From assembly GCF_023073715.1 (NCBI RefSeq), contig NZ_JADPKA010000069.1:124001-188000 (forward strand): DNA of 64,000 nt, read 5' to 3'. Within the stretch, counting starts at the first letter, position 1. Each line of letters begins with the position of its first letter. The notes under the pieces were generated by a model. That model worked only from the letters and a program-made list of their open reading frames with translations, was not told the DNA's origin and ran no database searches. Below are positions 1 through 64,000 of this stretch, piece by piece. This DNA is from Bradyrhizobium sp. 164 (GTDB taxonomy: Bacteria; Pseudomonadota; Alphaproteobacteria; Rhizobiales; Xanthobacteraceae). The position numbers and the translations under genes are program-made.

Positions 1-2
1 CC

Positions 3-1442
3 CTGACGCCGCTCTGCGTCGGTGCCGGCGCCTATCTCTTCTTCCTCTTCGTCGGCGACACGCTGCTTCAGGACTCCGACTCGTTCTGGCAGATCAAGAT
101 CGGGCAATGGATCCTCGATCACGGCGCCGTGCCCACCACCGACTTCTATTCCTTCACGCGGACGGGCGCGCCCTGGATTTCGACGTCGTGGCTGTCGCAG
201 GTGATGTTCGCGTTCTGCTATGCGCAATGGGGCTGGGCCGGGCCCGTGATCCTCACCGCGGTCGGGGTCGCGCTCTCGGCCGCAATCTTCGTCTATCTGC
301 TCGACGCCCAGATCGAGGCACCGCGCGCGGTGCTGTTCGCGATGCTGGCACTGCTGTTGTCGCTGCATCACGTGCTGGCGCGTCCGCACATCCTGGCGTT
401 GCCCGTCATGGTGGCGTGGGTCGGCCTCTTGATGGCCGCTGCCGACCGCAGAAGCGCGCCGTCCTGGGCCTGGCTGCCGCTGATGGCGCTCTGGGCGAAT
501 TTGCACGGCGGCTTCGTGCTGGGCCTGGCGCTGATCGGCCCGATCTCGCTCGAGGCGGTCGAGCATGCCGAGAAGGGACGACGACTCCAACTGTTCCTGC
601 GCTGGGTGCTATTCGGCATCGGCGCCCTGGTCGCGAGCTGCTGCACGCCTTACGGCTGGAAGACGTTGATGGGTGCTACCAACATCCTCAGCCTCGGCGA
701 ACTGCTGTCACTGATCTTCGAATGGATGCCGGCGAATTTCGCCACGTTCACCTCGTTCGAAGGCGCGCTGCTCGGTCTGATCGCTCTCGGTTACTATCGC
801 GGCCTCGTGCTCTCGGCGCCAAGGATCTTCCTGATTCTGTTCCTGACCTGGAGTGCGCTGACGCATGTCCGGAGCATCGAGGCCTTTGCCTTTCTGGTGC
901 CGCTGGTGTTGGCAAAGCCGCTCGGCGAGATGTTTTCGCGCCCGCAGATCGACGCCACTGATGGCGACCGCTGGCCGGCCCGCTACGTCACCGCGCTCGG
1001 CGCGCTGATGATCGTGGCCGCAAGCTGGAGCTCAACCTCGATCTACATGGGGCACCACCGCTTCAGCTTCACGATGACGCAGACGCCGGTGGCAGCGGTC
1101 GACCTGCTCGAACAGCGCAAGGTGCAGCGCATCTTCAACGCTTATCAGTTCGGCGGCTATCTGATCTCGCGCGACATCCCCGTCTTCGTCGACGGCCGCG
1201 CCGAGCTCTATGGCGAGAAATTCGTCATGGACTTCTTCAAGGCAACGGAGGGCAAGAAGCCGGATCTGCTGCCGCGCCTGCTCGACGAGCACAAGATCGA
1301 CGCAACGCTATTGGTCGCCGATGCGCCGGGCCCGCAGATCCTCGACCAGCTCAAGGGCTGGAAGCGGATCTACACCGATGACATCGCGGTGATCCACGTG
1401 CGGGAGAATGCCGAAGGCTCGGCGGCGGTGCTGACGAAGTGA
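3..1442 (+). CDS. Multispanning membrane protein, GT-C-like (5' end outside window)
   Basis: The frame is open from the left edge, so the start lies outside the window; the GTG at 129 is internal. The visible part is about 479 residues. Near its beginning it has the pattern DSDSFWQIKIGQWIL, followed by PTTDFYSFT and PWISTSWL. This resembles the opening luminal segment of a large family of uncharacterised bacterial membrane proteins related to GT-C glycosyltransferases. Several hydrophobic helices follow (LLALLLSLHHVLA, VLGLALIGPISL and others), then a soluble C-terminal domain. A role in transferring sugars from lipid-linked donors is inferred from family resemblance only; no substrate can be read. 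The next gene is convergent. Confidence 0.7.
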   Translation: MTPLCVGAGAYLFFLFVGDTLLQDSDSFWQIKIGQWILDHGAVPTTDFYSFTRTGAPWISTSWLSQVMFAFCYAQWGWAGPVILTAVGVALSAAIFVYLLDAQIEAPRAVLFAMLALLLSLHHVLARPHILALPVMVAWVGLLMAAADRRSAPSWAWLPLMALWANLHGGFVLGLALIGPISLEAVEHAEKGRRLQLFLRWVLFGIGALVASCCTPYGWKTLMGATNILSLGELLSLIFEWMPANFATFTSFEGALLGLIALGYYRGLVLSAPRIFLILFLTWSALTHVRSIEAFAFLVPLVLAKPLGEMFSRPQIDATDGDRWPARYVTALGALMIVAASWSSTSIYMGHHRFSFTMTQTPVAAVDLLEQRKVQRIFNAYQFGGYLISRDIPVFVDGRAELYGEKFVMDFFKATEGKKPDLLPRLLDEHKIDATLLVADAPGPQILDQLKGWKRIYTDDIAVIHVRENAEGSAAVLTK

Positions 1443-1485
1443 GGACGTAAGCCGATGGCGTCCGGCCCAGGTGGCTGGCTAGCAG

Positions 1486-2442
1486 CTACACCGCCCGTTT
1501 GCGCATGCAACCTATCGCATTGCAGATAATTCGCGCGACAGTAGTTGCTCCAATATTTTGCAAATCGCGATGCGGGACGAACTCGACCACGTCTAATCCG
1601 ACGATCGTAGACTTTGACGCAATACCTTGCAGCAGTTCAATAACGTCGAAATAGTGCAGACCGCCCGGCTGAGGGATGAGCACACCCGGGACGACTGACG
1701 GATCAAGACCGTCACAATCGATGGTGATGAGGCACTTACCGTCGTCTTCTATTTCTTCGAGAACGCTAGCGATTCCGTGACGTCGGAGCTCTCTGGCAGT
1801 GAAAATCTTCGCGCCCCATGCTTTCGCATCGTCAAATTCACCGCGACCAGAGCCGCCAATGCCCCGCAAACCGACTTGGACGATGCGCTTCACCCAAGAT
1901 AATTCGCTGGCTCGCCGCATTGTGCTGGAGAACGTATAGCCTGATCCGTCTCGCTGATCGCGCCAATCGAGATGGGCGTCAATCTGCAGGATCGTCAGGT
2001 CTTTGGTCTTATGGAATGCCTCGAAGAAGGGTATCGGAACCGAATCATCACCGCCCAGCAGGAGCGGGACAGCTCCGACGGAAAGTATTGCTTGTGTAGT
2101 TGCTCTGATCGCGTCTCGATTGCTCTCGGGTGTTGTTGGGTCCGTCAGCAGGTTCCCACCGTCGAGGACCTTCATGCTTGCTGATTCGAGCAATTCGGCG
2201 TCTTGATCAAAATCCCAACGGGTGAGATCGCTCTCATAGTGGCGCAGGGCACGACGAATGACATCCGGCGCCTTAGCGGCATGGCTCGTCTGACCTGCAA
2301 GATGAGGCGTGGCATCTGAAGCGCCAAACAAGATCACGTCGGCAGCCGGAAGCGCGGCGGCCAAGTCGCAGGCCTCAACGCCCAAAAAAGTCGCCATGTC
2401 GGGACGCACTCCGAGTATCCCGCGATAAGCTATGATCTCCAA
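1486..2442 (-). CDS. Ureohydrolase (arginase/agmatinase family) with an unusual metal-ligand motif
   Basis: A 318-residue protein of the arginase/agmatinase/formiminoglutamase fold, which hydrolyses guanidino groups to urea at a dimanganese site. Visible motifs are GGDDS (130-134), DAHLD (155-159) and IDCDGLDP (241-248). The first normally reads GGDHS; the metal-binding His is replaced by Asp133, while the other ligands (D155, H157, D159, D242, D244) are present. The longest frame begins with TTG at 2442; an ATG at 2397 preceded by GGAG is a good alternative start and would shorten the protein by 15 residues. Base composition looks less GC-rich than in the flanking genes, suggesting transfer. 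Substrate (agmatine, guanidinobutyrate or other) cannot be decided. Confidence 0.8.
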   Translation of the reverse strand: MEIIAYRGILGVRPDMATFLGVEACDLAAALPAADVILFGASDATPHLAGQTSHAAKAPDVIRRALRHYESDLTRWDFDQDAELLESASMKVLDGGNLLTDPTTPESNRDAIRATTQAILSVGAVPLLLGGDDSVPIPFFEAFHKTKDLTILQIDAHLDWRDQRDGSGYTFSSTMRRASELSWVKRIVQVGLRGIGGSGRGEFDDAKAWGAKIFTARELRRHGIASVLEEIEDDGKCLITIDCDGLDPSVVPGVLIPQPGGLHYFDVIELLQGIASKSTIVGLDVVEFVPHRDLQNIGATTVARIICNAIGCMRKRAV

Positions 2443-2529
2443 CGTAAGTTGCCCGGCTGTGTTCCCATAAGACCAGACGTCCTCGGATTTCCTGAGCTAG
2501 AGCCTGGCCGCCGCCACTTGTAATTTGAG

Positions 2530-2541
2530 GACCGATCGGTC
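2530..2541. promoter_or_regulatory. Perfect 12-bp palindrome, probable TetR operator
   Basis: GACCGATCGGTC is a perfect palindrome 12 bases before the start codon of the TetR gene at 2554, and TATATA follows it directly. TetR-family repressors commonly bind such a site over their own promoter. A one-mismatch relative (ACCAATCGGTCT) lies at 3213-3224 before the exporter gene. The operator role is inferred. Confidence 0.6.
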
Positions 2542-2553
2542 TATATATCACGC

Positions 2554-3168
2554 ATGAGCCGCCAGCCCCTAGCGCAATTGCCTCGCGGCCGCCCGCGAAG
2601 CTTCGACGTGGACGCCGCCGTCGAACACGCGATGAACGCGTTCTGGTCGCGCGGCTATCACGCCACCGCGCTGCCGGACCTGCTTCGTGCCACAAAATTG
2701 TCGCGTGGTAGCCTTTACGCCGCGTTCGGTGACAAGCACTCGCTGTTCCTTCGCGCGCTCGATCGCTACATTGCCGATGCGGTGGCACGGATGGATGTCG
2801 AGCTCAGCCCTCGCAAGGGGCCGATCGACGGCCTGCGAACCTTTCTGGCCGGCTACGTCGAGCGCACCAGCGGTGCCAACGGCCGGCGCGGGTGCCTGCT
2901 GGTGGCCACGGCCATGGAGCTAGCCGGGCAGGATTCCGAAGTAAACCGCCGCGTCGCGGGCTTCTTTAGGGCGATGGAGGCCAGGGTGGCGAGCGCACTA
3001 TCCCGCGCAAAGACAGCAGGCCAGTTGGCGGAGGATGTCGATCCCTCGAGTGCCGCCAAGATTCTCGTCTGTTTCGTCGAGGGGCTGCGCGTCGTTGGCA
3101 AAACCGCGCCGGCAAGGACCACGTCGCAAGCCATCGCTGACGCTCTTCTCGATCGCTTCATCAGGTAG
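2554..3168 (+). CDS. TetR/AcrR family transcriptional regulator
   Basis: A 204-residue TetR-type repressor. The N-terminal helix-turn-helix is clear: GRPRSFDVDAAVEHAMNAFW, then LPDLLRATKLSRGSLYAAFG followed by DKHSLFLRAL. The C-terminal ligand domain contains a GRRGCLLVATAMELAG segment typical of regulators of the ComR/YbiH-like branch. It is followed 72 bases later by an EamA exporter gene on the same strand, with related palindromes ahead of both genes, so it most likely controls itself and that exporter. The exporter is now broken, which leaves this regulator without an obvious intact target in the window. The inducing ligand is unknown. Confidence 0.88.
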   Translation: MSRQPLAQLPRGRPRSFDVDAAVEHAMNAFWSRGYHATALPDLLRATKLSRGSLYAAFGDKHSLFLRALDRYIADAVARMDVELSPRKGPIDGLRTFLAGYVERTSGANGRRGCLLVATAMELAGQDSEVNRRVAGFFRAMEARVASALSRAKTAGQLAEDVDPSSAAKILVCFVEGLRVVGKTAPARTTSQAIADALLDRFIR

Positions 3169-3183
3169 ACGACTCTTCAGGCA

Positions 3184-3224
3184 CGCACCGCAATTGGTGC
3201 GCCTATATTTGAACCAATCGGTCT
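3184..3224 (+). promoter_or_regulatory. Stem-loop and second operator-like site ahead of the exporter gene
   Basis: Between the TetR gene and the exporter there is a stem CGCACC (3184-3189) and GGTGCG (3196-3201) around a six-base loop. ACCAATCGGTCT at 3213-3224 then matches the palindrome upstream of the TetR gene with one change. Together they suggest a weak terminator or operator followed by a TetR-controlled promoter for the exporter. Confidence 0.4.
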
Positions 3225-3240
3225 TGAAAGAAAACACGCC

Positions 3241-3699
3241 ATGTCTGCCATCCAGATCGTCTGCGCGGTAGCCGTCCCCCTGCTCTGGGGCTATCAGTTC
3301 GTGGCGATCAAGGTCGGCGTCGCGGAGTTTCCGCCGCTCTTCTTCCTCGCGCTGCGCTTTCTGGCGATCGCGCTGGTGCTCGTTCCGTTCGTCAAAAGAC
3401 CCATGCGCGAGCAGCTCCGTCCTATCGCGGGCATTTCGATTTTCCTTGGCGCTTTGAACTTCGGCCTCTTCTATGTCGGCCTTGGGCTCGGCTCGGGAAG
3501 TATGTCGGCCGTCGCCTATCAGCTCGCCACGCCCTTCACCGTGCTGTTGGCCTGGCCGCTGCTCAGCGAGCGGCCGTCTCTCACCACCTGCGCCGGAGTG
3601 CTGCTGGCCTTCGTCGGCGTGGTCGTGCTGGCGGCGGAGCCGGGCCTGTCCACCAATTGGCTTCCTCTGCTGCTCGTGGTCGGGGCAGCCTTGGCGCGA
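3241..3699 (+). pseudogene. EamA/DMT-family exporter, C-terminal half lost
   Basis: The first about 153 residues are a clear EamA domain of a drug/metabolite exporter (MSAIQIVCAVAVPLLWGYQF, then five hydrophobic helices and LAWPLLSERPSLTTCAGVLL). Family members are about 280-300 residues with two such domains. Here homology stops at VGAALA, near 3697, and the frame continues into transposase sequence and then antisense of ftsH, so the long open frame reaching 6084 is not a real protein. The second domain is missing altogether. The gene lies directly behind its probable TetR regulator. Function as an exporter is unlikely in this state. Confidence 0.8.
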
Positions 3700-3832
3700 C
3701 CACTTCGCCAACGAACTGTTCGACTATCTCGTATACTACAACAACCACAGACCCCATCAGGCCTTGGCAGGACAAACTCCCAAGGCCTTCGCCGCTACCA
3801 AGACCACCGCGATCCAATCAGCGAATTATTGA
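3697..3832 (+). mobile_element. 3' remnant of an IS transposase (integrase-core type)
   Basis: In the frame shifted by one from the exporter, the sequence encodes HFANELFDYLVYYNNHRPHQ followed by ALAGQTPKAFAA and a stop at 3830-3832. The block YYNNHRPHQAL-G-TP is the signature end of DDE integrase-core transposases of the IS3/IS481 type. Only about 45 codons remain and no inverted repeat is obvious, so this is a fragment fused to the truncated exporter, left by an insertion followed by deletion. Confidence 0.75.
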
Positions 3833-3888
3833 ACATCGACAGCAATGACGGGCAAGAATGTCCGCTCCCGAACGCGCGCTCGACCAAC

Positions 3889-3919
3889 AAAAAAAACGCG
3901 GCGTTGCCGCCGCGTTTTT
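3889..3919 (-). terminator. Rho-independent terminator of ftsH
   Basis: CGCGGCG (3897-3903) and CGCCGCG (3908-3914) form a seven-pair GC stem with a TTGC loop, extended by A and T tracts on both sides. On the minus strand the stem is followed by a run of T, 24 bases after the ftsH stop. The element is symmetrical and could also stop plus-strand transcription from the broken exporter. Confidence 0.85.
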
Positions 3920-3942
3920 CGAGTCGATCTGCCGTTCGCAGC

Positions 3943-5865
<1,923 letters not shown>

Positions 5866-5968
5866 CGATCTTCCTTCGTGGTCGCGCGGATCGCGGCCGT
5901 GATCCTTGGGCAGTTACTTTGGTCAATGCGAGGAAATCCCAAGGAATCCTCTCGGTTAGACGCATACA

Positions 5969-5997
5969 ATTTAGGTGCCGCCCCGGTCGCTGCCAAG
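5969..5997 (-). promoter_or_regulatory. Candidate RpoH (sigma-32-type) promoter of ftsH
   Basis: Read on the minus strand, CTTG (5997-5994) is followed after 18 bases by CCTAAAT (5975-5969). This is close to the alphaproteobacterial heat-shock pattern CTTG-N17/18-CYTATNT, with one mismatch. It sits about 100 bases before the ftsH start, and ftsH is a usual RpoH target. An eight-base inverted repeat (6004-6011 with 6019-6026, AGATGGGA/TCCCATCT) lies just upstream and may be an additional control site. Confidence 0.5.
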
Positions 5998-6154
5998 GGA
6001 ACGAGATGGGACTATTTATCCCATCTTAGCGCGATTCCCGCTGAAATAATGGCGCCCGAGCCGGGGTTTTTCCCGCCTGGTTAAGGTCGCCTGAGGCGCA
6101 GAGCCGAACCGGCCGGTGTCATGATCCCGACCTCATGCAGCGTTCATACACAGT

Positions 6155-7213
6155 TCAAGCGCCCTTGCGGCGCCGCGACGGCGCCGGCGCGATGCGGATA
6201 CGCCCGCCGGCCAGGCTGATCAAGGCTCCCGCGAGCGTTTGCTTCAGAACCGGCCGGCCATTTGCGGCGGCACGGGGACCTGCGGCGATGGCCCGATCGA
6301 GCACGGCCATCAGGCTTTCGACCTTGCCGAGTTCCGCCGGCCCCTCGTACCCGAGCGCGTCGATGGCCCGCAGCAGGAGCCGCAGCCGGACCTCCTCCGG
6401 CAGGGCGGCAAATGCCGAGGCCTCGAAGCTCCGAACGCCCGCCTGCGGCGCAACGTCGCGATCCCGCAAGCGGAGGAAGCGCTCGGCGCCGTCGGCGAGC
6501 ACCTCGACCGCCGCATTGGCGCGCGCCAGCCTTGACGCGAGCCGCACCAGCGTGCGGGCATCGCCGCCCTCGGCCGCGAGCTGTGGCAGCAGCGCGCGCA
6601 GCCGCGGCCGGGTGAAGGCGGTGTCGCGGTTGGAGGGGTCATCGGCAAAGCCGACCTTCGCCCGCTTCAAGGTCGCGATCAGCTGCGCCTTCGGGACGTC
6701 GAGCAGCGGACGCGCCAGCACGATGCCATCGCGCTCGCTGACACCAGCCATCGCCGAGAGCCCGGCAAGTCCGCTGCCGCGGAGCATTCGCATCAACAGG
6801 GTCTCGGCCTGATCATCGCGGGTGTGGGCGGTCAGCACATGTCTTGCGCCGACGGCGCGCGCGGCCTGTGCGAGCAGACGGTAGCGGGCCTCGCGCGCCG
6901 CGGCAGGCAGTCCCGTCTTCGGCTTTGCACCGCGCCAGCGCAAAGTCCGGTGCGGCAATCCGAGCTCGGCGGCGAGACGCTTGACCTCGCGCGCCTCGCG
7001 GGCCGCTTCCGGGCGCAGGCCGTGATCGACGGTGACAACGGTGAGTTGCGGGCCGCGCGCAAGACTGCGCCGCCAGCGGGCCGCGAGCCACATCAGCGCG
7101 ACCGAGTCGGGCCCGCCCGAGACCGCGAGCACCAGCGCCGACGCAGTTTTGAGGCCGGCGAACAGCCGCCTCGCCTCACGTGCCGAGATCGGAGAATTGT
7201 CGTCGTCTGACAT
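6155..7213 (-). CDS. tilS: tRNA(Ile)-lysidine synthase TilS
   Basis: A 352-residue N-type ATP pyrophosphatase that converts the wobble cytidine of the CAU-anticodon isoleucine tRNA to lysidine, so that it reads AUA and not AUG. The PP-loop SGGPDS is at residues 32-37. It is followed by VVTVDHGLRPEA and the segment LTAHTRDDQAETLLMRMLRG, both characteristic of TilS. The C-terminal part is shorter than in E. coli TilS, as is common in alphaproteobacteria. It lies between cpoB and ftsH, all on the minus strand, the order expected in this group. Confidence 0.95.
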   Translation of the reverse strand: MSDDDNSPISAREARRLFAGLKTASALVLAVSGGPDSVALMWLAARWRRSLARGPQLTVVTVDHGLRPEAAREAREVKRLAAELGLPHRTLRWRGAKPKTGLPAAAREARYRLLAQAARAVGARHVLTAHTRDDQAETLLMRMLRGSGLAGLSAMAGVSERDGIVLARPLLDVPKAQLIATLKRAKVGFADDPSNRDTAFTRPRLRALLPQLAAEGGDARTLVRLASRLARANAAVEVLADGAERFLRLRDRDVAPQAGVRSFEASAFAALPEEVRLRLLLRAIDALGYEGPAELGKVESLMAVLDRAIAAGPRAAANGRPVLKQTLAGALISLAGGRIRIAPAPSRRRKGA

Positions 7214-7295
7214 GACGCGGCCCAGAAATCGTCAGCGGATGATTGCGATGTTTAGCGCAGCACCATCCGCATTGTCAGGACTCAAACGCCAGGCG

Positions 7296-8363
7296 TCAGC
7301 ACTTCACCCGCTTCTGCTCGCGATCGACCGCGGCTTTGACACCGGCCGAGGCGCGCGGATATTTGCGGCCGACCTCGCCGAGGGCGGCGCAGGCGGCCTC
7401 CTTCTCCTTCAGCGCGGCGAGCGACTGGCCGAGTCGCAGCAGGGCATCCGGCGCCTTGGCCGATTTTTCGTATTTGGTGGTGACGGCGAGGAAGGCTTCC
7501 GCGGAATCGCGATATTGCTGGCGCTGGAAGTAGCTCTCGCCGAGCCAGTATTGCGCATCGCCGAGCAGCGGGTCGCTCGGATATTTCTGCGCAAAATTCT
7601 TCATGGTCTGCTCGGCGAGCGCATAGTCCTTGCGCTGCATGTAGCCGATGCCGAGGTCGAACTCGTCGCGCGGCGTTGCCGAGGGCGGCAGCGTCGTCAG
7701 GCCAGCGCCGCCTGATGGCGCGGGATAGCCGGATTGGGCCGGCGGATAGCCGGGCTGGGCGGCCGGGGGAGCGGCCTGCTGCTGATAACGGGGGCTGGTG
7801 TTGGCAAGATCGAGCGGCTCGCCGGCACCGCGTCCGCCCGGTGCTCCTGCCGGCATAGGCTGCTGCCCACCGCCGAGCGCACGTGGCGCACCGGGCGCGG
7901 TCGGGTTCTGGTTCGGATCGAAGGCATCGCCGCGGCGGCGCGTGCCCGGTGCGCCAGGCGCCGGCTGCTCCTGAACGATCGGCGCGGGAGCCGCGATCTG
8001 CGGCTGCTCGTAATTCGGCTGCACGGCCGGTTGTTGCGGCTGCTGCTGGCGATAGCCCGGCGCGACTTGGCTGGGTGCGATCTGGGCAGGCGGCATCGCC
8101 GCGACGCTGGGCGCCTGTCCGGGCGGGGCTTGCGCGCCGCTTTCGAGCGCCCGCAGCCGCTCCTCGAGCTGGCGGTTGCGATATTGCAGCTGCTCGTTCT
8201 GGCCGGTGAGCTGGCGCAGCTGGTTCTCCAGCCGCTCGATCCGCATCTCGGGGTCGGCATCATCCGACTGCGCGAAGACCGACTGCGCAAGTGCGGGCGA
8301 GCACAAAGAGAGCAGCGCGGCAATCGCCGCGGTGCCGGTAAAGACCTTAAATCTGGATGACAT
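7296..8363 (-). CDS. cpoB: Tol-Pal system periplasmic protein CpoB (YbgF)
   Basis: The frame is open further upstream, but the ATG at 8363 has AGGG eight bases before it and begins a good signal peptide (MSSRFKVFTGTAAIAALLSL, cleaved after ALA near residue 26). The mature protein starts with a coiled coil (about 35-75, RIERLENQLRQLTGQNEQLQ) that forms the trimer and TolA-binding part. A long proline- and glutamine-rich linker follows, and then C-terminal tetratricopeptide repeats (FDLGIGYMQRKDYALAEQTM onward). CpoB links peptidoglycan synthesis to outer-membrane constriction during division. About 355 residues; the linker is longer than in E. coli. Confidence 0.93.
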   Translation of the reverse strand: MSSRFKVFTGTAAIAALLSLCSPALAQSVFAQSDDADPEMRIERLENQLRQLTGQNEQLQYRNRQLEERLRALESGAQAPPGQAPSVAAMPPAQIAPSQVAPGYRQQQPQQPAVQPNYEQPQIAAPAPIVQEQPAPGAPGTRRRGDAFDPNQNPTAPGAPRALGGGQQPMPAGAPGGRGAGEPLDLANTSPRYQQQAAPPAAQPGYPPAQSGYPAPSGGAGLTTLPPSATPRDEFDLGIGYMQRKDYALAEQTMKNFAQKYPSDPLLGDAQYWLGESYFQRQQYRDSAEAFLAVTTKYEKSAKAPDALLRLGQSLAALKEKEAACAALGEVGRKYPRASAGVKAAVDREQKRVKC

Positions 8364-8479
8364 CTTGCCCTGACGACAAAAGCGAAATGGCCTGCAACGG
8401 AACATTCGACGCGCCACACATTGAAGTGGAGTACGCCAAAAATGTGACTGGTACCAAGGGGTTTCCGTCACAGAATGCT

Positions 8480-8510
8480 GAAACGAAACCGGCGCCCGAG
8501 AGGGCGCCGG
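8480..8510 (-). terminator. Terminator downstream of pal
   Basis: CCGGCGCCC (8489-8497) and GGGCGCCGG (8502-8510) form a perfect nine-pair stem with a GAGA tetraloop. On the minus strand it is followed by TTTCGTTT, 42 bases after the pal stop, so transcription of pal probably ends or is attenuated here before cpoB. Confidence 0.8.
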
Positions 8511-8551
8511 CATAATCGAGTTCTGAAGCTGAACGGCACCTGACTGAAGCG

Positions 8552-9040
8552 TCAGGAGCTCGCGTTCAAGACGGTGACGGCGCGCCGGTTCTGCGACCAG
8601 CAGGAGATGTCGTTACAGACGGCCACCGGCCGCTCCTTGCCGTAGGAGATCGTGCGCATGCGGTTCGGATCGATGCCGCGTGAGGCGAGGAACGAACGCA
8701 CCGACTGGGCTCTCCGGGCGCCGAGCGCGATGTTGTATTCGCGGGTGCCGCGCTCGTCGGCATGACCTTCGATGGTGAAGCTGTAGCGCGGATAGGTCTG
8801 CAGCCACTGCGCCTGCTTCTCCAGGGTCACGATCGCCTGCGGGGTCAGATCGGTCTGGTCGCTCTCGAAGAACACGCGGTCACCCACGTTGACGACGAAG
8901 TCCTGCTGGCTGCCCGGCGTCGCCGCGTTGGCCATCGCATCCGTCGCAGCATTCTTGTTGGCGCAGGCGCCCATCGACAGCGCGACAGCAAGCACCGCGA
9001 CCAGCTTCAATCCCTGGAGGATACGCATAGGATGTTTCAT
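8552..9040 (-). CDS. pal: Peptidoglycan-associated lipoprotein Pal
   Basis: A 162-residue outer-membrane lipoprotein of the Tol-Pal complex. The signal sequence ends in a lipobox (ALSMGAC), giving a lipid-modified cysteine at about residue 26. The rest is an OmpA-like peptidoglycan-binding domain: VFFESDQTDLTPQAIVTLEK, FTIEGHADERGTREYNIALG and the closing SWSQNRRAVTV are all typical. Pal anchors the outer membrane to peptidoglycan and binds TolB. In this window it is separated from tolB by two unrelated genes, whereas the two are often adjacent. A terminator follows it. Confidence 0.97.
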   Translation of the reverse strand: MKHPMRILQGLKLVAVLAVALSMGACANKNAATDAMANAATPGSQQDFVVNVGDRVFFESDQTDLTPQAIVTLEKQAQWLQTYPRYSFTIEGHADERGTREYNIALGARRAQSVRSFLASRGIDPNRMRTISYGKERPVAVCNDISCWSQNRRAVTVLNASS

Positions 9041-9308
9041 TCCGGAGCCTCCACGCTCGCGTTAGTCCACTGCTGTCCGGTCTACAGGGGGTTGGTTAAG
9101 CGAACGTTCCGTCAACCTTGACGGAACCTTGCCTCAGCCAGTCAAATGCCCCCAACCAGCGAAAAGCACCCGTCATGGTTAATGGGTTGTAAATGTGGCG
9201 CAAGGGTGAAGGCAAGCGGTGCTTATGACCAGAACGCGCGCTTGCACCAGGATAGAACCCCCGCTGCCAGCGCCTGAAAACACATGAACCACAAACGAGG
9301 CGGAGGGA

Positions 9309-10049
9309 TCAGGCCTGGGCGGCCACAGCGCCGGCAACAAGAACCGGCCTGGGTGCGGCGATCCGGTGGGTGCCCCGTTCAAATAGCATCCGCCGCTCAA
9401 ACGCGCTCGAGCGCATGATCGGGAAACGCGTCAGGATCTTTTCCCGGACCTTGGGATAATTCGAGGCCATCAGGACGGCTTTCTTCGTCGGCCAGCCCGG
9501 AAATGAACGCGGCTCAGTGAGAGTCTCGGACAGGAACACGCGGCGGTAGAACGCCTGATGATCGGTCCGCACCATCGAAAGTCCGACATCGGCATTGAAA
9601 TGCTCGCAAGCTACGAAAGGCAGCCGCACCGTCAGATAGGGCAGTTCAGGGAACCGCTGCTGCATTTCGGGATCGGCAACAAATCGACACGGATCGACAA
9701 AAACCTCGCCCCGGTCCAGGCGAGGATGCAGGACGTCGCCGAACACCTCCGTGGTGTAGGACATCCGCCATTCGGAGGTCAGAACGTGGATGCGCACGGC
9801 AGCGCAAAGCTCGTCTGCGACGTAGACGCCGAAATTCCAAACGTTGGGCGCGCTATCAAAACGGTCAGTTACCCGCTGGGACTCGGACGGTGGGATCAGT
9901 CCTGCTTGCAGATAGGCGCGGTAGCGCATCCGATACAGGGTTTCATTGTCCTCCGGCGTTTCGAGGAGGCGATAGTCGATGCGATCGAACAGCGCGGCTC
10001 CGCGCGGAAGGAGCGCCGTCTGCGGTTCGGCCCCGGACTTCATCTGCAA
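9309..10049 (-). CDS. FeeM-like N-acyltransferase (GNAT/autoinducer-synthase fold)
   Basis: A 246-residue protein with the core of FeeM-type N-acyl amino acid synthases, relatives of N-acyl-homoserine lactone synthases: YRMRYRAYLQAGLIPPSES, then RFDSAPNVWNFGVYVADEL, AAVRIHVL and a GEVFVDPCRFV segment. Enzymes of this family transfer an acyl group from acyl carrier protein to an amino acid or related amine. The acyl donor and acceptor here are unknown. No LuxR-type regulator is adjacent; the upstream neighbour is a cyclic-di-GMP protein. The family assignment is fairly firm, the product is inference. Confidence 0.7.
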   Translation of the reverse strand: MQMKSGAEPQTALLPRGAALFDRIDYRLLETPEDNETLYRMRYRAYLQAGLIPPSESQRVTDRFDSAPNVWNFGVYVADELCAAVRIHVLTSEWRMSYTTEVFGDVLHPRLDRGEVFVDPCRFVADPEMQQRFPELPYLTVRLPFVACEHFNADVGLSMVRTDHQAFYRRVFLSETLTEPRSFPGWPTKKAVLMASNYPKVREKILTRFPIMRSSAFERRMLFERGTHRIAAPRPVLVAGAVAAQA

Positions 10050-10196
10050 TCTCTACGCTCCGAACAACCTCTGCGAGTAGGTAGAGATTAATGGTTCATT
10101 AACGGAATTGCAAAGACTTGAATCGGTTACGGTTAACCCCGTACGACTACGGTGATGCTGAACGAGCGGAAACGAAGGGATATTGAGAACTGGAAG

Positions 10197-12527
10197 TCAG
10201 GCGATCGATCGCGATACGGCGACCACCTGATCCTTGCCGCCGCGAATGCCGTGCGAGGCATTGAGCAATTGGCGCACCCGCACCGCCGGTACCGGCCGGC
10301 TGAACAGATAACCCTGTCCCTCGGTCACCGTACCGTCGGCACTGATCAGTTCGAGCTGCTCGTTGGTCTCGATTCCCTCGACCACGACGGACATGCCAAG
10401 GTCCGCCGACAGTCTTGCCACGCCGCGCAAAAGCGTCAGCGGCCGGTCGGCGTCGATGCCCTCCAGGAAGGAGCGGTCGATCTTCACCTTCTGCATCGGG
10501 AAATTGTGCAGATAGCTGAGGCTGGAGTAGCCGGTACCGAAATCGTCGAGCGAGATGCGCACGCCGAGCGCATGCAGTTGCGACAGGATGTCGTGCGTGA
10601 GCTGGGTGTTGCGCAGCAGCGAGGACTCGGTGATCTCGATCTCCAGCCGATGCGCCGGCAGGCCCGACACTTCGAGCGCGTAGCGGATTTCGCTCAGCAC
10701 GTCCCGCTGGTGGAATTGCTGCGGCGAGAAGTTGACGGCGACGCTGACGCCCTCCGGCCACTTCGCGCATTCCATGCAGGCGCGGCGCAGGATCCAGCGG
10801 CCGAGATCGACGATCAGGCCCATGTCTTCGGCAACCGGGATGATGTCGACCGGCGAGACCGTGCCGCGCACCGGATGATTCCAGCGCAGCAGCGCCTCGC
10901 AGGTGGTGATCTTGCCGGATTTCAGATTGACCAGCGGCTGATAGAACAGCTCGAACTCCTCGTGAGCGAGCGCCTTGCGCAGGTCGAGCTCGAGGATGCG
11001 GCGGGCCTCGACGGTCGCCGCCATCTCGTCGCGGAAGAAGCAGAAGGTGCCGCGGCCGTCGGCCTTGGCGCGGTACAGCGCCATATCGGCGTTCTTGAGC
11101 AGCGTATCGGCGCTGGTGCCATCCGGCGAGGTCAGTGCGATGCCGACGCTGGCGCCGATCTCGACCAGATGGTTGTCGATGCGATAGCGCTCGCTCAGCC
11201 GCTCGACGATACGGCGGGCCAGCGCAGCTGCGTCCTCGGGCGAGGAGAGGTTCTGCTGGAACACGACGAACTCGTCGCCGCCGAAACGGGCGACGAAATC
11301 CTCGGGGCGCAGCATCTCGCGCAGACGGTTGGCCACCGCGCACAGGAGCTGGTCACCGCAGGGATGGCCCAGCGTATCGTTGACTTGCTTGAACTGGTCA
11401 AGATCAACGAACAGCAGAGCGGATAGACGCGCTGAATTCCGCGCGACGGCGAGCAACCGCTCGATCTCGTCGCGAAAATTGACACGGTTCGGCAGCGCTG
11501 TGAGGTCATCGTAGCGAGCCAGATGGCTGATCCTGGCCTCGGCGTTGCGCCGCTCGGTGATGTCCTCGAGCAGTACCACCGCGCCGCCATCAGCCATCGG
11601 CTGGACGGTCCATGACAGCGAACGGTTCCTTCGCGGATCGGGGTCGGTGGTGATGATTTCCTTCGCCTGCGCGGTTTCGATGTCGGCAATAATCAGGTCG
11701 CCGCTCGCGGCCGATATCGATCCCGCTTCGACGCATGCGGCGACGACGCCGCGCACGCTCGTGCCGTTCTGGGCGAGATTGTCGGGCAGGTCCATCATCG
11801 CGCCAAAGCGGTGGTTCATCACCGCGAGTTGGCCGTCGATGCGAAACATGCAGAGTCCGTGCGGCATGTTGTTGAGGGCCGTGTCGAACTGGCCGGCGAG
11901 CGCAGCCTCGCGCTCGCGTGCGATAACCGCGCGCAGAAATATCTTGTGCAGATTGCCGGAGAGCCGCATGACCGAGAGCAGGAACGCGGCGCACACGACG
12001 GACATTGCCACGTAATAGGGCGTGCCGCGCAGCGCCAGCGCGACCACAGCCGGGCCGAATATCAAGGTGGCTTGCAGACGAAATATCGACTGCCGTCCGT
12101 AAGCTCTCCCCGCTCCTCCGGCCACGATTCCGGTGGTGACCGAGAGGGCAATCATGTGAGCGATGGCGTCGTCATTGCTCAGCAGGGTCGTGGAGCACCA
12201 TAGACCAATCACGACGGCCTGGATGAGCGCTCCGACTTGGTAGCGCATTTGCAGATTTGCCGCTTGTTCCGCGCTCAGGACCGATTTTCGGGCCTGGTAC
12301 CGGCTCAAATCGAAGGCCCGTATAGCTCCTGCGAGAATGAGAAGAGGAACAAATCCCCAAATCAGCGTCTGTCCCGTCTTCAGCGCCGTCAAGGATGCCG
12401 CGAACGCCGAGAAGATGATGCCGGTAAGCACCGTGCCAGGAGCCTCGAACAGCGAATCGGTCAGCGCCGCCGAAATCGTCGGCGAGGCCTGCTCCTCAGG
12501 TTCTCCGCTCTGGCTTGCGAACTGCAT
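10197..12527 (-). CDS. Membrane-bound GGDEF/EAL cyclic-di-GMP protein
   Basis: A 776-residue signalling protein. The N-terminal 200 residues hold about five to six hydrophobic helices, followed by a PAS-like region (about 212-325, MPHGLCMFRIDGQLAVMNHR). Next is a diguanylate cyclase domain with an intact GGDEF at 416-420, preceded at the usual distance by an RPED inhibitory site (407-410). Last is a phosphodiesterase domain with EALLRW at 544-549 and DDFGTGYSSLSYL further on. Both catalytic signatures look intact, so it may make and degrade cyclic-di-GMP; the net activity cannot be told. It sits between tolB and the FeeM-like gene. Confidence 0.95.
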   Translation of the reverse strand: MQFASQSGEPEEQASPTISAALTDSLFEAPGTVLTGIIFSAFAASLTALKTGQTLIWGFVPLLILAGAIRAFDLSRYQARKSVLSAEQAANLQMRYQVGALIQAVVIGLWCSTTLLSNDDAIAHMIALSVTTGIVAGGAGRAYGRQSIFRLQATLIFGPAVVALALRGTPYYVAMSVVCAAFLLSVMRLSGNLHKIFLRAVIAREREAALAGQFDTALNNMPHGLCMFRIDGQLAVMNHRFGAMMDLPDNLAQNGTSVRGVVAACVEAGSISAASGDLIIADIETAQAKEIITTDPDPRRNRSLSWTVQPMADGGAVVLLEDITERRNAEARISHLARYDDLTALPNRVNFRDEIERLLAVARNSARLSALLFVDLDQFKQVNDTLGHPCGDQLLCAVANRLREMLRPEDFVARFGGDEFVVFQQNLSSPEDAAALARRIVERLSERYRIDNHLVEIGASVGIALTSPDGTSADTLLKNADMALYRAKADGRGTFCFFRDEMAATVEARRILELDLRKALAHEEFELFYQPLVNLKSGKITTCEALLRWNHPVRGTVSPVDIIPVAEDMGLIVDLGRWILRRACMECAKWPEGVSVAVNFSPQQFHQRDVLSEIRYALEVSGLPAHRLEIEITESSLLRNTQLTHDILSQLHALGVRISLDDFGTGYSSLSYLHNFPMQKVKIDRSFLEGIDADRPLTLLRGVARLSADLGMSVVVEGIETNEQLELISADGTVTEGQGYLFSRPVPAVRVRQLLNASHGIRGGKDQVVAVSRSIA

Positions 12528-12769
12528 TTGTATCTGTACGCGCGTCCTGTTTGGCGCGTAGTTTTACTCAACCCAGATGAAGCCTTTCTGAGGGAACATC
12601 GTTAAAGTGGAGTTGTTTTTCGGCAATGGCGAACCTATTTCTGCTGATATTTCAAGCTACTAGGCAAGCCTTGCCGAGCGCAAGGCGAAGGAAAGCTTGC
12701 TTTCCTCAGCGAAGCCGAAAAAATCTGCCCGCATTTTCGACAACGTTGCGCGTCTGACCGCGTAACTCT

Positions 12770-14137
12770 TTATTGGCCCGCCGTCGAAGACAATAGCGGC
12801 GACCACGCCGGGTCTGAGGCGAAGCCTGGCGTCGGCACCTTCAGCTCGTTGCGCCCCGAAATGTCGACGCTGTACAGCGACGGTCCGCTGTTGCCGCCGG
12901 GGTCGCGAAAGAACATCAGCACGCGGCCGTTCGGCGAGAAGGTCGGGCCTTCGTTGTGGAAGCCGGAGGTGAGCAGCCGCTCGCCGGAGCCGTCCGGCTT
13001 CATGACGCCAATCGCGAACTGCCCGCCGCCTTGCCTGGTGAAGGCGATGTAATCGCCCTTCGGCGACCACACGGGTGTCGAATAGCTGGCGTTGGTGTCG
13101 TCCTTGGAGAAGGAGATGCGCTGCGCCTGCCCACCGCCCGCCGCCATCACATAGATCTGCGACCTGCCGCCGCGATCGGATTCGAAGCAGATCCGGCTGC
13201 CATCTGGAGAATAAGAAGGAGAAGTGTCGATCGCCGGCGTGTCGGTGAGGCGCGTGGTCGAGCGCGAGCGCAGATCCATCACGAACAGGTTGGAATTGCC
13301 GCCCTGCTGCAGGCTCATGATGACGCGCTGGCCGTCCGGCGAGAAGCGCGGCGCAAAGGTCATGCCGGGGAAATTGCCGACGATCTCGCGCTGGCCGGTC
13401 TCGATGTTGAAGAGATAGACCTTCGGATCGCCCTGGCCGAACTCCATGTAGGTGATCTCTTGCGAGTTGGGCGAGAACCGCGGCGTCAGCACGAGGTCGG
13501 AGCCGCGGGTCAGGTAGCGGACATTGGCGCCGTCCTGATCCATCATCGCAAGTCGCTTGACGCGGCGCTCCTTCGGCCCGGTTTCGTCCACGAACACCAC
13601 GCGGCTGTCGAAATAGCCCTTCTCGCCAGTCATCCGCTCGTAGATCTGATCGGAGATGATGTGGGCGATGCGGCGCCAATATTCCGGCGAGGTGAAATAT
13701 TGCTGGCCGGCGAGCTGTTGGCCGGAGACGACGTCCCACAGGCGGAATTCGGCCTTGAGCCTTCCGTCGGGCTGCCGCGTCATGCGGCCGGTGACGAGGG
13801 CCTGCGCGTTGATGGTCTTCCAGTTCTGGAATTGCGGCGCGACGTCGATGTTGCTGATGCGCTCGATGAAGGCGGCCTGGTCGATCGGCGCGAACAGCCC
13901 CGAGCGCTTCAGGTTGTTGGTGATCACCTGCGTGACGCCGTTGCCGACGTCGCCGTCGGCGGGCGAGCCCGGCACGAAGTTGGTGATCGCGATCGGGATC
14001 GGCTGGAACGCCGTGGGATCGATGCGAAGGCGGGGCTCCTGGCCCTGCGCGCAGGCCCGGCCGCCCCCGAGCATCGCGAGCGTCGATCCGGTCAGGGTCA
14101 TGAAGCGGCGGCGGTTCATCGATCGGACGTCATTCAT
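12770..14137 (-). CDS. tolB: Tol-Pal system translocation protein TolB
   Basis: A periplasmic beta-propeller protein of about 455 residues that joins Pal to TolA. The ATG at 14137 is preferred ([18 protein letters not shown]); an ATG at 14119 inside the same segment is possible. The signal region contains RRRFMTL, a twin-arginine-like motif, then a short hydrophobic stretch ending in ACAQ. The N-terminal TolB domain ([20 protein letters not shown]) is followed by propeller repeats with the recurring FSPDG/YSPDGS element. It starts 23 bases after tolA and has no clear Shine-Dalgarno site, so it is probably translated from the tolQRAB message. Confidence 0.96.
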
Positions 14138-14160
14138 TGCAAAATTCTTTTGTTCGGATG

Positions 14161-15120
14161 TCACAACATATCTTTCAGGCCGAAAGTCATGGGAATGAGC
14201 TTCCAGCTCTCGTACTGCTGCTTCGGCATGAACGAGTAGACCTGACACTGCACGATGGCGCGCTTGGCGCTCTCCGCCACCGCCTGGGCGATCGACCGCG
14301 ACGGTCCCCTCACCGCGACGACGATCGGCTCGGAGGCGAGCGATCCATCGATCTTCATGGGAATGTCGATGTCGGCCTCATACTGCTCGGCATCCTGCCC
14401 GTTATAGGTCGGCGTGAAGCAGCGCTTGACTGCGCCTTGGAATGCACCACGCCAGGTCGCGACGTTGTTGGCGGCCGTCCCCGTCGCCGCTCCTAGCGAG
14501 GCCGACGCGTTCAACGTCGAGCCGGCGAGCTCGTGCCGGGTGGCAGCGCGCTTGTCGAGGTCGCGCTGGATCTGGGCGGGATCGAAGGTGCGCTCCTTGG
14601 GCTTCGGCTGCTGCTGCGGCTGCACCGCCGCGACCTTTTGCTCAACCGGCTTTGGCGGCGGCTTCTTGGTCTCCAGCTTCTTCTGGAGCTCGGCGATCGG
14701 ATCTTCCTTGGCCGGATCAGGCTTCTTTTCCTGCGGCTTCGGCTCTTCCTTCGGCTTTGCCTCGGCAACGGGCTTCGGCGGCTCGGGCTTCTTTTCGACC
14801 GGCTTCTCGACGGGTTTTGGCGGCGGCTCGGGCGTCGAGTTGGTCTTGATCAGCTCTTTCTTCTCGGTGACCTTGCCGACAGCGTCTTCCTCGGGCTTGG
14901 GCTCCGCGATCTTCTCCACCTTCGGCTTCGGCTTGTCCTTGTCGCCGGTCTTCTGCCCTGCCATCATCTTCGCGAGCTGATCCGAGGAGATGATGTCGAT
15001 CGGAAGCGACTCTTCCGGCGCCACATAGGCCTTGCTGCTAAAGGTGACGAGCCCCCATCCCAGCACAAGGACGTGGAGAGCAATCGACGCAACGAGTGTC
15101 TTGTCGACCTTCACCTTCAC
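14161..15120 (-). CDS. tolA: Cell-envelope protein TolA
   Basis: A 319-residue bridge protein of the Tol-Pal machine. It has one N-terminal transmembrane helix ([20 protein letters not shown]). A long charged, proline-, lysine- and glutamate-rich stalk follows (about 45-185, repeats of the [16 protein letters not shown] kind). The C-terminal domain contains the paired cysteine region (KRCFTPTYN, then [11 protein letters not shown]) expected of a TolA or TonB-like end. The stop codon lies just before tolB and the start lies 3 bases after tolR, so the genes are one operon. Confidence 0.93.
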
Positions 15121-15123
15121 GGC

Positions 15124-15573
15124 CTACCCCTGATCCGCTTCCGTGACGAGCGCCAGCTTCTTGAAGCCCGCGCCGGATAACAGGCCCATCACCCTGGCAA
15201 CCGTTCCGTAATCGGCCTTCTTGTCGGCGCGCAGATAGATGCGTTCCTCGAGCCCTCCGCGGGCGTCCGTGATCGCCTTGAGCTTCGGCACCAGCTCGTT
15301 GATCGCGATCTCGGCGTCGTTGATGAACACCTTGCCCTTGATGTCGACTGACATCTGGATCGGCTTCTGGTCGTTTTGCTCGAGGCTTTTCGCCTGGGTC
15401 TGCGGCAGATCGAGCGGCACGCCGACGGTGAGCAGTGGTGCCGACACCATGAAGATGATGAGCAGCACCAGCATGACGTCGACCATGGGAGTGACGTTGA
15501 TCTCGGCCATGACCGGCTTGCGCCGGCTGCGGCGCCCGCCGCCTCCGGACGAACTCGCGACGTTCATGCCCAT
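15124..15573 (-). CDS. tolR: Tol-Pal system protein TolR (ExbD family)
   Basis: A 149-residue ExbD/TolR protein. After a short serine/glycine- and arginine-rich leader it shows the family start AEINVTPMVDVMLVLLIIFM, one transmembrane helix with the conserved Asp needed for proton use. A periplasmic domain follows (YLRADKKADYGTVARVMGLL). With TolQ it forms the proton-driven motor that energises TolA. It begins 43 bases after tolQ and ends 3 bases before tolA. Confidence 0.97.
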   Translation of the reverse strand: MGMNVASSSGGGGRRSRRKPVMAEINVTPMVDVMLVLLIIFMVSAPLLTVGVPLDLPQTQAKSLEQNDQKPIQMSVDIKGKVFINDAEIAINELVPKLKAITDARGGLEERIYLRADKKADYGTVARVMGLLSGAGFKKLALVTEADQG

Positions 15574-15616
15574 GGTCTGGTGCCCAATTTGCCCTTCACA
15601 CTATACATGCCGTCGG

Positions 15617-16333
<717 letters not shown>

Positions 16334-16767
16334 AAGCAGTATCCTCTCAAGGCGATCGTTACCTGACGTCCTTCGGCCAGCAAATGGCTGCCGGTGTTCC
16401 CCAACAGCCGCGCTAGAACCGGCGCGGCTGGCAAGCCCGCTCAAAGCCTTGTCTTTTTGGGGTGCAGGGCTCGTCCAAAGGCTCTTCCAAAGCCGGTCGC
16501 CTGCATTCCCCGCCAAGATGTCAAAACTATGGGCTTCGACACGGCTTCGGGCGCGACTGTCCGCAATTACCAGAGCCCGGCGTTGGTTAATGCCGGGTTA
16601 CCGCCAGCGAGTTTGGCTACGGGAAAGGCAGGCAACGCAGGGGGATGGAGGCAGGCAGGGTCCGCGGCGTCGGGACAGGGGAGTTCCGCCTCCTCCGTCC
16701 CGTGCCTGCAGGAACCAGCTCTCGCCCGGAAAAGTTGTCCCAGAAATTCATTTTTGCGAGGTTTTCC
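16334..16767. other. Intergenic region between divergent tolQ and DUF2231 genes
   Basis: This 434-base stretch must hold the tolQ promoter (minus) and the DUF2231 promoter (plus). Small open frames cross it, but none has a ribosome site or recognisable protein. I see no terminator or RNA gene in it. Confidence 0.5.
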
Positions 16768-17286
16768 ATGAGCATCAACCCCAAAACGACCGCCGCAGTC
16801 GGCGACCACCCTCTGCACCCCATGCTGATTCCATTCCCCGTCGCGTTCCTGGTCGGCGCGCCCATCGCCGATCTGGCATTCATCGGAACCGGCGATACTT
16901 TCTGGGCGCGCGCCGCGATCTGGCTGATCGGAGCCGGCATCGTCATGGCGCTCGTTGCTGCTGCGGCCGGCTTTACGGACTTCTTCAGCGAGCCCCGGAT
17001 CCGCCGCCTGAATGATGCCTGGTACCACATGGTCGGCAATCTCGCGGCGGTCGTGCTGGCGCTGGTGAACTTCTATCTCCGCTACGCGCAAGGCACTGAA
17101 GCTGCGGTCAAGCCGTGGGGCGTGGTGCTGTCGCTCATCGTCGTCGGTATCCTCCTGTTCACGGGATGGAAGGGCTGGGAAATGGTGTATCGGCATCACG
17201 TCGCGGTGCTGGACGCGCCAGGCCAGACCAGTTCGGAGCCGGTCACGCCACATCGTGGCGGCGAGAGCCACCGGCGGGCCGCCTGA
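16768..17286 (+). CDS. DUF2231 membrane protein
   Basis: A 172-residue membrane protein. The ATG at 16768 is preceded by GAGG and gives the family start HPLHPMLIPFPVAFLVGAPI. Four hydrophobic helices follow, with HPLHP before the first helix and HMVGNLAAVVLALVNFYLRY later, both typical of DUF2231. The conserved histidines suggest a metal or heme role, but the function of the family is not established. A short polar tail ends the protein. It is transcribed away from the tol operon. Confidence 0.85.
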   Translation: MSINPKTTAAVGDHPLHPMLIPFPVAFLVGAPIADLAFIGTGDTFWARAAIWLIGAGIVMALVAAAAGFTDFFSEPRIRRLNDAWYHMVGNLAAVVLALVNFYLRYAQGTEAAVKPWGVVLSLIVVGILLFTGWKGWEMVYRHHVAVLDAPGQTSSEPVTPHRGGESHRRAA

Positions 17287-17631
17287 CGCCGTGCCGATGC
17301 TGATGTTCTGAAAGGCTTGTGACCTCCGCCGATCGCCACATTGGCGCCGATCATCATGCCGGTGGCACGGTCGAAATCCTCGGCGATCGGCCGCTGCGCT
17401 CGACCTGGCGTGCGCTCGGTGCCGTTTCCGTGAGACTACGTGCTTGCATAGCAGGCATTCAGGACCATATGTTCGTCGAGCTTCGGCCGACTGCTTTGGC
17501 CGAATGTACCAGCAAAGCATCTCGTTCGCGACCCCGCGGTGGCACGCCATCAGCGGGGTTTTTCACAGGCGGCCGACTTTGGCGCCGCCGGAGCGAAACG
17601 CATCATCTTCGTTCAAGGTCACTCTGAAAAC
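17287..17631. other. Intergenic region, possible decayed minus-strand coding remnant
   Basis: No convincing gene lies in these 345 bases. On the minus strand, about 17315-17405 reads as RPIAEDFDRATGMMIGANVA without a start or continuation, which might be a decayed fragment, but high GC content makes such frames easy to find. A plus-strand terminator candidate is at its right end, and the desaturase promoter must also be here. Confidence 0.3.
17531..17563 (+). terminator. Candidate terminator before the desaturase gene
   Basis: ACCCCGC (17531-17537) can pair with GCGGGGT (17553-17559), followed by TTTT on the plus strand. The loop is long (15 bases) and the nearest upstream gene ends 245 bases away, so it may terminate readthrough from the DUF2231 gene. 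Confidence 0.45.
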
Positions 17632-18795
17632 ATGTCGCCCAACACCGCCGCCGACGACCAGCATGAGGACATCATGTATCCCTCCGCCCTGCCGTTTCTG
17701 CTGGTCCATCTCGGCTGCGTTGCAGCGATCTGGTCAGGCATCGATTGGCAGGCACTCGTGATCTGCGTCTTACTGTATTGCGTGCGGATGTTTGCGATCG
17801 GAGCCGGCTACCACCGCTACTTCTCACATCGGGCGTTTGCGACCGGCCGAGTGTTTCAGTTTATCCTGGCCTGCCTCGCGCAGAGCAGCGCGCAGAAGAG
17901 CGTCCTGTGGTGGGCGGCCAAGCATCGGCACCATCACCTGCATTCCGATACGGAAACCGACGTGCACTCGCCGCGTCACCGCGGCTTCCTCTACAGCCAT
18001 CTCGGCTGGATTTTTTCCCGGCAGCACGACGCCACCGACCTCGTCAAGATCGCCGATTTCGCCGCTTATCCGGAGCTGATGTGGCTGCATCGGCTCGAGC
18101 TGCTGCCGGCCTTTGTGCTTGCAGCGCTCTGCTTCCTGGTGGCGGGCTGGTCAGGTCTGGTCGTCGGCTTCCTCTGGAGCACGGTGCTGGTCTATCACGC
18201 GACCTTCTGCATCAATTCCCTCGCCCATGTGCATGGACGCAAGCGGTACGTGACGGGTGATGATTCCCGCAACAATTGGCTGCTGGCGTTGTTCACCCTG
18301 GGCGAGGGCTGGCACAACAATCACCACGCCTACCAGAGCAGCGTGCGACAAGGCTTTCGCTGGTGGGAGATCGACGTGACCTATTACGTCCTGAAGGTCT
18401 TGTCGTGGGTCGGCGTCGTCTGGAACATGAAGGCGCCGCCCGAACAGGTGCTGCGCAACGAGCAACCGCTCGGCTCGCGGGTCATCAATCGGGCGGCCCG
18501 CGAACTTGCCGGACGTTTCGATGCGCAGACCTTGGCGCATGCGATCTCGTCGGCGCGGCGCCGGGCCGACCTCGCCCAGCTGCAACTGCCGACGCTGCAC
18601 GACATCCTCAACCGCGCGCACGAAGGCGTCGATGCGCTGACGCATCTGCATCTGCCGAAGATCCCGAGCCGGGACGAGTTTCTCGCCGAGGCCAAGGCGA
18701 TGTTCGCGCGAACACGATCGCTCAACGAAATCGTGGACCACGCCTACGAACACTTCCTGGCGTCGGTCCGCGCGCAGCTCGCGACCACGACCTGA
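17632..18795 (+). CDS. Acyl-CoA/fatty acid desaturase (delta-9 type, membrane di-iron)
   Basis: A 387-residue membrane desaturase that introduces a double bond into acyl chains using oxygen and electrons. The three histidine clusters that bind iron are present: HRYFSH (61-66), HRHHH (98-102) and HNNHH in the later part. Hydrophobic pairs flank them as in stearoyl-CoA desaturases. The ATG at 17632 has AAGG upstream; longer frames to 17539 lack support. A C-terminal extension of about 100 residues after the last histidine box (LAGRFDAQTLAHAISSARRR) is not part of the core enzyme. No electron carrier gene is adjacent. Confidence 0.92.
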   Translation: MSPNTAADDQHEDIMYPSALPFLLVHLGCVAAIWSGIDWQALVICVLLYCVRMFAIGAGYHRYFSHRAFATGRVFQFILACLAQSSAQKSVLWWAAKHRHHHLHSDTETDVHSPRHRGFLYSHLGWIFSRQHDATDLVKIADFAAYPELMWLHRLELLPAFVLAALCFLVAGWSGLVVGFLWSTVLVYHATFCINSLAHVHGRKRYVTGDDSRNNWLLALFTLGEGWHNNHHAYQSSVRQGFRWWEIDVTYYVLKVLSWVGVVWNMKAPPEQVLRNEQPLGSRVINRAARELAGRFDAQTLAHAISSARRRADLAQLQLPTLHDILNRAHEGVDALTHLHLPKIPSRDEFLAEAKAMFARTRSLNEIVDHAYEHFLASVRAQLATTT

Positions 18796-18823
18796 ACGTT
18801 GCGGCTGACCGCCGCGCTTCCCT

Positions 18824-18864
18824 GAAAACCAAACCGCCCGCCTGCGGGTTGCGCAGGCGGGCGG
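18824..18864 (-). terminator. Strong terminator of the DUF2852 gene
   Basis: CCGCCCGCCTGCG (18834-18846) pairs perfectly with CGCAGGCGGGCGG (18852-18864) around a GGTTG loop, a 13-pair stem. On the minus strand it is followed by TTTGGTTTTC. It lies 51 bases after the DUF2852 stop and also faces the convergent desaturase. Confidence 0.85.
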
Positions 18865-18915
18865 CTCGGGGCCATCAGGACTTTGGGGGCATGCGCCTGA
18901 AGGCTTTGAGAGGTG

Positions 18916-19407
18916 TCAACCCTGCTGCTGGTCTGTCGGCGGCGGGGTCGGACGCGTCTTGTGCTGCGCCATGAACTGGTCGAACTCTTCCTTGTCCTTG
19001 GCGTGACGCAGCCGGGTCAGAAAATCCTTGAACTCGCGCTGCTCTTCCTCGAGCCGCTGCAGCGTCTCGGCGCGATATTCGTCGAAGGCGCGGTTGCCGG
19101 ATGACGGCGGGCCGAAGCCAAAGCCGAAGCCACGGCGCTCCATGCGATCGCGCATGCGGTCCATCCTGTACTGCATCTTCTCCATCTTGTTCTGCCAGCG
19201 ATCCTGGTGGCTCCAGCACGACATTCTTCTGCTCCCGAGTGTGAAAAAGAGAAGGGCAAGTCCGATCGGCCACCAGATGATGAAGCCGAGAATGGTCACG
19301 GCGATCCAGCCGGGATGCCAGGGCGTCTCCAGCATGTGAGGACGCTGGTACTGTTGGTATTGGTCCGAGGGGCCGCGCCATCGATTGACATCAGCGGTGT
19401 AGGCCAT
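18916..19407 (-). CDS. DUF2852 membrane protein with coiled coil
   Basis: About 163 residues. Three in-frame ATG codons lie close together (19419, 19413, 19407). The last is preferred because GGAG lies seven bases before it. One hydrophobic segment (WIAVTILGFIIWWPIGLALL) follows the family motif TPWHPGW. Next come a charged region (MEKMQYRMDRMRDRMERRGF), a GFGFG stretch and a predicted coiled coil (TLQRLEEEQREFKDFLTRLR). The family is common in rhizobia and of unknown function. The promoter region carries an inverted repeat that matches one at the start of the neighbouring TetR gene, so repression by that regulator is likely. Confidence 0.85.
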   Translation of the reverse strand: MAYTADVNRWRGPSDQYQQYQRPHMLETPWHPGWIAVTILGFIIWWPIGLALLFFTLGSRRMSCWSHQDRWQNKMEKMQYRMDRMRDRMERRGFGFGFGPPSSGNRAFDEYRAETLQRLEEEQREFKDFLTRLRHAKDKEEFDQFMAQHKTRPTPPPTDQQQG

Positions 19408-19441
19408 TTCCATCTCCATGACGGCATCAGCGCCGTTGTGA

Positions 19442-19460
19442 ATGTAAATAACATTTACAT
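19442..19460. promoter_or_regulatory. TetR operator candidate before the DUF2852 gene
   Basis: ATGTAAATAACATTTACAT is a perfect inverted repeat of eight bases with an AAC spacer, 35 bases before the DUF2852 start. A 15-of-19 match lies over the start of the TetR gene at 20267-20285. The shared shape points to one repressor binding both. Confidence 0.65.
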
Positions 19461-19527
19461 AGCTAGACCATCCCGCGATTTTGTCAAGCCAGCCGCCAGA
19501 CAGGGGCGCCGAATTATTTGCGCAATT

Positions 19528-20268
19528 TTATTTCGGCTTGCCCCAGGGGCCGCCGGGCGGCACGCCTGAACCGGAGGACGCCTCCGGTGGCACCGGCGGC
19601 GGCTCGGCGCTCTTCTTCTGCGGGCGGCGATCGGTTGGGAAGCCGAGACCGCGCAGATAGATCAGCACCTCGGCTTCGAGCAGTTCATCCGGCGACATCG
19701 GCAGTTTTCGTCGCGCGGCATCGCCGCGGGAAAACAAGGAGGCCACGCCATGCGCCATCGACCAGATGTGCAGCGCCATCATCATCGCCGGCGGCCGCGG
19801 CGTGCCAGGAGGCGCCAATGCCGCGAGCCGCTCCGCGGCGGCGCGAATGATGTTGAAGGCGCGCTCGCTGGCGGCCTGTAGCGCCGGATTGGCATCGACC
19901 GGCAGGCCGGACTCGAACATCGCGTTATAGAAAGCGGGCTCATCGCGGGCGAAGGCAAGGTAGGCCTTGCCGACGCGCTCGAACGCGGTGACCGTGTCGG
20001 GACGCCCATCGTCCCAGGCCGAAGTCAGGCGCGCCTCGAACTGCTCGAAGCCGCGCTGGGCGATCGAGGACAACAGCTCGTCGCGGTCACGAAAATGCCG
20101 ATAGGGCGCCGCCGCGCTGACCCCGGCCATGCGCGCAGCATCGGCAAAGGTGAAGCCGGCCGCGCCCTTCTCGGCAATCAGCCCGAGAGCGGCCTGCAAC
20201 AGGGCCTCCTTCAGATTGCCGTGGTGATAGCCGCGCTCGGCGCGGCGTTGCTCCTTGCGCCAGCTCAT
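19528..20268 (-). CDS. TetR family regulator (WHG-domain type)
   Basis: A 246-residue repressor. The N-terminal helix-turn-helix reads GYHHGNLKEALLQAALGLIA, then FTFADAARMAGVSAAAPYRH with FRDRDELL. The YHHGNL start and later HIWSMAHGVASLF element belong to the WHG branch of TetR proteins. The C-terminal 35 residues are proline-rich and probably disordered. Its start codon lies inside a near-palindrome that resembles the repeat ahead of the DUF2852 gene, so it most likely represses itself and that gene. The ligand is unknown. Confidence 0.88.
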   Translation of the reverse strand: MSWRKEQRRAERGYHHGNLKEALLQAALGLIAEKGAAGFTFADAARMAGVSAAAPYRHFRDRDELLSSIAQRGFEQFEARLTSAWDDGRPDTVTAFERVGKAYLAFARDEPAFYNAMFESGLPVDANPALQAASERAFNIIRAAAERLAALAPPGTPRPPAMMMALHIWSMAHGVASLFSRGDAARRKLPMSPDELLEAEVLIYLRGLGFPTDRRPQKKSAEPPPVPPEASSGSGVPPGGPWGKPK

Positions 20269-20285
20269 GTGAACGACTTTTACAT
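20267..20285. promoter_or_regulatory. TetR operator candidate over its own start codon
   Basis: ATGTGAACGACTTTTACAT overlaps the start codon of the TetR gene and matches the perfect repeat at 19442-19460 at 15 of 19 positions, with the outer half-sites ATGT-AA and TTTACAT kept. Binding here would block both transcription and translation initiation. Confidence 0.55.
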
Positions 20286-20398
20286 GAGCCGGGCGTGAAG
20301 GTCACTAGCGGCGATGAGGCATCATTAACCCGTATTTCGCACGTCCAGGCCGGTCCGATGCGTCAGTATCGGGCCCCGGAAGGAAGTTCGGCCGAAAG

Positions 20399-20764
20399 CT
20401 ACATCTGCGGAATGGGCAGCACGGGCATGACTTCGATCGCCTCGCCCGGGAAGATCGCAAAATGCGGATGGTTCTCGAACAGCCTGGCAGCTTCCTCTTG
20501 CGAGGCAGCCCGCACGACCGTGAAGCCGGTCAGGGCATTGCTGACCTCGGTGATGCCGCTCGCGTCGATCCTGCGGGTCTTGCCAAGCGGGCCGCCCATC
20601 TCGACGATGACGGCTTGGTGCTTCTCGACCCAGCCGTGCCAGGCGGCCATGCCCTCCTGCTCCCTTGCTTTCCGTTCGGCCTCGGGCAGCGCGCGCCAGG
20701 CCGCCATTTTCGTACCCGTCATGCTGCCGAGATAGACAGCGAGAAATTTCTGTTCGGTGCTCAT
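20399..20764 (-). CDS. YCII-related small protein
   Basis: A 121-residue protein resembling the ferredoxin-like YCII fold: LAVYLGSMTGTKMAAWRALP near the start, AWHGWVEKHQAVIVEMGGPL in the middle and GFTVVRAASQEEAARLFENH near the end. The DGPF signature of sigma-linked YCII proteins is absent (GGPLGKT in its place). It is the last of three small genes in a row on the minus strand (21364, 20823, 20399), with 58 bases to the previous one. No enzymatic function is established for such proteins. Confidence 0.75.
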   Translation of the reverse strand: MSTEQKFLAVYLGSMTGTKMAAWRALPEAERKAREQEGMAAWHGWVEKHQAVIVEMGGPLGKTRRIDASGITEVSNALTGFTVVRAASQEEAARLFENHPHFAIFPGEAIEVMPVLPIPQM

Positions 20765-20822
20765 CGGTTCTCTCCTTGTTGATCGATTGACGCTAGCCGC
20801 GATTCATCGCGACCCGCTGTGG

Positions 20823-21227
20823 CTACTTCTTCAGGTCGTCGAATCCGGCGGCGGCGTGCTGCACGTCGGGGGGAAAGTCGCTCATCTCCTGCACCTGCCG
20901 GATCTCGATGATTTCGTTCGGCGAGGCCGGACACTTCTTGGCCCATGCGATCGCTTCCTCGCGCGAGGCGACCTCGATCATCCAGTAACCACCCAGGACC
21001 TCCTTGGCCTCAGTGAAAGGCCCGTCGGTCACGACAGGCACGCCGGTCGCAAACGAGACCCGTGCGCCCATCGAGGGCGGATGCAGGCCGTCGAGCGTGA
21101 TCAGCACGCCGGCATCCTTCAGCGCCTCGTTGTAGCGCATCATCGCAGCAACGCGTTCTGGATCGAGCTGCACGTCCGGCGGAGCGCTCTCGTAACCGAG
21201 CGGGATCATGAGCATCATAAATCGCAT
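20823..21227 (-). CDS. YCII/DGPF-domain protein
   Basis: A 134-residue YCII protein with the full family pattern: MRFMMLMIPLGYES, MMRYNEALKDAGVLITLDGL, TDGPFTEAKEVLGGYWMIEV and REEAIAWAKKCP. DGPF proteins are typically encoded next to ECF42-type sigma factors, one of which lies about 4.5 kb away in the same direction. Their biochemical role is unknown. No sigma-type promoter of the form seen before its neighbours is visible here; a palindromic repeat occupies the gap upstream, and the gene may be read through from 21364. Confidence 0.85.
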   Translation of the reverse strand: MRFMMLMIPLGYESAPPDVQLDPERVAAMMRYNEALKDAGVLITLDGLHPPSMGARVSFATGVPVVTDGPFTEAKEVLGGYWMIEVASREEAIAWAKKCPASPNEIIEIRQVQEMSDFPPDVQHAAAGFDDLKK

Positions 21228-21277
21228 GAGAGTTCCTCGTTATTCGCTATCATTTCCGCGGCGCGACGAAGTCACGA

Positions 21278-21350
21278 GCCCGGAATCCATTCATCCACCA
21301 TTGCTGCCGCGCAACGGATTCCGGACCGCGCTATCCGCGCCCCGGAATGA
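21278..21350. repeat. Palindromic intergenic repeat
   Basis: ATTCCGG (21318-21324) and CCGGAAT (21342-21348) form an inverted repeat with inner GCGC stems, next to a further CCCGGAATCC copy at about 21289-21298. Elements of this kind (CCCGGAATGACGG ends) recur between genes in Bradyrhizobium; that statement is from memory. Confidence 0.5.
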
Positions 21351-21363
21351 CGGCGGCGGAGAG

Positions 21364-21783
21364 CTATTTTTTCGCCGCATGGGCGCGCGTGCGCTCTTCC
21401 TGCTCGCGCAGTTCGGGGGTGAAGGCTTCGCCAAAATCGTCGGCCGAAAACACTTGGCGGATCTCGATCTCGGAGCCGGAGTCGAACGGCGCACGCTTCA
21501 TCCAGGCGATAGCCTCGTCGAGCGATGCAGTCTTGATCAGCCAGAAGCCGGCGATCAGATCGGGGGAGAGATCGAACGGACCGCGGGTGACGCTCGCCTC
21601 CGACCGCGCTGAATATCTGACCCGGGCGCCCTTCACCGTCGGATGCAGGCCCTCGCCGGCCTCGATCACGCCGGCCTTGGCCATCTCCTCGTTGAACCTG
21701 CCCATGGCCGCCAGCATCTCCGTGCTCGGCATCTTGCCGGCCTCGGTATCCTGGTTTGCCTTGACGATCACCATGAAACGCAT
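21364..21783 (-). CDS. YCII-family protein with sigma-factor-type promoter
   Basis: A 139-residue YCII protein. The ATG at 21783 has GGAG upstream and gives MRFMVIVKANQDTEAGKMPS; the longer frame to 22215 is unsupported. It shows MGRFNEEMAKAGVIEAGEGL, RGPFDLSPDLIAGFWLIKTA and DEAIAWMKRAPF. The DGPF motif is changed to RGPF, so the Asp is lost. A TGTCGG-17-CGTC promoter lies 58 bases upstream, the same as before the ECF sigma operon and the SRPBCC gene. It probably begins a three-gene group with 20823 and 20399. Confidence 0.87.
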   Translation of the reverse strand: MRFMVIVKANQDTEAGKMPSTEMLAAMGRFNEEMAKAGVIEAGEGLHPTVKGARVRYSARSEASVTRGPFDLSPDLIAGFWLIKTASLDEAIAWMKRAPFDSGSEIEIRQVFSADDFGEAFTPELREQEERTRAHAAKK

Positions 21784-22199
21784 CGACGTGCTCCGTGATA
21801 TGCATGGAAGGGGGCCGGTCCGGCCCCTGCTCCCAAGTAAGACGAATGCGATCTCCTCGAGCCGACACCGAGCTGGAGATAATTTGGTCGCTCTGGAAGC
21901 CAGTCGCCGCGGCTTCGGCGAAAACGGCTGTCGATGCGGCCGAGCCCCAGTTTCCGACGTGAAGAACTCGACCTTGCGAAGCCTCGATCCGCCACGCGGG
22001 GAAACTTGACAAGACCTGATGCCGGTGAACCGAGGCCAGGCGCGGCATCGGCGGCACCAAGTGATCCCCCGTCCCCCCCCCGGCAACCGCGAGGTGACGG
22101 GGATTGACTGTCGGTTGCCCTTCTTGTCGGAACGAAAGCAAAGTAAAAGGCATGGGCCGCCGTGCGGCTTACGTTTCCGACAGAAAGACAGATCGGCCA
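21784..22199. other. Divergent intergenic region with the YCII promoter
   Basis: These 416 bases separate the minus-strand YCII gene from the plus-strand SDR gene. They contain the ECF-type promoter at 21841-21867 and, by position, a promoter for the SDR gene. Open frames crossing the region have no recognisable similarity or ribosome sites. Confidence 0.5.
21841..21867 (-). promoter_or_regulatory. Predicted ECF sigma promoter of the YCII gene
   Basis: On the minus strand TGTCGG (21867-21862) is separated by exactly 17 bases from CGTC (21844-21841), followed by TTA. The same two hexamer/tetramer elements with the same spacing occur at 25591-25617 and 27427-27453. Confidence 0.65.
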
Positions 22200-22988
22200 A
22201 TGCCGCAAGCCCCACAAAAAGTCGCCCTCGTCACCGGAGCCGCGCGCGGCATCGGGCTTGCGACCGCGAAGAAGTTCCTCGCCGAGGGCTGGCGCGTGGC
22301 GCTGCTCGACGTCGAGAGCGAACTGCTCGGCCGCGCGGTCGCCGAGATCGGCCAGAGCGAGGCGACGCTGGCGCTGACCTGCGATGTCTCAGACAAAGCT
22401 GCGGTCGGCACTGCAATGGCCGCGCTCGAACGGCAATTCGGCCGGCTGGATGCGCTCGTCAACAATGCCGGCATCGCGGTGTTCGCGCCGCTGATGGAGA
22501 CGTCGGAGGCTGACTGGCGCCGCGTGCTCGAAGTCAACCTCACCGGCCCGTTCCTCTGCACGAAGGCGGCGGTGCCCTTGATGCGCGACGGCATTGGCGG
22601 CGCCATCGTCAACATCACCTCGATCTCGGCGGTGCGCGCCTCAACGCTGCGCTCGGCCTACGGCACCAGCAAGGCGGGGCTGGCGCACCTCACCAAGCAG
22701 CTCGCGGTCGAGCTCGCCTCCTTCAATATCCGCGTCAACGCGGTCGCTCCGGGGCCTGTCGACACCGCAATGGCGAAGCAGGTGCACACCAAGGAGATCC
22801 GCGCCGACTATCACGACGCCATTCCGCTCAATCGTTACGGCCTGGAACAGGAGCTCGCGGACGCGATCTACTTCCTGTGCTCGGCAAATGCGAGCTACAT
22901 CACCGGCCAAATTTTAGCCGTTGATGGCGGCTTCGATGCGGCGGGTATCGGCCTGCCGACACTGCGCGGCCAGCGGCGCAACGGGTAG
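22200..22988 (+). CDS. Short-chain dehydrogenase/reductase (SDR)
   Basis: A 262-residue classical SDR. It has the NAD(P)-binding TGAARGIG near residue 13, NNAG (NNAGIAVFAP) in the middle, and the catalytic ITSIS followed by YGTSK. ITGQILAVDGGF closes the protein as in beta-ketoacyl reductase-like members. The ATG at 22200 gives the normal distance to the glycine motif; an ATG at 22152 in frame has AAAAGG but only one base away, so it is less likely. The residue after the first strand (DVESE) suggests NAD preference. Substrate unknown. Confidence 0.92.
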   Translation: MPQAPQKVALVTGAARGIGLATAKKFLAEGWRVALLDVESELLGRAVAEIGQSEATLALTCDVSDKAAVGTAMAALERQFGRLDALVNNAGIAVFAPLMETSEADWRRVLEVNLTGPFLCTKAAVPLMRDGIGGAIVNITSISAVRASTLRSAYGTSKAGLAHLTKQLAVELASFNIRVNAVAPGPVDTAMAKQVHTKEIRADYHDAIPLNRYGLEQELADAIYFLCSANASYITGQILAVDGGFDAAGIGLPTLRGQRRNG

Positions 22989-23003
22989 GCACAGGATATG
23001 TAA

Positions 23004-23124
23004 GGTGGGCAAAGGCGTACGCGCCGTGCCCACCCTCGTTCCGGACTAGCGGTGCCAATGCTGGCACGCGGAGCCTGTCATCGGGCGCGCATTCGCGCGA
23101 CCCGGTGGCTTTGCCACCCTATGA
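23004..23124. repeat. Composite of two palindromic intergenic repeats
   Basis: GGTGGGCA (23004-23011) and TGCCCACC (23027-23034) enclose an inner GGCG/CGCC stem. Immediately after comes CGGAGCCTGTCATCGGGCGC and a GCGC-rich palindrome ending in CCGGTGGC at about 23070-23109. I recall both units as frequent intergenic elements of Bradyrhizobium; the palindromes themselves are visible here. Confidence 0.55.
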
Positions 23125-23146
23125 TGTCGAGAGTTCGGAGAGTGCC

Positions 23147-23581
23147 ATGCGACGCGTCACTTTCAAAACCTGGCTGCTCGCGACAGCTCTGCTCGCCTCT
23201 GCGCCCGCGGCCGCGGAGATCCGCATCATCCAATCGCCGGGCGGACAGGTCGGGCCGTTCCTCGACCTGTTCGAGCAGGTGCGCGAGAGCGGCGAGCGCG
23301 TGGTGATCGACGGTCCTTGCCTGTCCGCCTGCACCCTGGTGCTGAGCATCGTGCCAGGCGAGCGCATCTGTGTCACCAAGCGCGCGGTGCTCGGCTTCCA
23401 TGCCGCGCGTTCGGTCGACCGGCGGGGGCACATCTATGCCGAGCCGGAGGCATCGGTCGCGGTGCTTGCCGCCTATCCCGGCCCGGTGCGCGACTGGATC
23501 AGCCGCCGTGGCGGCCTCACTTCGCGGTTGCTCTTGCTCAAGGGGCGTGATCTCGCCGCGATCTATCCGCGCTGCCGCTGA
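23147..23581 (+). CDS. Secreted ClpP/crotonase-like protein (COG3904-like)
   Basis: A 144-residue protein with a clear signal peptide (MRRVTFKTWLLATALLASAP, cleaved after AAA near residue 23) and GGAG before the ATG. The mature part contains GGQVGPFLDLFEQVRESGER, then VVIDGPCLSACTLVLSIVPG and VTKRAVLGFHAARS. The SAC segment with a later GFHA resembles the serine site of small periplasmic ClpP-fold proteins found in Bradyrhizobium and relatives. Peptidase activity is not demonstrated for this group. It follows a palindromic repeat and stands alone. Confidence 0.75.
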   Translation: MRRVTFKTWLLATALLASAPAAAEIRIIQSPGGQVGPFLDLFEQVRESGERVVIDGPCLSACTLVLSIVPGERICVTKRAVLGFHAARSVDRRGHIYAEPEASVAVLAAYPGPVRDWISRRGGLTSRLLLLKGRDLAAIYPRCR

Positions 23582-23704
23582 CGAATTTGGCAGCCGCCGC
23601 TCTAACGGCCCTTGGCTCGGCTGGTCCGAGGCCATACGGCCGGTTCCCTGTGCTCGCACGCTATGTGCGCACCGGGGTCGTTCGCCATCACGCGCTGGCC
23701 GGCT

Positions 23705-23797
23705 TCAAAAGAGAGTCTGAATCACCGGCACCAGCTTCATGCTGACGCAGATGAGCATCCCCCAAAGAGCAAAATTGATCTGTAGCGCCGCCGCCAT
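23705..23797 (-). CDS. Small hydrophobic protein (30 residues)
   Basis: A 30-codon frame begins with ATG at 23797, preceded by AAGGGGAG seven bases away, a near-ideal ribosome site that is unlikely by chance. The product starts MAAALQINFALWGMLICVSM and continues with a short hydrophobic end (KLVPVIQTLF), consistent with a single membrane-inserted helix. The A- and T-richer sequence upstream could hold its promoter. It is too short to assign to a family. Nearby genes are not in the same direction, so it would be transcribed alone. Confidence 0.55.
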   Translation of the reverse strand: MAAALQINFALWGMLICVSMKLVPVIQTLF

Positions 23798-24083
23798 CGG
23801 TCGCTCCCCTTCCAAGTGACGTCCATCCCAGTTTGTAGATTTTATGACTCACAAATAGCGATTCTGGCGTGCAGATCACAGCCCAATATTGCGTCAATTG
23901 TTGTGCGATGCAGTCCGCATCGTTTCACGAAGCGGCCTCACTGCTCGCGCAAAGTGATGCGAATCGTCAATTCATTCCTCGGCCATGCCGGCCAACTGGT
24001 TTGCCTTAAGTTCCATTTGACCGACGCGATGCAAGTTTTCCCGCGCGGATCTTGCGCATCGCGCACCGAACTTCGGGTCCGGC

Positions 24084-24446
24084 ATGATACGACATGGCTT
24101 CATCTTGCTCACTTCCTGCACAACGCTGCTTGGATGCGCAGTCGCACCGGCGCAGGAGCGTCGCCCGATCGCGTGGGATGGCCTCGGCCAAGACCCCAAC
24201 AGACGCCCGAACCGCCCTCACATCGCGAAACGGCACGCAACGAATCCCGTCCCCGCGGCAAATGATCCCAATCGGGAGCGGGAACGCGTGCTCGGCACCC
24301 TGCGGCCATACTCCGAGGCGTGGTGGGCGGTCCATGACGAGATCGAAGCGGAGAATGACAGGCAGCTCGGCACGAAGCTCGTGATCTGCCCTCGCTGCGT
24401 GCAAGCGTCGCCGGCGGGCGCGGACGTGACCGGATCAATCCGATGA
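24084..24446 (+). CDS. Hypothetical exported protein or lipoprotein
   Basis: A 120-residue protein with an N-terminal hydrophobic segment (MIRHGFILLTSCTTLLGCAV). LLGC is lipobox-like, and AVAPAQ also gives a possible signal peptidase I site. The mature part has RRPIAWDGLGQDPNRRPNRP and LRPYSEAWWAVHDEIEAEND, and ends with a CPRC pair and TGSIR, an ending often seen in Bradyrhizobium exported proteins. Family and function are not known. No close partner gene. Confidence 0.6.
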   Translation: MIRHGFILLTSCTTLLGCAVAPAQERRPIAWDGLGQDPNRRPNRPHIAKRHATNPVPAANDPNRERERVLGTLRPYSEAWWAVHDEIEAENDRQLGTKLVICPRCVQASPAGADVTGSIR

Positions 24447-24579
24447 GAGGGAACGGCCGATCCGCGCGTGACGGAGCGGCTCCGCGCTCCGTACGATCCA
24501 TTATGTGTATGTGTCCCCTCTCCCGCGGCTTTGGAGAGAGGGGATCACATTCAATCGATCATGTGGGCGATCGCGCCTG

Positions 24580-24993
24580 TCACATTCCTTCCGCCGGGCA
24601 GTTCACCATCCAGGGAATGCCGAACTTGTCGACGCACATGCCAAAACCCTTGGCCCAGAACGTCTTGCTGTATGGCATGGTGACGCTGCCGCCGTCGGCG
24701 AGCGCGTTGAACTTGCGCTCGCCATCCCCGGGGTCCTTGACCGTGAGCGAGATCGAGAAGCCCTGTGGCTTTTGAAAATGCTCGGGCGGCGCGTCGGAGG
24801 CCATTAATATGCTGCCGTCGGGCAGCGACATCCGCGCATGCATGATCATCTTCTCGCGCCCGGGCGAGGCGGGCACCTCCGGCGGCGCGTCCGAGGCGCG
24901 CATCATCGCATCGATCTTGCCGCCGAGAACCTTGACGTAATAGTTGAACGCAGCTTCGCAGGTGTCCTGATAGAACAGATAGGGATTGAGCAT
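24580..24993 (-). CDS. VOC-family protein (PhnB-like)
   Basis: A 137-residue protein of the glyoxalase/vicinal oxygen chelate fold, PhnB subtype: MLNPYLFYQDTCEAAFNYYV, MHARMSLPDGSILMASDAPP and FWAKGFGMCVDKFGIPWMVN. Members often accompany ECF sigma factors and YCII proteins. It lies 30 bases after the SRPBCC gene, so the two form one transcription unit driven by the ECF-type promoter at 25591-25617. No substrate can be inferred. Confidence 0.88.
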   Translation of the reverse strand: MLNPYLFYQDTCEAAFNYYVKVLGGKIDAMMRASDAPPEVPASPGREKMIMHARMSLPDGSILMASDAPPEHFQKPQGFSISLTVKDPGDGERKFNALADGGSVTMPYSKTFWAKGFGMCVDKFGIPWMVNCPAEGM

Positions 24994-25023
24994 CGTTTCT
25001 CTCCTCTTCGCTTCCAGTGAGAC

Positions 25024-25563
25024 TTATTGTTTCTCCGTGAGCTTCTTCAGGCTGACGAGGCCGACCTCGAAATCCTTGCCGATCATGCTGTCCATGTTGA
25101 TGAACACCTGCATCAGCTTGGACAGGAACGGGGCCGGACCATACATCGCCCATGTGATCAGTGTGGCATCACCTTGCGGCACAAAGGTGAACTCGGCGCT
25201 GTTGTGGCCTTCGAACGGGCGCTCGAAATCAAGCTTGATGCGGAGCCTCAAAGGCGCGTTCGCCTCGAGGATCTCCATGTGGCCGGCGCCGACATTGTTG
25301 TTCCCGTCCCAGGCATAGGTCGCGCCCTTGCCTTCCGCGGCTCCGCCGAAGGTCCGCCTCATGGCGGGATCGCGGCTCTCGTAGGGCGACCAGGCGGTCC
25401 AGCGGTGGAAATCGGCCACCTGCGGATAGATCGCGTCGGCCGGCGCTTTCACGGTGAGAGTGCGCTCGACACGGAATGTGTCGGGTTTCGTCAGGGCAAA
25501 GACGAGCACGGCCGCAATTCCGGCCGCGAGGACGATTGCGATGACGGCAATGGCTTTCAGCAT
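25024..25563 (-). CDS. Membrane-anchored SRPBCC (START-like) protein
   Basis: A 179-residue protein. The ATG at 25563 begins MLKAIAVIAIVLAAGIAAVL, a transmembrane helix; the longer frame to 25641 runs over the promoter. The rest is a polyketide-cyclase/START-like domain: FRVERTLTVKAPADAIYPQV, FHRWTAWSPYESRDP, and WAMYGPAPFLSKLMQVFINM near the end. Such proteins bind hydrophobic ligands. A TGTCGG-17-CGTC promoter lies 27 bases upstream, placing it and the VOC gene in the probable ECF regulon. Confidence 0.87.
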   Translation of the reverse strand: MLKAIAVIAIVLAAGIAAVLVFALTKPDTFRVERTLTVKAPADAIYPQVADFHRWTAWSPYESRDPAMRRTFGGAAEGKGATYAWDGNNNVGAGHMEILEANAPLRLRIKLDFERPFEGHNSAEFTFVPQGDATLITWAMYGPAPFLSKLMQVFINMDSMIGKDFEVGLVSLKKLTEKQ

Positions 25564-25590
25564 GGAATGGCTCCCGGGGTACAGGTATAG

Positions 25591-25617
25591 GACGAACGAG
25601 CGAGGCCCCGGCCGACA
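25591..25617 (-). promoter_or_regulatory. Predicted ECF sigma promoter of the SRPBCC-VOC operon
   Basis: On the minus strand TGTCGG (25617-25612), 17 bases, then CGTC (25594-25591) followed by CTATA, 27 bases before the SRPBCC start. Elements and spacing match the promoters before the two YCII genes. Confidence 0.65.
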
Positions 25618-25654
25618 AGATCGAAACGAAATTTTTGGCACGCTGCCCGCCCCA

Positions 25655-25730
25655 CGTCATGGCCGGGCCATCCACGTTCTTCGACGCCGATGGCAAGACA
25701 GGGATGCCCGGGACAAGCCGGGCATGACGA
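25655..25730. repeat. Palindromic intergenic repeat
   Basis: CGTCATGGCCGGGC on the left and GCCGGGCATGACGA on the right are inverted copies around a less conserved centre with a second CCATCCACG/GGGATGCCC pairing. I recall this unit as very common between genes in Bradyrhizobium and Rhodopseudomonas. It separates the sigma gene from the SRPBCC promoter. Confidence 0.6.
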
Positions 25731-25747
25731 CCGCGACGGTTTGCGCC

Positions 25748-27034
25748 CTATTTCGCCTTGGCGCTTTCCTTCGGCTTCGGCTGGCTGTCCCGGATCAGGC
25801 GATCGAGATGCATGCGGATGTGGGCGGCTTCCGCGGAGGTGTTGGCGAGTGCGATGGCGCGGTCGAAGGCGATGCGGGCCTCGTCGTTGCGGCCGAGCTG
25901 CATCAGGAAGGCACCGCGCACGCCGTAGAAATGGAAGTAGTTGGCAAGCTTCGGCGCCAGCGGCTCGATCAGGTCCAGCGCGGCCTGCGGTCCGCGCACC
26001 TTGGAGACCGCGACGGACCGGTTGAGCGTCACCACCGGCGAGGGCTGCAGCACTTCGAGCGCGCCGTAGAGCAGGTCGATCTGCGTCCAGTCGGTCTCCT
26101 CTGGCGTCGGTGCCCGCGCATGCAGCGCGGCGATCGCGGCCTGGATCTGATAGGGCCCGCTGTGGCGGTGGCGCATCGCCTTGTCGATCAGGGCAAGGCC
26201 CTCCGCGATCATGGTGCCGTTCCACAGCGAACGGTCCTGGTCCTCCAGCAGGATCAGCGACCCGTCCGGGGCAAAGCGGGCGGCGCTGCGCGCATGTTGC
26301 AACAGGATCAGCGCCGTCAGGCCCATGATCTCCGGCTCGCTCTGGAACAGCCGCAGCAGCAGCCGCGCCAGCCGGATCGCCTCTTCACACAGCGGCTTGC
26401 GGAGCTCCGCGGTTTCGCCGCTCGCCGAATAGCCCTCGTTGAAGATCAGGTAGATCATTGCCGCGACGCCGGCGAGCCGCTCGGAACGCTCGACCGCGCC
26501 GGGCGCTTCGAAGGGTACGCCGGCGTCGGCGACCTTTGCCTTGGCGCGGGTGATGCGCTGCTCCATTGCGGCTTCCGAAACCAGGAAGGCGCGCGCGATC
26601 TGCTTCACGGTGAGACCGGAGACGATGCGCAGCGCCAGCGCGATCTGCTGCGTCGCCGGCAACTGCGGATGGCAGCAGATGAACATCAGGCGCAAAATAT
26701 CGTCGCGGTAGTGCGAGCCGTCGAGCCGCTCCGCGAGCGCGCCCTCGGCGTCGTCGAGATCGGAGATCGCTTGGTCGTCCTCTGGCAGCGGTTGCTGCTT
26801 GCGGGCGCGGCGGACCTCGTCGATCGCGACGTTGCGGCCGACCATGATCAGCCAGGCTGCGGGATCGCGCGGCGGCCCATTCTGCGGCCAGGTTTTCAGC
26901 GCGCGCAAGCAGGCGTTCTGAAAGGCCTCTTCGGCGGTGTCGAGATCGCGGAAATAGCGCAGCAGGGCGCCGACCGCCTGAGGGCGCGCCGAGGTCAGCG
27001 CAGTCTCGATCCAGCCGGTGTCGGCCTCGCTCAC
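25748..27034 (-). CDS. ECF RNA polymerase sigma factor with C-terminal TPR-like extension (ECF42-like)
   Basis: A 428-residue sigma factor. The GTG at 27034 is preferred: GGAGGGATCTGAC precedes it and the upstream YCII stop is one base away. Region 2 is VGALLRYFRDLDTAEEAFQN to AWLIMVGRNVAIDEVRRARK. Region 4 is LALRIVSGLTVKQIARAFLV. The 250-residue helical C-terminus (GALEVLQPSPVVTLNRSVAV and similar) is far longer than in ordinary ECF factors and replaces an anti-sigma partner. This layout plus an adjacent YCII gene is that of group ECF42. It is co-transcribed with the YCII gene at 27036, from a promoter of the type it probably recognises. Confidence 0.92.
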   Translation of the reverse strand: MSEADTGWIETALTSARPQAVGALLRYFRDLDTAEEAFQNACLRALKTWPQNGPPRDPAAWLIMVGRNVAIDEVRRARKQQPLPEDDQAISDLDDAEGALAERLDGSHYRDDILRLMFICCHPQLPATQQIALALRIVSGLTVKQIARAFLVSEAAMEQRITRAKAKVADAGVPFEAPGAVERSERLAGVAAMIYLIFNEGYSASGETAELRKPLCEEAIRLARLLLRLFQSEPEIMGLTALILLQHARSAARFAPDGSLILLEDQDRSLWNGTMIAEGLALIDKAMRHRHSGPYQIQAAIAALHARAPTPEETDWTQIDLLYGALEVLQPSPVVTLNRSVAVSKVRGPQAALDLIEPLAPKLANYFHFYGVRGAFLMQLGRNDEARIAFDRAIALANTSAEAAHIRMHLDRLIRDSQPKPKESAKAK

Positions 27035-27035
27035 G

Positions 27036-27398
27036 TCAGATCCCTCCGGGCCTGAACACGCCGACGGGGCGCACCTCATAGGCGCCGCCGGGATTGGCAG
27101 CGCCGAGGTCGCGGGCGACATCGAGCGCGTCGTCGAGGTTCTTGCAGTCGACGATGTAGAAGCCGAGGAGTTGCTCCTTGGTTTCCGCATAGGGGCCGTC
27201 GAGCACCAGCGGCGGGTCTTCCTTGCGCAGCGTCGCCGCCGCGGTGGTCGGCAACAGCCGCGCCACCGGCCCGAGCCGGCCCTGCTTGGTGAGCTTCTCC
27301 TGCACCACGGCGAGCTTCTTCATCACGGCCTCGTCCTGGTCCTTGCTCCAGGAGCCGACGAAGTCCTCATCGTGGTAGCAAAGAATGGCATAAAGCAT
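27036..27398 (-). CDS. YCII/DGPF-type protein coupled to the ECF sigma factor
   Basis: A 120-residue YCII protein. The ATG at 27398 has AGGGAAG upstream; the longer frame to 27554 is unsupported. It shows MLYAILCYHDEDFVGSWSKD, LVLDGPYAETKEQLLGFYIV and DDALDVARDLGAANPGGAYE; the DGPF motif reads DGPY. Its stop codon is one base before the sigma gene start, so the two are translated together. Proteins of this family are thought to be tied to the sigma factor's control or output, but the mechanism is unknown. Confidence 0.9.
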   Translation of the reverse strand: MLYAILCYHDEDFVGSWSKDQDEAVMKKLAVVQEKLTKQGRLGPVARLLPTTAAATLRKEDPPLVLDGPYAETKEQLLGFYIVDCKNLDDALDVARDLGAANPGGAYEVRPVGVFRPGGI

Positions 27399-27426
27399 AG
27401 GCGACACTTCCCTCGTCTGTTCTAAA

Positions 27427-27453
27427 GACGCGCCAATATGCCTCGCCCCGACA
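27427..27453 (-). promoter_or_regulatory. Predicted autoregulatory ECF promoter
   Basis: On the minus strand TGTCGG (27453-27448), 17 bases, CGTC (27430-27427) followed by TTTA, 28 bases before the YCII-sigma operon. Its presence ahead of the sigma gene itself suggests autoregulation. Confidence 0.68.
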
Positions 27454-27538
27454 GGGCTGCGGAAAAAATTTGCAAGAAAAATCCGGCAGATCGTGCCAAG
27501 GAGGGCCTTCTCAAGCGGAACTCGACGAGGCACTTCGA

Positions 27539-28504
27539 ATGACCCTGGGCACACTGGCCGTCCTGATCAACAGCACGCAGCAGAACTGGCTGCCGGAGCG
27601 CTGGAAGACCCGGTTCGAGACGGTCTGCGGCGGCCGTCCCGTGGTGCTGCTGCCTGATGCGGGGCTCGATCCGGCCGAGGTGCACTATGCCGCCGTGTGG
27701 AAACCGGTGCCGGGCGATCTCGGTGCCTTCCCCAATCTGCGTGCGATCTTCAATCTGGGCGCCGGCGTGGACGCGCTGATGGCCGACAGGAGCCTGCCCG
27801 ATGTGCCGCTGGTGCGCGTCGCAGTGCCCGACCTGACCAACCGCATGACTGAATATGTCGTGCTACATGTGCTGATGCACCATCGCCAGGAACTCTATTT
27901 GCGCCAGTGCCAGCGCGAGAAGCGCTGGGAGCCGATTTATCAATGGCCTGCAAGCGCGGTCACAGTGGGCATCATGGGGCTCGGCACGCTGGGCAGTGAT
28001 GCGGCCGACGTGGTGCGCCGGCTCGGCTTCCGCGTCACCGGCTGGAGCCGCAGCCCGCGCGCGATCGAGGGCGTGGAATGCTTCCACGGCGCAGCCGGAA
28101 TCGACGCGTTCCTGCGCGCGACCGACATCCTGGTCTGCCTGCTGCCGCTGACGCCTGACACGCACGGCATCCTCAACGGCGACGTCTTCACAAAGCTCAA
28201 CCGCAGCAGCCCGCTCGGCGCGCCGGTGCTGATCAACGCCGGCCGCGGCGGCTTGCAGAACGAAGCCGACATCCTGGCCTGCCTCGATGACGGCACGCTG
28301 GGCGCCGCCTCGCTCGACGTTTTCGTCCAGGAGCCGCAGCCAGCGGATAGCCGGTTCTGGGCCCATCCCAAGGTGCTGCTGACGCCGCACAATGCGGCCG
28401 ACACTGACGCGGATGCGATCTCGGCCTACGTCGCCGAGCAGATCGCGCGGTTCGAAGCGGGCGGCGTGCTGGAGAACGTGGTGCATCGGGCGAGAGGGTA
28501 TTAG
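27539..28504 (+). CDS. D-2-hydroxyacid dehydrogenase (glyoxylate/hydroxypyruvate reductase A-like)
   Basis: A 321-residue NAD(P)-dependent dehydrogenase. The ATG at 27539 has GAGG upstream. The cofactor motif is VGIMGLGTLGSDAADVVRRL. Catalytic Arg lies in LINAGRGG, catalytic Glu in FVQEPQP and catalytic His in LTPHNAA. The N-terminal catalytic half (AVWKPVPGDLGAFPNLRAIF, NLGAGVD) and length match GhrA-type enzymes, which reduce glyoxylate and hydroxypyruvate. It is divergent from the YCII-sigma operon, so the promoters share the 140-base gap. Exact substrate is inferred only. Confidence 0.88.
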   Translation: MTLGTLAVLINSTQQNWLPERWKTRFETVCGGRPVVLLPDAGLDPAEVHYAAVWKPVPGDLGAFPNLRAIFNLGAGVDALMADRSLPDVPLVRVAVPDLTNRMTEYVVLHVLMHHRQELYLRQCQREKRWEPIYQWPASAVTVGIMGLGTLGSDAADVVRRLGFRVTGWSRSPRAIEGVECFHGAAGIDAFLRATDILVCLLPLTPDTHGILNGDVFTKLNRSSPLGAPVLINAGRGGLQNEADILACLDDGTLGAASLDVFVQEPQPADSRFWAHPKVLLTPHNAADTDADAISAYVAEQIARFEAGGVLENVVHRARGY

Positions 28505-28576
28505 CGCTCCGTCCGGTTTGGCAAGACGCACGACCGCGCCTCACCCTCGATATGGTCCCGGCCTGCACCGGACGGC

Positions 28577-29227
28577 TCAGTTTTTGGCCCCAGTCCCCAC
28601 CATCACGTCGATCGCGCCGCTTACGATCGCCTCCAGCTCCTTGCGCGGAACGTGGGCGCGGGAGCGGATGGCGATCGTGTGCACGGTCGCGGATGCGACC
28701 TGCGCCAGCACCGCCGGCTCGGCGCTATCAGGCAGTTCGCCCTTCTCCTTGGCGCGGCGGAAGCAACTGGCAAAGGCCTTGTCGAGTTCAGTGAGACCGT
28801 CGAGCACCATGGCGCGGATCTCGGGATCACTCACTGCCTCGGATGCCGCAGTCACCACCGTGAAGCAGCCTCGCGGACCAGTGTCGCCCGAAAGATAGAT
28901 GTTTAGCGCGGAGGCGAAGATGCGCTCGAGGCGCTGACGCACCGGCATTTCCTGACGAAAGATCTCCGCCATCGACGCGCGCGCTTCCTCCCGGTAGCGC
29001 TGGTAGCTCTTGATGTAGAGCTCGCGCTTGTCGCCGAACGCCCCATAGAGGCTCGGCCGGTTCATGCCGGTGGCTTCGCTGAGATCGTCCAGCGAGGTTG
29101 CGGCAAAGCCCTGCTTGCGGAACAGGTCGAGCGCCCTGCCAAGCGCGACGCCGGGCTCATAGGCACGCGGCCGGCCGCGGCGCCTGGGTCCACTGGCAGA
29201 AACTGGCGGCTTCGATTTTTGTACCAT
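28577..29227 (-). CDS. TetR family regulator, divergent from a glutathione transferase
   Basis: A 216-residue TetR repressor. After a basic leader (GPRRRGRPRAYEP) the helix-turn-helix reads SLDDLSEATGMNRPSLYGAF followed by GDKRELYIKSYQRY. The ligand domain contains TGPRGCFTVVTAASEAVSDP. It is transcribed away from the glutathione S-transferase gene. An imperfect palindrome overlaps the -10 box of that gene's promoter, the usual arrangement for a repressor of an adjacent detoxification enzyme. The ligand is unknown. Confidence 0.88.
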   Translation of the reverse strand: MVQKSKPPVSASGPRRRGRPRAYEPGVALGRALDLFRKQGFAATSLDDLSEATGMNRPSLYGAFGDKRELYIKSYQRYREEARASMAEIFRQEMPVRQRLERIFASALNIYLSGDTGPRGCFTVVTAASEAVSDPEIRAMVLDGLTELDKAFASCFRRAKEKGELPDSAEPAVLAQVASATVHTIAIRSRAHVPRKELEAIVSGAIDVMVGTGAKN

Positions 29228-29232
29228 TTCGC

Positions 29233-29275
29233 AAGATAATCCTTGACCGGCCTTATATTATGCAAGACAGTATAA
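29233..29275 (+). promoter_or_regulatory. Glutathione transferase promoter with overlapping imperfect palindrome
   Basis: TTGACC (29233-29238), 17 bases, TATTAT (29256-29261) fits a housekeeping promoter reading towards the transferase. A TTATA...TATAA imperfect palindrome (29253-29275) overlaps its -10 box and may be the TetR operator. Confidence 0.5.
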
Positions 29276-29333
29276 AAATCAATCTGGCCAGGTTGAGCGA
29301 CACCCCAGAACGAATTGCCCCAGGAGGCTACAG

Positions 29334-29978
29334 ATGGATCTCTATTTCTCGCCGCTCGCCTGCTCGATGGCGACCCGCGTCGCGCTGTACGAAGCTGGCG
29401 CTGAAGCGAACTATCTCGAAGTCGATCCGCCGACCAAGACAGTGCTGAGCGACGGCTCCGACTTCCGCACCGTGAACCCGATTGGCCTCGTGCCGACTCT
29501 GCGCACGGACGAGGGCGTGGTGCTGACCGAGAACGCCGCGATCCTGCAATATGTCGCCGATCGTTTTCCGCAATCCGGCCTCGGCGCCGCCGCCGGTATC
29601 GAGCGCACGCGGCTGCATCAATGGCTCTGCTTTGTCGGCACCGAGCTGCACAAAGCCCTGTTCGTCCCGTTGCTCGACCGCAAGGCGCCGCAGGAGGCCA
29701 AGGCCTATGCGCTGGAGAAGAACCTGTCGCGGCTCGACTATCTCGACAATCATCTCAAGGGACGTGAATTCCTGCTCGACCATTTCAGTGTCGCCGACGC
29801 CTATCTCGTCACGGTCATCAACTGGACCATGGCGACGCCGCCGATCGAGCTCGCGAAATGGCCGAACCTGAAGGCCTATTACGAGGGCCTGCGCCAGCGG
29901 CCCTCGATCGCACGCGCGATCGCGGAGGAGTTCGAGCTGTACAAGGCCGAGCTCGCGCGGAAGAAGGCCGCGGCGTAA
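29334..29978 (+). CDS. Glutathione S-transferase family protein
   Basis: A 214-residue two-domain glutathione transferase. The thioredoxin-like N-terminus has MDLYFSPLACSMATRVALYE, where Ser/Cys 9-11 region binds glutathione, the cis-proline segment GLVPTL, and ENAAILQYVADRFP. The helical C-terminus has FSVADAYLVTVINW and WPNLKAYYEGLRQRPSI. AGGAGG precedes the ATG. It probably conjugates or reduces electrophiles and is likely under the divergent TetR regulator. Confidence 0.93.
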   Translation: MDLYFSPLACSMATRVALYEAGAEANYLEVDPPTKTVLSDGSDFRTVNPIGLVPTLRTDEGVVLTENAAILQYVADRFPQSGLGAAAGIERTRLHQWLCFVGTELHKALFVPLLDRKAPQEAKAYALEKNLSRLDYLDNHLKGREFLLDHFSVADAYLVTVINWTMATPPIELAKWPNLKAYYEGLRQRPSIARAIAEEFELYKAELARKKAAA

Positions 29979-29996
29979 GCCTGAGGCATCGAAATG

Positions 29997-30022
29997 CCGT
30001 CCCGACAGCTGCCGGGACGGCG
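29997..30022. terminator. Stem-loop between convergent genes
   Basis: GCCGTCCCG (29997-30005) and CGGGACGGC (30014-30022) form a nine-pair stem. It lies between the convergent transferase and TRAP genes. A T-run is weak on both sides, so termination is plausible, not certain. Confidence 0.5.
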
Positions 30023-30027
30023 CGAAT

Positions 30028-31332
30028 CTATCCGTAGAGCACCCGCGGCAGCAGCGTGACAATGCCGGGCCACAGCGTCAGCAGCAGCACGAAGCCGATC
30101 ATGATCATCAGATAGGGCATCGTCACGCGGGCGATGTAGCCGAGACCATCTTCGGTCAGGCCCTGGATCACGAACAGGTTGAAGCCGACCGGCGGGGTGA
30201 TCTGCGCCATCTCGACGGCCAGCACCAGGAAGACGCCGAACCAGATCTCGTCGAAGCCCGCCGCCTTCACGATCGGCAGCACGATCGGCAGCGTCATCAC
30301 GATCATCGAGAAGCCGTCGAGGAAGCAGCCGAGGACGAGATAGAAGACGACCAGCACCACGATCAGCATGAAGGGCGACAGGCCCAAGCCCTTCACGAAG
30401 GCGGCAATCGCCTGTGGGATTCCGAGGAAGGCAGCCGCGTTGCCGAGGATCGAGGCGCCGAGCACGATCAGCGCGATCATCGAGCAGGTGACCACCGAGC
30501 CGATCAGCACGTCCCGCATCACCTGCTGCGACATCGCTCCTTGCGCCCATGCGACAAGCGCGGCGCCGAGGACGCCGACAGCCGCAGCTTCCGACGGGGT
30601 CGCGAGACCGCCATACATGGAGCCGAGCACACAGACGATGAGGAACAGGGCCGGCGCAAGATCCTTCAGCGCCGCAAAGCGCTCGCTCCAGGGCAACTGC
30701 GAAAGCTTTGCTTCCGTCTCCGGCACCATGCTGCGGTTGAGGCTCGTGTGCAGCATCACCCAGGCCATGAAGGCGGCGGCGAGCAAGAAGCCGGGCAGCA
30801 CGCCGGCGGTGAACAGTTTCAAAATCGAGACGTCGCCGAGCACGCCGTAGATGATCATGATGTTGGACGGCGGGATCAGGAAGCCGAGCGTGCCGGCGCC
30901 GGCGAGCGAGCCGATCGCGATGTCGCGCGAATAGCCGCGGCGCAGCAGCTCGTTGAGCGACATGCGGCCGATCACCTGCGTAGTCGCGGCCGACGAGCCT
31001 GAGATCGCGGCGAAGATGGTACAGCCGATCACGTTCACATGCAGCAGGCGACCGGGCAAAAGCCCAGCCCACGGCGCGAGTCCCTGAAACAGCGAACGCG
31101 ACAAGCGGGTACGAAACAACAGCTCGCCCATCAGGATGAACAGCGGCAGCGCCAGCAGCTCCTGCGTGGTCAGGATGTTCCAGGCATATTGCGGCAGCAG
31201 CTTGTCGAGCGGGATCGAGCGGAACATCGCGAGCAGCAGCGTCGCGGTGAGCGCCAACGTCAGGCCGATCCAAACGCCGCAGGCCAGCAACGCGAACAGG
31301 ATCACGAAAAGGGCAACGACTTCGATGGTCAT
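30028..31332 (-). CDS. TRAP transporter large permease (DctM family)
   Basis: A 434-residue integral membrane protein with about 12 helices, the sodium-coupled channel subunit of a TRAP importer. Typical segments are PLDKLLPQYAWNILTTQELL, LPLFILMGELLFRTRLSRSL, GSSAATTQVIGRMSLNELLR, PPSNIMIIYGVLGDVSILKL and MAQITPPVGFNLFVIQGLTE. It is the last gene of a five-gene minus-strand operon with the small permease 34 bases upstream. The linked oxoprolinase-type enzymes suggest the substrate is a cyclic amide such as a hydantoin or 5-oxoproline. Confidence 0.95.
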   Translation of the reverse strand: MTIEVVALFVILFALLACGVWIGLTLALTATLLLAMFRSIPLDKLLPQYAWNILTTQELLALPLFILMGELLFRTRLSRSLFQGLAPWAGLLPGRLLHVNVIGCTIFAAISGSSAATTQVIGRMSLNELLRRGYSRDIAIGSLAGAGTLGFLIPPSNIMIIYGVLGDVSILKLFTAGVLPGFLLAAAFMAWVMLHTSLNRSMVPETEAKLSQLPWSERFAALKDLAPALFLIVCVLGSMYGGLATPSEAAAVGVLGAALVAWAQGAMSQQVMRDVLIGSVVTCSMIALIVLGASILGNAAAFLGIPQAIAAFVKGLGLSPFMLIVVLVVFYLVLGCFLDGFSMIVMTLPIVLPIVKAAGFDEIWFGVFLVLAVEMAQITPPVGFNLFVIQGLTEDGLGYIARVTMPYLMIMIGFVLLLTLWPGIVTLLPRVLYG

Positions 31333-31366
31333 GGGATCCGCTGTCCGGAGGCTGGCGCGTGGGCGA

Positions 31367-31978
31367 TCATTCGACGGGCGAGGCCTTCATGCGGTGATCC
31401 TCCAGCGGCAGGCCGAGCACGGCCTGGATCGCGCGCGCCAGGAACTGAAGCGTCAAGAGCAGCATGCCGAACGTAACGACGGCTTGTGGAAACCATAGCG
31501 GCGTATCGCTCGAGGTCGAGACCTGGCCGCGCACATAGGCGCCGAAGGCAAACTTCGCCATGGCTGAGGTCAGGAACGCCATGAAAGCGAAGCCGGCAGC
31601 CGCCGACAGGACCTCGAGTACGCGCTGCACCGAGGCCGGCGCGTTCTTGAGCAGCAGGACGACTCGGATATGACCGCCGACACGCAGCGTCATCGCGGCG
31701 CCAAAAGTGAAGGACGCCGCCATCAGATAGGACGAGTATTCCCAGGCGATCGAGATCGACGGCGGGAAGAATGAAAAGAAGTTCGAGAGGAAGCGCGTTG
31801 CGACCTCGCACAGCATCAGCAGTGCCAGCATCAACAGACAGCCGCCGCCGATCCAGCCGTCGAGCCGGCCGAGGCGGTCGATGCCGTCGAGCAGGATGCG
31901 CAGCGGCGCCGGCGCCGCTGCATTGAGGCTCTGCGGAGCTTCGGGCGAGACGCTCACGACGCCTTCACCATCAGCCAC
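31367..31978 (-). CDS. TRAP transporter small permease (DctQ family)
   Basis: A 203-residue protein with four transmembrane helices: LDGWIGGGCLLMLALLMLCE, YLMAASFTFGAAMTLRVGGH, RVLEVLSAAAGFAFMAFLTS and PQAVVTFGMLLLTLQFLARA. RVGGHIRV is the usual conserved loop of DctQ subunits. The start is a GTG at 31978 that overlaps the end of the binding-protein gene by eight bases, so translation is coupled. It joins the large permease to make the membrane complex. Confidence 0.9.
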   Translation of the reverse strand: MADGEGVVSVSPEAPQSLNAAAPAPLRILLDGIDRLGRLDGWIGGGCLLMLALLMLCEVATRFLSNFFSFFPPSISIAWEYSSYLMAASFTFGAAMTLRVGGHIRVVLLLKNAPASVQRVLEVLSAAAGFAFMAFLTSAMAKFAFGAYVRGQVSTSSDTPLWFPQAVVTFGMLLLTLQFLARAIQAVLGLPLEDHRMKASPVE

Positions 31979-32972
31979 GCTTCATTTCGGCGAGATAAGC
32001 CCGCACCGGCTTGTCGGCTGCCGGCACGCGTTTGAGGAACGCGTCGAGCTGCGGCGCGGTCTTGGCCCGAATGTCGGTCATCATCGCGTCCGAGACCGGC
32101 ACCACCTCCATGCCGCCCTCCTTCAGACGATTGAGGCTGTCTACATCGGCCTTGAGCGAGTTGGCCCAGAAGCCCGGCTCCATCTTGCCGGCGATGCCGG
32201 CGATGAGCTGCTGCTGATCGGCGCTGAGCGCCTTCCAGGAATCGAGATTGACGGTGAGCATCTGCGACGACCAGACGTGGTTGGTTGGGTAGACGTATTT
32301 CAGGAACTCCCAGAATTTTCCGTCGACACCCGACACCGACGACGTCGAGACGCCGGCCACCGCGCCGGAAGCGAGCGCAGGGATGGTCTCGCCCCAGGGA
32401 ATCATGACCGCGGCCATGCCGATCGCGTTCAGCATGTCGACGGCGTTCTTGTCGGGGACGCGGATCTTGATGTTCTTCAGGCCCTCGACGTTGGCGACCT
32501 TGACCTTGAGATGCAGATATTGCGTCGGCCACGGCACGATGTAGAGGATCTTCTGGTTGTTGCGGGCGACGACCTTCTCGTATTCGGGCCGCACATATTT
32601 GTGCAGCACCTTCAGCTCGTCCATCGAGCCGCACAGGAAGGGGATGCTCTCGACGCCCATGAAGGGCTCGTCGCCGACCTGCTGGATGTTGAGGACGTCG
32701 GCGAGTGGCACCAGGCCATCGCGCACGGCGCGCAGATGCTCGGGGCCCTTGAAGCCGAGCTGGCCGCCGGCCTTCACCGTGATGTTGACCGTGCCGCCGC
32801 TCTGCTTCTTCACCTCCTCGGCGAAGGCAAAAGCGTTCTGGGTGTGGAAATTGCCGTCAGGCCAGACCGTCGACATGTCCCAGCTCACGCCCGCCGCCCG
32901 GGCGCGAGTGGAGATGTGGCCGGCCGCAAGCAGCGTGGCTGCGCCCGCGGTGAAGCTTCGTCGCGTGATCAT
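31971..32972 (-). CDS. TRAP transporter substrate-binding protein (DctP family)
   Basis: A 333-residue periplasmic receptor. The signal peptide MITRRSFTAGAATLLAAGHI has a twin-arginine motif. The mature protein shows the DctP pattern: WDMSTVWPDGNFHTQNAFAF, GPEHLRAVRDGLVPLADVLN, LKNIKIRVPDKNAVDMLNAI, then IPWGETIPALASGAVAGVST. The Arg in KIRVPD normally binds a carboxylate of the ligand, so the cargo is probably an organic acid. It follows hyuB-type and hyuA-type genes by 39 bases. Confidence 0.93.
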   Translation of the reverse strand: MITRRSFTAGAATLLAAGHISTRARAAGVSWDMSTVWPDGNFHTQNAFAFAEEVKKQSGGTVNITVKAGGQLGFKGPEHLRAVRDGLVPLADVLNIQQVGDEPFMGVESIPFLCGSMDELKVLHKYVRPEYEKVVARNNQKILYIVPWPTQYLHLKVKVANVEGLKNIKIRVPDKNAVDMLNAIGMAAVMIPWGETIPALASGAVAGVSTSSVSGVDGKFWEFLKYVYPTNHVWSSQMLTVNLDSWKALSADQQQLIAGIAGKMEPGFWANSLKADVDSLNRLKEGGMEVVPVSDAMMTDIRAKTAPQLDAFLKRVPAADKPVRAYLAEMKRG

Positions 32973-33011
32973 TGCACCCCTCCGTTCGCTACGCGCGCGA
33001 CGCCTGACGCG

Positions 33012-34670
33012 TCACCGCGTGTACCCGTAAACTGCAACCGCGTTGTCGGCAGACACGAGGCCGCTCTCGACATCGTCCTTGACGGCCGCTCGATCGCGTT
33101 CGATGGGCGCGCCGATCCCGGCACCGCCCGGTGTCAGCACCACCAGTCGATCCTCGGGCGGCACCTGCTGAAAGCCCTTGCCCCGCAGCTTCTTTCCAGA
33201 CTTCAGGCCGACATAGCCGGCCTCGCCGTCCTTGCCGCCATCACGACCGCGCGGCGGATGATCGATACGGTCGAACGCGGCGAGAATGTCGAACGGGGCA
33301 TCGACGCCGCTGCCGACCTCGATGATCTGACCGAGCCCGCCGCGGGTGCGCCCTGCTCCGCCGGAATCCGGACGCAGCTCCTTGCGCCAGAAGATCAAAG
33401 GCGTCTGCGTCTCTGCGATCTCGACCGGCGTGCCGCGCACACCGCTGGGATAGGCGGTGGCCGACAGCCCGTCCTTGTCGAAGCGCGCACCGGTGCCGCC
33501 ATTGGAGGTCACCGCCATCGAGAACCCGTAATTGCCGCCGGCGCCGCTTCGCGTCTGTCCGCGGACGTTGAGATTCCACAGGCACGAGGTGCCTTCGGCC
33601 GGCACGCGCTCGGGGATGATCTGGCGCAGGCAGCCGAACACGACGTCGGGCAACATCTGGCCGATGATGTGGCGCGAGGCCACCGGCGCCGGCTTCGGCG
33701 CATTGAGGATCGCACCCGCCGGCGCCGACACCGTCAGCGGCGAGAGCGAGCCGGCGTTGTTCGGGATCTGCGAGGCAACGACGCAGCCGAGGCCGAACAC
33801 CGTGTAGGCCGTGGTATAGGACAAGGGCACGTTGATGCCGAACTTGGAGGCGGCCGAGGTGCCGTCGAAATCGACGTGAATGCCTTTGTCCGAAATCGTC
33901 AAGGTCGCGGCAAGCGTGACCGGCGCGTCATAGCCGTCGACAACCATGGTGTTGCGCCAGCTTCCTTTCGGAAGTTTCGCGACCTCGGCCAGCACGGCCT
34001 CGCGCGAGCGTTCGCAGATGTAGTCGCCGAGCTCGTCGAGCGTATCGATGCCGAACTCCGTCATCATCTCGACCAGGCGCTCGCAGCCAACGTCGTTGCA
34101 GCCCGCGAGCGAATAGGTGTCGCCCTCGGTGTCTATAGGCAGCCGCGTGTTGGTGCGGATCATCGCCATCAGCGTCTCGTTGACGACGCCCTGATCGATC
34201 AGCTTCAGCATGGGGATGTAGAGCCCCTCCATGAACACGTCGGTGGCATCGGGACCGAAACCGATGCCACCGATGTCCATGAGATGGCTGGTGCAAGAGA
34301 AGAGTGCGACGACCTTGCCATCCTTGAAGCACGGCGTGGTGACGACGAAGTCGTTGAGATGGCCGGTGCCCATCCACGGATCGTTGGTGATGTAGGCGTC
34401 GCCTTCCTTCATCGTCTGAAGCGGGAAGTGGGCGATGAAGTGCTTGACAGATTCTGCCATCGAATTGACGTGGCCGGGCGTGCCGGTCACCGCCTGCGCC
34501 AGCATGCGGCCCTTGAGGTCAAACACGCCGGCAGAGAGGTCGCCGCATTCGCGCACGATTGGACTGAAGGCGGTACGGAGCAGGACCTGCGCCTGCTCCT
34601 CGACCACGGCGATCAGCCGGTGCCACATGATCTGGAGGTCGATCAGGCTCGCGCCGCTTGCCTTGTTCAT
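33012..34670 (-). CDS. Hydantoinase/oxoprolinase subunit B
   Basis: A 552-residue protein of the HyuB/5-oxoprolinase beta family: WHRLIAVVEEQAQVLLRTAF, GDAYITNDPWMGTGHLNDFV, SCTSHLMDIGGIGFGPDATD, and FDGTSAASKFGINVPLSYTT. It works with the HyuA-type ATPase encoded just upstream (2-base gap) to open a cyclic amide such as 5-oxoproline, hydantoin or a related lactam with ATP. The glycine-rich C-terminal half (SGGAGRTRGGLGQIIEVGSG) is typical. The linked TRAP importer supports a catabolic role. Confidence 0.93.
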   Translation of the reverse strand: MNKASGASLIDLQIMWHRLIAVVEEQAQVLLRTAFSPIVRECGDLSAGVFDLKGRMLAQAVTGTPGHVNSMAESVKHFIAHFPLQTMKEGDAYITNDPWMGTGHLNDFVVTTPCFKDGKVVALFSCTSHLMDIGGIGFGPDATDVFMEGLYIPMLKLIDQGVVNETLMAMIRTNTRLPIDTEGDTYSLAGCNDVGCERLVEMMTEFGIDTLDELGDYICERSREAVLAEVAKLPKGSWRNTMVVDGYDAPVTLAATLTISDKGIHVDFDGTSAASKFGINVPLSYTTAYTVFGLGCVVASQIPNNAGSLSPLTVSAPAGAILNAPKPAPVASRHIIGQMLPDVVFGCLRQIIPERVPAEGTSCLWNLNVRGQTRSGAGGNYGFSMAVTSNGGTGARFDKDGLSATAYPSGVRGTPVEIAETQTPLIFWRKELRPDSGGAGRTRGGLGQIIEVGSGVDAPFDILAAFDRIDHPPRGRDGGKDGEAGYVGLKSGKKLRGKGFQQVPPEDRLVVLTPGGAGIGAPIERDRAAVKDDVESGLVSADNAVAVYGYTR

Positions 34671-34672
34671 GA

Positions 34673-36757
34673 TCAGGCCGCCTTTCGTTCCATGACGATG
34701 CTCCCGGCACCATCGATATGGGCGTCAAAACTGGTCGAGACGAAGGTGGAGGTCTCGTCCTCCGCGATCACGGCAGGGCCTGCAATGGTCGCGCCGGGCG
34801 CCATGTCTTCGCGGCGATAGAGCGGGATCTCGATCACCTCGCCTGCGCGGCCATCGAAGAACTTGCGGCTGCCGGCTGCCTTTCCGGCGGGCTTGAGCGC
34901 GACGGCCGCGACCGCGGCTGGATTGCGCGCCTCGGTGGTCGCGAGCACCGACCAGCTCAACACCTCGATCGCCGCCCCCGGGATCGGCCGCTCGAACATC
35001 GCAGCATAATCCGCCTCGAATTTCTGGCGCAGGCCGGCGAGATCTGCGGTCGTCAGCCGCCGGTTCGGCAGCTCGACCGAGATCTCGTGGCCCTGGCCGA
35101 CATAGCGCATGAAAGCGGCGCGCCGCTCCCGCACGGGCGCACCGGCGGCGCCGGGTTCGACCAGCGCACGCGCTTCGGTCGCCGTCTCCTGCAAGAGATC
35201 GGAGACCGCCTCGGTGTCGAAATCATCGAGTCGGACATGACGACTGCGCACCAGCTCGTAAGCGATGGGCGCCGCGAGGAATCCGACGGCCGATCCGACC
35301 CCGGCATTCGAGGGCACGATCACCCGGGAGACGCCGATCTTCTCGGCGACGCGCGCCGCATGCAACGGTGCAGCGCCACCGAACGCGATCAGCGTGTGCT
35401 GGCCGACCACGGCGCCGCGTTCGACCGCATGCACGCGCGCCGCGCTCGCCATGTTCTCGCAGACGACCTCGTGCACGGCATAAGCGGCGGTTTCCGCAGA
35501 CAGGCCGAGCGGCTCGCCGACATCGCGCAGCAGCGCCTGTTTGGAAAGCTCCGGGTCGAGCTTGATAGTACCCGCCGCAAAGGCGTCGGGATCGATCAAG
35601 CCGAGCGCAACGTCCGCATCGGTCACGGCCGGACGCTGGCCACCGCGGCCGTAGCAGGCCGGCCCCGGCTCCGATGACGCACTTTCCGGACCCACGGTGA
35701 CGCGCTTCATCGCGTCGACATGGGCAATCGAGCCGCCGCCGGCGCCGATCTCGACCATCTCGATCACGGGGATGCGCACCGGCAGGCCGGAGCCTTTGAG
35801 GAAGCGCGCTGCGCGATCGACCTCAAACACGCGCGAGGTCTCAGGCTGATACTTCTCGATGAGGCAGATCTTTGCGGTGGTGCCGCCCATGTCGAAGGAC
35901 AGCACCTTGGTCTCGCCAAGACGCGCCGCAATCTGCGCCGCGAAAATCGCTCCGCCAGCCGGACCGGACTCGACGAGACGCACTGGAAAGCGCCGCGCCG
36001 TCTCGATCGAGGTGACGCCCCCGCCGGAGGTGACGAGATAGATGGCGCCGCGGAACTGCTCGACCTGCAAGGCGTCCGCCATGCGGGCCAGATAGCCGTC
36101 GATAAGGGGTTGCACATAGGCGTTCGCAACCGCGGTGGAGGTGCGCTCATACTCGCGAATTTCCGGACACACGGCCGACGACACGGTCACGGAGATGCCG
36201 GGCATCTCCTCGCCCAGGATCGCGGCAGCGCGGCGTTCGTGCTCGGGATTGGCGTAGGAGTGCAGGAAGGCGATCGCGACGCTCTCGACGCCTCGCTCGC
36301 GCAATTTCGGCGCGAGTGCGCGCACAGCAGTCTCGTCCAGCGGGAGCCGAACGGCACCGTGCGCGTCGATACGCTCGGGGACGGTGAAGCGCAGACTGCG
36401 CGGCGCCAGCGGCTTCGGCTTGTCGATGCTGAGGTCATATTGGTCGTAGCGGCTCTCGGTGCCGATATCGAGCACGTCGCGAAAGCCCTCCGTCGCAATC
36501 AGCGCGGTTTTCGCGCCGCGCCGCTCGATGATGGCATTGGTCGCGAGCGTGGTGCCGTGAATGAAGACGTCGATGTCGCTGATATGCGCGCGCGCGTCAG
36601 CGAGGATGAGGCGCATGCCGTCCAGCACCGCCTGCTCGGGCCGCTGCGGCGTCGTCAGCACCTTGCGCGTCTTGCGCGCCTCGCCCACGTCCAGCACGAT
36701 ATCGGTGAATGTGCCACCGATATCGACGGCAAGCCGCACCTCGGCTCCCTCAAGCAT
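34673..36757 (-). CDS. Hydantoinase/oxoprolinase subunit A (ATPase)
   Basis: A 694-residue ASKHA-fold ATPase: VRLAVDIGGTFTDIVLDVGE at the start, THG-like HGTTLATNAIIERRGAKTAL, FDMGGTTAKICLIEKYQPET, EIGAGGGSIAHVDAMKRVTV and SEPGPACYGRGG. Together these are the diagnostic phosphate and adenosine motifs of HyuA/5-oxoprolinase alpha. It is the first gene of the hyuA-hyuB-dctP-dctQ-dctM operon. Whether the substrate is 5-oxoproline, a hydantoin or N-methylhydantoin cannot be told. Confidence 0.94.
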   Translation of the reverse strand: MLEGAEVRLAVDIGGTFTDIVLDVGEARKTRKVLTTPQRPEQAVLDGMRLILADARAHISDIDVFIHGTTLATNAIIERRGAKTALIATEGFRDVLDIGTESRYDQYDLSIDKPKPLAPRSLRFTVPERIDAHGAVRLPLDETAVRALAPKLRERGVESVAIAFLHSYANPEHERRAAAILGEEMPGISVTVSSAVCPEIREYERTSTAVANAYVQPLIDGYLARMADALQVEQFRGAIYLVTSGGGVTSIETARRFPVRLVESGPAGGAIFAAQIAARLGETKVLSFDMGGTTAKICLIEKYQPETSRVFEVDRAARFLKGSGLPVRIPVIEMVEIGAGGGSIAHVDAMKRVTVGPESASSEPGPACYGRGGQRPAVTDADVALGLIDPDAFAAGTIKLDPELSKQALLRDVGEPLGLSAETAAYAVHEVVCENMASAARVHAVERGAVVGQHTLIAFGGAAPLHAARVAEKIGVSRVIVPSNAGVGSAVGFLAAPIAYELVRSRHVRLDDFDTEAVSDLLQETATEARALVEPGAAGAPVRERRAAFMRYVGQGHEISVELPNRRLTTADLAGLRQKFEADYAAMFERPIPGAAIEVLSWSVLATTEARNPAAVAAVALKPAGKAAGSRKFFDGRAGEVIEIPLYRREDMAPGATIAGPAVIAEDETSTFVSTSFDAHIDGAGSIVMERKAA

Positions 36758-36898
36758 TCCAAATTCTCCGCGCTGATCGTCAAGACTGAGGTCGAAAGCG
36801 CAGCAATTTCCATGCCATGGACGACGAGGACAACGCCGCGCCTGACTATTCTGCTTGGCACCTATGCAATAGGCAAGACGTGTTCGACGCCTGCGCGA

Positions 36899-37720
36899 TC
36901 AGAGCAGGAATGCAAGCGCCGACTCGCAGCGCTCCTCGACCTTCAGCGTCAGGAGATCGTCGGCGCGGGTGCGGCCGAGATTGACTGCTGCAATCGGAAT
37001 TTTGCGTTCCGCGGCAGCCTGCACGAAGCGGAATCCGGAATAGACCATCAGCGAGGAGCCGACAATCAGCATGGCGTCGGCCTGCGCCAGATGATCGTGC
37101 GCGGTGGCGACAATATCGCGGGGGACGTTCTCGCCGAAGAACACGACGTCGGGCTTGAGGATGCCGCCGCAGGCTTCGCAGGCCGGCACTTCGAAGGACG
37201 AAAACTCCTCGTGCTCCAGATCGGCGTCGCCATCAGGTGCATCGGCGGCATCGAGCCTCAGCCAGGCCGTATTCGCGCGACCAAGCGCGTGCTGAAACTC
37301 ATCGCGCGGCGTCTTGCAGCCGCAGCCCATGCAGCGGACCAGATCGAGTCGGCCGTGCAGGTCGATCACCTGCCGGTGGCCGGCAGACTGATGCAGCCGG
37401 TCGACGTTCTGGGTCAGCAGCATCCCGCACCGGCCGTTCGCCTCGAGCCGGGCCAGCGCATGATGCGCATCATTCGGCTTGGCCTGGCCGAACCGCCGCC
37501 ATCCGATCAGACTGCGCGCCCAATAGCGCCGGCGCGTATGCTCGTCCGACATGAAGGCCTGGAAATTCACCGGCTGGGTGCGCTTCCAATTGCCGTGGCT
37601 GTCGCGATAGTCGGGAATGCCCGAATTGGTGCTACAGCCCGCGCCGGTCAGCACGAACAGACGTTCGTGTCGGCCGATGAAATCCTGGAGCGGAAGGTTT
37701 GGCAGCGGAGCATTTATCAT
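36899..37720 (-). CDS. Sir2-family NAD-dependent protein deacylase
   Basis: A 273-residue sirtuin, starting at the ATG at 37720 (MINAPLPNLPLQDFIGRHER); the longer frame has no similarity. NAD-binding GAGCSTNSGIPDYR is at 26-39, TQNVDRLH at 103-110 and catalytic His122 in LHG. The zinc site is C130, C133, C181 and C184. FFGENVP and LIVGSSLMV follow. Insertion of an acidic stretch between the zinc pairs (about 157-176) is slightly longer than usual. It removes acyl groups from lysines using NAD. It follows a CPA2 antiporter gene by 76 bases and may be co-transcribed. Confidence 0.93.
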   Translation of the reverse strand: MINAPLPNLPLQDFIGRHERLFVLTGAGCSTNSGIPDYRDSHGNWKRTQPVNFQAFMSDEHTRRRYWARSLIGWRRFGQAKPNDAHHALARLEANGRCGMLLTQNVDRLHQSAGHRQVIDLHGRLDLVRCMGCGCKTPRDEFQHALGRANTAWLRLDAADAPDGDADLEHEEFSSFEVPACEACGGILKPDVVFFGENVPRDIVATAHDHLAQADAMLIVGSSLMVYSGFRFVQAAAERKIPIAAVNLGRTRADDLLTLKVEERCESALAFLL

Positions 37721-37796
37721 GGCGCAGATGTAGTTCGTGCGGGCGGGCTTTGCCAGATGATGATAGTCCGCAGCGCCCGGCCGCCTGCAGAGGTGG

Positions 37797-39596
37797 CTAT
37801 CTCGGGGACCGGCGCACTGTGCTATCGAGGAGACGAGTTTTCTCTTCTGCTGCAATGCGGGCGGCTTGCTGCAATGTCAGCCGAAATTCGTCCCGTTTCT
37901 CGTGCACCGAGGCGATCGCAGGCCCGACCGCGACTCCGAGGCCGATCAGTGCGGCTTCGGAAAGTTGCAGGCTTGCCTCGATGGTTTCCGGCACCGCATC
38001 GGTTGCGCCGATCGCATAGAGGTGGCGGGCATGATCGGCGTCCCGCGCACGTGAGACGATCAACACGTCCGGCCGCACTGCGCGGATCCGCTCAACGACA
38101 GCATCGATTGCTGGTCGCGACTGAATGGTGATGATCACACCGGTCGTCTGCATCAGGCCGCAGGCTTCGAGAAAGCCCGGTTCTGTCGCATCACCAAAAT
38201 AGACCTTATGACCATCGCGGCGGTCGCGCGCCACGGCGACGGCTTCGTTGTCGACCGCGATGTAGTTTAGGCCGTGGCTGGTCAGCAGCGAACAGACGAC
38301 TTTTCCAACGCGGCCGTAGCCGACCACGATGGCCTGCGCCCGGTCCCCGGGTGGCCGAACCGTCAGTTCGGGATCGAGGGTTCGCTCGCCACCCAGTTTC
38401 GCGGCCAATCGTCGCCCGAGCATGCCCAAAAACGGCGTCAATGCCATCGTTACGGCGGTGATGGCGATGGCAAAGCTCGACACGCGCGGTTCAATCAGGC
38501 CGAGGGCCGCCGCCATCCCGATGCTTACGAAAGCGAATTCGCCAACTGGAGCCAGCAGGCAGCCGACCTCGATCGCCGACGGCCACGAGAGCCTGAAGAG
38601 GCGGCCCAGGATGATGAGCACGATCGCCTTGCCGGTCAGAACCCCGATGACGGCGGCCAGCAACCAACCAGGCTCGCGCATGAACACGCGGACGTCGATG
38701 GCCATGCCGACGGTGAAGAAGAAGATGCCTAGCAGCAGGCCCTTGAACGGCTCGACGGTGGCCTCAATGGCCTTGCCATACTCCGTTTCAGCCAGCATCA
38801 GCCCTGCAACGAATGCTCCGAGCGCCATCGATAGGCCGGCTTGGTGCGCGGCAAGGCCTGCGCCGACGATGACGAACAAGGTTGCCGCGACGAACAACTC
38901 CGTCGAATGAGTGCCCGCAACCATCTGGAACAGCGGACGCATCAGCAGCCGTCCGATCAGAATGAGAAAAGCGACCGCCACTACAGCCTTCAAGGTCGCA
39001 CTGGAGATGTGCGTCACGACGGAGCCGTCGCTGCCCGCGCCGAGCACCGAGACGAACACGAGAATGGGAACCACTGCAAGATCCTGGGCCAGCAGCACCG
39101 AGAAGCTGGCGCGCCCCGCAACGGTCGCGAGCCGCCTGTCGCTGGACAGAAGCTCAAGCACGATAGCCGTCGAGGACAGCGCAAGGCTTGCGCCGAGGAT
39201 CACGGCGGTATGGGAATTCTTCCCCGCGAGAAGCGTCGCGCCGAAAATGATCGCGGACGTCGCCAGCACCTGCAGGCCGCCAAGCCCGAACACCAGGCGC
39301 CGCATCGTCACGAGCCGCCTGAAGGACAGCTCGAGCCCAATCAGGAATAGCAGGAACACGACGCCGAGATTGGCGATACCTTCGACGTTCTGCGCGTCCA
39401 CCACGGTGAACCAGTACAGGAACGGGAGGTCCTGAACGAGCGAGCCGAGTCCGAGAGGGCCGAGGATGGCGCCGGCACCAAGATAGCCCAACACCGGATT
39501 GATGCCCCAGTGGCGGACGATCGGCACCACGACGCCGGCAGTGCCGAGGACCACCAGCGCGTCACTGTAGGCATTGATGTTTATGGTTGTGGTCAC
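37797..39596 (-). CDS. CPA2-type cation/proton antiporter with TrkA-N domain (Kef/YbaL-like)
   Basis: A 599-residue protein. About 12 transmembrane helices come first (ALVVLGTAGVVVPIVRHWGI, NPVLGYLGAGAILGPLGLGS, GNLGVVFLLF-like NLGVVFLLFLIGLELSFRRL). The cytosolic RCK/TrkA-N nucleotide-binding domain begins around 410 with AQAIVVGYGRVGKVVCSLLT and continues with FGDATEPGFLEACGL. This architecture is that of potassium or sodium/proton antiporters gated by nucleotide. A short coiled C-terminal tail follows. The exact ion is unknown. Confidence 0.93.
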   Translation of the reverse strand: MTTTININAYSDALVVLGTAGVVVPIVRHWGINPVLGYLGAGAILGPLGLGSLVQDLPFLYWFTVVDAQNVEGIANLGVVFLLFLIGLELSFRRLVTMRRLVFGLGGLQVLATSAIIFGATLLAGKNSHTAVILGASLALSSTAIVLELLSSDRRLATVAGRASFSVLLAQDLAVVPILVFVSVLGAGSDGSVVTHISSATLKAVVAVAFLILIGRLLMRPLFQMVAGTHSTELFVAATLFVIVGAGLAAHQAGLSMALGAFVAGLMLAETEYGKAIEATVEPFKGLLLGIFFFTVGMAIDVRVFMREPGWLLAAVIGVLTGKAIVLIILGRLFRLSWPSAIEVGCLLAPVGEFAFVSIGMAAALGLIEPRVSSFAIAITAVTMALTPFLGMLGRRLAAKLGGERTLDPELTVRPPGDRAQAIVVGYGRVGKVVCSLLTSHGLNYIAVDNEAVAVARDRRDGHKVYFGDATEPGFLEACGLMQTTGVIITIQSRPAIDAVVERIRAVRPDVLIVSRARDADHARHLYAIGATDAVPETIEASLQLSEAALIGLGVAVGPAIASVHEKRDEFRLTLQQAARIAAEEKTRLLDSTVRRSPR

Positions 39597-39807
39597 GAAG
39601 CCTTCATGTGTCGGCGCTTACCACTAGCGGCAGCGTCGTCCACGATCGATAGCACACGGCGCCGCAGACCCCTACCGGGCTCCGACGGCCTTTGCCGCGC
39701 GGGCGTTGGTGGCCAGCACGCCCAGCGAGAAGGCTTGCCTCGCGACCACGATCTAATCGTTGCAACCGGTCGGGCCGTCGCAGATGCGCACGCTCCCAAG
39801 CTGACGT

Positions 39808-40638
39808 TCAGCTCGCCCAATTCTCCCGGAATTCGGGGAACAGCGTCAGGCCTCCGCAGGCATAGATGGTCTGTCCGGTGATGTAGCTCGCATCATCCGA
39901 GGCGAGGAAGGCGAACACCGCGGCGATCTCTTCCGGCGTGCCGACACGTCCGAGCGGAATGTGGGAGGTGACGATGCCGCGCTTCTCGGGATCACCGGTC
40001 CAGGCCGCGTTGATCGGCGTATCGATCGCGCCGGGTCCAACCGCATTGACGCGAATGCCGCGGCCGGCGAATTCGAGGGCCAGCGTACGCGTCAGATTGG
40101 CCATGCCGCCCTTGCTGATCGAATAAGCGAGATAGCCGGGCTTTGGGATGATCTGGTGGACGCTGGAGCAATTGATGATACTGCCACCTCCGCCGCGGGC
40201 GACGAAATGCGCGAGCGCCTTCTGGGCGCAAAGCACGGCGCCATTGAGATTGACGTCAATGATGCGACGATAGGTTTCGACGTCGAGCGCATCGCTCGGC
40301 GATTCCCGCTGGAAGCCGGCATTGTTGACCAAGCAGTCGAGGCGCTTCCAGCGCGCCAGGACCGTCTCGAACATCGCGGCGATGTCCTGCTCGTTGCCGA
40401 CATCGGCCTTGACGATGATGTGATCGAGCCTGCCATGACCCCGATCGCCCGATGCCGTCCGCGCCAGCGCAAGCGTCTCCTCGGCTCTTTCAGGATGATC
40501 GAAATAATTGATGGCGACGGTCGCGCCTTCCTGGGCGAGCCGGATGGCGACGGCGCGGCCGATGCCTTGCGAGGCGCCGGTCACCAGCGCGTATTGGCCC
40601 ACGAGGCGCGAGGGAAAGGAGGTTGAGGTTTGTGGCAT
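39808..40638 (-). CDS. SDR family oxidoreductase (glucose-1-dehydrogenase-like)
   Basis: A 276-residue classical SDR. The ATG at 40638 has GGAG eight bases upstream and starts MPQTSTSFPSRLVGQYALVT; an earlier ATG at 40689 abuts the permease stop and is less likely. Motifs are TGASQGIG, NNAGFQRES, INCSSVH with YSISK, and ITGQTIYACGGLTL at the end. It resembles glucose or 3-oxoacyl reductases, with NYFDHPERAEE after the second strand suggesting NADP use. It lies 54 bases after the NCS2 permease, probably one transcript. Substrate unknown. Confidence 0.92.
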   Translation of the reverse strand: MPQTSTSFPSRLVGQYALVTGASQGIGRAVAIRLAQEGATVAINYFDHPERAEETLALARTASGDRGHGRLDHIIVKADVGNEQDIAAMFETVLARWKRLDCLVNNAGFQRESPSDALDVETYRRIIDVNLNGAVLCAQKALAHFVARGGGGSIINCSSVHQIIPKPGYLAYSISKGGMANLTRTLALEFAGRGIRVNAVGPGAIDTPINAAWTGDPEKRGIVTSHIPLGRVGTPEEIAAVFAFLASDDASYITGQTIYACGGLTLFPEFRENWAS

Positions 40639-40692
40639 GAGTTCTCTCCGGGATGCTTGATCATCGGCGGAACTGGCTTTTTGTTCCATCCC

Positions 40693-42027
40693 TCAGCGCA
40701 TTGCTTCGATTCGCTCGGCGCCGCGTGCGAGTGGCGAGGTCAGAATCTGATGCAGGATGATGGCGCCAAAGGTCGCGGTGCCGATTCCGCCGATGGTGAA
40801 CGCACCGAATTTGAGCGTGAGATCGCCGGCGCCTGCCGTGAGCGCCACCGCGACGGTAATCAGGTTCGCGGGATTTGCAAAGTCGACCTTGTTCTCGACC
40901 CAGATCCGTCCCGCCATCGCCGCGATCAACCCGAACAGCACGATCGAGAGCCCGCCGATGACGGGACCTGGGATCGACAGGATGAGCGCGCCGAATTTCG
41001 GCGAGAAGCCGAGCAGGATCGACACCGTGGCCGCGAAGGCGAACAACAAGGTGGAATAGACCTTCGTCGCCGCCATGACGCCGATATTCTCGGCATAGGT
41101 GGTGACACCGGTGCCGCCGCCGCAGGCGGCCACGATGGTCGCGAGGCTGTCGGCAAACAGGGCGCGGCCGAGATAGCGATCGAGGCTCCGGCCCGTCATG
41201 GCGCCGACCGCCTTGATGTGACCGAGGTTCTCGGCGACGAGAACTATCGCAACCGGCGCGATCAGGAAGATTGCATCGGCATGGAAGCTCGGCGCGGTGA
41301 AGTTGGGCAGGCCGAACCACGGCGCGGCCGAGAGTTGCGCGAAGTCGATCGGTTTGCCGAAACCGAGTCCGTTCGCGAACAGCAAGTACAAAAGATATCC
41401 GCCGATGGCGCCGGCAATGATCGGCAGGCGGCGCCACAGGCTTGGCGCGGCAACGGCGACCACGCCGATCATCAGAACGGTCGCAAGCCCGATCCAGGTG
41501 TCGAACGTGCCGGCGCTCACCGCCTTGACCGCCACCGGCGCAAGGTTGAGCCCGATCGCGGCGACCACGGCGCCGGTGACCGCCGGCGGCAGCAGCTTCT
41601 CGACCCAGCCAACCCCCGACCACATCACGATCAGCGCAATCACGCCGTACAGCACGCCGGCTCCGACAATGCCGCCGAGCGCAACTGACAGGTTCGGGTT
41701 CGGCCCCTGCCCCACATAGCCGGTGGCAGCGATGACGACGGCGATGAATGCAAAGCTCGAGCCGAGATAGCTCGGCACGCGCCCTGCGACGATGACGAAG
41801 AAGATCAGCGTGCCAATGCCGGAGAACAGGACCGCAACATTGGGATCGAACCCCATCAGTAGCGGCGCGATGATCGTTGATCCCGACATTGCGACGCAAT
41901 GCTGGAGACCGGAGACAACGGTCTGGCCCCAAGACAGCCGCTCCTCCGGCATGATCACGCCCGAGGTCTTGAGTTTCCATCGCGGAAAATAGCCTTGCAC
42001 GCGTTCTTCGGAGCCTGTTGTCGACAT
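40693..42027 (-). CDS. NCS2-family pyrimidine/xanthine permease (RutG/UraA-like)
   Basis: A 444-residue permease with about 14 helices. PRWKLKTSGVIMPEERLSWG, VPSYLGSSFAFIAVVIAATG, VVAAIGLNLAPVAVKAVSAG, LVAENLGHIKAVGAMTGRSL and TTYAENIGVMAATKVYSTLL match the pyrimidine permease RutG closely in my memory of that protein. The Glu in LVAENLGH and in TTYAENIG are the conserved substrate residues of this family. The rest of a rut operon is not here. Uracil or a related pyrimidine is the likely cargo. Confidence 0.9.
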   Translation of the reverse strand: MSTTGSEERVQGYFPRWKLKTSGVIMPEERLSWGQTVVSGLQHCVAMSGSTIIAPLLMGFDPNVAVLFSGIGTLIFFVIVAGRVPSYLGSSFAFIAVVIAATGYVGQGPNPNLSVALGGIVGAGVLYGVIALIVMWSGVGWVEKLLPPAVTGAVVAAIGLNLAPVAVKAVSAGTFDTWIGLATVLMIGVVAVAAPSLWRRLPIIAGAIGGYLLYLLFANGLGFGKPIDFAQLSAAPWFGLPNFTAPSFHADAIFLIAPVAIVLVAENLGHIKAVGAMTGRSLDRYLGRALFADSLATIVAACGGGTGVTTYAENIGVMAATKVYSTLLFAFAATVSILLGFSPKFGALILSIPGPVIGGLSIVLFGLIAAMAGRIWVENKVDFANPANLITVAVALTAGAGDLTLKFGAFTIGGIGTATFGAIILHQILTSPLARGAERIEAMR

Positions 42028-42109
42028 GTTTCCCCCGACTTGCGGTGCAGCAGTCGATCTTCGTGCGATCCGACAAAAATGTGATTGTCGCTTCCGCGGC
42101 GGCCATCAC

Positions 42110-42123
42110 ATGATGCAAATCAA
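42110..42123 (-). promoter_or_regulatory. Weak FNR/FixK-like box upstream of dctA
   Basis: The minus-strand reading TTGATTTGCATCAT differs by one base from the FNR/FixK-type pattern TTGAT-N4-ATCAA. It lies 30 bases before the dctA start. A chance match is quite possible. Confidence 0.2.
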
Positions 42124-42152
42124 GCAAGATCGATACATTCCCGGCCTACAAT

Positions 42153-43481
42153 ATGACACAAGTCGCGGTCCAGCCAGCCGTCCTCCGCCGGCACCAGCCC
42201 TGGTACAAGATCCTCTACGTCCAGGTCCTGATCGCGATCGCGCTCGGCGTGCTGATCGGTTATTTCTTTCCCGATCTCGGCAAGGCCTTGAAGCCGCTCG
42301 GCGACGGTTTCATTGCGCTGATCAAGATGATGATCGCACCGGTGATCTTCTGCACCGTGGTGCACGGCATCTCCTCGATGGGCGATCTCAAGCGTGTCGG
42401 CCGGGTCGGGCTGAAGTCCCTGATCTACTTCGAGACGGTCTCGACCGTCGCGCTCGCGGTCGGTCTGCTCGTCGGGGAGATTCTCCAGCCCGGGCACGGC
42501 TTCAACATCGATCCCGCCACGATCGATCCGAAATCGGTGGCCACCTACGTCACCAAGGCCAAGGAAGAGGGCATCGTCGCCCATCTGATGGCGATTATCC
42601 CCGACAGCTATCTGGGCGCCATCGCGCGGGGCGACCTGCTTCAGGTGCTGTTGATCTCGATCCTGTCGGGCTTCGCCATCGCCTTCCTGGGCAAGGCCGG
42701 TGAACCAATAGCGGACGCGATCGACAAGGCCGCAAAAATGTTCTTCGGTATTATCCGCATCATCGTGCGCGTGGCGCCAATCGGCGCTTTCGGCGCGATG
42801 GCATTCACCGTCGGCGCCTACGGTCTCGGCTCGCTGCTCAACCTCGCCGCCCTGATCGGCGCGTTCTACCTGACCAGCATCCTGTTCGTGCTGATCGTGC
42901 TCGGTGCGATCGCCCGGCTCGCCGGTTTTTCGATCCTGCGCTTCATCGCCTACATCAAGGACGAGTTGCTTATCGTGCTCGGCACCTCGTCCTCGGAGAC
43001 TGTGCTGCCGCAGATGATCCAGAAGATGGAGCATCTCGGTGCCTCGCGCTCGGTCGTCGGCCTGGTCATCCCCACCGGCTACAGTTTCAACCTCGACGGC
43101 ACCAACATCTACATGACACTGGCAACGCTGTTCCTGGCGCAGGCGACCAACACCCATCTGACGATCTGGCAGGAGCTCGGCATTCTCGGCATCGCCATGA
43201 TCACCTCGAAGGGCGCCTCGGGCGTCACCGGCGCCGGCTTCATCACGCTCGCCGCGACGCTCTCGATCGTGCCCGACATCCCGATCCAGTCGATCGCGAT
43301 CCTGGTCGGCATCGACAAGTTCATGAGCGAGTGCCGCGCATTGACCAACCTGATCGGCAATGGCGTTGCCTGCGTCGTCATCAGCATCTCCGAAGGCGAG
43401 CTCGATCGCGACGCGCTGCACGAGACCATGGCCCACCCGCTGGAGATCGGCGAGGCGTTGGAACCGGTCGGCAGGGCGTAG
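42153..43481 (+). CDS. dctA: C4-dicarboxylate/proton symporter DctA
   Basis: A 442-residue DAACS transporter for succinate, fumarate and malate, important for rhizobia feeding on plant dicarboxylates. Family segments are clear: [40 protein letters not shown], the serine-rich loop [40 protein letters not shown] and [20 protein letters not shown]. The last two contain the substrate-binding Asp and Gly motifs. No dctBD regulators are adjacent. A terminator follows. Confidence 0.96.
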
Positions 43482-43575
43482 CGGTTCCGACGCGGTAGTT
43501 TCCCGGAATGGAAAAGCGGTGAGATACGCGTCACAACAATGGCATTGGGATCACCGATTGATAGTCAATCTTTCC

Positions 43576-43609
43576 GCCCGACGCGCTGGGGGCAGGGCGT
43601 CGGGCTTTT
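43576..43609 (+). terminator. Rho-independent terminator of dctA
   Basis: GCCCGACGC (43576-43584) pairs with GCGTCGGGC (43597-43605), and TTTT follows on the plus strand. It lies 95 bases after dctA and before the convergent ABC-F gene. Confidence 0.85.
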
Positions 43610-43656
43610 GGAGATCTTCACCATGATCAGCCGCCGTGTCGGGAGGTAAGGCGGGA

Positions 43657-45270
43657 TCAGATGATCCCGTCTTTGACGCGAATCTCCTTGCCGGCAAGTT
43701 CGAGCCGGCGCGTGATCCCGATCGCCTGCAGGAATGCCTCGTCGTGACTGACGACGAGCAGTGCGCCGTCATAGGCCCTCAGGCCAGCTTCAACGGCTTC
43801 GATAGACTCGATATCGAGATGAGTGGTCGGCTCGTCCATGATCAGCAGGGACGGCGGCGGCGTCCCACCCAGCACGCAGGCGAGGCCAGCGCGAAACATT
43901 TGCCCGCCGCTCAGGCCTCCGACCAGCTGCAAGGCAGCATCGGCGCGAAACATGAAGCGAGCCAGGGCTGCATGGCAGGCGTTAGGATCCGCTTTCGGAT
44001 TGAGACGCCTGAAATTCTCAAAGATAGAGATCGCAGGATCAAGCAGGCTGACCTTCTGGTCGAACAGCGCGAAGTCGGGCCTGACCCGGACCGTACCCGC
44101 GACAGGGTGCAACTCGCCTGCAATGAGTTTCAGCAGCGTTGTCTTGCCCGAGCCATTCGGTCCGACGACCGCAACGCGCTCCGGACCGACGATCGTGAGC
44201 GAGAGATCGCGCAAGACGGGCTGCTCCGGCCGATAGCCGGCGCTGACCCCGTCGAGCCAAACCATCTCCCTGCCCGCCGGCAGGCCGGTCGCGGGCAGCT
44301 TGACCGACAGCGGTTGAAGAACCTCGATGCGTCGGCGTGCCGTATCGACGGCCTCGACCGCTTCCGCGCGCCGCCGCTCGGCGATTTGTGCATTCTTGCC
44401 CCCGCTGTCCTCGCTGCGGTCCTTGCGCGCGCCGGCCAGGATACGCGGCATGTCACCCTTGGCGCGCTTCTTCCTGCCGCCGCTATCCTTGCGCGCCTTC
44501 CGTTCAGCTGTTTCCTGCGCCTTGCCGTCAATCTCGGACAGGTATCTCTCGGCATGCGCGAGGTCGTGCCTGACCGCAGCGAGCTCGACGGCCTTCTGCG
44601 CGCGAAAACTGCTCCAGTTGCCGCCGTATCGGGTTGACCCGAGCGATGTCAGCTCGACGATCGCATCCATCGTTTCGAGCAAGTTCCGGTCGTGGCTGAC
44701 GACGATCGCGCCGCCGCGCCAGGCAGCAAGGAGATCAGTCACCGCCCCGCGTCCATCCTGGTCGAGATTATTGGTGGGCTCATCCAGCAGCAGGAAGTCG
44801 GGCTCGGCAAACACCAATGCGGCGAGACGCACGCGCGTGATCTGGCCGCCGGACAGGCGGGCGAGCTCCGTATCGGGACAGGGATCGAAGCCGAGGCGCC
44901 CCAGGGCCTTCTCAAGCCGCCCTTCGAGCGTCCAGTCGATCGCGGCGATCTCGTCGGCCGAGGCGTCGCCCCGCTCAGCGCGGCTAAGCAGCTCCAGAGC
45001 CCGCCGCGCGCCGAACACATCGGCCACCGTCGCATCTGCAAGCGGTTGGACGTTCTGGCGCAACAGGCCGACGGTCCCGTTGACAAGAATGCGCCCGGAC
45101 TGGGGAACATGCTCGCCCAAAATCGACGCGAGCAGCGTCGTCTTCCCGACACCATTGCGGCCGACGAGACCGGTCCGTTCGGCCGCGAAAGTCAGATCGA
45201 TGTTGGAGAGAAGAGAACGGCCGTCAGGCGTGGACAGCGACAGATTCGACAGGATGATCGAAGCAGGCAT
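43657..45270 (-). CDS. ABC-F family ATPase
   Basis: A 537-residue soluble protein with two ATP-binding cassettes and no membrane domain. The ATG at 45270 has GGGGA upstream (MPASIILSNLSLSTPDGRSL). Walker A motifs are GRNGVGKTT and GPNGSGKTT, signatures are LSGGQITRVRLA and LSGGQMFRAGLA, and Walker B motifs end in LLLDEPTNNLD and LIMDEPTTHLD. The linker between cassettes is highly basic and helical (KAQETAERKARKDSGGRKKR). ABC-F proteins act on the ribosome exit site or in antibiotic protection. The basic linker and second LSGGQMF vary from Uup/EttA, so the subfamily is not certain. Confidence 0.93.
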   Translation of the reverse strand: MPASIILSNLSLSTPDGRSLLSNIDLTFAAERTGLVGRNGVGKTTLLASILGEHVPQSGRILVNGTVGLLRQNVQPLADATVADVFGARRALELLSRAERGDASADEIAAIDWTLEGRLEKALGRLGFDPCPDTELARLSGGQITRVRLAALVFAEPDFLLLDEPTNNLDQDGRGAVTDLLAAWRGGAIVVSHDRNLLETMDAIVELTSLGSTRYGGNWSSFRAQKAVELAAVRHDLAHAERYLSEIDGKAQETAERKARKDSGGRKKRAKGDMPRILAGARKDRSEDSGGKNAQIAERRRAEAVEAVDTARRRIEVLQPLSVKLPATGLPAGREMVWLDGVSAGYRPEQPVLRDLSLTIVGPERVAVVGPNGSGKTTLLKLIAGELHPVAGTVRVRPDFALFDQKVSLLDPAISIFENFRRLNPKADPNACHAALARFMFRADAALQLVGGLSGGQMFRAGLACVLGGTPPPSLLIMDEPTTHLDIESIEAVEAGLRAYDGALLVVSHDEAFLQAIGITRRLELAGKEIRVKDGII

Positions 45271-45440
45271 GGAATTCCCCGTGAGCAAGGCGGATGGGCT
45301 TTGCGGTTGGGGTAAAATCCATGGCTGCGAAGTTCCTGATTGAGAGCTCCCTAGTAGTCCCGCAGAAGCGCAAGATCAAGCGCAGCTCGAAGGGCGCGAC
45401 AGCGCGAGGAAAGCGCTGACGTCCCTATCGGTCTGCACGA

Positions 45441-45788
45441 TCAGCCCTTCACGGCGGTGACCACCACCTCGATCAGCGCGCCGCCGCCGAGATCGGCGAC
45501 GCCGACCGTGGCGCGGGTCGGCAGATCGTCGCCGAAGAACTCGGTCCAGGCCGCGTCCATCTCCTTCTTCTTGGACAGATCGGTGACGAAGATCGAGGCG
45601 CTGACCACTCGGCTCTTGTCGGTTCCCGCTTCCTTCAGATAGCCGGCGATCTTGCCGAGGATGTTGCGGGTCTGGTCGCCCATCGAGACCGAGGTGTCGT
45701 CGGCGATGGTGCCGCCGAGGAAGACGAATCCATTGGCTTCGACGGCGCGGTGCATGATGGGCGTGCGGATGCTGCGGGTGATGCTCAT
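45441..45788 (-). CDS. RidA/YjgF family enamine/imine deaminase
   Basis: A 115-residue RidA protein: MHRAVEANGFVFLGGTIADD, QTRNILGKIAGYLKEAGTDK, and the end RATVGVADLGGGALIEVVVT with the substrate-binding Arg and Glu. RidA proteins hydrolyse reactive imine or enamine products of amino acid oxidases to keto acids and ammonia. It is the last gene of the oxidase operon, 14 bases after a FAD oxidoreductase, which fits clean-up of imines made by those enzymes. Confidence 0.94.
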   Translation of the reverse strand: MSITRSIRTPIMHRAVEANGFVFLGGTIADDTSVSMGDQTRNILGKIAGYLKEAGTDKSRVVSASIFVTDLSKKKEMDAAWTEFFGDDLPTRATVGVADLGGGALIEVVVTAVKG

Positions 45789-45802
45789 GATGTCCTCTTG
45801 TT

Positions 45803-46924
45803 CTAGAGCGTGGAAGGATGGAAGCGGTCGATGCCGAGATCGCCGACGCGGGTCTGGGTGCCGCCGTTGACGATCAGCTCCGCCATCACGGCGCCGGCGC
45901 CGGGGCCGAGCTGGAAGCCATGCAGCGAAAAGCCGAACTGGTGATAGAGGCCCACGTGACGTGAGCTCGGGCCAAATACGGGGATGTCGTCCTTCATCCT
46001 GGCCTCGATGCCGGCCCAGGCCCGCACGATCATCGCGCTGCGCATCACCGGAAACAGCTCGAACACGGTGCGGGCGCTGATGGCGAGGCTCTTCCAGTCG
46101 AGCACCGTCTCGTTGCGATCCTGGTTCGGCGTTGCCAGATGGCCGCCGCCGATCAGCACGGTGCCGTTCGAGAATTGCTTGAAGGACAATTTGCGGCCGC
46201 GCAGGATCACGACGGGATCGATGAAGTGCGGCACGCGCGAGGTGATCATCAGCATCGGCGCCACGGTTTCGACCGGAACGGGTTCGCCGAGGGCGGCGGC
46301 GATCTTCCCGGCCCAGGCGCCCGCCGCGTTGACCAGCACCGGTGCGGCATAGGTGTCCGGGCCGACATCGACGTGCCAGAGACCGCCGCTGTGACGGATG
46401 TTGCCGGCCGCCTCGCCCTCGCGCACGATGGCGCCGAGCTGCTCGGCCTTGCGGCGGAAGGCGGTCGTCGTCTGCGCCGGATTGGCTGCGCCGTCACGAC
46501 GCGACACGACGCCGCCGGGACAGGTCTCGGCCACGGCCGGCACCAAACGTCGCAACTCGGCCGCATCGATCAGCTCTTCATGGGTGAAGCCGAGCGCGTT
46601 GAGCTCGGCCACGCGCGCGCGGCAGACGGCCAGCTCCTCTTCGTTCTCCGCGACGAGGACCTGGCCGTAGCTTTCAAAGCTGCAATCGTCGTCGACGAGC
46701 TCCGAGATCCTCTCCCAAATTCCCATCGAACGGACTGAGAGCGGAATCTCTGGGATGTGCCGGGCGAGTTGGCGCACGCCGCCGGCGTTGACGCCGGAAG
46801 CGTGGCGGCCGGCATAATCCTTCTCGATCAGCACCGGCTTCATGCCGGCAAGGCACAGATGCAGCGCGGTCGAGCATCCGTGGATGCCGCCGCCGACGAC
46901 GATTGCATCCACGTTTCTGGTCAT
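45803..46924 (-). CDS. FAD-dependent amino/imino acid dehydrogenase subunit (HcnC/OoxB-like)
   Basis: A 373-residue DAO-fold flavoprotein. The ATG at 46924 overlaps the stop of the preceding gene (ATGA). The FAD motif is DAIVVGGGIHGCSTALHLCL. RDGAANPAQTTTAFRRKAEQ, VLVNAAGAWAGKIAAALGEP and HQFGFSLHGFQLGPGAGAVM follow. It matches the small catalytic subunit of heterotrimeric opine, proline/hydroxyproline or glycine (HcnC) dehydrogenases, whose partners HcnB-like and HcnA-like are encoded directly upstream. It should oxidise the substrate carbon-nitrogen bond and pass electrons to the iron-sulfur partners. Confidence 0.88.
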   Translation of the reverse strand: MTRNVDAIVVGGGIHGCSTALHLCLAGMKPVLIEKDYAGRHASGVNAGGVRQLARHIPEIPLSVRSMGIWERISELVDDDCSFESYGQVLVAENEEELAVCRARVAELNALGFTHEELIDAAELRRLVPAVAETCPGGVVSRRDGAANPAQTTTAFRRKAEQLGAIVREGEAAGNIRHSGGLWHVDVGPDTYAAPVLVNAAGAWAGKIAAALGEPVPVETVAPMLMITSRVPHFIDPVVILRGRKLSFKQFSNGTVLIGGGHLATPNQDRNETVLDWKSLAISARTVFELFPVMRSAMIVRAWAGIEARMKDDIPVFGPSSRHVGLYHQFGFSLHGFQLGPGAGAVMAELIVNGGTQTRVGDLGIDRFHPSTL

Positions 46925-48339
46925 CCGCGCACCACCGCCTTGACGTCGGCCTCGCTCTTGGGAACGGCGGCGAGCTCGGCGAGCGTGATCGGCTTCACCG
47001 GCGCGCGCAGCCGGTAATAGCCGATCTCCTGCGGGGTCTTCCCGCGGGCCTGCGCCATCAGCTCGGTGACGGTGAGACCGCAGAGCCGGCCCTGGCACGG
47101 ACCCATGCCGGTGCGGCGATAGGCCTTGAGCTGGTTCGGCCCAGTCGCGCCGATCGCGACTGAGTCGAGAACGTCCCTTGCGGTGACCTCCTCGCAGCGG
47201 CAGACGATGGTATCGCCCGAGGGAATGCGGAACTGCGGCGACGGGCGGAACAGCGTATCGAGGAAGATGCGGCCGCGCTCGGCCTTAGCGAGATCGGCAC
47301 GAAGCGCCGACATTGGCGCGAGCTTCGCGGCAGCCGCGGGCGCCAGTGCTTCCACTGCCGCGCGCGCCGCGATGCGGCCGCGCGCCACGGCCGCGCTCGC
47401 GCCGCCGATGCCAGCGCCGTCGCCGGCAATCGCGATGCCGGCGACCGACGAATCCCCGTTAGCATCGAGCACCGGCGACCAGCACAATTGCAGCTCGTCC
47501 CAACGATGCTCGACGCCGGCCGACATCGCCAGATTGACGTTGGGCACAACGCCCTGATGCAGCAGCAACAGATCCGAAGGAATGGTCTCGCGCTTGCCGC
47601 CGGCGACATAGCTCACGCTCGCGAGCTGACCGTCGCCGGATGCAGAGAGCTCGGTAACGCCGGAGACGACCTGCACTTTCGCCTTCACCTCGCGCATCAT
47701 GGATAGCCCCTTGGTGAAATAGGGCGAGGTCAGAAAGGCGAAGGCGTGCGGCAGCGCGGCGAAATAATTGCCGCGCTCGGTCGTGTCGAGGATGCAGTCG
47801 ATGCGGCCGCCGAGGCGCAGGATCTGCGCGGCGAGCAGCCAGAGCAGCGGCCCCTGCCCTGCGATCAAGGTGCGTCCGTCAGGCACCAGCGCCGACGATT
47901 TCAGCATCGTCTGCGCGGCGCCCGCGGTCATCACACCGGGCAGCGTCCAGCCGGGAATTGGAAACGGCCGCTCCAGCGCGCCGGTCGCGACGATCACGCG
48001 CTGCGCCGTAACGAAGGCAGAGGCGCCGCCGATCGAGACGGCGATCTCGAGGTTGCGATCGAGGCTCCAGACCGTCGCGCGATGGATGACCTCGGCATTG
48101 CTGGCGCGCAGCGCCTGCACGAGATCGGCGCCCGCCCAATAATCGGCGCCGAGCTGATTGCGCTCTGTCAGGGGCGTCGAGCCAATGGCGCGGAAAACCT
48201 GACCGCCCGGACCGATATTCTCATCGAGCAGCAGCGTCGACAGGCCGGCTTCGGCTGAGGTCGCAGCGGCCGCGAGGCCGGCGGGACCTGCGCCGATCAC
48301 CACGATGTCGTAGGCTTCGCGCTTGGGAGCCACAGTCAT
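46921..48339 (-). CDS. FAD/NAD-linked oxidoreductase subunit with BFD-like iron-sulfur domain (HcnB/OoxA-like)
   Basis: A 472-residue protein. The ATG at 48339 overlaps the stop of the ferredoxin-like gene by four bases. FAD-binding YDIVVIGAGPAGLAAAATSA and a second dinucleotide fold around GRTLIAGQGPLLWLLAAQIL are present. The C-terminus has IVCRCEEVTARDVLDSVAIG and GMGPCQGRLCG, the four cysteines of a bacterioferredoxin-associated-ferredoxin type iron-sulfur site. This is the large subunit of octopine/nopaline, D-hydroxyproline or HcnABC-type dehydrogenases. Electrons probably go to the respiratory chain. Confidence 0.9.
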   Translation of the reverse strand: MTVAPKREAYDIVVIGAGPAGLAAAATSAEAGLSTLLLDENIGPGGQVFRAIGSTPLTERNQLGADYWAGADLVQALRASNAEVIHRATVWSLDRNLEIAVSIGGASAFVTAQRVIVATGALERPFPIPGWTLPGVMTAGAAQTMLKSSALVPDGRTLIAGQGPLLWLLAAQILRLGGRIDCILDTTERGNYFAALPHAFAFLTSPYFTKGLSMMREVKAKVQVVSGVTELSASGDGQLASVSYVAGGKRETIPSDLLLLHQGVVPNVNLAMSAGVEHRWDELQLCWSPVLDANGDSSVAGIAIAGDGAGIGGASAAVARGRIAARAAVEALAPAAAAKLAPMSALRADLAKAERGRIFLDTLFRPSPQFRIPSGDTIVCRCEEVTARDVLDSVAIGATGPNQLKAYRRTGMGPCQGRLCGLTVTELMAQARGKTPQEIGYYRLRAPVKPITLAELAAVPKSEADVKAVVRG

Positions 48340-48632
48340 TTGCCGATCTCCCGCTTGCCCTTTTGGATCTCGATTCTCATGCCCTCTGCGACGGGCACGA
48401 GACACCCCTGGCGATTGCCGATGCCATCGATGGTGACGAGGCAATCGAAGCACACCCCCATCATGCAATAGGGCAGGCGCAGCGCGCCGCTCACTGCGGT
48501 GGACCGCCGCGCATCAACGCCGGAGGCCAATAGCGCCGCAGAGACAGTGTCGCCCTGACGTGCTGCAACGGCAGCGCCATCGACGAAAATCTGCACTTGT
48601 GGCCGTTTGTCCTGTTCGGATCGCCTAAACAT
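48336..48632 (-). CDS. [2Fe-2S] ferredoxin-like subunit (HcnA-like)
   Basis: A 98-residue iron-sulfur protein: VQIFVDGAAVAARQGDTVSA and LRLPYCMMGVCFDCLVTIDG with the cluster ligands C56, C61, C64 and C77 spaced as C-x4-C-x2-C-x12-C. It is the small subunit that carries electrons in three-part HcnABC- or LhpF-type dehydrogenases. Four-base overlap with the next gene shows coupled translation. A gap of 139 bases separates it from the FAD oxidoreductase upstream. Confidence 0.9.
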   Translation of the reverse strand: MFRRSEQDKRPQVQIFVDGAAVAARQGDTVSAALLASGVDARRSTAVSGALRLPYCMMGVCFDCLVTIDGIGNRQGCLVPVAEGMRIEIQKGKREIGK

Positions 48633-48771
48633 GGGGAATGCCTCTTGGCTCCTTAAGAAGTTCTAGAGCGTGATGGAATCTTGTTCGGCTGCGCGAGGGT
48701 TCACCTCTGCCCAACGGGGAGAGGTGATTTGAGCTCTGGGCCAGCATCGATTCAAATCGAGCCTCCTATTT

Positions 48772-49968
48772 CTAATAACCGCTGTGGTTCGCAGCGCCCG
48801 CACCGCCAAAACGACTCGCCGAGAACGCGCCGACCAGCTCCGGCTCGAGCGCGCCCTGCGCCACCATGCGCGCGATCTCGAACGCGTGGTTGGAGGCGAG
48901 CGTCACGCCGGAATGACAGCAAGCGACGAAGGCGCCGGGATGCGTCTCCGACTGGTCGTAGATCGGAAAGCCGTCTTGCGGCATGACGCGGATTCCGGCC
49001 CAGCTCCTGATAACGTTGAGCCGCGACAGATGCGGAAACATCCGCTGGGCGCGATCGGTCATCACGGCGCTGACGGAATGCTTCAGCGCGCGGTCGTCGA
49101 GCTCGTCCTCCTTGCTGTCGCCGATCATCACCGTGCCCTCGTCGGTCTGGCGGATCGTGGTCAGCGGATGTGGCAGGAACGGCATGGTGCGCTCGGTCAC
49201 CACGATCTGGCCGCGGGTTGGGCCCATCGGCGCGTAGAGCCCGACCATCGGCGCCAGCGTCTGGTTGGCATTGCCGGCGGCAAGCACGACCTTCGCGGCG
49301 CGCAGCTCGCCGTTCGGCGTGGTCAGGCGGAATTCGCCGCCGCTCTTGCTGATCGCCGACACCGGACGTTCCGGAAAATAATCGATGCCGAACGCCCTGA
49401 AACCGGTGTGGAAGGCGCGGAACGTGCGCAGCGAATTGACGTGGCCGTCGAGCGGGCAATAGCTGCCGCCGGAAACTTCGGGGCCGATCAGCGGCAGCGA
49501 CTTCTTCACTTCGGATGCGGAGAGCATCTCCATCTTGTAGTCGGCCGCGCCGACCTGGTTGTGCATGCGTTTGACCAGCTCGGTGCGCTGGCCGAGTTCG
49601 TCCTCGCCGAGGGTGAGATGGAAGCCGCCATTCTGCTGAAGAGAGACGTCGAGCCCGGTCTGCTGCTTCAGCTCCGACGCAAGTCGGCTCCACGCCTGCG
49701 ACGCCTGCACGGTCCACACCGTATAGGCGGGCATGCCGAGCCCCTTGCTCTGCACCCAGACCAGCGCGAAGTTCGCGCGCGAGGCGCGCTTGGCGATGTC
49801 GCCTTCGTCGAGCACCGCGACTTTTTTGCCGAGCCGGCCGAGGCCCCAGGCAATGGCGGAGCCGAGCAGCCCGCCGCCGACGACGGCGACGTCGTATTCA
49901 GATTTTTGCTTTGACGCGTTGTCTCTACGCGAGCCGGCGTCCACTTCGCTCGAAAACGCTTTAGACAT
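48772..49968 (-). CDS. FAD-dependent oxidoreductase (glycine/D-amino acid oxidase family)
   Basis: A 398-residue DAO-fold enzyme. The start is the ATG at 49968 (MSKAFSSEVDAGSRRDNASK); the longer frame lies over the permease gene. FAD motif VAVVGGGLLGSAIAWGLGRL, then MGPTRGQIVVTERTMPFLPH and VIRSWAGIRVMPQDGFPIYD, followed by a CCHSGVTLASNHAFEIARM end. It is a second oxidoreductase of the operon in addition to the three-subunit enzyme, and may act on a stereoisomer or a downstream product. It lies 8 bases after the ABC permease gene. Substrate unknown. Confidence 0.88.
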   Translation of the reverse strand: MSKAFSSEVDAGSRRDNASKQKSEYDVAVVGGGLLGSAIAWGLGRLGKKVAVLDEGDIAKRASRANFALVWVQSKGLGMPAYTVWTVQASQAWSRLASELKQQTGLDVSLQQNGGFHLTLGEDELGQRTELVKRMHNQVGAADYKMEMLSASEVKKSLPLIGPEVSGGSYCPLDGHVNSLRTFRAFHTGFRAFGIDYFPERPVSAISKSGGEFRLTTPNGELRAAKVVLAAGNANQTLAPMVGLYAPMGPTRGQIVVTERTMPFLPHPLTTIRQTDEGTVMIGDSKEDELDDRALKHSVSAVMTDRAQRMFPHLSRLNVIRSWAGIRVMPQDGFPIYDQSETHPGAFVACCHSGVTLASNHAFEIARMVAQGALEPELVGAFSASRFGGAGAANHSGY

Positions 49969-49976
49969 AGATTTTC

Positions 49977-50783
49977 CTATCGTCCCGTATCGCCCTTGCC
50001 GGCGAGCACACGGTCGAGCCCGTAGAAGCGGTCGAGCAGAATGAGGGCGGTCATGGTGATCGCGATCACGCAGGCCGAGACCGACGTCACCAGCGGATCG
50101 ATGTTGTCCTGGATATAAAGGAACATGCGCACCGGCAACGTCTCGGTACCGGGCGCCGCGAGGAAGACGGTCATGGTGAGATCGTCGAAGGACTGGATGA
50201 AGGCGAGCGCCCAGCCGCTGATGACGCCGGGCAGGATCAAGGGCAGCGTCACGCGGCGGAACAACGTCCAGCCGTTGGCACCGAGCGAAATCGCGGCCAT
50301 CTCGACAGAAAGATCCATGCCGGTGGCCGCCGCCAGTGTTAGTCGCAGCGCGAACGGAAACACGATGATGACATGCGCGATGATGAGCGCCGCGAAGCTG
50401 CCACTCATGCCGGCGGAGGTGAAGAAACGCAGAAAGGCGATGCCGAGCACGACATGCGGAATCATCAGCGGCGACAGGAACAGCGCGGCGAGCGCATCGC
50501 GGCCGCGGAAGCGGTAGCGCGCGATCGCCAGCGCCGCCGGCACCGCGAACAGCAGCGCCACCAAGGACGACAACGCGCCGAGCCCAAGGCTGACCCAGAA
50601 CGCATGGACGAATTCGGGGTAGTTGGCGATCGTCCTGAACCAGCGTAGCGAAAATCCGTTGGTCGGCAGCGACAGGAAGCCCTCGGGTGTAAACGCGACG
50701 AGGCAGACCACCAGGATCGGTGCCACCATGACGATGACGAAGATGGTGTGGAAGATCAACGCCAGCGGCCCGTTCCGTCTCAT
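49977..50783 (-). CDS. ABC transporter permease (PotC-like)
   Basis: A 268-residue inner-membrane permease with six helices: LALIFHTIFVIVMVAPILVV, LGLGALSSLVALLFAVPAAL and the family EAA loop AAISLGANGWTLFRRVTLPL. The ATG at 50783 overlaps the stop of the previous permease (ATGA); the longer frame is not needed. It pairs with the PotB-like permease to import the substrate of the operon. Similar permeases carry polyamines, opines or other charged amines. Confidence 0.93.
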   Translation of the reverse strand: MRRNGPLALIFHTIFVIVMVAPILVVCLVAFTPEGFLSLPTNGFSLRWFRTIANYPEFVHAFWVSLGLGALSSLVALLFAVPAALAIARYRFRGRDALAALFLSPLMIPHVVLGIAFLRFFTSAGMSGSFAALIIAHVIIVFPFALRLTLAAATGMDLSVEMAAISLGANGWTLFRRVTLPLILPGVISGWALAFIQSFDDLTMTVFLAAPGTETLPVRMFLYIQDNIDPLVTSVSACVIAITMTALILLDRFYGLDRVLAGKGDTGR

Positions 50784-51651
50784 CGGAACACCTCCGCATA
50801 GCGGCGCTCGATCAGCGCATTGCTGCCGACCACAATCAGCACCAGCGCGACGAGAAGGAGCGTCGCGACCGCTGCACCGAGGGGCCAATTCAGCGTGTTG
50901 AGAAACTCGTCATAGGCGAGCGTCGCGGCGACCTTGAGCCGGCGGCCGCCGATGATCGCAGGCGTCGCAAAGGCGCTGGCCGAGAGCGAGAACACGATGA
51001 TGGCGCCCGACAGCACGCCCGGCATGATCTGGGGCATGATGATGCGGCGGATGATGGTCGCGGGTCCCGCGCCAAGCGACGTCGCGGCGTTCTCGATCTG
51101 CGGATCGAGCCGCTGCAGCGCGGCCCATACCGACAGCACCATGAACGGCATCATCACATGCGCGAGCGCAACGACCATGCCGGTTTCAGTGAACATGAAG
51201 GGAATGGGGGAGCGGATCACCCCGAGCGACATCAAGAGCTTGTTGACCAGTCCGTTATTGCCGCCGAACAGCAGCGCCCAGCCGAGCGTGCGCGCCACCA
51301 CCGAGATCAGCAGCGGCCCGAGGATGATCAGCAGGAAGAAGCTCTTCCAGCCACCGCTCATGCGGTTGAGGATGTAGGCTTCAGGCGCGCCGAGGACGGC
51401 GGTGAGTAATGTGGTCAGGATCGCGATTCGAAAGGTCCGCCAGAACATTTCGGCGTAATAGGGATCGGTCGCGATCTCGTGCCAGTTCTTGAGGATGAAG
51501 ACCGGTTCGATGCCTTTGTACTGGCCCCAATCGTGGAACGACAGCATCACGGTCATCGCCAGCGGAATCAGCAGCACGCCGACGAACAGCATCAGGGCGG
51601 GCGCAGTCAGAGCCCACGGCGCACGCGCGTTACGTTCCTCGGCGGCCGCGC

Positions 51652-51655
<4 letters not shown>
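50780..51655 (-). CDS. ABC transporter permease (PotB-like)
   Basis: A 291-residue permease. Start at the ATG at 51655, overlapping the ATPase stop (ATGA). Six to seven helices: ALTAPALMLFVGVLLIPLAM, TFRIAILTTLLTAVLGAPEA, FLLIILGPLLISVVARTLGW. The EAA loop reads NAATSLGAGPATIIRRIIMP. It forms the channel with the PotC-like protein downstream. The family transports spermidine, putrescine, opines and related solutes. Confidence 0.93.
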
Positions 51656-52692
<1,037 letters not shown>

Positions 52693-52719
52693 GCGCTGTC
52701 TCCGCTACGGACGATCAGA

Positions 52720-53754
52720 TCAGCGCTCGACCTCGCGATTCCAGCGCTTGGTCCACTCCTCGCGCTTCTCGTTGATGACGGTCCAGTCCGGATTATAGAG
52801 CTTCGCCGCGCGCTCGCCGATCGGCGCCATCTTGCCGAGCTCGGGCGGGATCACCAGCGATTTCAGCACCGGGCCGTAGCCATAGTCCTTCAGCATCACC
52901 AGCTGGATCTTGGGATCGAGCAGCATCTTGACGAAGCTCGCGGCCAGAGGAGAAGCGTTGGGCTTGGCGATTGGACATGCCGTCGTCAGCAGCGTCGCGG
53001 CGCCTTCCTTCGGATAGACGAAGTCGACGGGAAAGCCGGTATTGGCGAAGCTCTGCACGCGGCCGGTACCCCACACCGCGATCACGGCCTGGCCGGACTG
53101 GAACAGCTCGGTCATCTTGCCGGGCGACGGCTCATAGGCGAGCACGTTCGGATTGATCTGCTCCTTGAAGATCTTGAAGCCTGAATCGACGTTGGTCTCG
53201 CCGCCGCCATTCATCTTCGACAGCATCACCAGGGCTTCGAGGCCGTAGGTGTTGTTGATCGGGGGGATGACGAGTTGCTTCGCGTATTTCGGGTCCTTCA
53301 GATCGTTCCACGAGGTCGGCGGCGCCCAACCTTTCTCTTTGAACACCTTGGTGTTGTACATCAGGCCGGTCGCGACGATGCCGATCGCGACCGCACGATC
53401 ATCCTTGAAGCGGGCGGTGTCGTAGAGATCGGCCGGCAATCCGTCGAGCTTGCCGCAGAAGCCGAGCTGCATCGCCTGGTACATCGGGCCGTCATCGACG
53501 ATGGCGACGTCGATCTGCTGGTTGCCCTTCTGCGCCTGGAGCTTTGCCAGTGTGTCGGTCGAGTTGCCGGCGACGTACTCGACCTTGACGCCGTTCTCCT
53601 TCTCGAAAGCGGGGATCACCTCGTCGCGGATCGTCTTCTCGAACGAGCCGCCATAGCCGGCGACATAGAGCGTCTTTTGCTGGGCCGAGGCGGCCGACGG
53701 GGCGGCAATCAGCGCCGCGATGCTGACCGCGGTCAGAAGGCGAAAAGTCTTCAT
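52720..53754 (-). CDS. ABC transporter periplasmic solute-binding protein (PotD-like)
   Basis: A 344-residue receptor. The ATG at 53754 gives a clean signal peptide MKTFRLLTAVSIAALIAAPS, cleaved after ASA near 24; the longer frame to 54000 is not coding. Mature protein: QQKTLYVAGYGGSFEKTIRD, VEYVAGNSTDTLAKLQAQKG, IDVAIVDDGPMYQAMQLGFC, and VYPKEGAATLLTTACPIAKP. This is the PotD/PotF-type fold, binding small cationic solutes. It is the first gene of the nine-gene operon and divergent from the LysR gene. Confidence 0.92.
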   Translation of the reverse strand: MKTFRLLTAVSIAALIAAPSAASAQQKTLYVAGYGGSFEKTIRDEVIPAFEKENGVKVEYVAGNSTDTLAKLQAQKGNQQIDVAIVDDGPMYQAMQLGFCGKLDGLPADLYDTARFKDDRAVAIGIVATGLMYNTKVFKEKGWAPPTSWNDLKDPKYAKQLVIPPINNTYGLEALVMLSKMNGGGETNVDSGFKIFKEQINPNVLAYEPSPGKMTELFQSGQAVIAVWGTGRVQSFANTGFPVDFVYPKEGAATLLTTACPIAKPNASPLAASFVKMLLDPKIQLVMLKDYGYGPVLKSLVIPPELGKMAPIGERAAKLYNPDWTVINEKREEWTKRWNREVER

Positions 53755-54027
53755 GTGGACCGATCTCCATACCGGAATGAGGTGACGTGCCGACAAGTCT
53801 CCGGCCGAAGCACCTTCCGCATTTCCTTCCGCGCAAATTCCTCTCCGACCAGGGCTCCGGCCCCTGCTCGGCGGGTTTTGGCGCGATTTGGAGGTTTGAA
53901 CGTCTCCAATCTGCCGAAAAAGCGGGCTGGCTCCAGCTCTGATGAAAAAGATCGCAAAACCAAGCTTCCATCGTCCAATGAATAATGGCACCCTCTGCAT
54001 GCCGAAATGTTATGAGTGGAATTCGAG

Positions 54028-54954
54028 ATGGCGCGGATCAATTCGCGGCAGGTTGAGGCCTTTCGGGCGACCATGCTGACCGGCAGCGTCACCGAGGCGG
54101 CAAAGCTGATGGTGGTGACGCAGCCCGCCGTCAGCCGGTTGCTGCGCGACTTCCAGGCGCTGCTGAAGATGGAGTTGTTCGAACGACGCGGCACCGGTCT
54201 CGTGCCGACCGCGGCGGCCATGGCGCTCTACACCGAAGTCGAGCGCTCGTTCGTCGGTCTCGAACGCATCACCGCGGCGGCCGAAGAAATCCGCGGCCGG
54301 CGCACCGGCTCGCTGCGCATCGCCGCGCTGCCGGCGCTCGCGAACGGCTATCTGCCGCGGCTCGCCGGGCAGTTCTTGAAGGAGCGGCCCAACCTCAACC
54401 TCGCCTTCTTCGGCGTGATCTCGCCGATCGTGGTCGACTGGGTGCTGAACAATCAATGCGACATCGGCTTTGCCGAGGTGCCGATCGCCCATTCCGGGCT
54501 GCCGAGCCTGCGGCTGCCGGCGTTGGCGCGTGTCGCGGTGCTGCCGACCGGACATCGTTTGGCGGAGAAGGAAGTGCTGGAGCCGGGCGATTTCGAGGGC
54601 GAGACGTTCATCTCGCTGTCGGCGGGATCATCGAGCCGGCACCTGGTCGACCAGGTCTTCCATCGCAGCGACGTTCGCCGCGTGCTGCGGGTGGAGACCA
54701 CGCTGTCGGAGATCATGTGCGGCATGGTGTCGTCGGGGCTTGGCGTGTCGATCTGCGATCCCTTCACCGCACAGGAATTTGCAACGCGCGGCGTCGTCGT
54801 GCGCCGCTTCCTGCCGCGCATCGACTTCGAGTTCTCGGCCGTCTTCCCGGCCCAGCGCAGCCCCTCGCCGGTGGCGCTGGATCTGGTCGAGACCATGCGC
54901 AAGGCGCTCACTGAGCTCGAGGACAAGTCCGCACATGGTTTTGCGCCTGGTTGA
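54028..54954 (+). CDS. LysR-family regulator of the divergent transport and oxidase operon
   Basis: A 308-residue LysR protein. The ATG at 54028 follows GGAATTCGAG; a GTG at 54016 is an alternative. The helix-turn-helix is MARINSRQVEAFRATMLTGS then AKLMVVTQPAVSRLLRDFQA. The effector domain has TGSLRIAALPALANGYLPRL and GVSICDPFTAQEFATRGVVV. Its position 273 bases from the divergent operon resembles OccR/NocR control of opine operons, so it probably activates that operon when the imported compound is present. Confidence 0.92.
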   Translation: MARINSRQVEAFRATMLTGSVTEAAKLMVVTQPAVSRLLRDFQALLKMELFERRGTGLVPTAAAMALYTEVERSFVGLERITAAAEEIRGRRTGSLRIAALPALANGYLPRLAGQFLKERPNLNLAFFGVISPIVVDWVLNNQCDIGFAEVPIAHSGLPSLRLPALARVAVLPTGHRLAEKEVLEPGDFEGETFISLSAGSSSRHLVDQVFHRSDVRRVLRVETTLSEIMCGMVSSGLGVSICDPFTAQEFATRGVVVRRFLPRIDFEFSAVFPAQRSPSPVALDLVETMRKALTELEDKSAHGFAPG

Positions 54955-55006
54955 TTTGGACGCCGTGCGGGTCCTGTTGTATGCTGCCTGCCTCCGCAGG
55001 TAGCAT

Positions 55007-55726
55007 ATGGCACGCATCACCATCGTCGAGACCGGGCTCGTTCCTCAAGAGCATCGCGAGCGGCACGGCTCGTTTCCGGACATGTTCGAGCGCATGATCC
55101 TCGCCGAGGACCCTATGGCTACAATCGACATCGTCAGCATTCCGAATGGGGATGCGCTGCCCGATCCGCGCGGCTTGGAGGCCATCCTGATCACCGGCGC
55201 GGCGGCCGGCGTCTATGACAGGCTCGACTGGATCGCGCCGCTGGAAGATTTCGTGCGCACGGCTTACGCCAACAAGACGCCGATGGTGGGCGTCTGCTTC
55301 GGCCATCAACTGATCGCACAAGCGCTCGGCGGCACTGTACGCAAGTCGGAGAAGGGTTGGGGCATCGGCCGGCACGTTTATCAGGTGCTGCCGGAGAATG
55401 GCGTCGTCGACGGCGAAGCCATCGCAATCGCCGCCTCGCATCAGGACCAGGTGATCGAGCCGCCGAACGAGGCGCTGACGATCCTGTCGTCGGACTTCAC
55501 GCCGCATGCCGGCCTGCTCTACGCCAACGGCACCACGCTGACCGTGCAGCCGCATCCGGAGTTCGACGTGGCGTTCGCACAGGTGTGTTGCGACCTGCGC
55601 GACGGCAAGGCGCCGGATGATGTCGTCGCAACGGCGCGAGCGTCACTGACGCAGCCGATGGACAACGCGAAGCTCGGTGGGGCGATCACAAGGTTCTTGA
55701 CGCGCAAATCCATCGCCTCATCCTGA
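55007..55726 (+). CDS. Class I glutamine amidotransferase-like protein
   Basis: A 239-residue stand-alone GATase1 protein. The catalytic triad is C97 in GVCFGHQ, H183 and E185 in QPHPEFD. ILITGAAAGVYDRLDWIAPL and AASHQDQVIEPPNEALTILS are typical of the GuaA-like group that hydrolyses gamma-glutamyl bonds, for example in polyamine or glutathione-conjugate breakdown. It starts 52 bases after the LysR gene on the same strand and may share its transcript. Its last codons lie inside a palindromic repeat. The substrate is unknown. Confidence 0.9.
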   Translation: MARITIVETGLVPQEHRERHGSFPDMFERMILAEDPMATIDIVSIPNGDALPDPRGLEAILITGAAAGVYDRLDWIAPLEDFVRTAYANKTPMVGVCFGHQLIAQALGGTVRKSEKGWGIGRHVYQVLPENGVVDGEAIAIAASHQDQVIEPPNEALTILSSDFTPHAGLLYANGTTLTVQPHPEFDVAFAQVCCDLRDGKAPDDVVATARASLTQPMDNAKLGGAITRFLTRKSIASS

Positions 55727-55833
55727 GGAGCGCGCTCTCGCGCGCGTCTCGAAGAATCGAGGCCCCCACCGCAACGGCGAGGCCTGCATGGTTCGAGACG
55801 CCGCTTCGCGGCTCCTCACCATGAGGGTTGAGG
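55716..55833. repeat. Large palindromic repeat overlapping a gene end
   Basis: CCTCATCCTGAGGAGC on the left and GCTCCTCACCATGAGGGTTG on the right are imperfect inverted copies, with CGTCTCGAAGAATCGAGGCC and a GGCCTGCATGGTTCGAGACG counterpart inside. The unit forms a long hairpin. I recall it as abundant in Bradyrhizobium. The amidotransferase stop codon at 55724-55726 lies within it. Confidence 0.65.
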
Positions 55834-55835
55834 GC

Positions 55836-56303
55836 TCAGAACGGACTCTCGCCCAGCCCCGGCACATCTGCCGGCCGCGGCCCCGGCGCGGGCCAGTGAA
55901 AGCGGCGGTCCTTCTCGGCGATCGCAATGTCGTTGATCGAGGCCTCGCGCCGCTTCATCAGGCCGTGCTCGTCGAATTCCCACTGCTCGTTGCCGTAGGA
56001 GCGATACCACTGACCTTTGCCATCATGCCATTCGTACTGGAAGCGCACCGCGATACGATTGCCGTCGAAAGCCCAGAGGTCCTTGATCAGTCGGTAGTCG
56101 TGCTCCCTCTCCCATTTGCGGGTGAGGAATGCAACGATTGCCTCACGGCCCTGAAAGACTTCAGAACGATTGCGCCAGCGGCTGTCCTCGGTATAGGCGA
56201 GCGCGACGCGCGCCGGATCGCGCGAATTCCAGGCGTCCTCGGCCATGCGCGCCTTTTGCGCAGCGGTCTCTCTCGTGAAGGGCGGAAGCGGCGGGCGCGA
56301 CAT
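55836..56303 (-). CDS. DUF1348/NTF2-like protein
   Basis: A 155-residue protein of the nuclear-transport-factor-2-like fold. The ATG at 56303 gives [20 protein letters not shown]. Later segments are [40 protein letters not shown] and [20 protein letters not shown], all typical of DUF1348. Such proteins may bind or isomerise small ligands, but no function is established. It is close to the palindromic repeat and on the strand opposite to the amidotransferase. Confidence 0.85.
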
Positions 56304-56381
56304 GATGGCCTCATCGGTTGGTTGGGGCCGCAATCTATCGCTGCAATTGGTGGAGTCGATAGGCCACTGCAAATCGGGCGA

Positions 56382-56753
56382 TCACGAAATCAGATCGGCC
56401 TTCATCAAGGTCCGGATCGATTTCGGAATCGGCTGCGCGCGACCGCCGCTGATGAAGGCGACGCGCACTTCCGCTTTCACCAGCACGTCCTCAGCCCGGC
56501 GCACCTCCTGCGCCAGCATGATGGAAGCGCCCTTCACCGCGATCGGCCAGGTCACGACATCGAGCACGTCGTCCATCCGCGCGGGCTTCAAAAAGTCCAG
56601 ATGCATCGAGCGCACCACGAAGGCGAAGCCGGCGCCGTCGGTCTCGGGCTGCTCGAACAGCGCCTGCTGCTCGGCGCCCATCAGCCGCAGATGATTGGTC
56701 CGCCCGCGCTCCATATAGCGCAGATAATTGGCATGATAGACGATGCCGGAGAA
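56382..56753 (-). pseudogene. YbgC-type acyl-CoA thioesterase gene with its 5' end lost
   Basis: The sequence from about 56753 encodes FSGIVYHANYLRYMERGRTN and continues through the hot-dog domain to AFISGGRAQPIPKSIRTLMK. The family normally begins about 25 residues earlier and reads EDTD before this point. Here the codons before FSGI read DVGKPE, so similarity stops exactly there, and no ATG lies upstream before a TAG. The first ATG (56714) would give only 110 residues without the catalytic Asp. A diverged, apparently intact copy lies directly beyond. The native gene was probably cut by insertion of the DNA to the right. Confidence 0.65.
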
Positions 56754-56834
56754 CTCTGGCTTGCCAACATCGCAACACAGCGCCTTGATTTCATTGGGAC
56801 GTTGGAGGGCTATAGCGTAAACAAACGTAGATTT

Positions 56835-57275
56835 CTATGCTCCTCCCATGGCGAACCGCAGCCCCTTCGGGATACGTTGCGCTTTTCCGCCTGAGATAAA
56901 CGCCGCGCGCACGCGGGCCGTGACCAAAAGATCGTCCCCGCGCCTGCACTCCTGCAGCAGGGTAATCGACGCCCCCCTTACCTCTTCTGGAACCGTGACA
57001 ACTTCAAGTAGGTCGTCCAGGATTGCTGGCTTTAGAAAATCGATACTCATCGAACGGACTACGAAAGCAAAGCCTGGCGCATCTTCCTGCGCTTCTTTGA
57101 GGAGCTCTTGCTGATCCGTTACGAGCAGACGCAAGTAATTTGTTCTGCCGCGTTCCATGAAGCGCAAGAAATTCGCGTGATAAACAATCTGGCCGGCGTC
57201 CGTATCTTCGAAATAGATACGGACCTGCATATGATGGCGGCCATCGCGAATTTCGCCGTCAAGAGATACTGTCAC
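56835..57275 (-). CDS. YbgC-family acyl-CoA thioesterase (4HBT hot-dog)
   Basis: A 146-residue hot-dog thioesterase. RIYFEDTDAGQIVYHANFLR contains the catalytic Asp, then MERGRTNYLRLLVTDQQELL, FAFVVRSMSIDFLKPAILDD and FISGGKAQRIPKGLRFAMGG. It starts with a GTG at 57275 and has no strong ribosome site. Codon choice is visibly more A/T-rich than in the truncated neighbour, to which it is similar over most of its length. YbgC hydrolyses short acyl-CoA and is often encoded in tol operons; here it is far from tolQ. It probably came with the island and supplements the broken copy. Confidence 0.75.
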   Translation of the reverse strand: MTVSLDGEIRDGRHHMQVRIYFEDTDAGQIVYHANFLRFMERGRTNYLRLLVTDQQELLKEAQEDAPGFAFVVRSMSIDFLKPAILDDLLEVVTVPEEVRGASITLLQECRRGDDLLVTARVRAAFISGGKAQRIPKGLRFAMGGA

Positions 57276-57732
57276 AGGGGGATTTCTCTTATTGCACTTC
57301 TCGCACTTCGGAGCCGATTGTCTTGCATAGAGGCACCTTCCTCAGCAAGCGCCATCGCTTTGGGTTTGAACTTTGCTTGGGATGCACCTAGACTCTTGAT
57401 TGTAGGGACACGCAACACCCAGAGCGACGCGATGCCGGCCGATATGCCACAACGCTTCAATAGCTCTTGTAGCTCGGCGAGCGTGATATCCGGCTTCGCT
57501 GTCACCGCGTCTAAGATCAATTGTGCGTGTGCTTAGATGCGCTGCGATTTGCGGTCCCCGCCCTGACGTTTAGGAACGACGTCGCCACTTCCTCGAGGCG
57601 ACTGCGCCAACGGATCGCGCTGGCCGCGCTGATACCAAAACGCTCAGCAGCCCGTCGACAGGACAAGCCACCGTCAATCGCGGCTACCACCCTCTGGCGA
57701 AGATCAACTGAAAACGCGCGCTGGTCATACAT
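57272..57732 (-). pseudogene. IS630-type transposase remnant
   Basis: The N-terminal helix-turn-helix part is clear from the ATG at 57732 (MYDQRAFSVDLRQRVVAAID, then CRRAAERFGISAASAIRWRS). The frame then shifts. In another frame it resumes as RKSQRI, an in-frame TAA, then AHAQLILDAVTAKPDITLAE and LKRCGISAGIASLW, the usual next part of IS630 transposases. The catalytic domain is missing. So the gene carries at least one frameshift, one stop and a deletion. Confidence 0.75.
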
Positions 57733-58411
57733 GCTGACCTCCTTCGTCAGCATGTCCCTTGAATTTGACTCGTGCCGCTTTGGGAATCCCCACCGATTCA
57801 TTCCGGTCGGAAAATGCTCTAATTGCCGCCGCTCATGTGCTGGTCAAAGAAAACGGTGAGTATCGGTTGAGTGAATTGAACAAGGACAGTTCGTAGCCAG
57901 TACCATGAATGTTTTCTAACTGTGCTTTCGGAGTATCAGGGCGCCTCCTTGGAGCGGGGCGAAAGCCCAACTTCCGAGCCGGTGTTGCTTGTTGTTCCCG
58001 CGGTTTATTCGTCGGTTTGTGGGCGCGGTTTGATTGCGATGATGACGATCGGATCCTGCCGATCGAGCCTACAACGGGCGGCCTAAAGTGTGCTCCTATT
58101 TCCCCTATCCAACTTCTTTCTTGCCGTGATCAAGCGGAACGAGCATCCGGTGATCGCGCCTCCGTGGAGCTGCACGAGCTAGGTAGAAGCCGCTAACGTG
58201 ATTGACAGGTAAATGCACCCCTTACGAAGAACGATCTTAGTACTCGGATGGGATGCCCATCTTCACAAATAGCGCAATGGCCAGCACGGAACGATAGCAG
58301 ATAGCCGTCTTAGAAATAGCTTTGCGCGGCGACTGGGGGCCACCGCGCAGCAGGACCACGTGCTTGTCGAGCCGATCGTTGAAGTCCAGGCCGGCGGTGA
58401 AAACGCATTCT
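57733..58411. other. Gene-poor stretch inside the island edge
   Basis: I recognise no gene in these bases. Base composition is lower in GC than in the core region. A GGGC-GAAA-GCCC hairpin lies near 57957-57968. Short frames (plus 57909-58196; minus, ending at 58237) show no similarity that I know. Remnants of mobile elements are likely, but I cannot name them. The operon terminator of the MFS gene should be just below 58412, yet no clear one is visible. Confidence 0.35.
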
Positions 58412-59659
58412 CTAGGATCGCTCGACGTCAATGCCATCCTGCGTGGCCTTCCGGCCACCAATATCCAGCATCTTGCTGCGAAAACGGTACAGCCACATCG
58501 CACCCAGACCATAAAGGGCGGCAATTCCCGCGAAAGCGAACGTGTTGTGAAGCTCCGCGCTGCCGAGCACAGCGCCAACAAAATTGCCGAGTGCTTCTCC
58601 GAGACCCATACCGATGGCGTTGATGCCTAGCAAGGCTAGGTGATCCCTTCCCGGGGTATTCTGGACAAGCAACACCGACAACGACGGCAGGGCGACAATC
58701 TCCACGACCGTCAACAATGCGACGGCGAGGTAGAGCGTGAACAGGTTCACGAACCCTGATAGCAGCGCGAAACACGCCAGGACCAGGACCGCCGACAAGA
58801 TCAGCGACCCGACGTCGTCGACATGCGCGCGCTCGAGCGCCTTCATCAGCGGCATCGATGCCCCTACCACCAAGGCGGCATTGAGGCCGGCAATCGTCCA
58901 AACGATTTCCGGGCCGGCCAACAAGCGGCCTAGCATGATCGGCGCAAACGAAAAGATCTGTGCCAGGGCGAACCACGTGAAGGCAGTCGCCACGAATACC
59001 AAGCGAAGGTCGGACCGCGTTGCACTGTGCAGCAGCGACTTCCACCACTTGCCGCCGCGGTCCAGTACTGGCAGCTCGTTCCCCAAAAAGGCATGGCAGA
59101 CTAACCCACCCGACACCATCACCAAGCCGGTGACGAGAAAGGGGGCGCTCGGCGCCATTTGCACGTACAGCAGGCTCGAGAGCAACGGTCCGAGCGCGGC
59201 AGCGATATTCGTCCCCACGGCGAGCTTCACTAGCATCAAACGGAGAGATTGATCCTCGCGCAGGCGGACCGTAATTACGCGCAGCAGCAAGCTACACGAC
59301 CCGTAAGCGGTGCCGACCATAAACAGTCCGAGCGCGGTCCCGACAAACGCGGCGCTCTCCGCCACGATGATATAGCCCGCCCCCATCACGAGATAGGTTG
59401 TCGTCAGGGAATAACGCGTGGGAATGCGGTCCAGTAGTGGAGCGAATAAGGCGCGCGACGCTCGGCCGGAAGCGGACAGGAGCAGCAACAGAGTAGCGAC
59501 CTGAGCCGCCGAGAGCGATCGGTCGAGGAGATAGATGCCGAGCACAGAGAGCGGCGCAAAGTAGCCGTAGTTATTGAGAAAATTCTGGGCGAACACGTTC
59601 CAGAACATACGCTGCGTGGGCTTCGGTTTGAGCATGATTGCGCGCGGGCTGTTCATCAT
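58412..59659 (-). CDS. MFS transporter, probable product exporter
   Basis: A 415-residue major facilitator with about 12 helices: MFWNVFAQNFLNNYGYFAPL, the loop FAPLLDRIPTRYSLTTTYLV, GTALGLFMVGTAYGSCSLLL, a central charged loop, and LTVVEIVALPSLSVLLVQNT. The ATG at 59659 overlaps the stop of the ATP-grasp gene by four bases, so it is translated as part of the operon. As the last gene of a ligase-containing cluster, it most likely exports the product or gives self-protection. No family member of known substrate is recognised. Confidence 0.85.
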   Translation of the reverse strand: MMNSPRAIMLKPKPTQRMFWNVFAQNFLNNYGYFAPLSVLGIYLLDRSLSAAQVATLLLLLSASGRASRALFAPLLDRIPTRYSLTTTYLVMGAGYIIVAESAAFVGTALGLFMVGTAYGSCSLLLRVITVRLREDQSLRLMLVKLAVGTNIAAALGPLLSSLLYVQMAPSAPFLVTGLVMVSGGLVCHAFLGNELPVLDRGGKWWKSLLHSATRSDLRLVFVATAFTWFALAQIFSFAPIMLGRLLAGPEIVWTIAGLNAALVVGASMPLMKALERAHVDDVGSLILSAVLVLACFALLSGFVNLFTLYLAVALLTVVEIVALPSLSVLLVQNTPGRDHLALLGINAIGMGLGEALGNFVGAVLGSAELHNTFAFAGIAALYGLGAMWLYRFRSKMLDIGGRKATQDGIDVERS

Positions 59660-60894
59660 TGAACGGTGATGGCGACCGCCATGATCATGCGCTCGAGCCG
59701 GTCCTTAACTTCGGTGGCGCTCGCCCCGGTGGCAAGCACATGACCAACGCGGTCGAACGAGTGGCGGACGGGCTTCACGGTGTCACCGACTTTGATCAAC
59801 AGCGCGGCACCGGCATAGCCAGGCATTTCGGGCAGACGATCATATCCGGTGATTTCCGTCACCCTGCCGGCGGGCGGGACGAAGTATCGGATGCCGGCGG
59901 CTCCGCAGTGGGCCGCGGGAAGCATCACCACGCCGGCATCAGCGCACAGCATCTGGGCAAACACGCTGCCGTAATAAGCGATCCCGGTCACGTGCTGTGT
60001 CAGGTGCGTAATGTAGTCGCCTCCGGGTCGGGAGTGAATTTCCCCCATGACGATCTCGCCGGCATCGCAAGCCCAGAACTCCGCATGAAACATGCCGAAA
60101 GTCAGACCGACGGAATGCACGGCGCTCTGCACGACCGTGATCGCGCGCTCACACAAAGCAGGCGGAAGATCGGCCGGCGCCACATGGCCGCACTCGACGA
60201 AATTGCCACCGCCGATCACGAATTTTTGCGTCAAGCTCAAGACCCTCGGCAAGCCACGGACACACAAGCCCTCCGCGCTGAACTCCCGGCCCTCGACGAA
60301 CGATTCGAGCAAGAAGGGCCGCTCGCTTGCCGGCCTGAGCTGCGCAAGCGCAGTGGCAAGAGCCGTCGCGCTATCCACCAGAAAGACGTTCTCGCTGCCA
60401 TACCCGATCATCGGCTTAAGGATGAGTTTGCGATGCCGGCGCGAGAGCTCGGCGAACGCCTGATCGATTGCCTCGCCGGATCGGCACAGCCTGGCTTCCG
60501 GCTGGGCAAATCCGGCCGCCCGCAAGGTGTCTCGGCAGACAAACTTGTTAGTGGTGCACTCATGCGCACGCTCGCTGGGGCCATTGAATCCAAAGCGGCG
60601 AACCAGCGCGGCGATCGCCGGCTGCGCTTTTTCTTTGAAGCTGAATGCTCCGGCAAGAAGCTCGCGTCGGGGATATTTGCCAACCCACCTGAGACAGCCG
60701 CTCACATCCTCGAAGTCGAGAGGGTGGACCTCATCGGCGAGATCATGCAATTGAATGGCCTGCTCGAGACGCTTGGGCGTGTCCGTCAACACCACCCGCA
60801 AGCCTTGCGCCCGCGCCTGATCATAGAGGTGACGGGACTGAATCTCGCTCTCTCCGCCCAAGACCAGCAGTGCCTTCTTCCGCATCGTCATCAC
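59656..60894 (-). CDS. ATP-grasp ligase (carboxylate-amine/thiol ligase type)
   Basis: A 412-residue ATP-grasp enzyme. An N-terminal pre-ATP domain begins KKALLVLGGESEIQSRHLYD. The ATP-binding lysine lies in KLILKPMIGYGSENVFLVDS, and the metal site is GEIHSRPGGDYITHLT. The fold and length resemble L-amino acid ligases and relatives that join a carboxylate to an amine through an acyl phosphate. The ATG at 60894 overlaps the dehydrogenase gene by about 74 bases; later ATGs at 60891 and 60885 are possible starts. It probably makes one amide bond of the cluster product. Confidence 0.85.
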   Translation of the reverse strand: MMTMRKKALLVLGGESEIQSRHLYDQARAQGLRVVLTDTPKRLEQAIQLHDLADEVHPLDFEDVSGCLRWVGKYPRRELLAGAFSFKEKAQPAIAALVRRFGFNGPSERAHECTTNKFVCRDTLRAAGFAQPEARLCRSGEAIDQAFAELSRRHRKLILKPMIGYGSENVFLVDSATALATALAQLRPASERPFLLESFVEGREFSAEGLCVRGLPRVLSLTQKFVIGGGNFVECGHVAPADLPPALCERAITVVQSAVHSVGLTFGMFHAEFWACDAGEIVMGEIHSRPGGDYITHLTQHVTGIAYYGSVFAQMLCADAGVVMLPAAHCGAAGIRYFVPPAGRVTEITGYDRLPEMPGYAGAALLIKVGDTVKPVRHSFDRVGHVLATGASATEVKDRLERMIMAVAITVQ

Positions 60895-62017
60895 ATCTGT
60901 CCATTGTTATCTCGACACCTCGACGCTCGAGCCAGTCGAGCATGACCGGCGCTATCTGCGGGGTGATAATGGTCTCCGGATAGTGAAATCCGCCAACGGC
61001 TTTTCCGGCGCCCGTCAGCCAGTTGACCAGGAACACCACGGGCAAGCAGGTGGCCAGAGCCATCGAGCGCACGTCGACGCGGTCGGTGAAGGTGAGCCGC
61101 AAACCCTGCACAGACCGTCGCCCGTGCCGACTTCCGGCGAGATCGATTGCCAGAAGCGTCTTTGTCTGTTCGTTCTCCGCCAAGCCGAAGGTGCGCTGGG
61201 TGGCCCGCTCGAAAAGCTGCTTTGGGGTGAGGCCCGTATTTTGGTCCACGGCATCCTCGGCCAATACGCCGAGTTGATCGAGCAATGCGACCAGTTCGAC
61301 ATATCTGGCCCAACGCAATGTGCGTTGGTCGGCATCGACACCCGGCCGCGACAATTTCGGATGCTCCGAGAGCCGCGGCTGCATCCCGTCATGCCAGTGC
61401 TCGAGCACCCCGATGCCGGGCCAAGCGAGTTGTTGAACATCGGAAAACCGCGGAACGACGCAAAGGGCGCCATCGCGGATGCAATAGGCGTCGCGCTTGG
61501 CGAGGGGGAGGTGCGAAGTGCCGAAGAGTCTTTTGTAGCCGAGAGGATTGGCCGGGCGTGGCACTACGATCCCACCGCAGCAGATACGAAGGGACTGCAC
61601 CTCCTCAGTGGATTCCAGCAGATAGCCCGCCAGGATCTCCGTCAGCCCCGGCTCCAGCCCGCAGGGCAGAACCGTCGCAAGACTCGGAGCTTGGATCAGC
61701 GCTTGCTGCACGCGTGGCACGTCCTCGGCAGCAGGCCGGCTGATACTCACCAGCAAACCACGTGCAGCGTGGCTCGCTAGGCTCTCGATCACACCCAGCG
61801 TGACCGGCCAAGTGGCGGCACAGATCACGACGGGGGCGAGTTCTGCCTGCTGCGGCTGGTCGGTGCACAATATCTCACATTTCCATGCCTCGCGCACAGC
61901 CGTGAGCGCGCTCATATCGCGGTCGATGAGGCGGACCGTCCAGTGCGGAAAGGCGTCGCGCAGCAGCGCCGCCATTCCCCTGCCCATCGCACCAGCGCCT
62001 ATGACGTCCGTCTGCAT
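60821..62017 (-). CDS. Saccharopine dehydrogenase-like amino acid oxidoreductase
   Basis: A 398-residue NAD(P)-dependent enzyme. The Rossmann motif is MQTDVIGAGAMGRGMAALLR. VLPCGLEPGLTEILAGYLLE and LRICCGGIVVPRPANPLGYK match saccharopine dehydrogenase and lysine dehydrogenase families, as does the C-terminal region with GFHYPETIITPQIAPVMLDW. Such enzymes form or cleave secondary amines, or oxidise lysine-type amines to imines. It could prepare or modify the amino acid building block. The start is 3 bases before the stop region of the upstream ATP-grasp gene. It overlaps the next ATP-grasp gene extensively. Confidence 0.82.
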   Translation of the reverse strand: MQTDVIGAGAMGRGMAALLRDAFPHWTVRLIDRDMSALTAVREAWKCEILCTDQPQQAELAPVVICAATWPVTLGVIESLASHAARGLLVSISRPAAEDVPRVQQALIQAPSLATVLPCGLEPGLTEILAGYLLESTEEVQSLRICCGGIVVPRPANPLGYKRLFGTSHLPLAKRDAYCIRDGALCVVPRFSDVQQLAWPGIGVLEHWHDGMQPRLSEHPKLSRPGVDADQRTLRWARYVELVALLDQLGVLAEDAVDQNTGLTPKQLFERATQRTFGLAENEQTKTLLAIDLAGSRHGRRSVQGLRLTFTDRVDVRSMALATCLPVVFLVNWLTGAGKAVGGFHYPETIITPQIAPVMLDWLERRGVEITMDRCDDDAEEGTAGLGRRERDSVPSPL

Positions 62018-62020
62018 GTT

Positions 62021-63259
62021 TCACTCGAGGGCGAAGACTGGGGTGATCGTCTCCGATACCCAATCGAGGTGCTTCGTGAGCAGCGCTTGGCTCGGCGCGG
62101 TGCTGATCACCGCGATCAGACGTTGAAGACGGAAATCGCTCGGCGGAAGTACAATGTGTGTACCAATCGATGTTTCGACGATCGCCTGCTCGACCCAAGG
62201 GTGATCGAGAACCGCCTCGAGGCCGCGGTAGCCGAGCAGCCGCCCTTCCTGTTTGGCCAAGACGTAATGGATCCCGGCCACCCGCTGCGGCGCGGGCGGA
62301 GGCAGAGGCGCCGTGCCCACCGCAATGCGAGCAAGGTTTTCGTAGAAGTCATAGTGCAACGCAAGCGGGACCAGATGCGACGCGATGTAATCGCCTCCCG
62401 GCCGGGCAGCAACCTCAATGAGCGCGAACTGCGGGCCGTCGTACTTGCCTTCGAGGTGGAAGGATGCATTGTCCAGGCACAGCGCCAGCACGTAATCTTT
62501 GGTCTTTGCTTCAATCATGCTGCGCATCTCACCCTCGAGGTCGGCAGGGAAAATATGCCGCACCTCCAGGCAATAAGGATCCGAGGTGAGCTTGTGCGTG
62601 ATCCCGACAACGGTGACTTCACCGCTGCAAACGTACCCTTCCACACTCACCTCCTGCCCGCCGATATAACGTTCCGCCAGGAACGTAAGCGTTTCCCGTC
62701 GCAAAGTCGGGTCGTACGACGGATTGGCGATCTTCTTGCTAGTGGAATGAAAGACATTCAGGTCGGCAGGCTCGCGAAGGAGGTAGATTCCGGTGCTGCC
62801 CGAGGCGTTCACCGGTTTCACGATGACCGGGAGTCCCGCCACACTGATGAACTCTTCCAGATCGCTATCATTCTGCAAAAGGCGGTGCGTGAGGCCGGAA
62901 ACCGACTGAGTTCGCTCGCGCAGTATCGATTTGTCCCGCACCGCGGACACGGATGCGTGCGGCAACCCGGGCAGCCGCAATTTCGCGGCAAGGATGGCGC
63001 AGGCTTCCACAGCAGTTTCCGTAAAGCAGACCACACCGGCAATTTGGATACACTTTCTGATCTCCTCGACGGCGCTCTCGAGCGAGACAAGGCTTGCGGG
63101 ATTACATTGGCGCCACTCGTCGACGTAGCAGGCAAGTTCCGGTGGCAGCGGCTGACCAAGCACAGCGACGTGGTATCCGAGCCGATGTGCCGCTTCGAAT
63201 GCACGAATGCTTTCTCGTATGAGTCGGCGATAATTGATATAGAGGAGAAACTCCGTCAT
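62021..63259 (-). CDS. Second ATP-grasp ligase
   Basis: A 412-residue ATP-grasp enzyme, distinct from the one at 59656. The ATG at 63259 overlaps the stop of the synthetase-like gene (ATGA) and starts MTEFLLYINYRRLIRESIRA; the longer frame runs over that gene. Motifs are FTETAVEACAILAAKLRLPG, PVIVKPVNASGSTGIYLLRE for ATP and FALIEVAARPGGDYIASHLV for metal. The shared ARPGGDYI-type signature groups both ligases with amino-acid and dipeptide ligases. Two such enzymes imply two amide or ester steps, or a tripeptide-like product. Confidence 0.85.
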   Translation of the reverse strand: MTEFLLYINYRRLIRESIRAFEAAHRLGYHVAVLGQPLPPELACYVDEWRQCNPASLVSLESAVEEIRKCIQIAGVVCFTETAVEACAILAAKLRLPGLPHASVSAVRDKSILRERTQSVSGLTHRLLQNDSDLEEFISVAGLPVIVKPVNASGSTGIYLLREPADLNVFHSTSKKIANPSYDPTLRRETLTFLAERYIGGQEVSVEGYVCSGEVTVVGITHKLTSDPYCLEVRHIFPADLEGEMRSMIEAKTKDYVLALCLDNASFHLEGKYDGPQFALIEVAARPGGDYIASHLVPLALHYDFYENLARIAVGTAPLPPPAPQRVAGIHYVLAKQEGRLLGYRGLEAVLDHPWVEQAIVETSIGTHIVLPPSDFRLQRLIAVISTAPSQALLTKHLDWVSETITPVFALE

Positions 63260-64000
63260 ACAGCCCAGCCTCCGGTGTCGAAGGATCGCCCCGCCGGAAC
63301 CCATTGCAAAGCGTGGTTCAGATATGGCGGTTCTCGAATGCCAAGGCGCCCCAGGAGGGCGGTGCAGAGCCCGGGCATCACCGGCCAGGCAAGCGTCGCC
63401 CACAGCCGCAGGCCGGCAACGCTGAGGGCGCAGGCGGCGCGCTCGATGCCCGGGTGATAGCGCGCGCCAAGCGCTTCTGTTGCGAATCCATCAAGGTCGT
63501 GAAGCAAGCGGTCGATTAGCTCCGCGATCCGCCGCGGGTCGAATCCTTCGACCGAGAATAGCCGCCGGCCCTCTTGCTGACGCTCGCAAAGCTGTTGATA
63601 GAATGCGCGATGCAGGCGTTCCCAAGTGCCGGCCTCCGGCACCGTCCCGCGGTGACGCGTTTCGACCGACTGGCTGATGTGATGAATGACGGATGCCAGC
63701 AGGCCGCGGCGCCGTTCGATCCAGTCAAAGGCCTCACGAAAGCTAAAGCTCGTCGGGGCAACCGATGGACGGGTATGGCAGACATATAGGCGCAGCCAGT
63801 CGGCCGGAATTCCCTGGCGGGTGAGATCGTCGGCGTATATGACATGGCCCCGCGAGGTGGAGAGCTTACGGCCGTCAAGCTGGTAGAATTCGTTGCCAAA
63901 AAAACCCACGATGCGAAATCTGCTCGCGTCGTAAAGGTGGAGCAGGATTGGGAAGGTGATGCAGCGCAGATACGCGTTGTCGGAGCCAAAAAAGAGCACG
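63256..64000 (-). CDS. Methionyl-tRNA synthetase-like protein (C-terminal part; gene continues past the window)
   Basis: The gene begins beyond the right edge; about 248 residues are visible. FFGSDNAYLRCITFPILLHL, VGFFGNEFYQLDGRKLSTSR with GH following, and WLRLYVCHTRPSVAPTSFSF match the late catalytic domain of methionyl-tRNA synthetase; KLSTS corresponds to KMSKS. A helical domain in the place of the anticodon-binding domain follows (FDPRRIAELIDRLLHDLDGF), without the usual C-terminal tail. Placement as the upstream member of a ligase operon suggests amino acid activation for biosynthesis or a resistant synthetase, and not the housekeeping MetG. Neither can be decided without the missing half. 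Confidence 0.75.
   Translation of the reverse strand, partial: VLFFGSDNAYLRCITFPILLHLYDASRFRIVGFFGNEFYQLDGRKLSTSRGHVIYADDLTRQGIPADWLRLYVCHTRPSVAPTSFSFREAFDWIERRRGLLASVIHHISQSVETRHRGTVPEAGTWERLHRAFYQQLCERQQEGRRLFSVEGFDPRRIAELIDRLLHDLDGFATEALGARYHPGIERAACALSVAGLRLWATLAWPVMPGLCTALLGRLGIREPPYLNHALQWVPAGRSFDTGGWAV

What the first reader, a model, noticed from the sequence alone, without database searches (positions are those of the whole stretch)
58412..64000. Uncharacterised ligase operon: MetRS-like protein, two ATP-grasp enzymes, saccharopine-dehydrogenase-like enzyme and MFS exporter
Five minus-strand genes are packed with stop/start overlaps of four bases (63256/63259 and 59656/59659), a 3-base gap, and a 74-base overlap. 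Known: ATP-grasp enzymes form amide bonds, aminoacyl-tRNA synthetase relatives activate amino acids in some natural product pathways, and MFS proteins export products. Inference: the operon makes and secretes a small peptide-like compound from a reduced or N-alkylated amino acid. I know of no characterised pathway with this exact set. It lies at the edge of what looks like a genomic island, and more genes must lie to the right of the window.
Basis: partly seen in the sequence, partly recalled or inferred. Interest (0 to 1): 0.85.

Follow-up and report, generated by a model that had tools for sequence, protein, structure and literature searches.

The report
Hydrazine-making gene operon in Bradyrhizobium
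These genes most likely let a soil bacterium of the root-nodule genus Bradyrhizobium join two nitrogen atoms, turning lysine and glutamate into a reactive hydrazine amino acid that is tied into a small peptide-like molecule and pumped out; the nitrogen-joining step is already known from antibiotic makers, but this compact version and its product are not.

Summary
The 'MetRS-like' ORF is the tail of a 631-aa cupin+MetRS protein, and a lysine/ornithine N-hydroxylase gene overlaps it by four bases. That pair marks a hydrazine synthetase (N-N bond) operon, a kind predicted in 2010 and since characterised (Spb40, PyrN). The closest solved structure is PyrN's MetRS domain with a glutamyl-adenylate analogue (Z 44.4; next 33.4). 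As with PyrN/PyrL, a saccharopine-dehydrogenase-like (SDH) gene is adjacent. The synthetase lies in a clade (support 100/100) where the MetRS pocket Asp is lost and the pocket His is Arg: 13 of 13 SDH-only rows, 0 of 90 others. Those 13 are one clade, and one divergent SDH-linked case examined later lacks the Arg. Best reading: Lys + Glu give an 'aza-saccharopine', then 2-hydrazinoglutarate, which two L-amino-acid-ligase-type ATP-grasp enzymes join to amino acids and the MFS protein exports. All six genes are present in the same order in the seven carriers found among 265 genomes of the genus, in differing mobile contexts, under purifying selection (one species pair). New variant of a known kind; product unknown.

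The parts
63256..64000 (-). 3' part of the cupin-MetRS hydrazine synthetase gene (CupMet); the whole gene is 63256-65151 in window numbering (L002:7256-9151), 631 aa; pocket residues L156 and R396, zinc-ligand positions D30, H32, E36, H73 of the protein
   Evidence: Pfam Cupin_2 (33.5 bits, cut-off 27.2) and tRNA-synt_1g (160 bits); structure closest to PyrN. The hydroxylase gene (L002:9148-10410, about 65148-66410) lies wholly beyond the window.
62021..63259 (-). LigA, ATP-grasp ligase of L-amino-acid-ligase type
   Evidence: ATP-grasp_4 67.4 bits; LAL_C2 25.5 bits, under its cut-off of 29.4; BL00235 E 2.6e-16; clade with ATP-grasp genes of other SDH-linked clusters, 100/99
60821..62017 (-). 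Saccharopine-dehydrogenase-like enzyme (PyrL-like by context)
   Evidence: Sacchrp_dh_C 56.4 bits, cut-off 31; profile matches 3abi (5.1e-22, uncharacterised) and saccharopine reductase 1e5l (2.9e-13); tree
59656..60894 (-). LigB, second ATP-grasp ligase of L-amino-acid-ligase type; start GTG 60894 or ATG 60891 or 60885
   Evidence: LAL_C2 69.4 bits, ATP-grasp_4 52.8 bits, both over cut-off; BL00235 E 1.9e-10
58412..59659 (-). MFS transporter, presumed exporter
   Evidence: MFS_1 56 bits, cut-off 33.4; direction of transport is inference

Best explanation
A six-gene hydrazine (N-N bond) biosynthesis operon of the glutamate type; its first gene and half of its second lie just right of the window. 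Steps: (1) the hydroxylase makes N6-hydroxylysine [inferred from family and neighbourhood]; (2) the MetRS domain adenylates L-glutamate, N6-hydroxylysine attacks it, and the zinc cupin rearranges the ester to a Lys-NH-NH-Glu hydrazine, an 'aza-saccharopine' [shown in print for PyrN and for the Rhodococcus enzymes; inferred here from sequence, clade, structure and pocket residues]; (3) the saccharopine-dehydrogenase-like enzyme oxidises the lysine side and frees 2-hydrazinoglutarate [suggested in print for PyrL; the aldehyde co-product and the step here are inferred]; (4) LigA and LigB join amino acids to it through a carboxyl or the hydrazine nitrogen, giving a small hydrazino-peptide [inference]; (5) the MFS protein exports it [inference].
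For: Cupin + MetRS in one protein and an adjacent Lys/Orn N-monooxygenase; zinc-ligand positions H32, E36, H73 invariant in 21 aligned proteins and D30 as in RHS1 (ligands named in PMC8664883); HIGH- and KMSKS-type motifs. Predicted structure of the B. niftali orthologue (pLDDT 85.5) matches 9l8v, PyrN C-terminal domain with glutamyl-sulfamoyl-adenosine, Z 44.4, rmsd 2.1, 520 residues; next row Z 33.4. Clade 100/100 with the Rhodococcus enzyme whose own three genes gave the Lys-Glu hydrazine in vivo (PMC8664883); L027 carries the same RHS1 accession. Arg at position 396 and loss of the 'GxD' Asp in 13 of 13 SDH-only rows and 0 of 90 others; PyrN has both changes. SDH neighbour of saccharopine reductase type. 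LigA clade shared with ligases beside the SDH in L027, L036, L132. Six genes syntenic and intact in 7 carriers; omega 0.18-0.25.
Against: No enzyme was assayed. The 13 Arg rows are one clade with near-copies, so the association is one event. L133, an SDH-linked but very divergent MetRS, lacks the Arg. An SDH gene beside a hydrazine synthetase need not act on the hydrazine: tri23 and tri24, SDH-like genes of the triacsin cluster, could be disrupted without loss of triacsin (PMC10445470, passage), though such genes lie in another SDH clade. LigA's LAL_C2 match is under the cut-off. The hydroxylase's Lys against Orn preference was not tested; its only NCBIfam hit is a histamine N-monooxygenase model far below cut-off. 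The two ligation steps have no direct evidence.
Confidence: 0.72

Rival explanations
1. A hydrazine synthetase operon, but the activated partner is not glutamate (glycine, alanine, serine, tyrosine or another), so the freed building block is a different hydrazino acid.
For: Family members with glycine, serine, alanine and tyrosine are in print (PMC8664883); specificity cannot be proved from sequence; L133 shows that an SDH neighbour and the Arg can come apart.
Against: Clade, pocket residues and structure point to the PyrN/Rhodococcus glutamate group; no Spb39-type oxidase was found by my profile in the Bradyrhizobium loci.
Confidence: 0.13
2. The operon makes a cyclised hydrazine (pyridazine, piperazate-like or pyrazole) rather than an open hydrazino-peptide, with the ATP-grasp enzymes activating a carboxyl for ring closure as part of a C-nucleoside-like route.
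For: LigA is in one clade with the ligase beside the SDH of L132, whose cluster also has adenylosuccinate synthetase, PfkB and Rieske genes and looks C-nucleoside-like (my judgement, recalled comparison).
Against: None of those extra families appeared in the flanking ORFs tested; a C-glycoside synthase was not looked for by a model of its own.
Confidence: 0.12
3. A modified Lys-containing dipeptide without an N-N bond, as first proposed for this gene context in 2010.
For: Proposed from gene context in PMC2922099; lysine N-hydroxylases also serve siderophores (same paper).
Against: The family members described as assayed in PMC8664883 and in the part of PMC11705231 that I read form hydrazines; the zinc ligands and catalytic Glu are conserved here.
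Confidence: 0.03

Closest known systems
Pyrazomycin early pathway: PyrM, PyrN, PyrL
   Same: N6-lysine hydroxylase, cupin+MetRS synthetase and saccharopine-dehydrogenase-like gene; PyrN's MetRS domain is the closest solved structure and has the same two pocket changes
   Different: Only about 35% identical to PyrN's domain; gene order differs from L132, the most similar cluster read; no nucleoside-type genes in the ORFs tested; second ligase LigB
Rhodococcus jostii RHA1-type cluster (RHS1; L027)
   Same: Hydroxylase, MetRS, cupin, SDH, two ATP-grasp genes and MFS all present; Glu use shown in vivo in PMC8664883
   Different: Cupin is a separate gene; extra genes (aminomutase, AMP-binding, carrier protein, luciferase-like monooxygenase, GNAT); scattered on both strands; product unknown there too
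Mesorhizobium operons (L025/L091, L073, L087, L088, L092)
   Same: CupMet with the Arg, SDH and MFS; hydroxylase in three of the five distinct loci by my profile (L087, L091, L092)
   Different: No ATP-grasp match in these loci; CupMet only 27-28% identical
Spb40/Tri28/AzsN glycine-type hydrazine synthetases
   Same: Cupin+MetRS protein with lysine hydroxylase
   Different: Linked to a Spb39-type FAD oxidase giving hydrazinoacetic acid; pocket Asp kept, and His (28), Tyr (3), Ser (1) or Leu (1) at the Arg position in 33 oxidase-linked rows
Bacilysin-type layout (BacD ligase and exporter; recalled)
   Same: A modified amino acid joined by an L-amino-acid-ligase ATP-grasp enzyme, with an MFS exporter; LigA matches BacD at E 1.5e-6
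   Different: Different reactive amino acid, two ligases; likeness of layout only, bac genes not searched for

Membership tests
Cupin/MetRS hydrazine synthetases | Cupin and MetRS paralogue, fused or adjacent | tested here: met
   Fused, 631 aa
Cupin/MetRS hydrazine synthetases | Cupin zinc ligands (D/H)-x-H-x3-E and a later H | tested here: met
   D30, H32, E36, H73 (ligands named in PMC8664883)
Cupin/MetRS hydrazine synthetases | Adjacent lysine N-hydroxylase gene | tested here: met
   PF13434 at E 1.1e-97, 4-base overlap; lysine preference itself not tested
Cupin/MetRS hydrazine synthetases | Forms an N-N bond | not testable with these tools
   Needs an assay
Glutamate-type (PyrN/PyrL) subgroup | Saccharopine-dehydrogenase-like gene adjacent and no Spb39-type oxidase | tested here: met
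   SDH hit, no oxidase hit, in L002 and L031-L035
Glutamate-type (PyrN/PyrL) subgroup | Synthetase groups with enzymes shown to use Glu | tested here: met
   Clade 100/100 with the Rhodococcus enzyme; PyrN itself was not in the tree but is the top structure match and shares the pocket changes
Glutamate-type (PyrN/PyrL) subgroup | Activates L-glutamate | not testable with these tools
   Needs an assay
Hydrazinoacetic acid (Spb39/40, Tri27/28) subtype | Spb39-type FAD oxidase gene adjacent | tested here: not met
   No oxidase-profile match in L002 and L031-L035
Pyrazomycin/formycin C-nucleoside cluster | Nucleoside-assembly genes (C-glycoside synthase, purine-type enzymes; recalled) | tested here: inconclusive
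   None of the L132 extra families in the flanking ORFs tested, but no C-glycoside synthase model was run and flanks were read in part
L-amino-acid-ligase type ATP-grasp enzymes | ATP-grasp_4 plus LAL_C2 domain | tested here: met
   LigB over both cut-offs; LigA over the ATP-grasp cut-off, but LAL_C2 at 25.5 bits, under 29.4, so met in full for LigB only

The most novel reading that the evidence does not exclude
A ribosome- and NRPS-free pathway in nitrogen-fixing Bradyrhizobium that makes a bacilysin-like hydrazino-peptide: 2-hydrazinoglutarate, or its six-membered lactam (a 6-oxo-piperazate), joined to amino acids by two ligases and exported as a disguised glutamate antimetabolite against rivals or as a signal to the host plant.
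Probability: 0.33. Interest if true: 0.72.

Novelty: new variant of a known kind. Interest (0 to 1): 0.52.

Why it matters
N-N bond natural products are rare and often potent, and a six-gene glutamate-type pathway can be expressed whole in a laboratory host to find its product. The two pocket positions offer a simple sequence test for which hydrazine synthetases use glutamate. It also suggests hydrazine chemistry in nitrogen-fixing bradyrhizobia, for which my paper searches found no report (held open-access library only).

Tried and rejected
Symbiosis regulation: no nod box and no exact TGT-N10-ACA in L002; a -24/-12-like site at L002:10627-10642 sits in sequence that is not shared by L033-L035. 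No support. Link to symbiosis: 7 of 7 carriers have nifH against 158 of 265 genomes of the genus; by hand about 0.025 by chance if genomes were independent, which they are not; in the one-contig carrier G1081 the operon and nifH are about 1 Mb apart. Weak.

Decay or chance: rejected by synteny and omega (one species pair, Nei-Gojobori script of mine, gene starts approximate).

More tests of the Arg rule. SDH-profile search of 392 Streptomyces genomes gave two cases: L132 has the Arg, L133 does not. Synthetase-profile searches of 21 genomes around Salinispora and of 396 Actinomycetota gave four loci beyond the centre genome's own oxidase-type one, of which I read three or fewer per search: L142 (no SDH, Tyr), L143 (no SDH; my motif pattern did not match it) and L144 (4.7 kb only, ordinary-MetRS-like, His). 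So ForJ of Salinispora arenicola was not obtained. Rhizobium NZLR1 (L141) is an SDH beside an amino acid transporter with no synthetase.

Rows left out of the 103: L001 and L003 (window copies), L004 and L023 (weak, ordinary-MetRS-like), L076 and L025 (copies of L029 and L091), L022 (score under 190). The 57 'neither' rows include ordinary or near-ordinary MetRS genes of the genus. Classes rest on score limits that I chose (oxidase 180, SDH 150). The tree used 45 chosen rows, not all. The genome-contig scan kept the best 80 of 422.

Trees: long branches (L133, L027, L098, L036) are flagged; the join of LigB with a Glycomyces ORF (99/97) may be false. The structure list shows no cupin rows of its own, so the cupin rests on Pfam and ligand residues. 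The 2024 family phylogeny paper is not held; reviews and passages searched for the role of the ATP-grasp gene gave nothing.
Full report
What is there. The five ORFs of the finding exist as described and belong to the stated families. The window ends inside the operon. The window is G000:C23:124001-188000 and the contig runs 6,656 bases further. There the MetRS-like ORF proves to be the C-terminal part of a 631-aa protein with a Cupin_2 match at residues 20-85 and a MetRS match at 119-475; it overlaps by four bases a gene for a Lys/Orn N-monooxygenase (PF13434, E 1.1e-97). The likely hydroxylase start is the ATG of MYDVIGIG at L002:10410: the stretch from there is shared by all six Bradyrhizobium sequences aligned, the stretch before it is not. 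Gene order: hydroxylase, cupin-MetRS (CupMet), LigA, SDH, LigB, MFS.

What kind of thing it is. A cupin, a MetRS paralogue and a lysine N6-hydroxylase together were described in 2010 as a predicted peptide-making system, with ATP-grasp and saccharopine dehydrogenase genes in some neighbourhoods (PMC2922099: abstract, sections 6 and 8, and part 1 of section 7). Members have since been shown to be hydrazine synthetases: the MetRS domain adenylates an amino acid, N-hydroxylysine attacks it, and the zinc cupin rearranges the ester to an N-N bond (PMC8664883, passages; PMC11705231, passages and part 1 of section 15). The zinc-ligand positions named there are filled here by D30, H32, E36 and H73.

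Which amino acid. Three lines point to glutamate. First, the neighbour is a saccharopine-dehydrogenase-like enzyme: its profile matches 3abi (uncharacterised, E 5.1e-22) and then saccharopine reductase 1e5l (E 2.9e-13). Saccharopine is a Lys-Glu secondary amine and the Lys-Glu hydrazine is its aza-analogue; PyrL was suggested to turn that hydrazine into 2-hydrazinoglutaric acid (PMC8664883). Second, in a MetRS tree of 45 chosen proteins CupMet lies in a clade (100/100) with the Rhodococcus enzyme and with Streptomyces L132; 12 of the 13 oxidase-linked rows lie together elsewhere, and the 13th, L064, among non-Arg rows. The R. jostii genes gave the Lys-Glu hydrazine in vivo (PMC8664883), and L027 carries the same RHS1 accession. 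Third, in 103 aligned proteins the position that holds His in ordinary MetRS (aligned; H301 of E. coli by recalled numbering) is Arg in 13 of 13 rows with SDH and no Spb39-type oxidase, and in 0 of 90 others; the Asp of 'GxD' is lost in the same 13 and kept in the 90. PyrN has both changes. The predicted structure of the B. niftali orthologue (pLDDT 85.5) matches 9l8v, the PyrN C-terminal domain with glutamyl-sulfamoyl-adenosine, at Z 44.4 over 520 residues, rmsd 2.1; the next row, an ordinary MetRS, has 33.4.

Limits. The 13 rows are six Bradyrhizobium, five Mesorhizobium, one Rhodococcus and one MAG contig, and their representatives form one clade, so the association is one event. Clusters found by SDH alone in 392 Streptomyces genomes gave two further cases: L132 has the Arg; L133, a very divergent MetRS with an unsure SDH placement, does not. 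SDH-like genes also sit in triacsin and azaserine clusters, where disrupting tri23 and tri24 did not affect triacsin (PMC10445470, passage); such genes in the loci compared form a separate SDH clade.

The ligases. LigA falls in a clade (100/99, 11 rows) with the ATP-grasp genes beside the SDH in L132, L027 and L036, plus one Glycomyces ORF; it looks like a frequent partner of the glutamate-type pathway, though no ATP-grasp match was found in the Mesorhizobium loci. LigB lies elsewhere; among the loci compared it is found in Bradyrhizobium only, apart from a long-branch Glycomyces ORF joined to it (99/97, flagged as possibly false). Both match the L-amino acid ligase BL00235. That they join amino acids to 2-hydrazinoglutarate is inference.

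Distribution and setting. The six genes are in the same order in B. niftali, B. yuanmingense, WSM1743, B. nanningense and B. manausense (L031-L035). L036, a 31% GC contig labelled Burkholderiales MAG, has CupMet (42%), LigA (54%) and SDH (38%), no LigB match, no hydroxylase on its 6.3 kb, and a 352-aa hydrophobic ORF that I judge transporter-like by eye but my MFS profile did not match. The SDH profile found, in 385 alphaproteobacterial genomes, only the window's own and one weak match at 1e-20. Shared flanks with B. niftali end about 265 bases left and 520 bases right of the operon; the L033-L035 and G1081 loci share no flank at E 1e-10. In G1081 the operon lies between an IS21-type gene and an integrase-like gene; in B. 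manausense it is 0.8 kb from a tRNA-Phe. GC is 0.54-0.62 in the 2.5-kb bins from 57.5 to 70 kb, against 0.61-0.67 to the left. This fits a laterally moved cassette. Omega is 0.18-0.25 for all six genes between this genome and B. nanningense.

Novelty. The chemistry and core gene set are known. Searches for a description in Bradyrhizobium found none in the held open-access library, which lacks most subscription papers, the 2024 family phylogeny among them. The compact six-gene form with two amino acid ligases, and no NRPS, PKS or nucleoside genes in the flanking ORFs tested, is a new variant of a known kind with an unknown product.

Noticed in passing
L025/L091 (Mesorhizobium amorphae pM0123d), L073, L087, L088, L092: A second rhizobial lineage of glutamate-type operons (Arg present) with MFS, SDH and CupMet, and a hydroxylase in some, without any ATP-grasp match.
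   Followed up: partly
L030 (Mesorhizobium MesoLj131c2) 5691-12943: A hydrazine synthetase with hydroxylase (His, not Arg) about 1.8 kb from a nif-specific ferredoxin gene; its sister in the tree is Sinorhizobium terangae L107.
   Followed up: no
L133 (G738:C1:1318001-1338000): Streptomyces cluster with hydroxylase, separate cupin, SDH and a very divergent MetRS lacking the Arg; may use another amino acid.
   Followed up: no
L036:148-2430: The CupMet ORF has an extra N-terminal stretch that resembles the end of a GNAT acetyltransferase by eye, on a 31% GC contig labelled Burkholderiales MAG.
   Followed up: no
window 56382-56714 and 56835-57275: Two neighbouring 4HBT thioesterase ORFs, the first apparently shortened: a possible duplication.
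   Followed up: no
window 57517-57801; L002:12055-12780 and 12873-13766: IS630-type HTH fragment left of the operon; a Hypoth_Ymh gene and a type I restriction HSDR_N-like ORF right of it.
   Followed up: no
L098 (Glycomyces xiaoerkulensis) 3-3841: Overlapping ATP-grasp ORF matches near an oxidase-linked synthetase with Ser at the Arg position; one match lies in the LigA clade.
   Followed up: no
L141 (Rhizobium sp. NZLR1 plasmid p2) 8632-9795: A related saccharopine dehydrogenase-like gene beside amino acid ABC transporter genes and an Lrp regulator, with no hydrazine synthetase: probably catabolic.
   Followed up: partly
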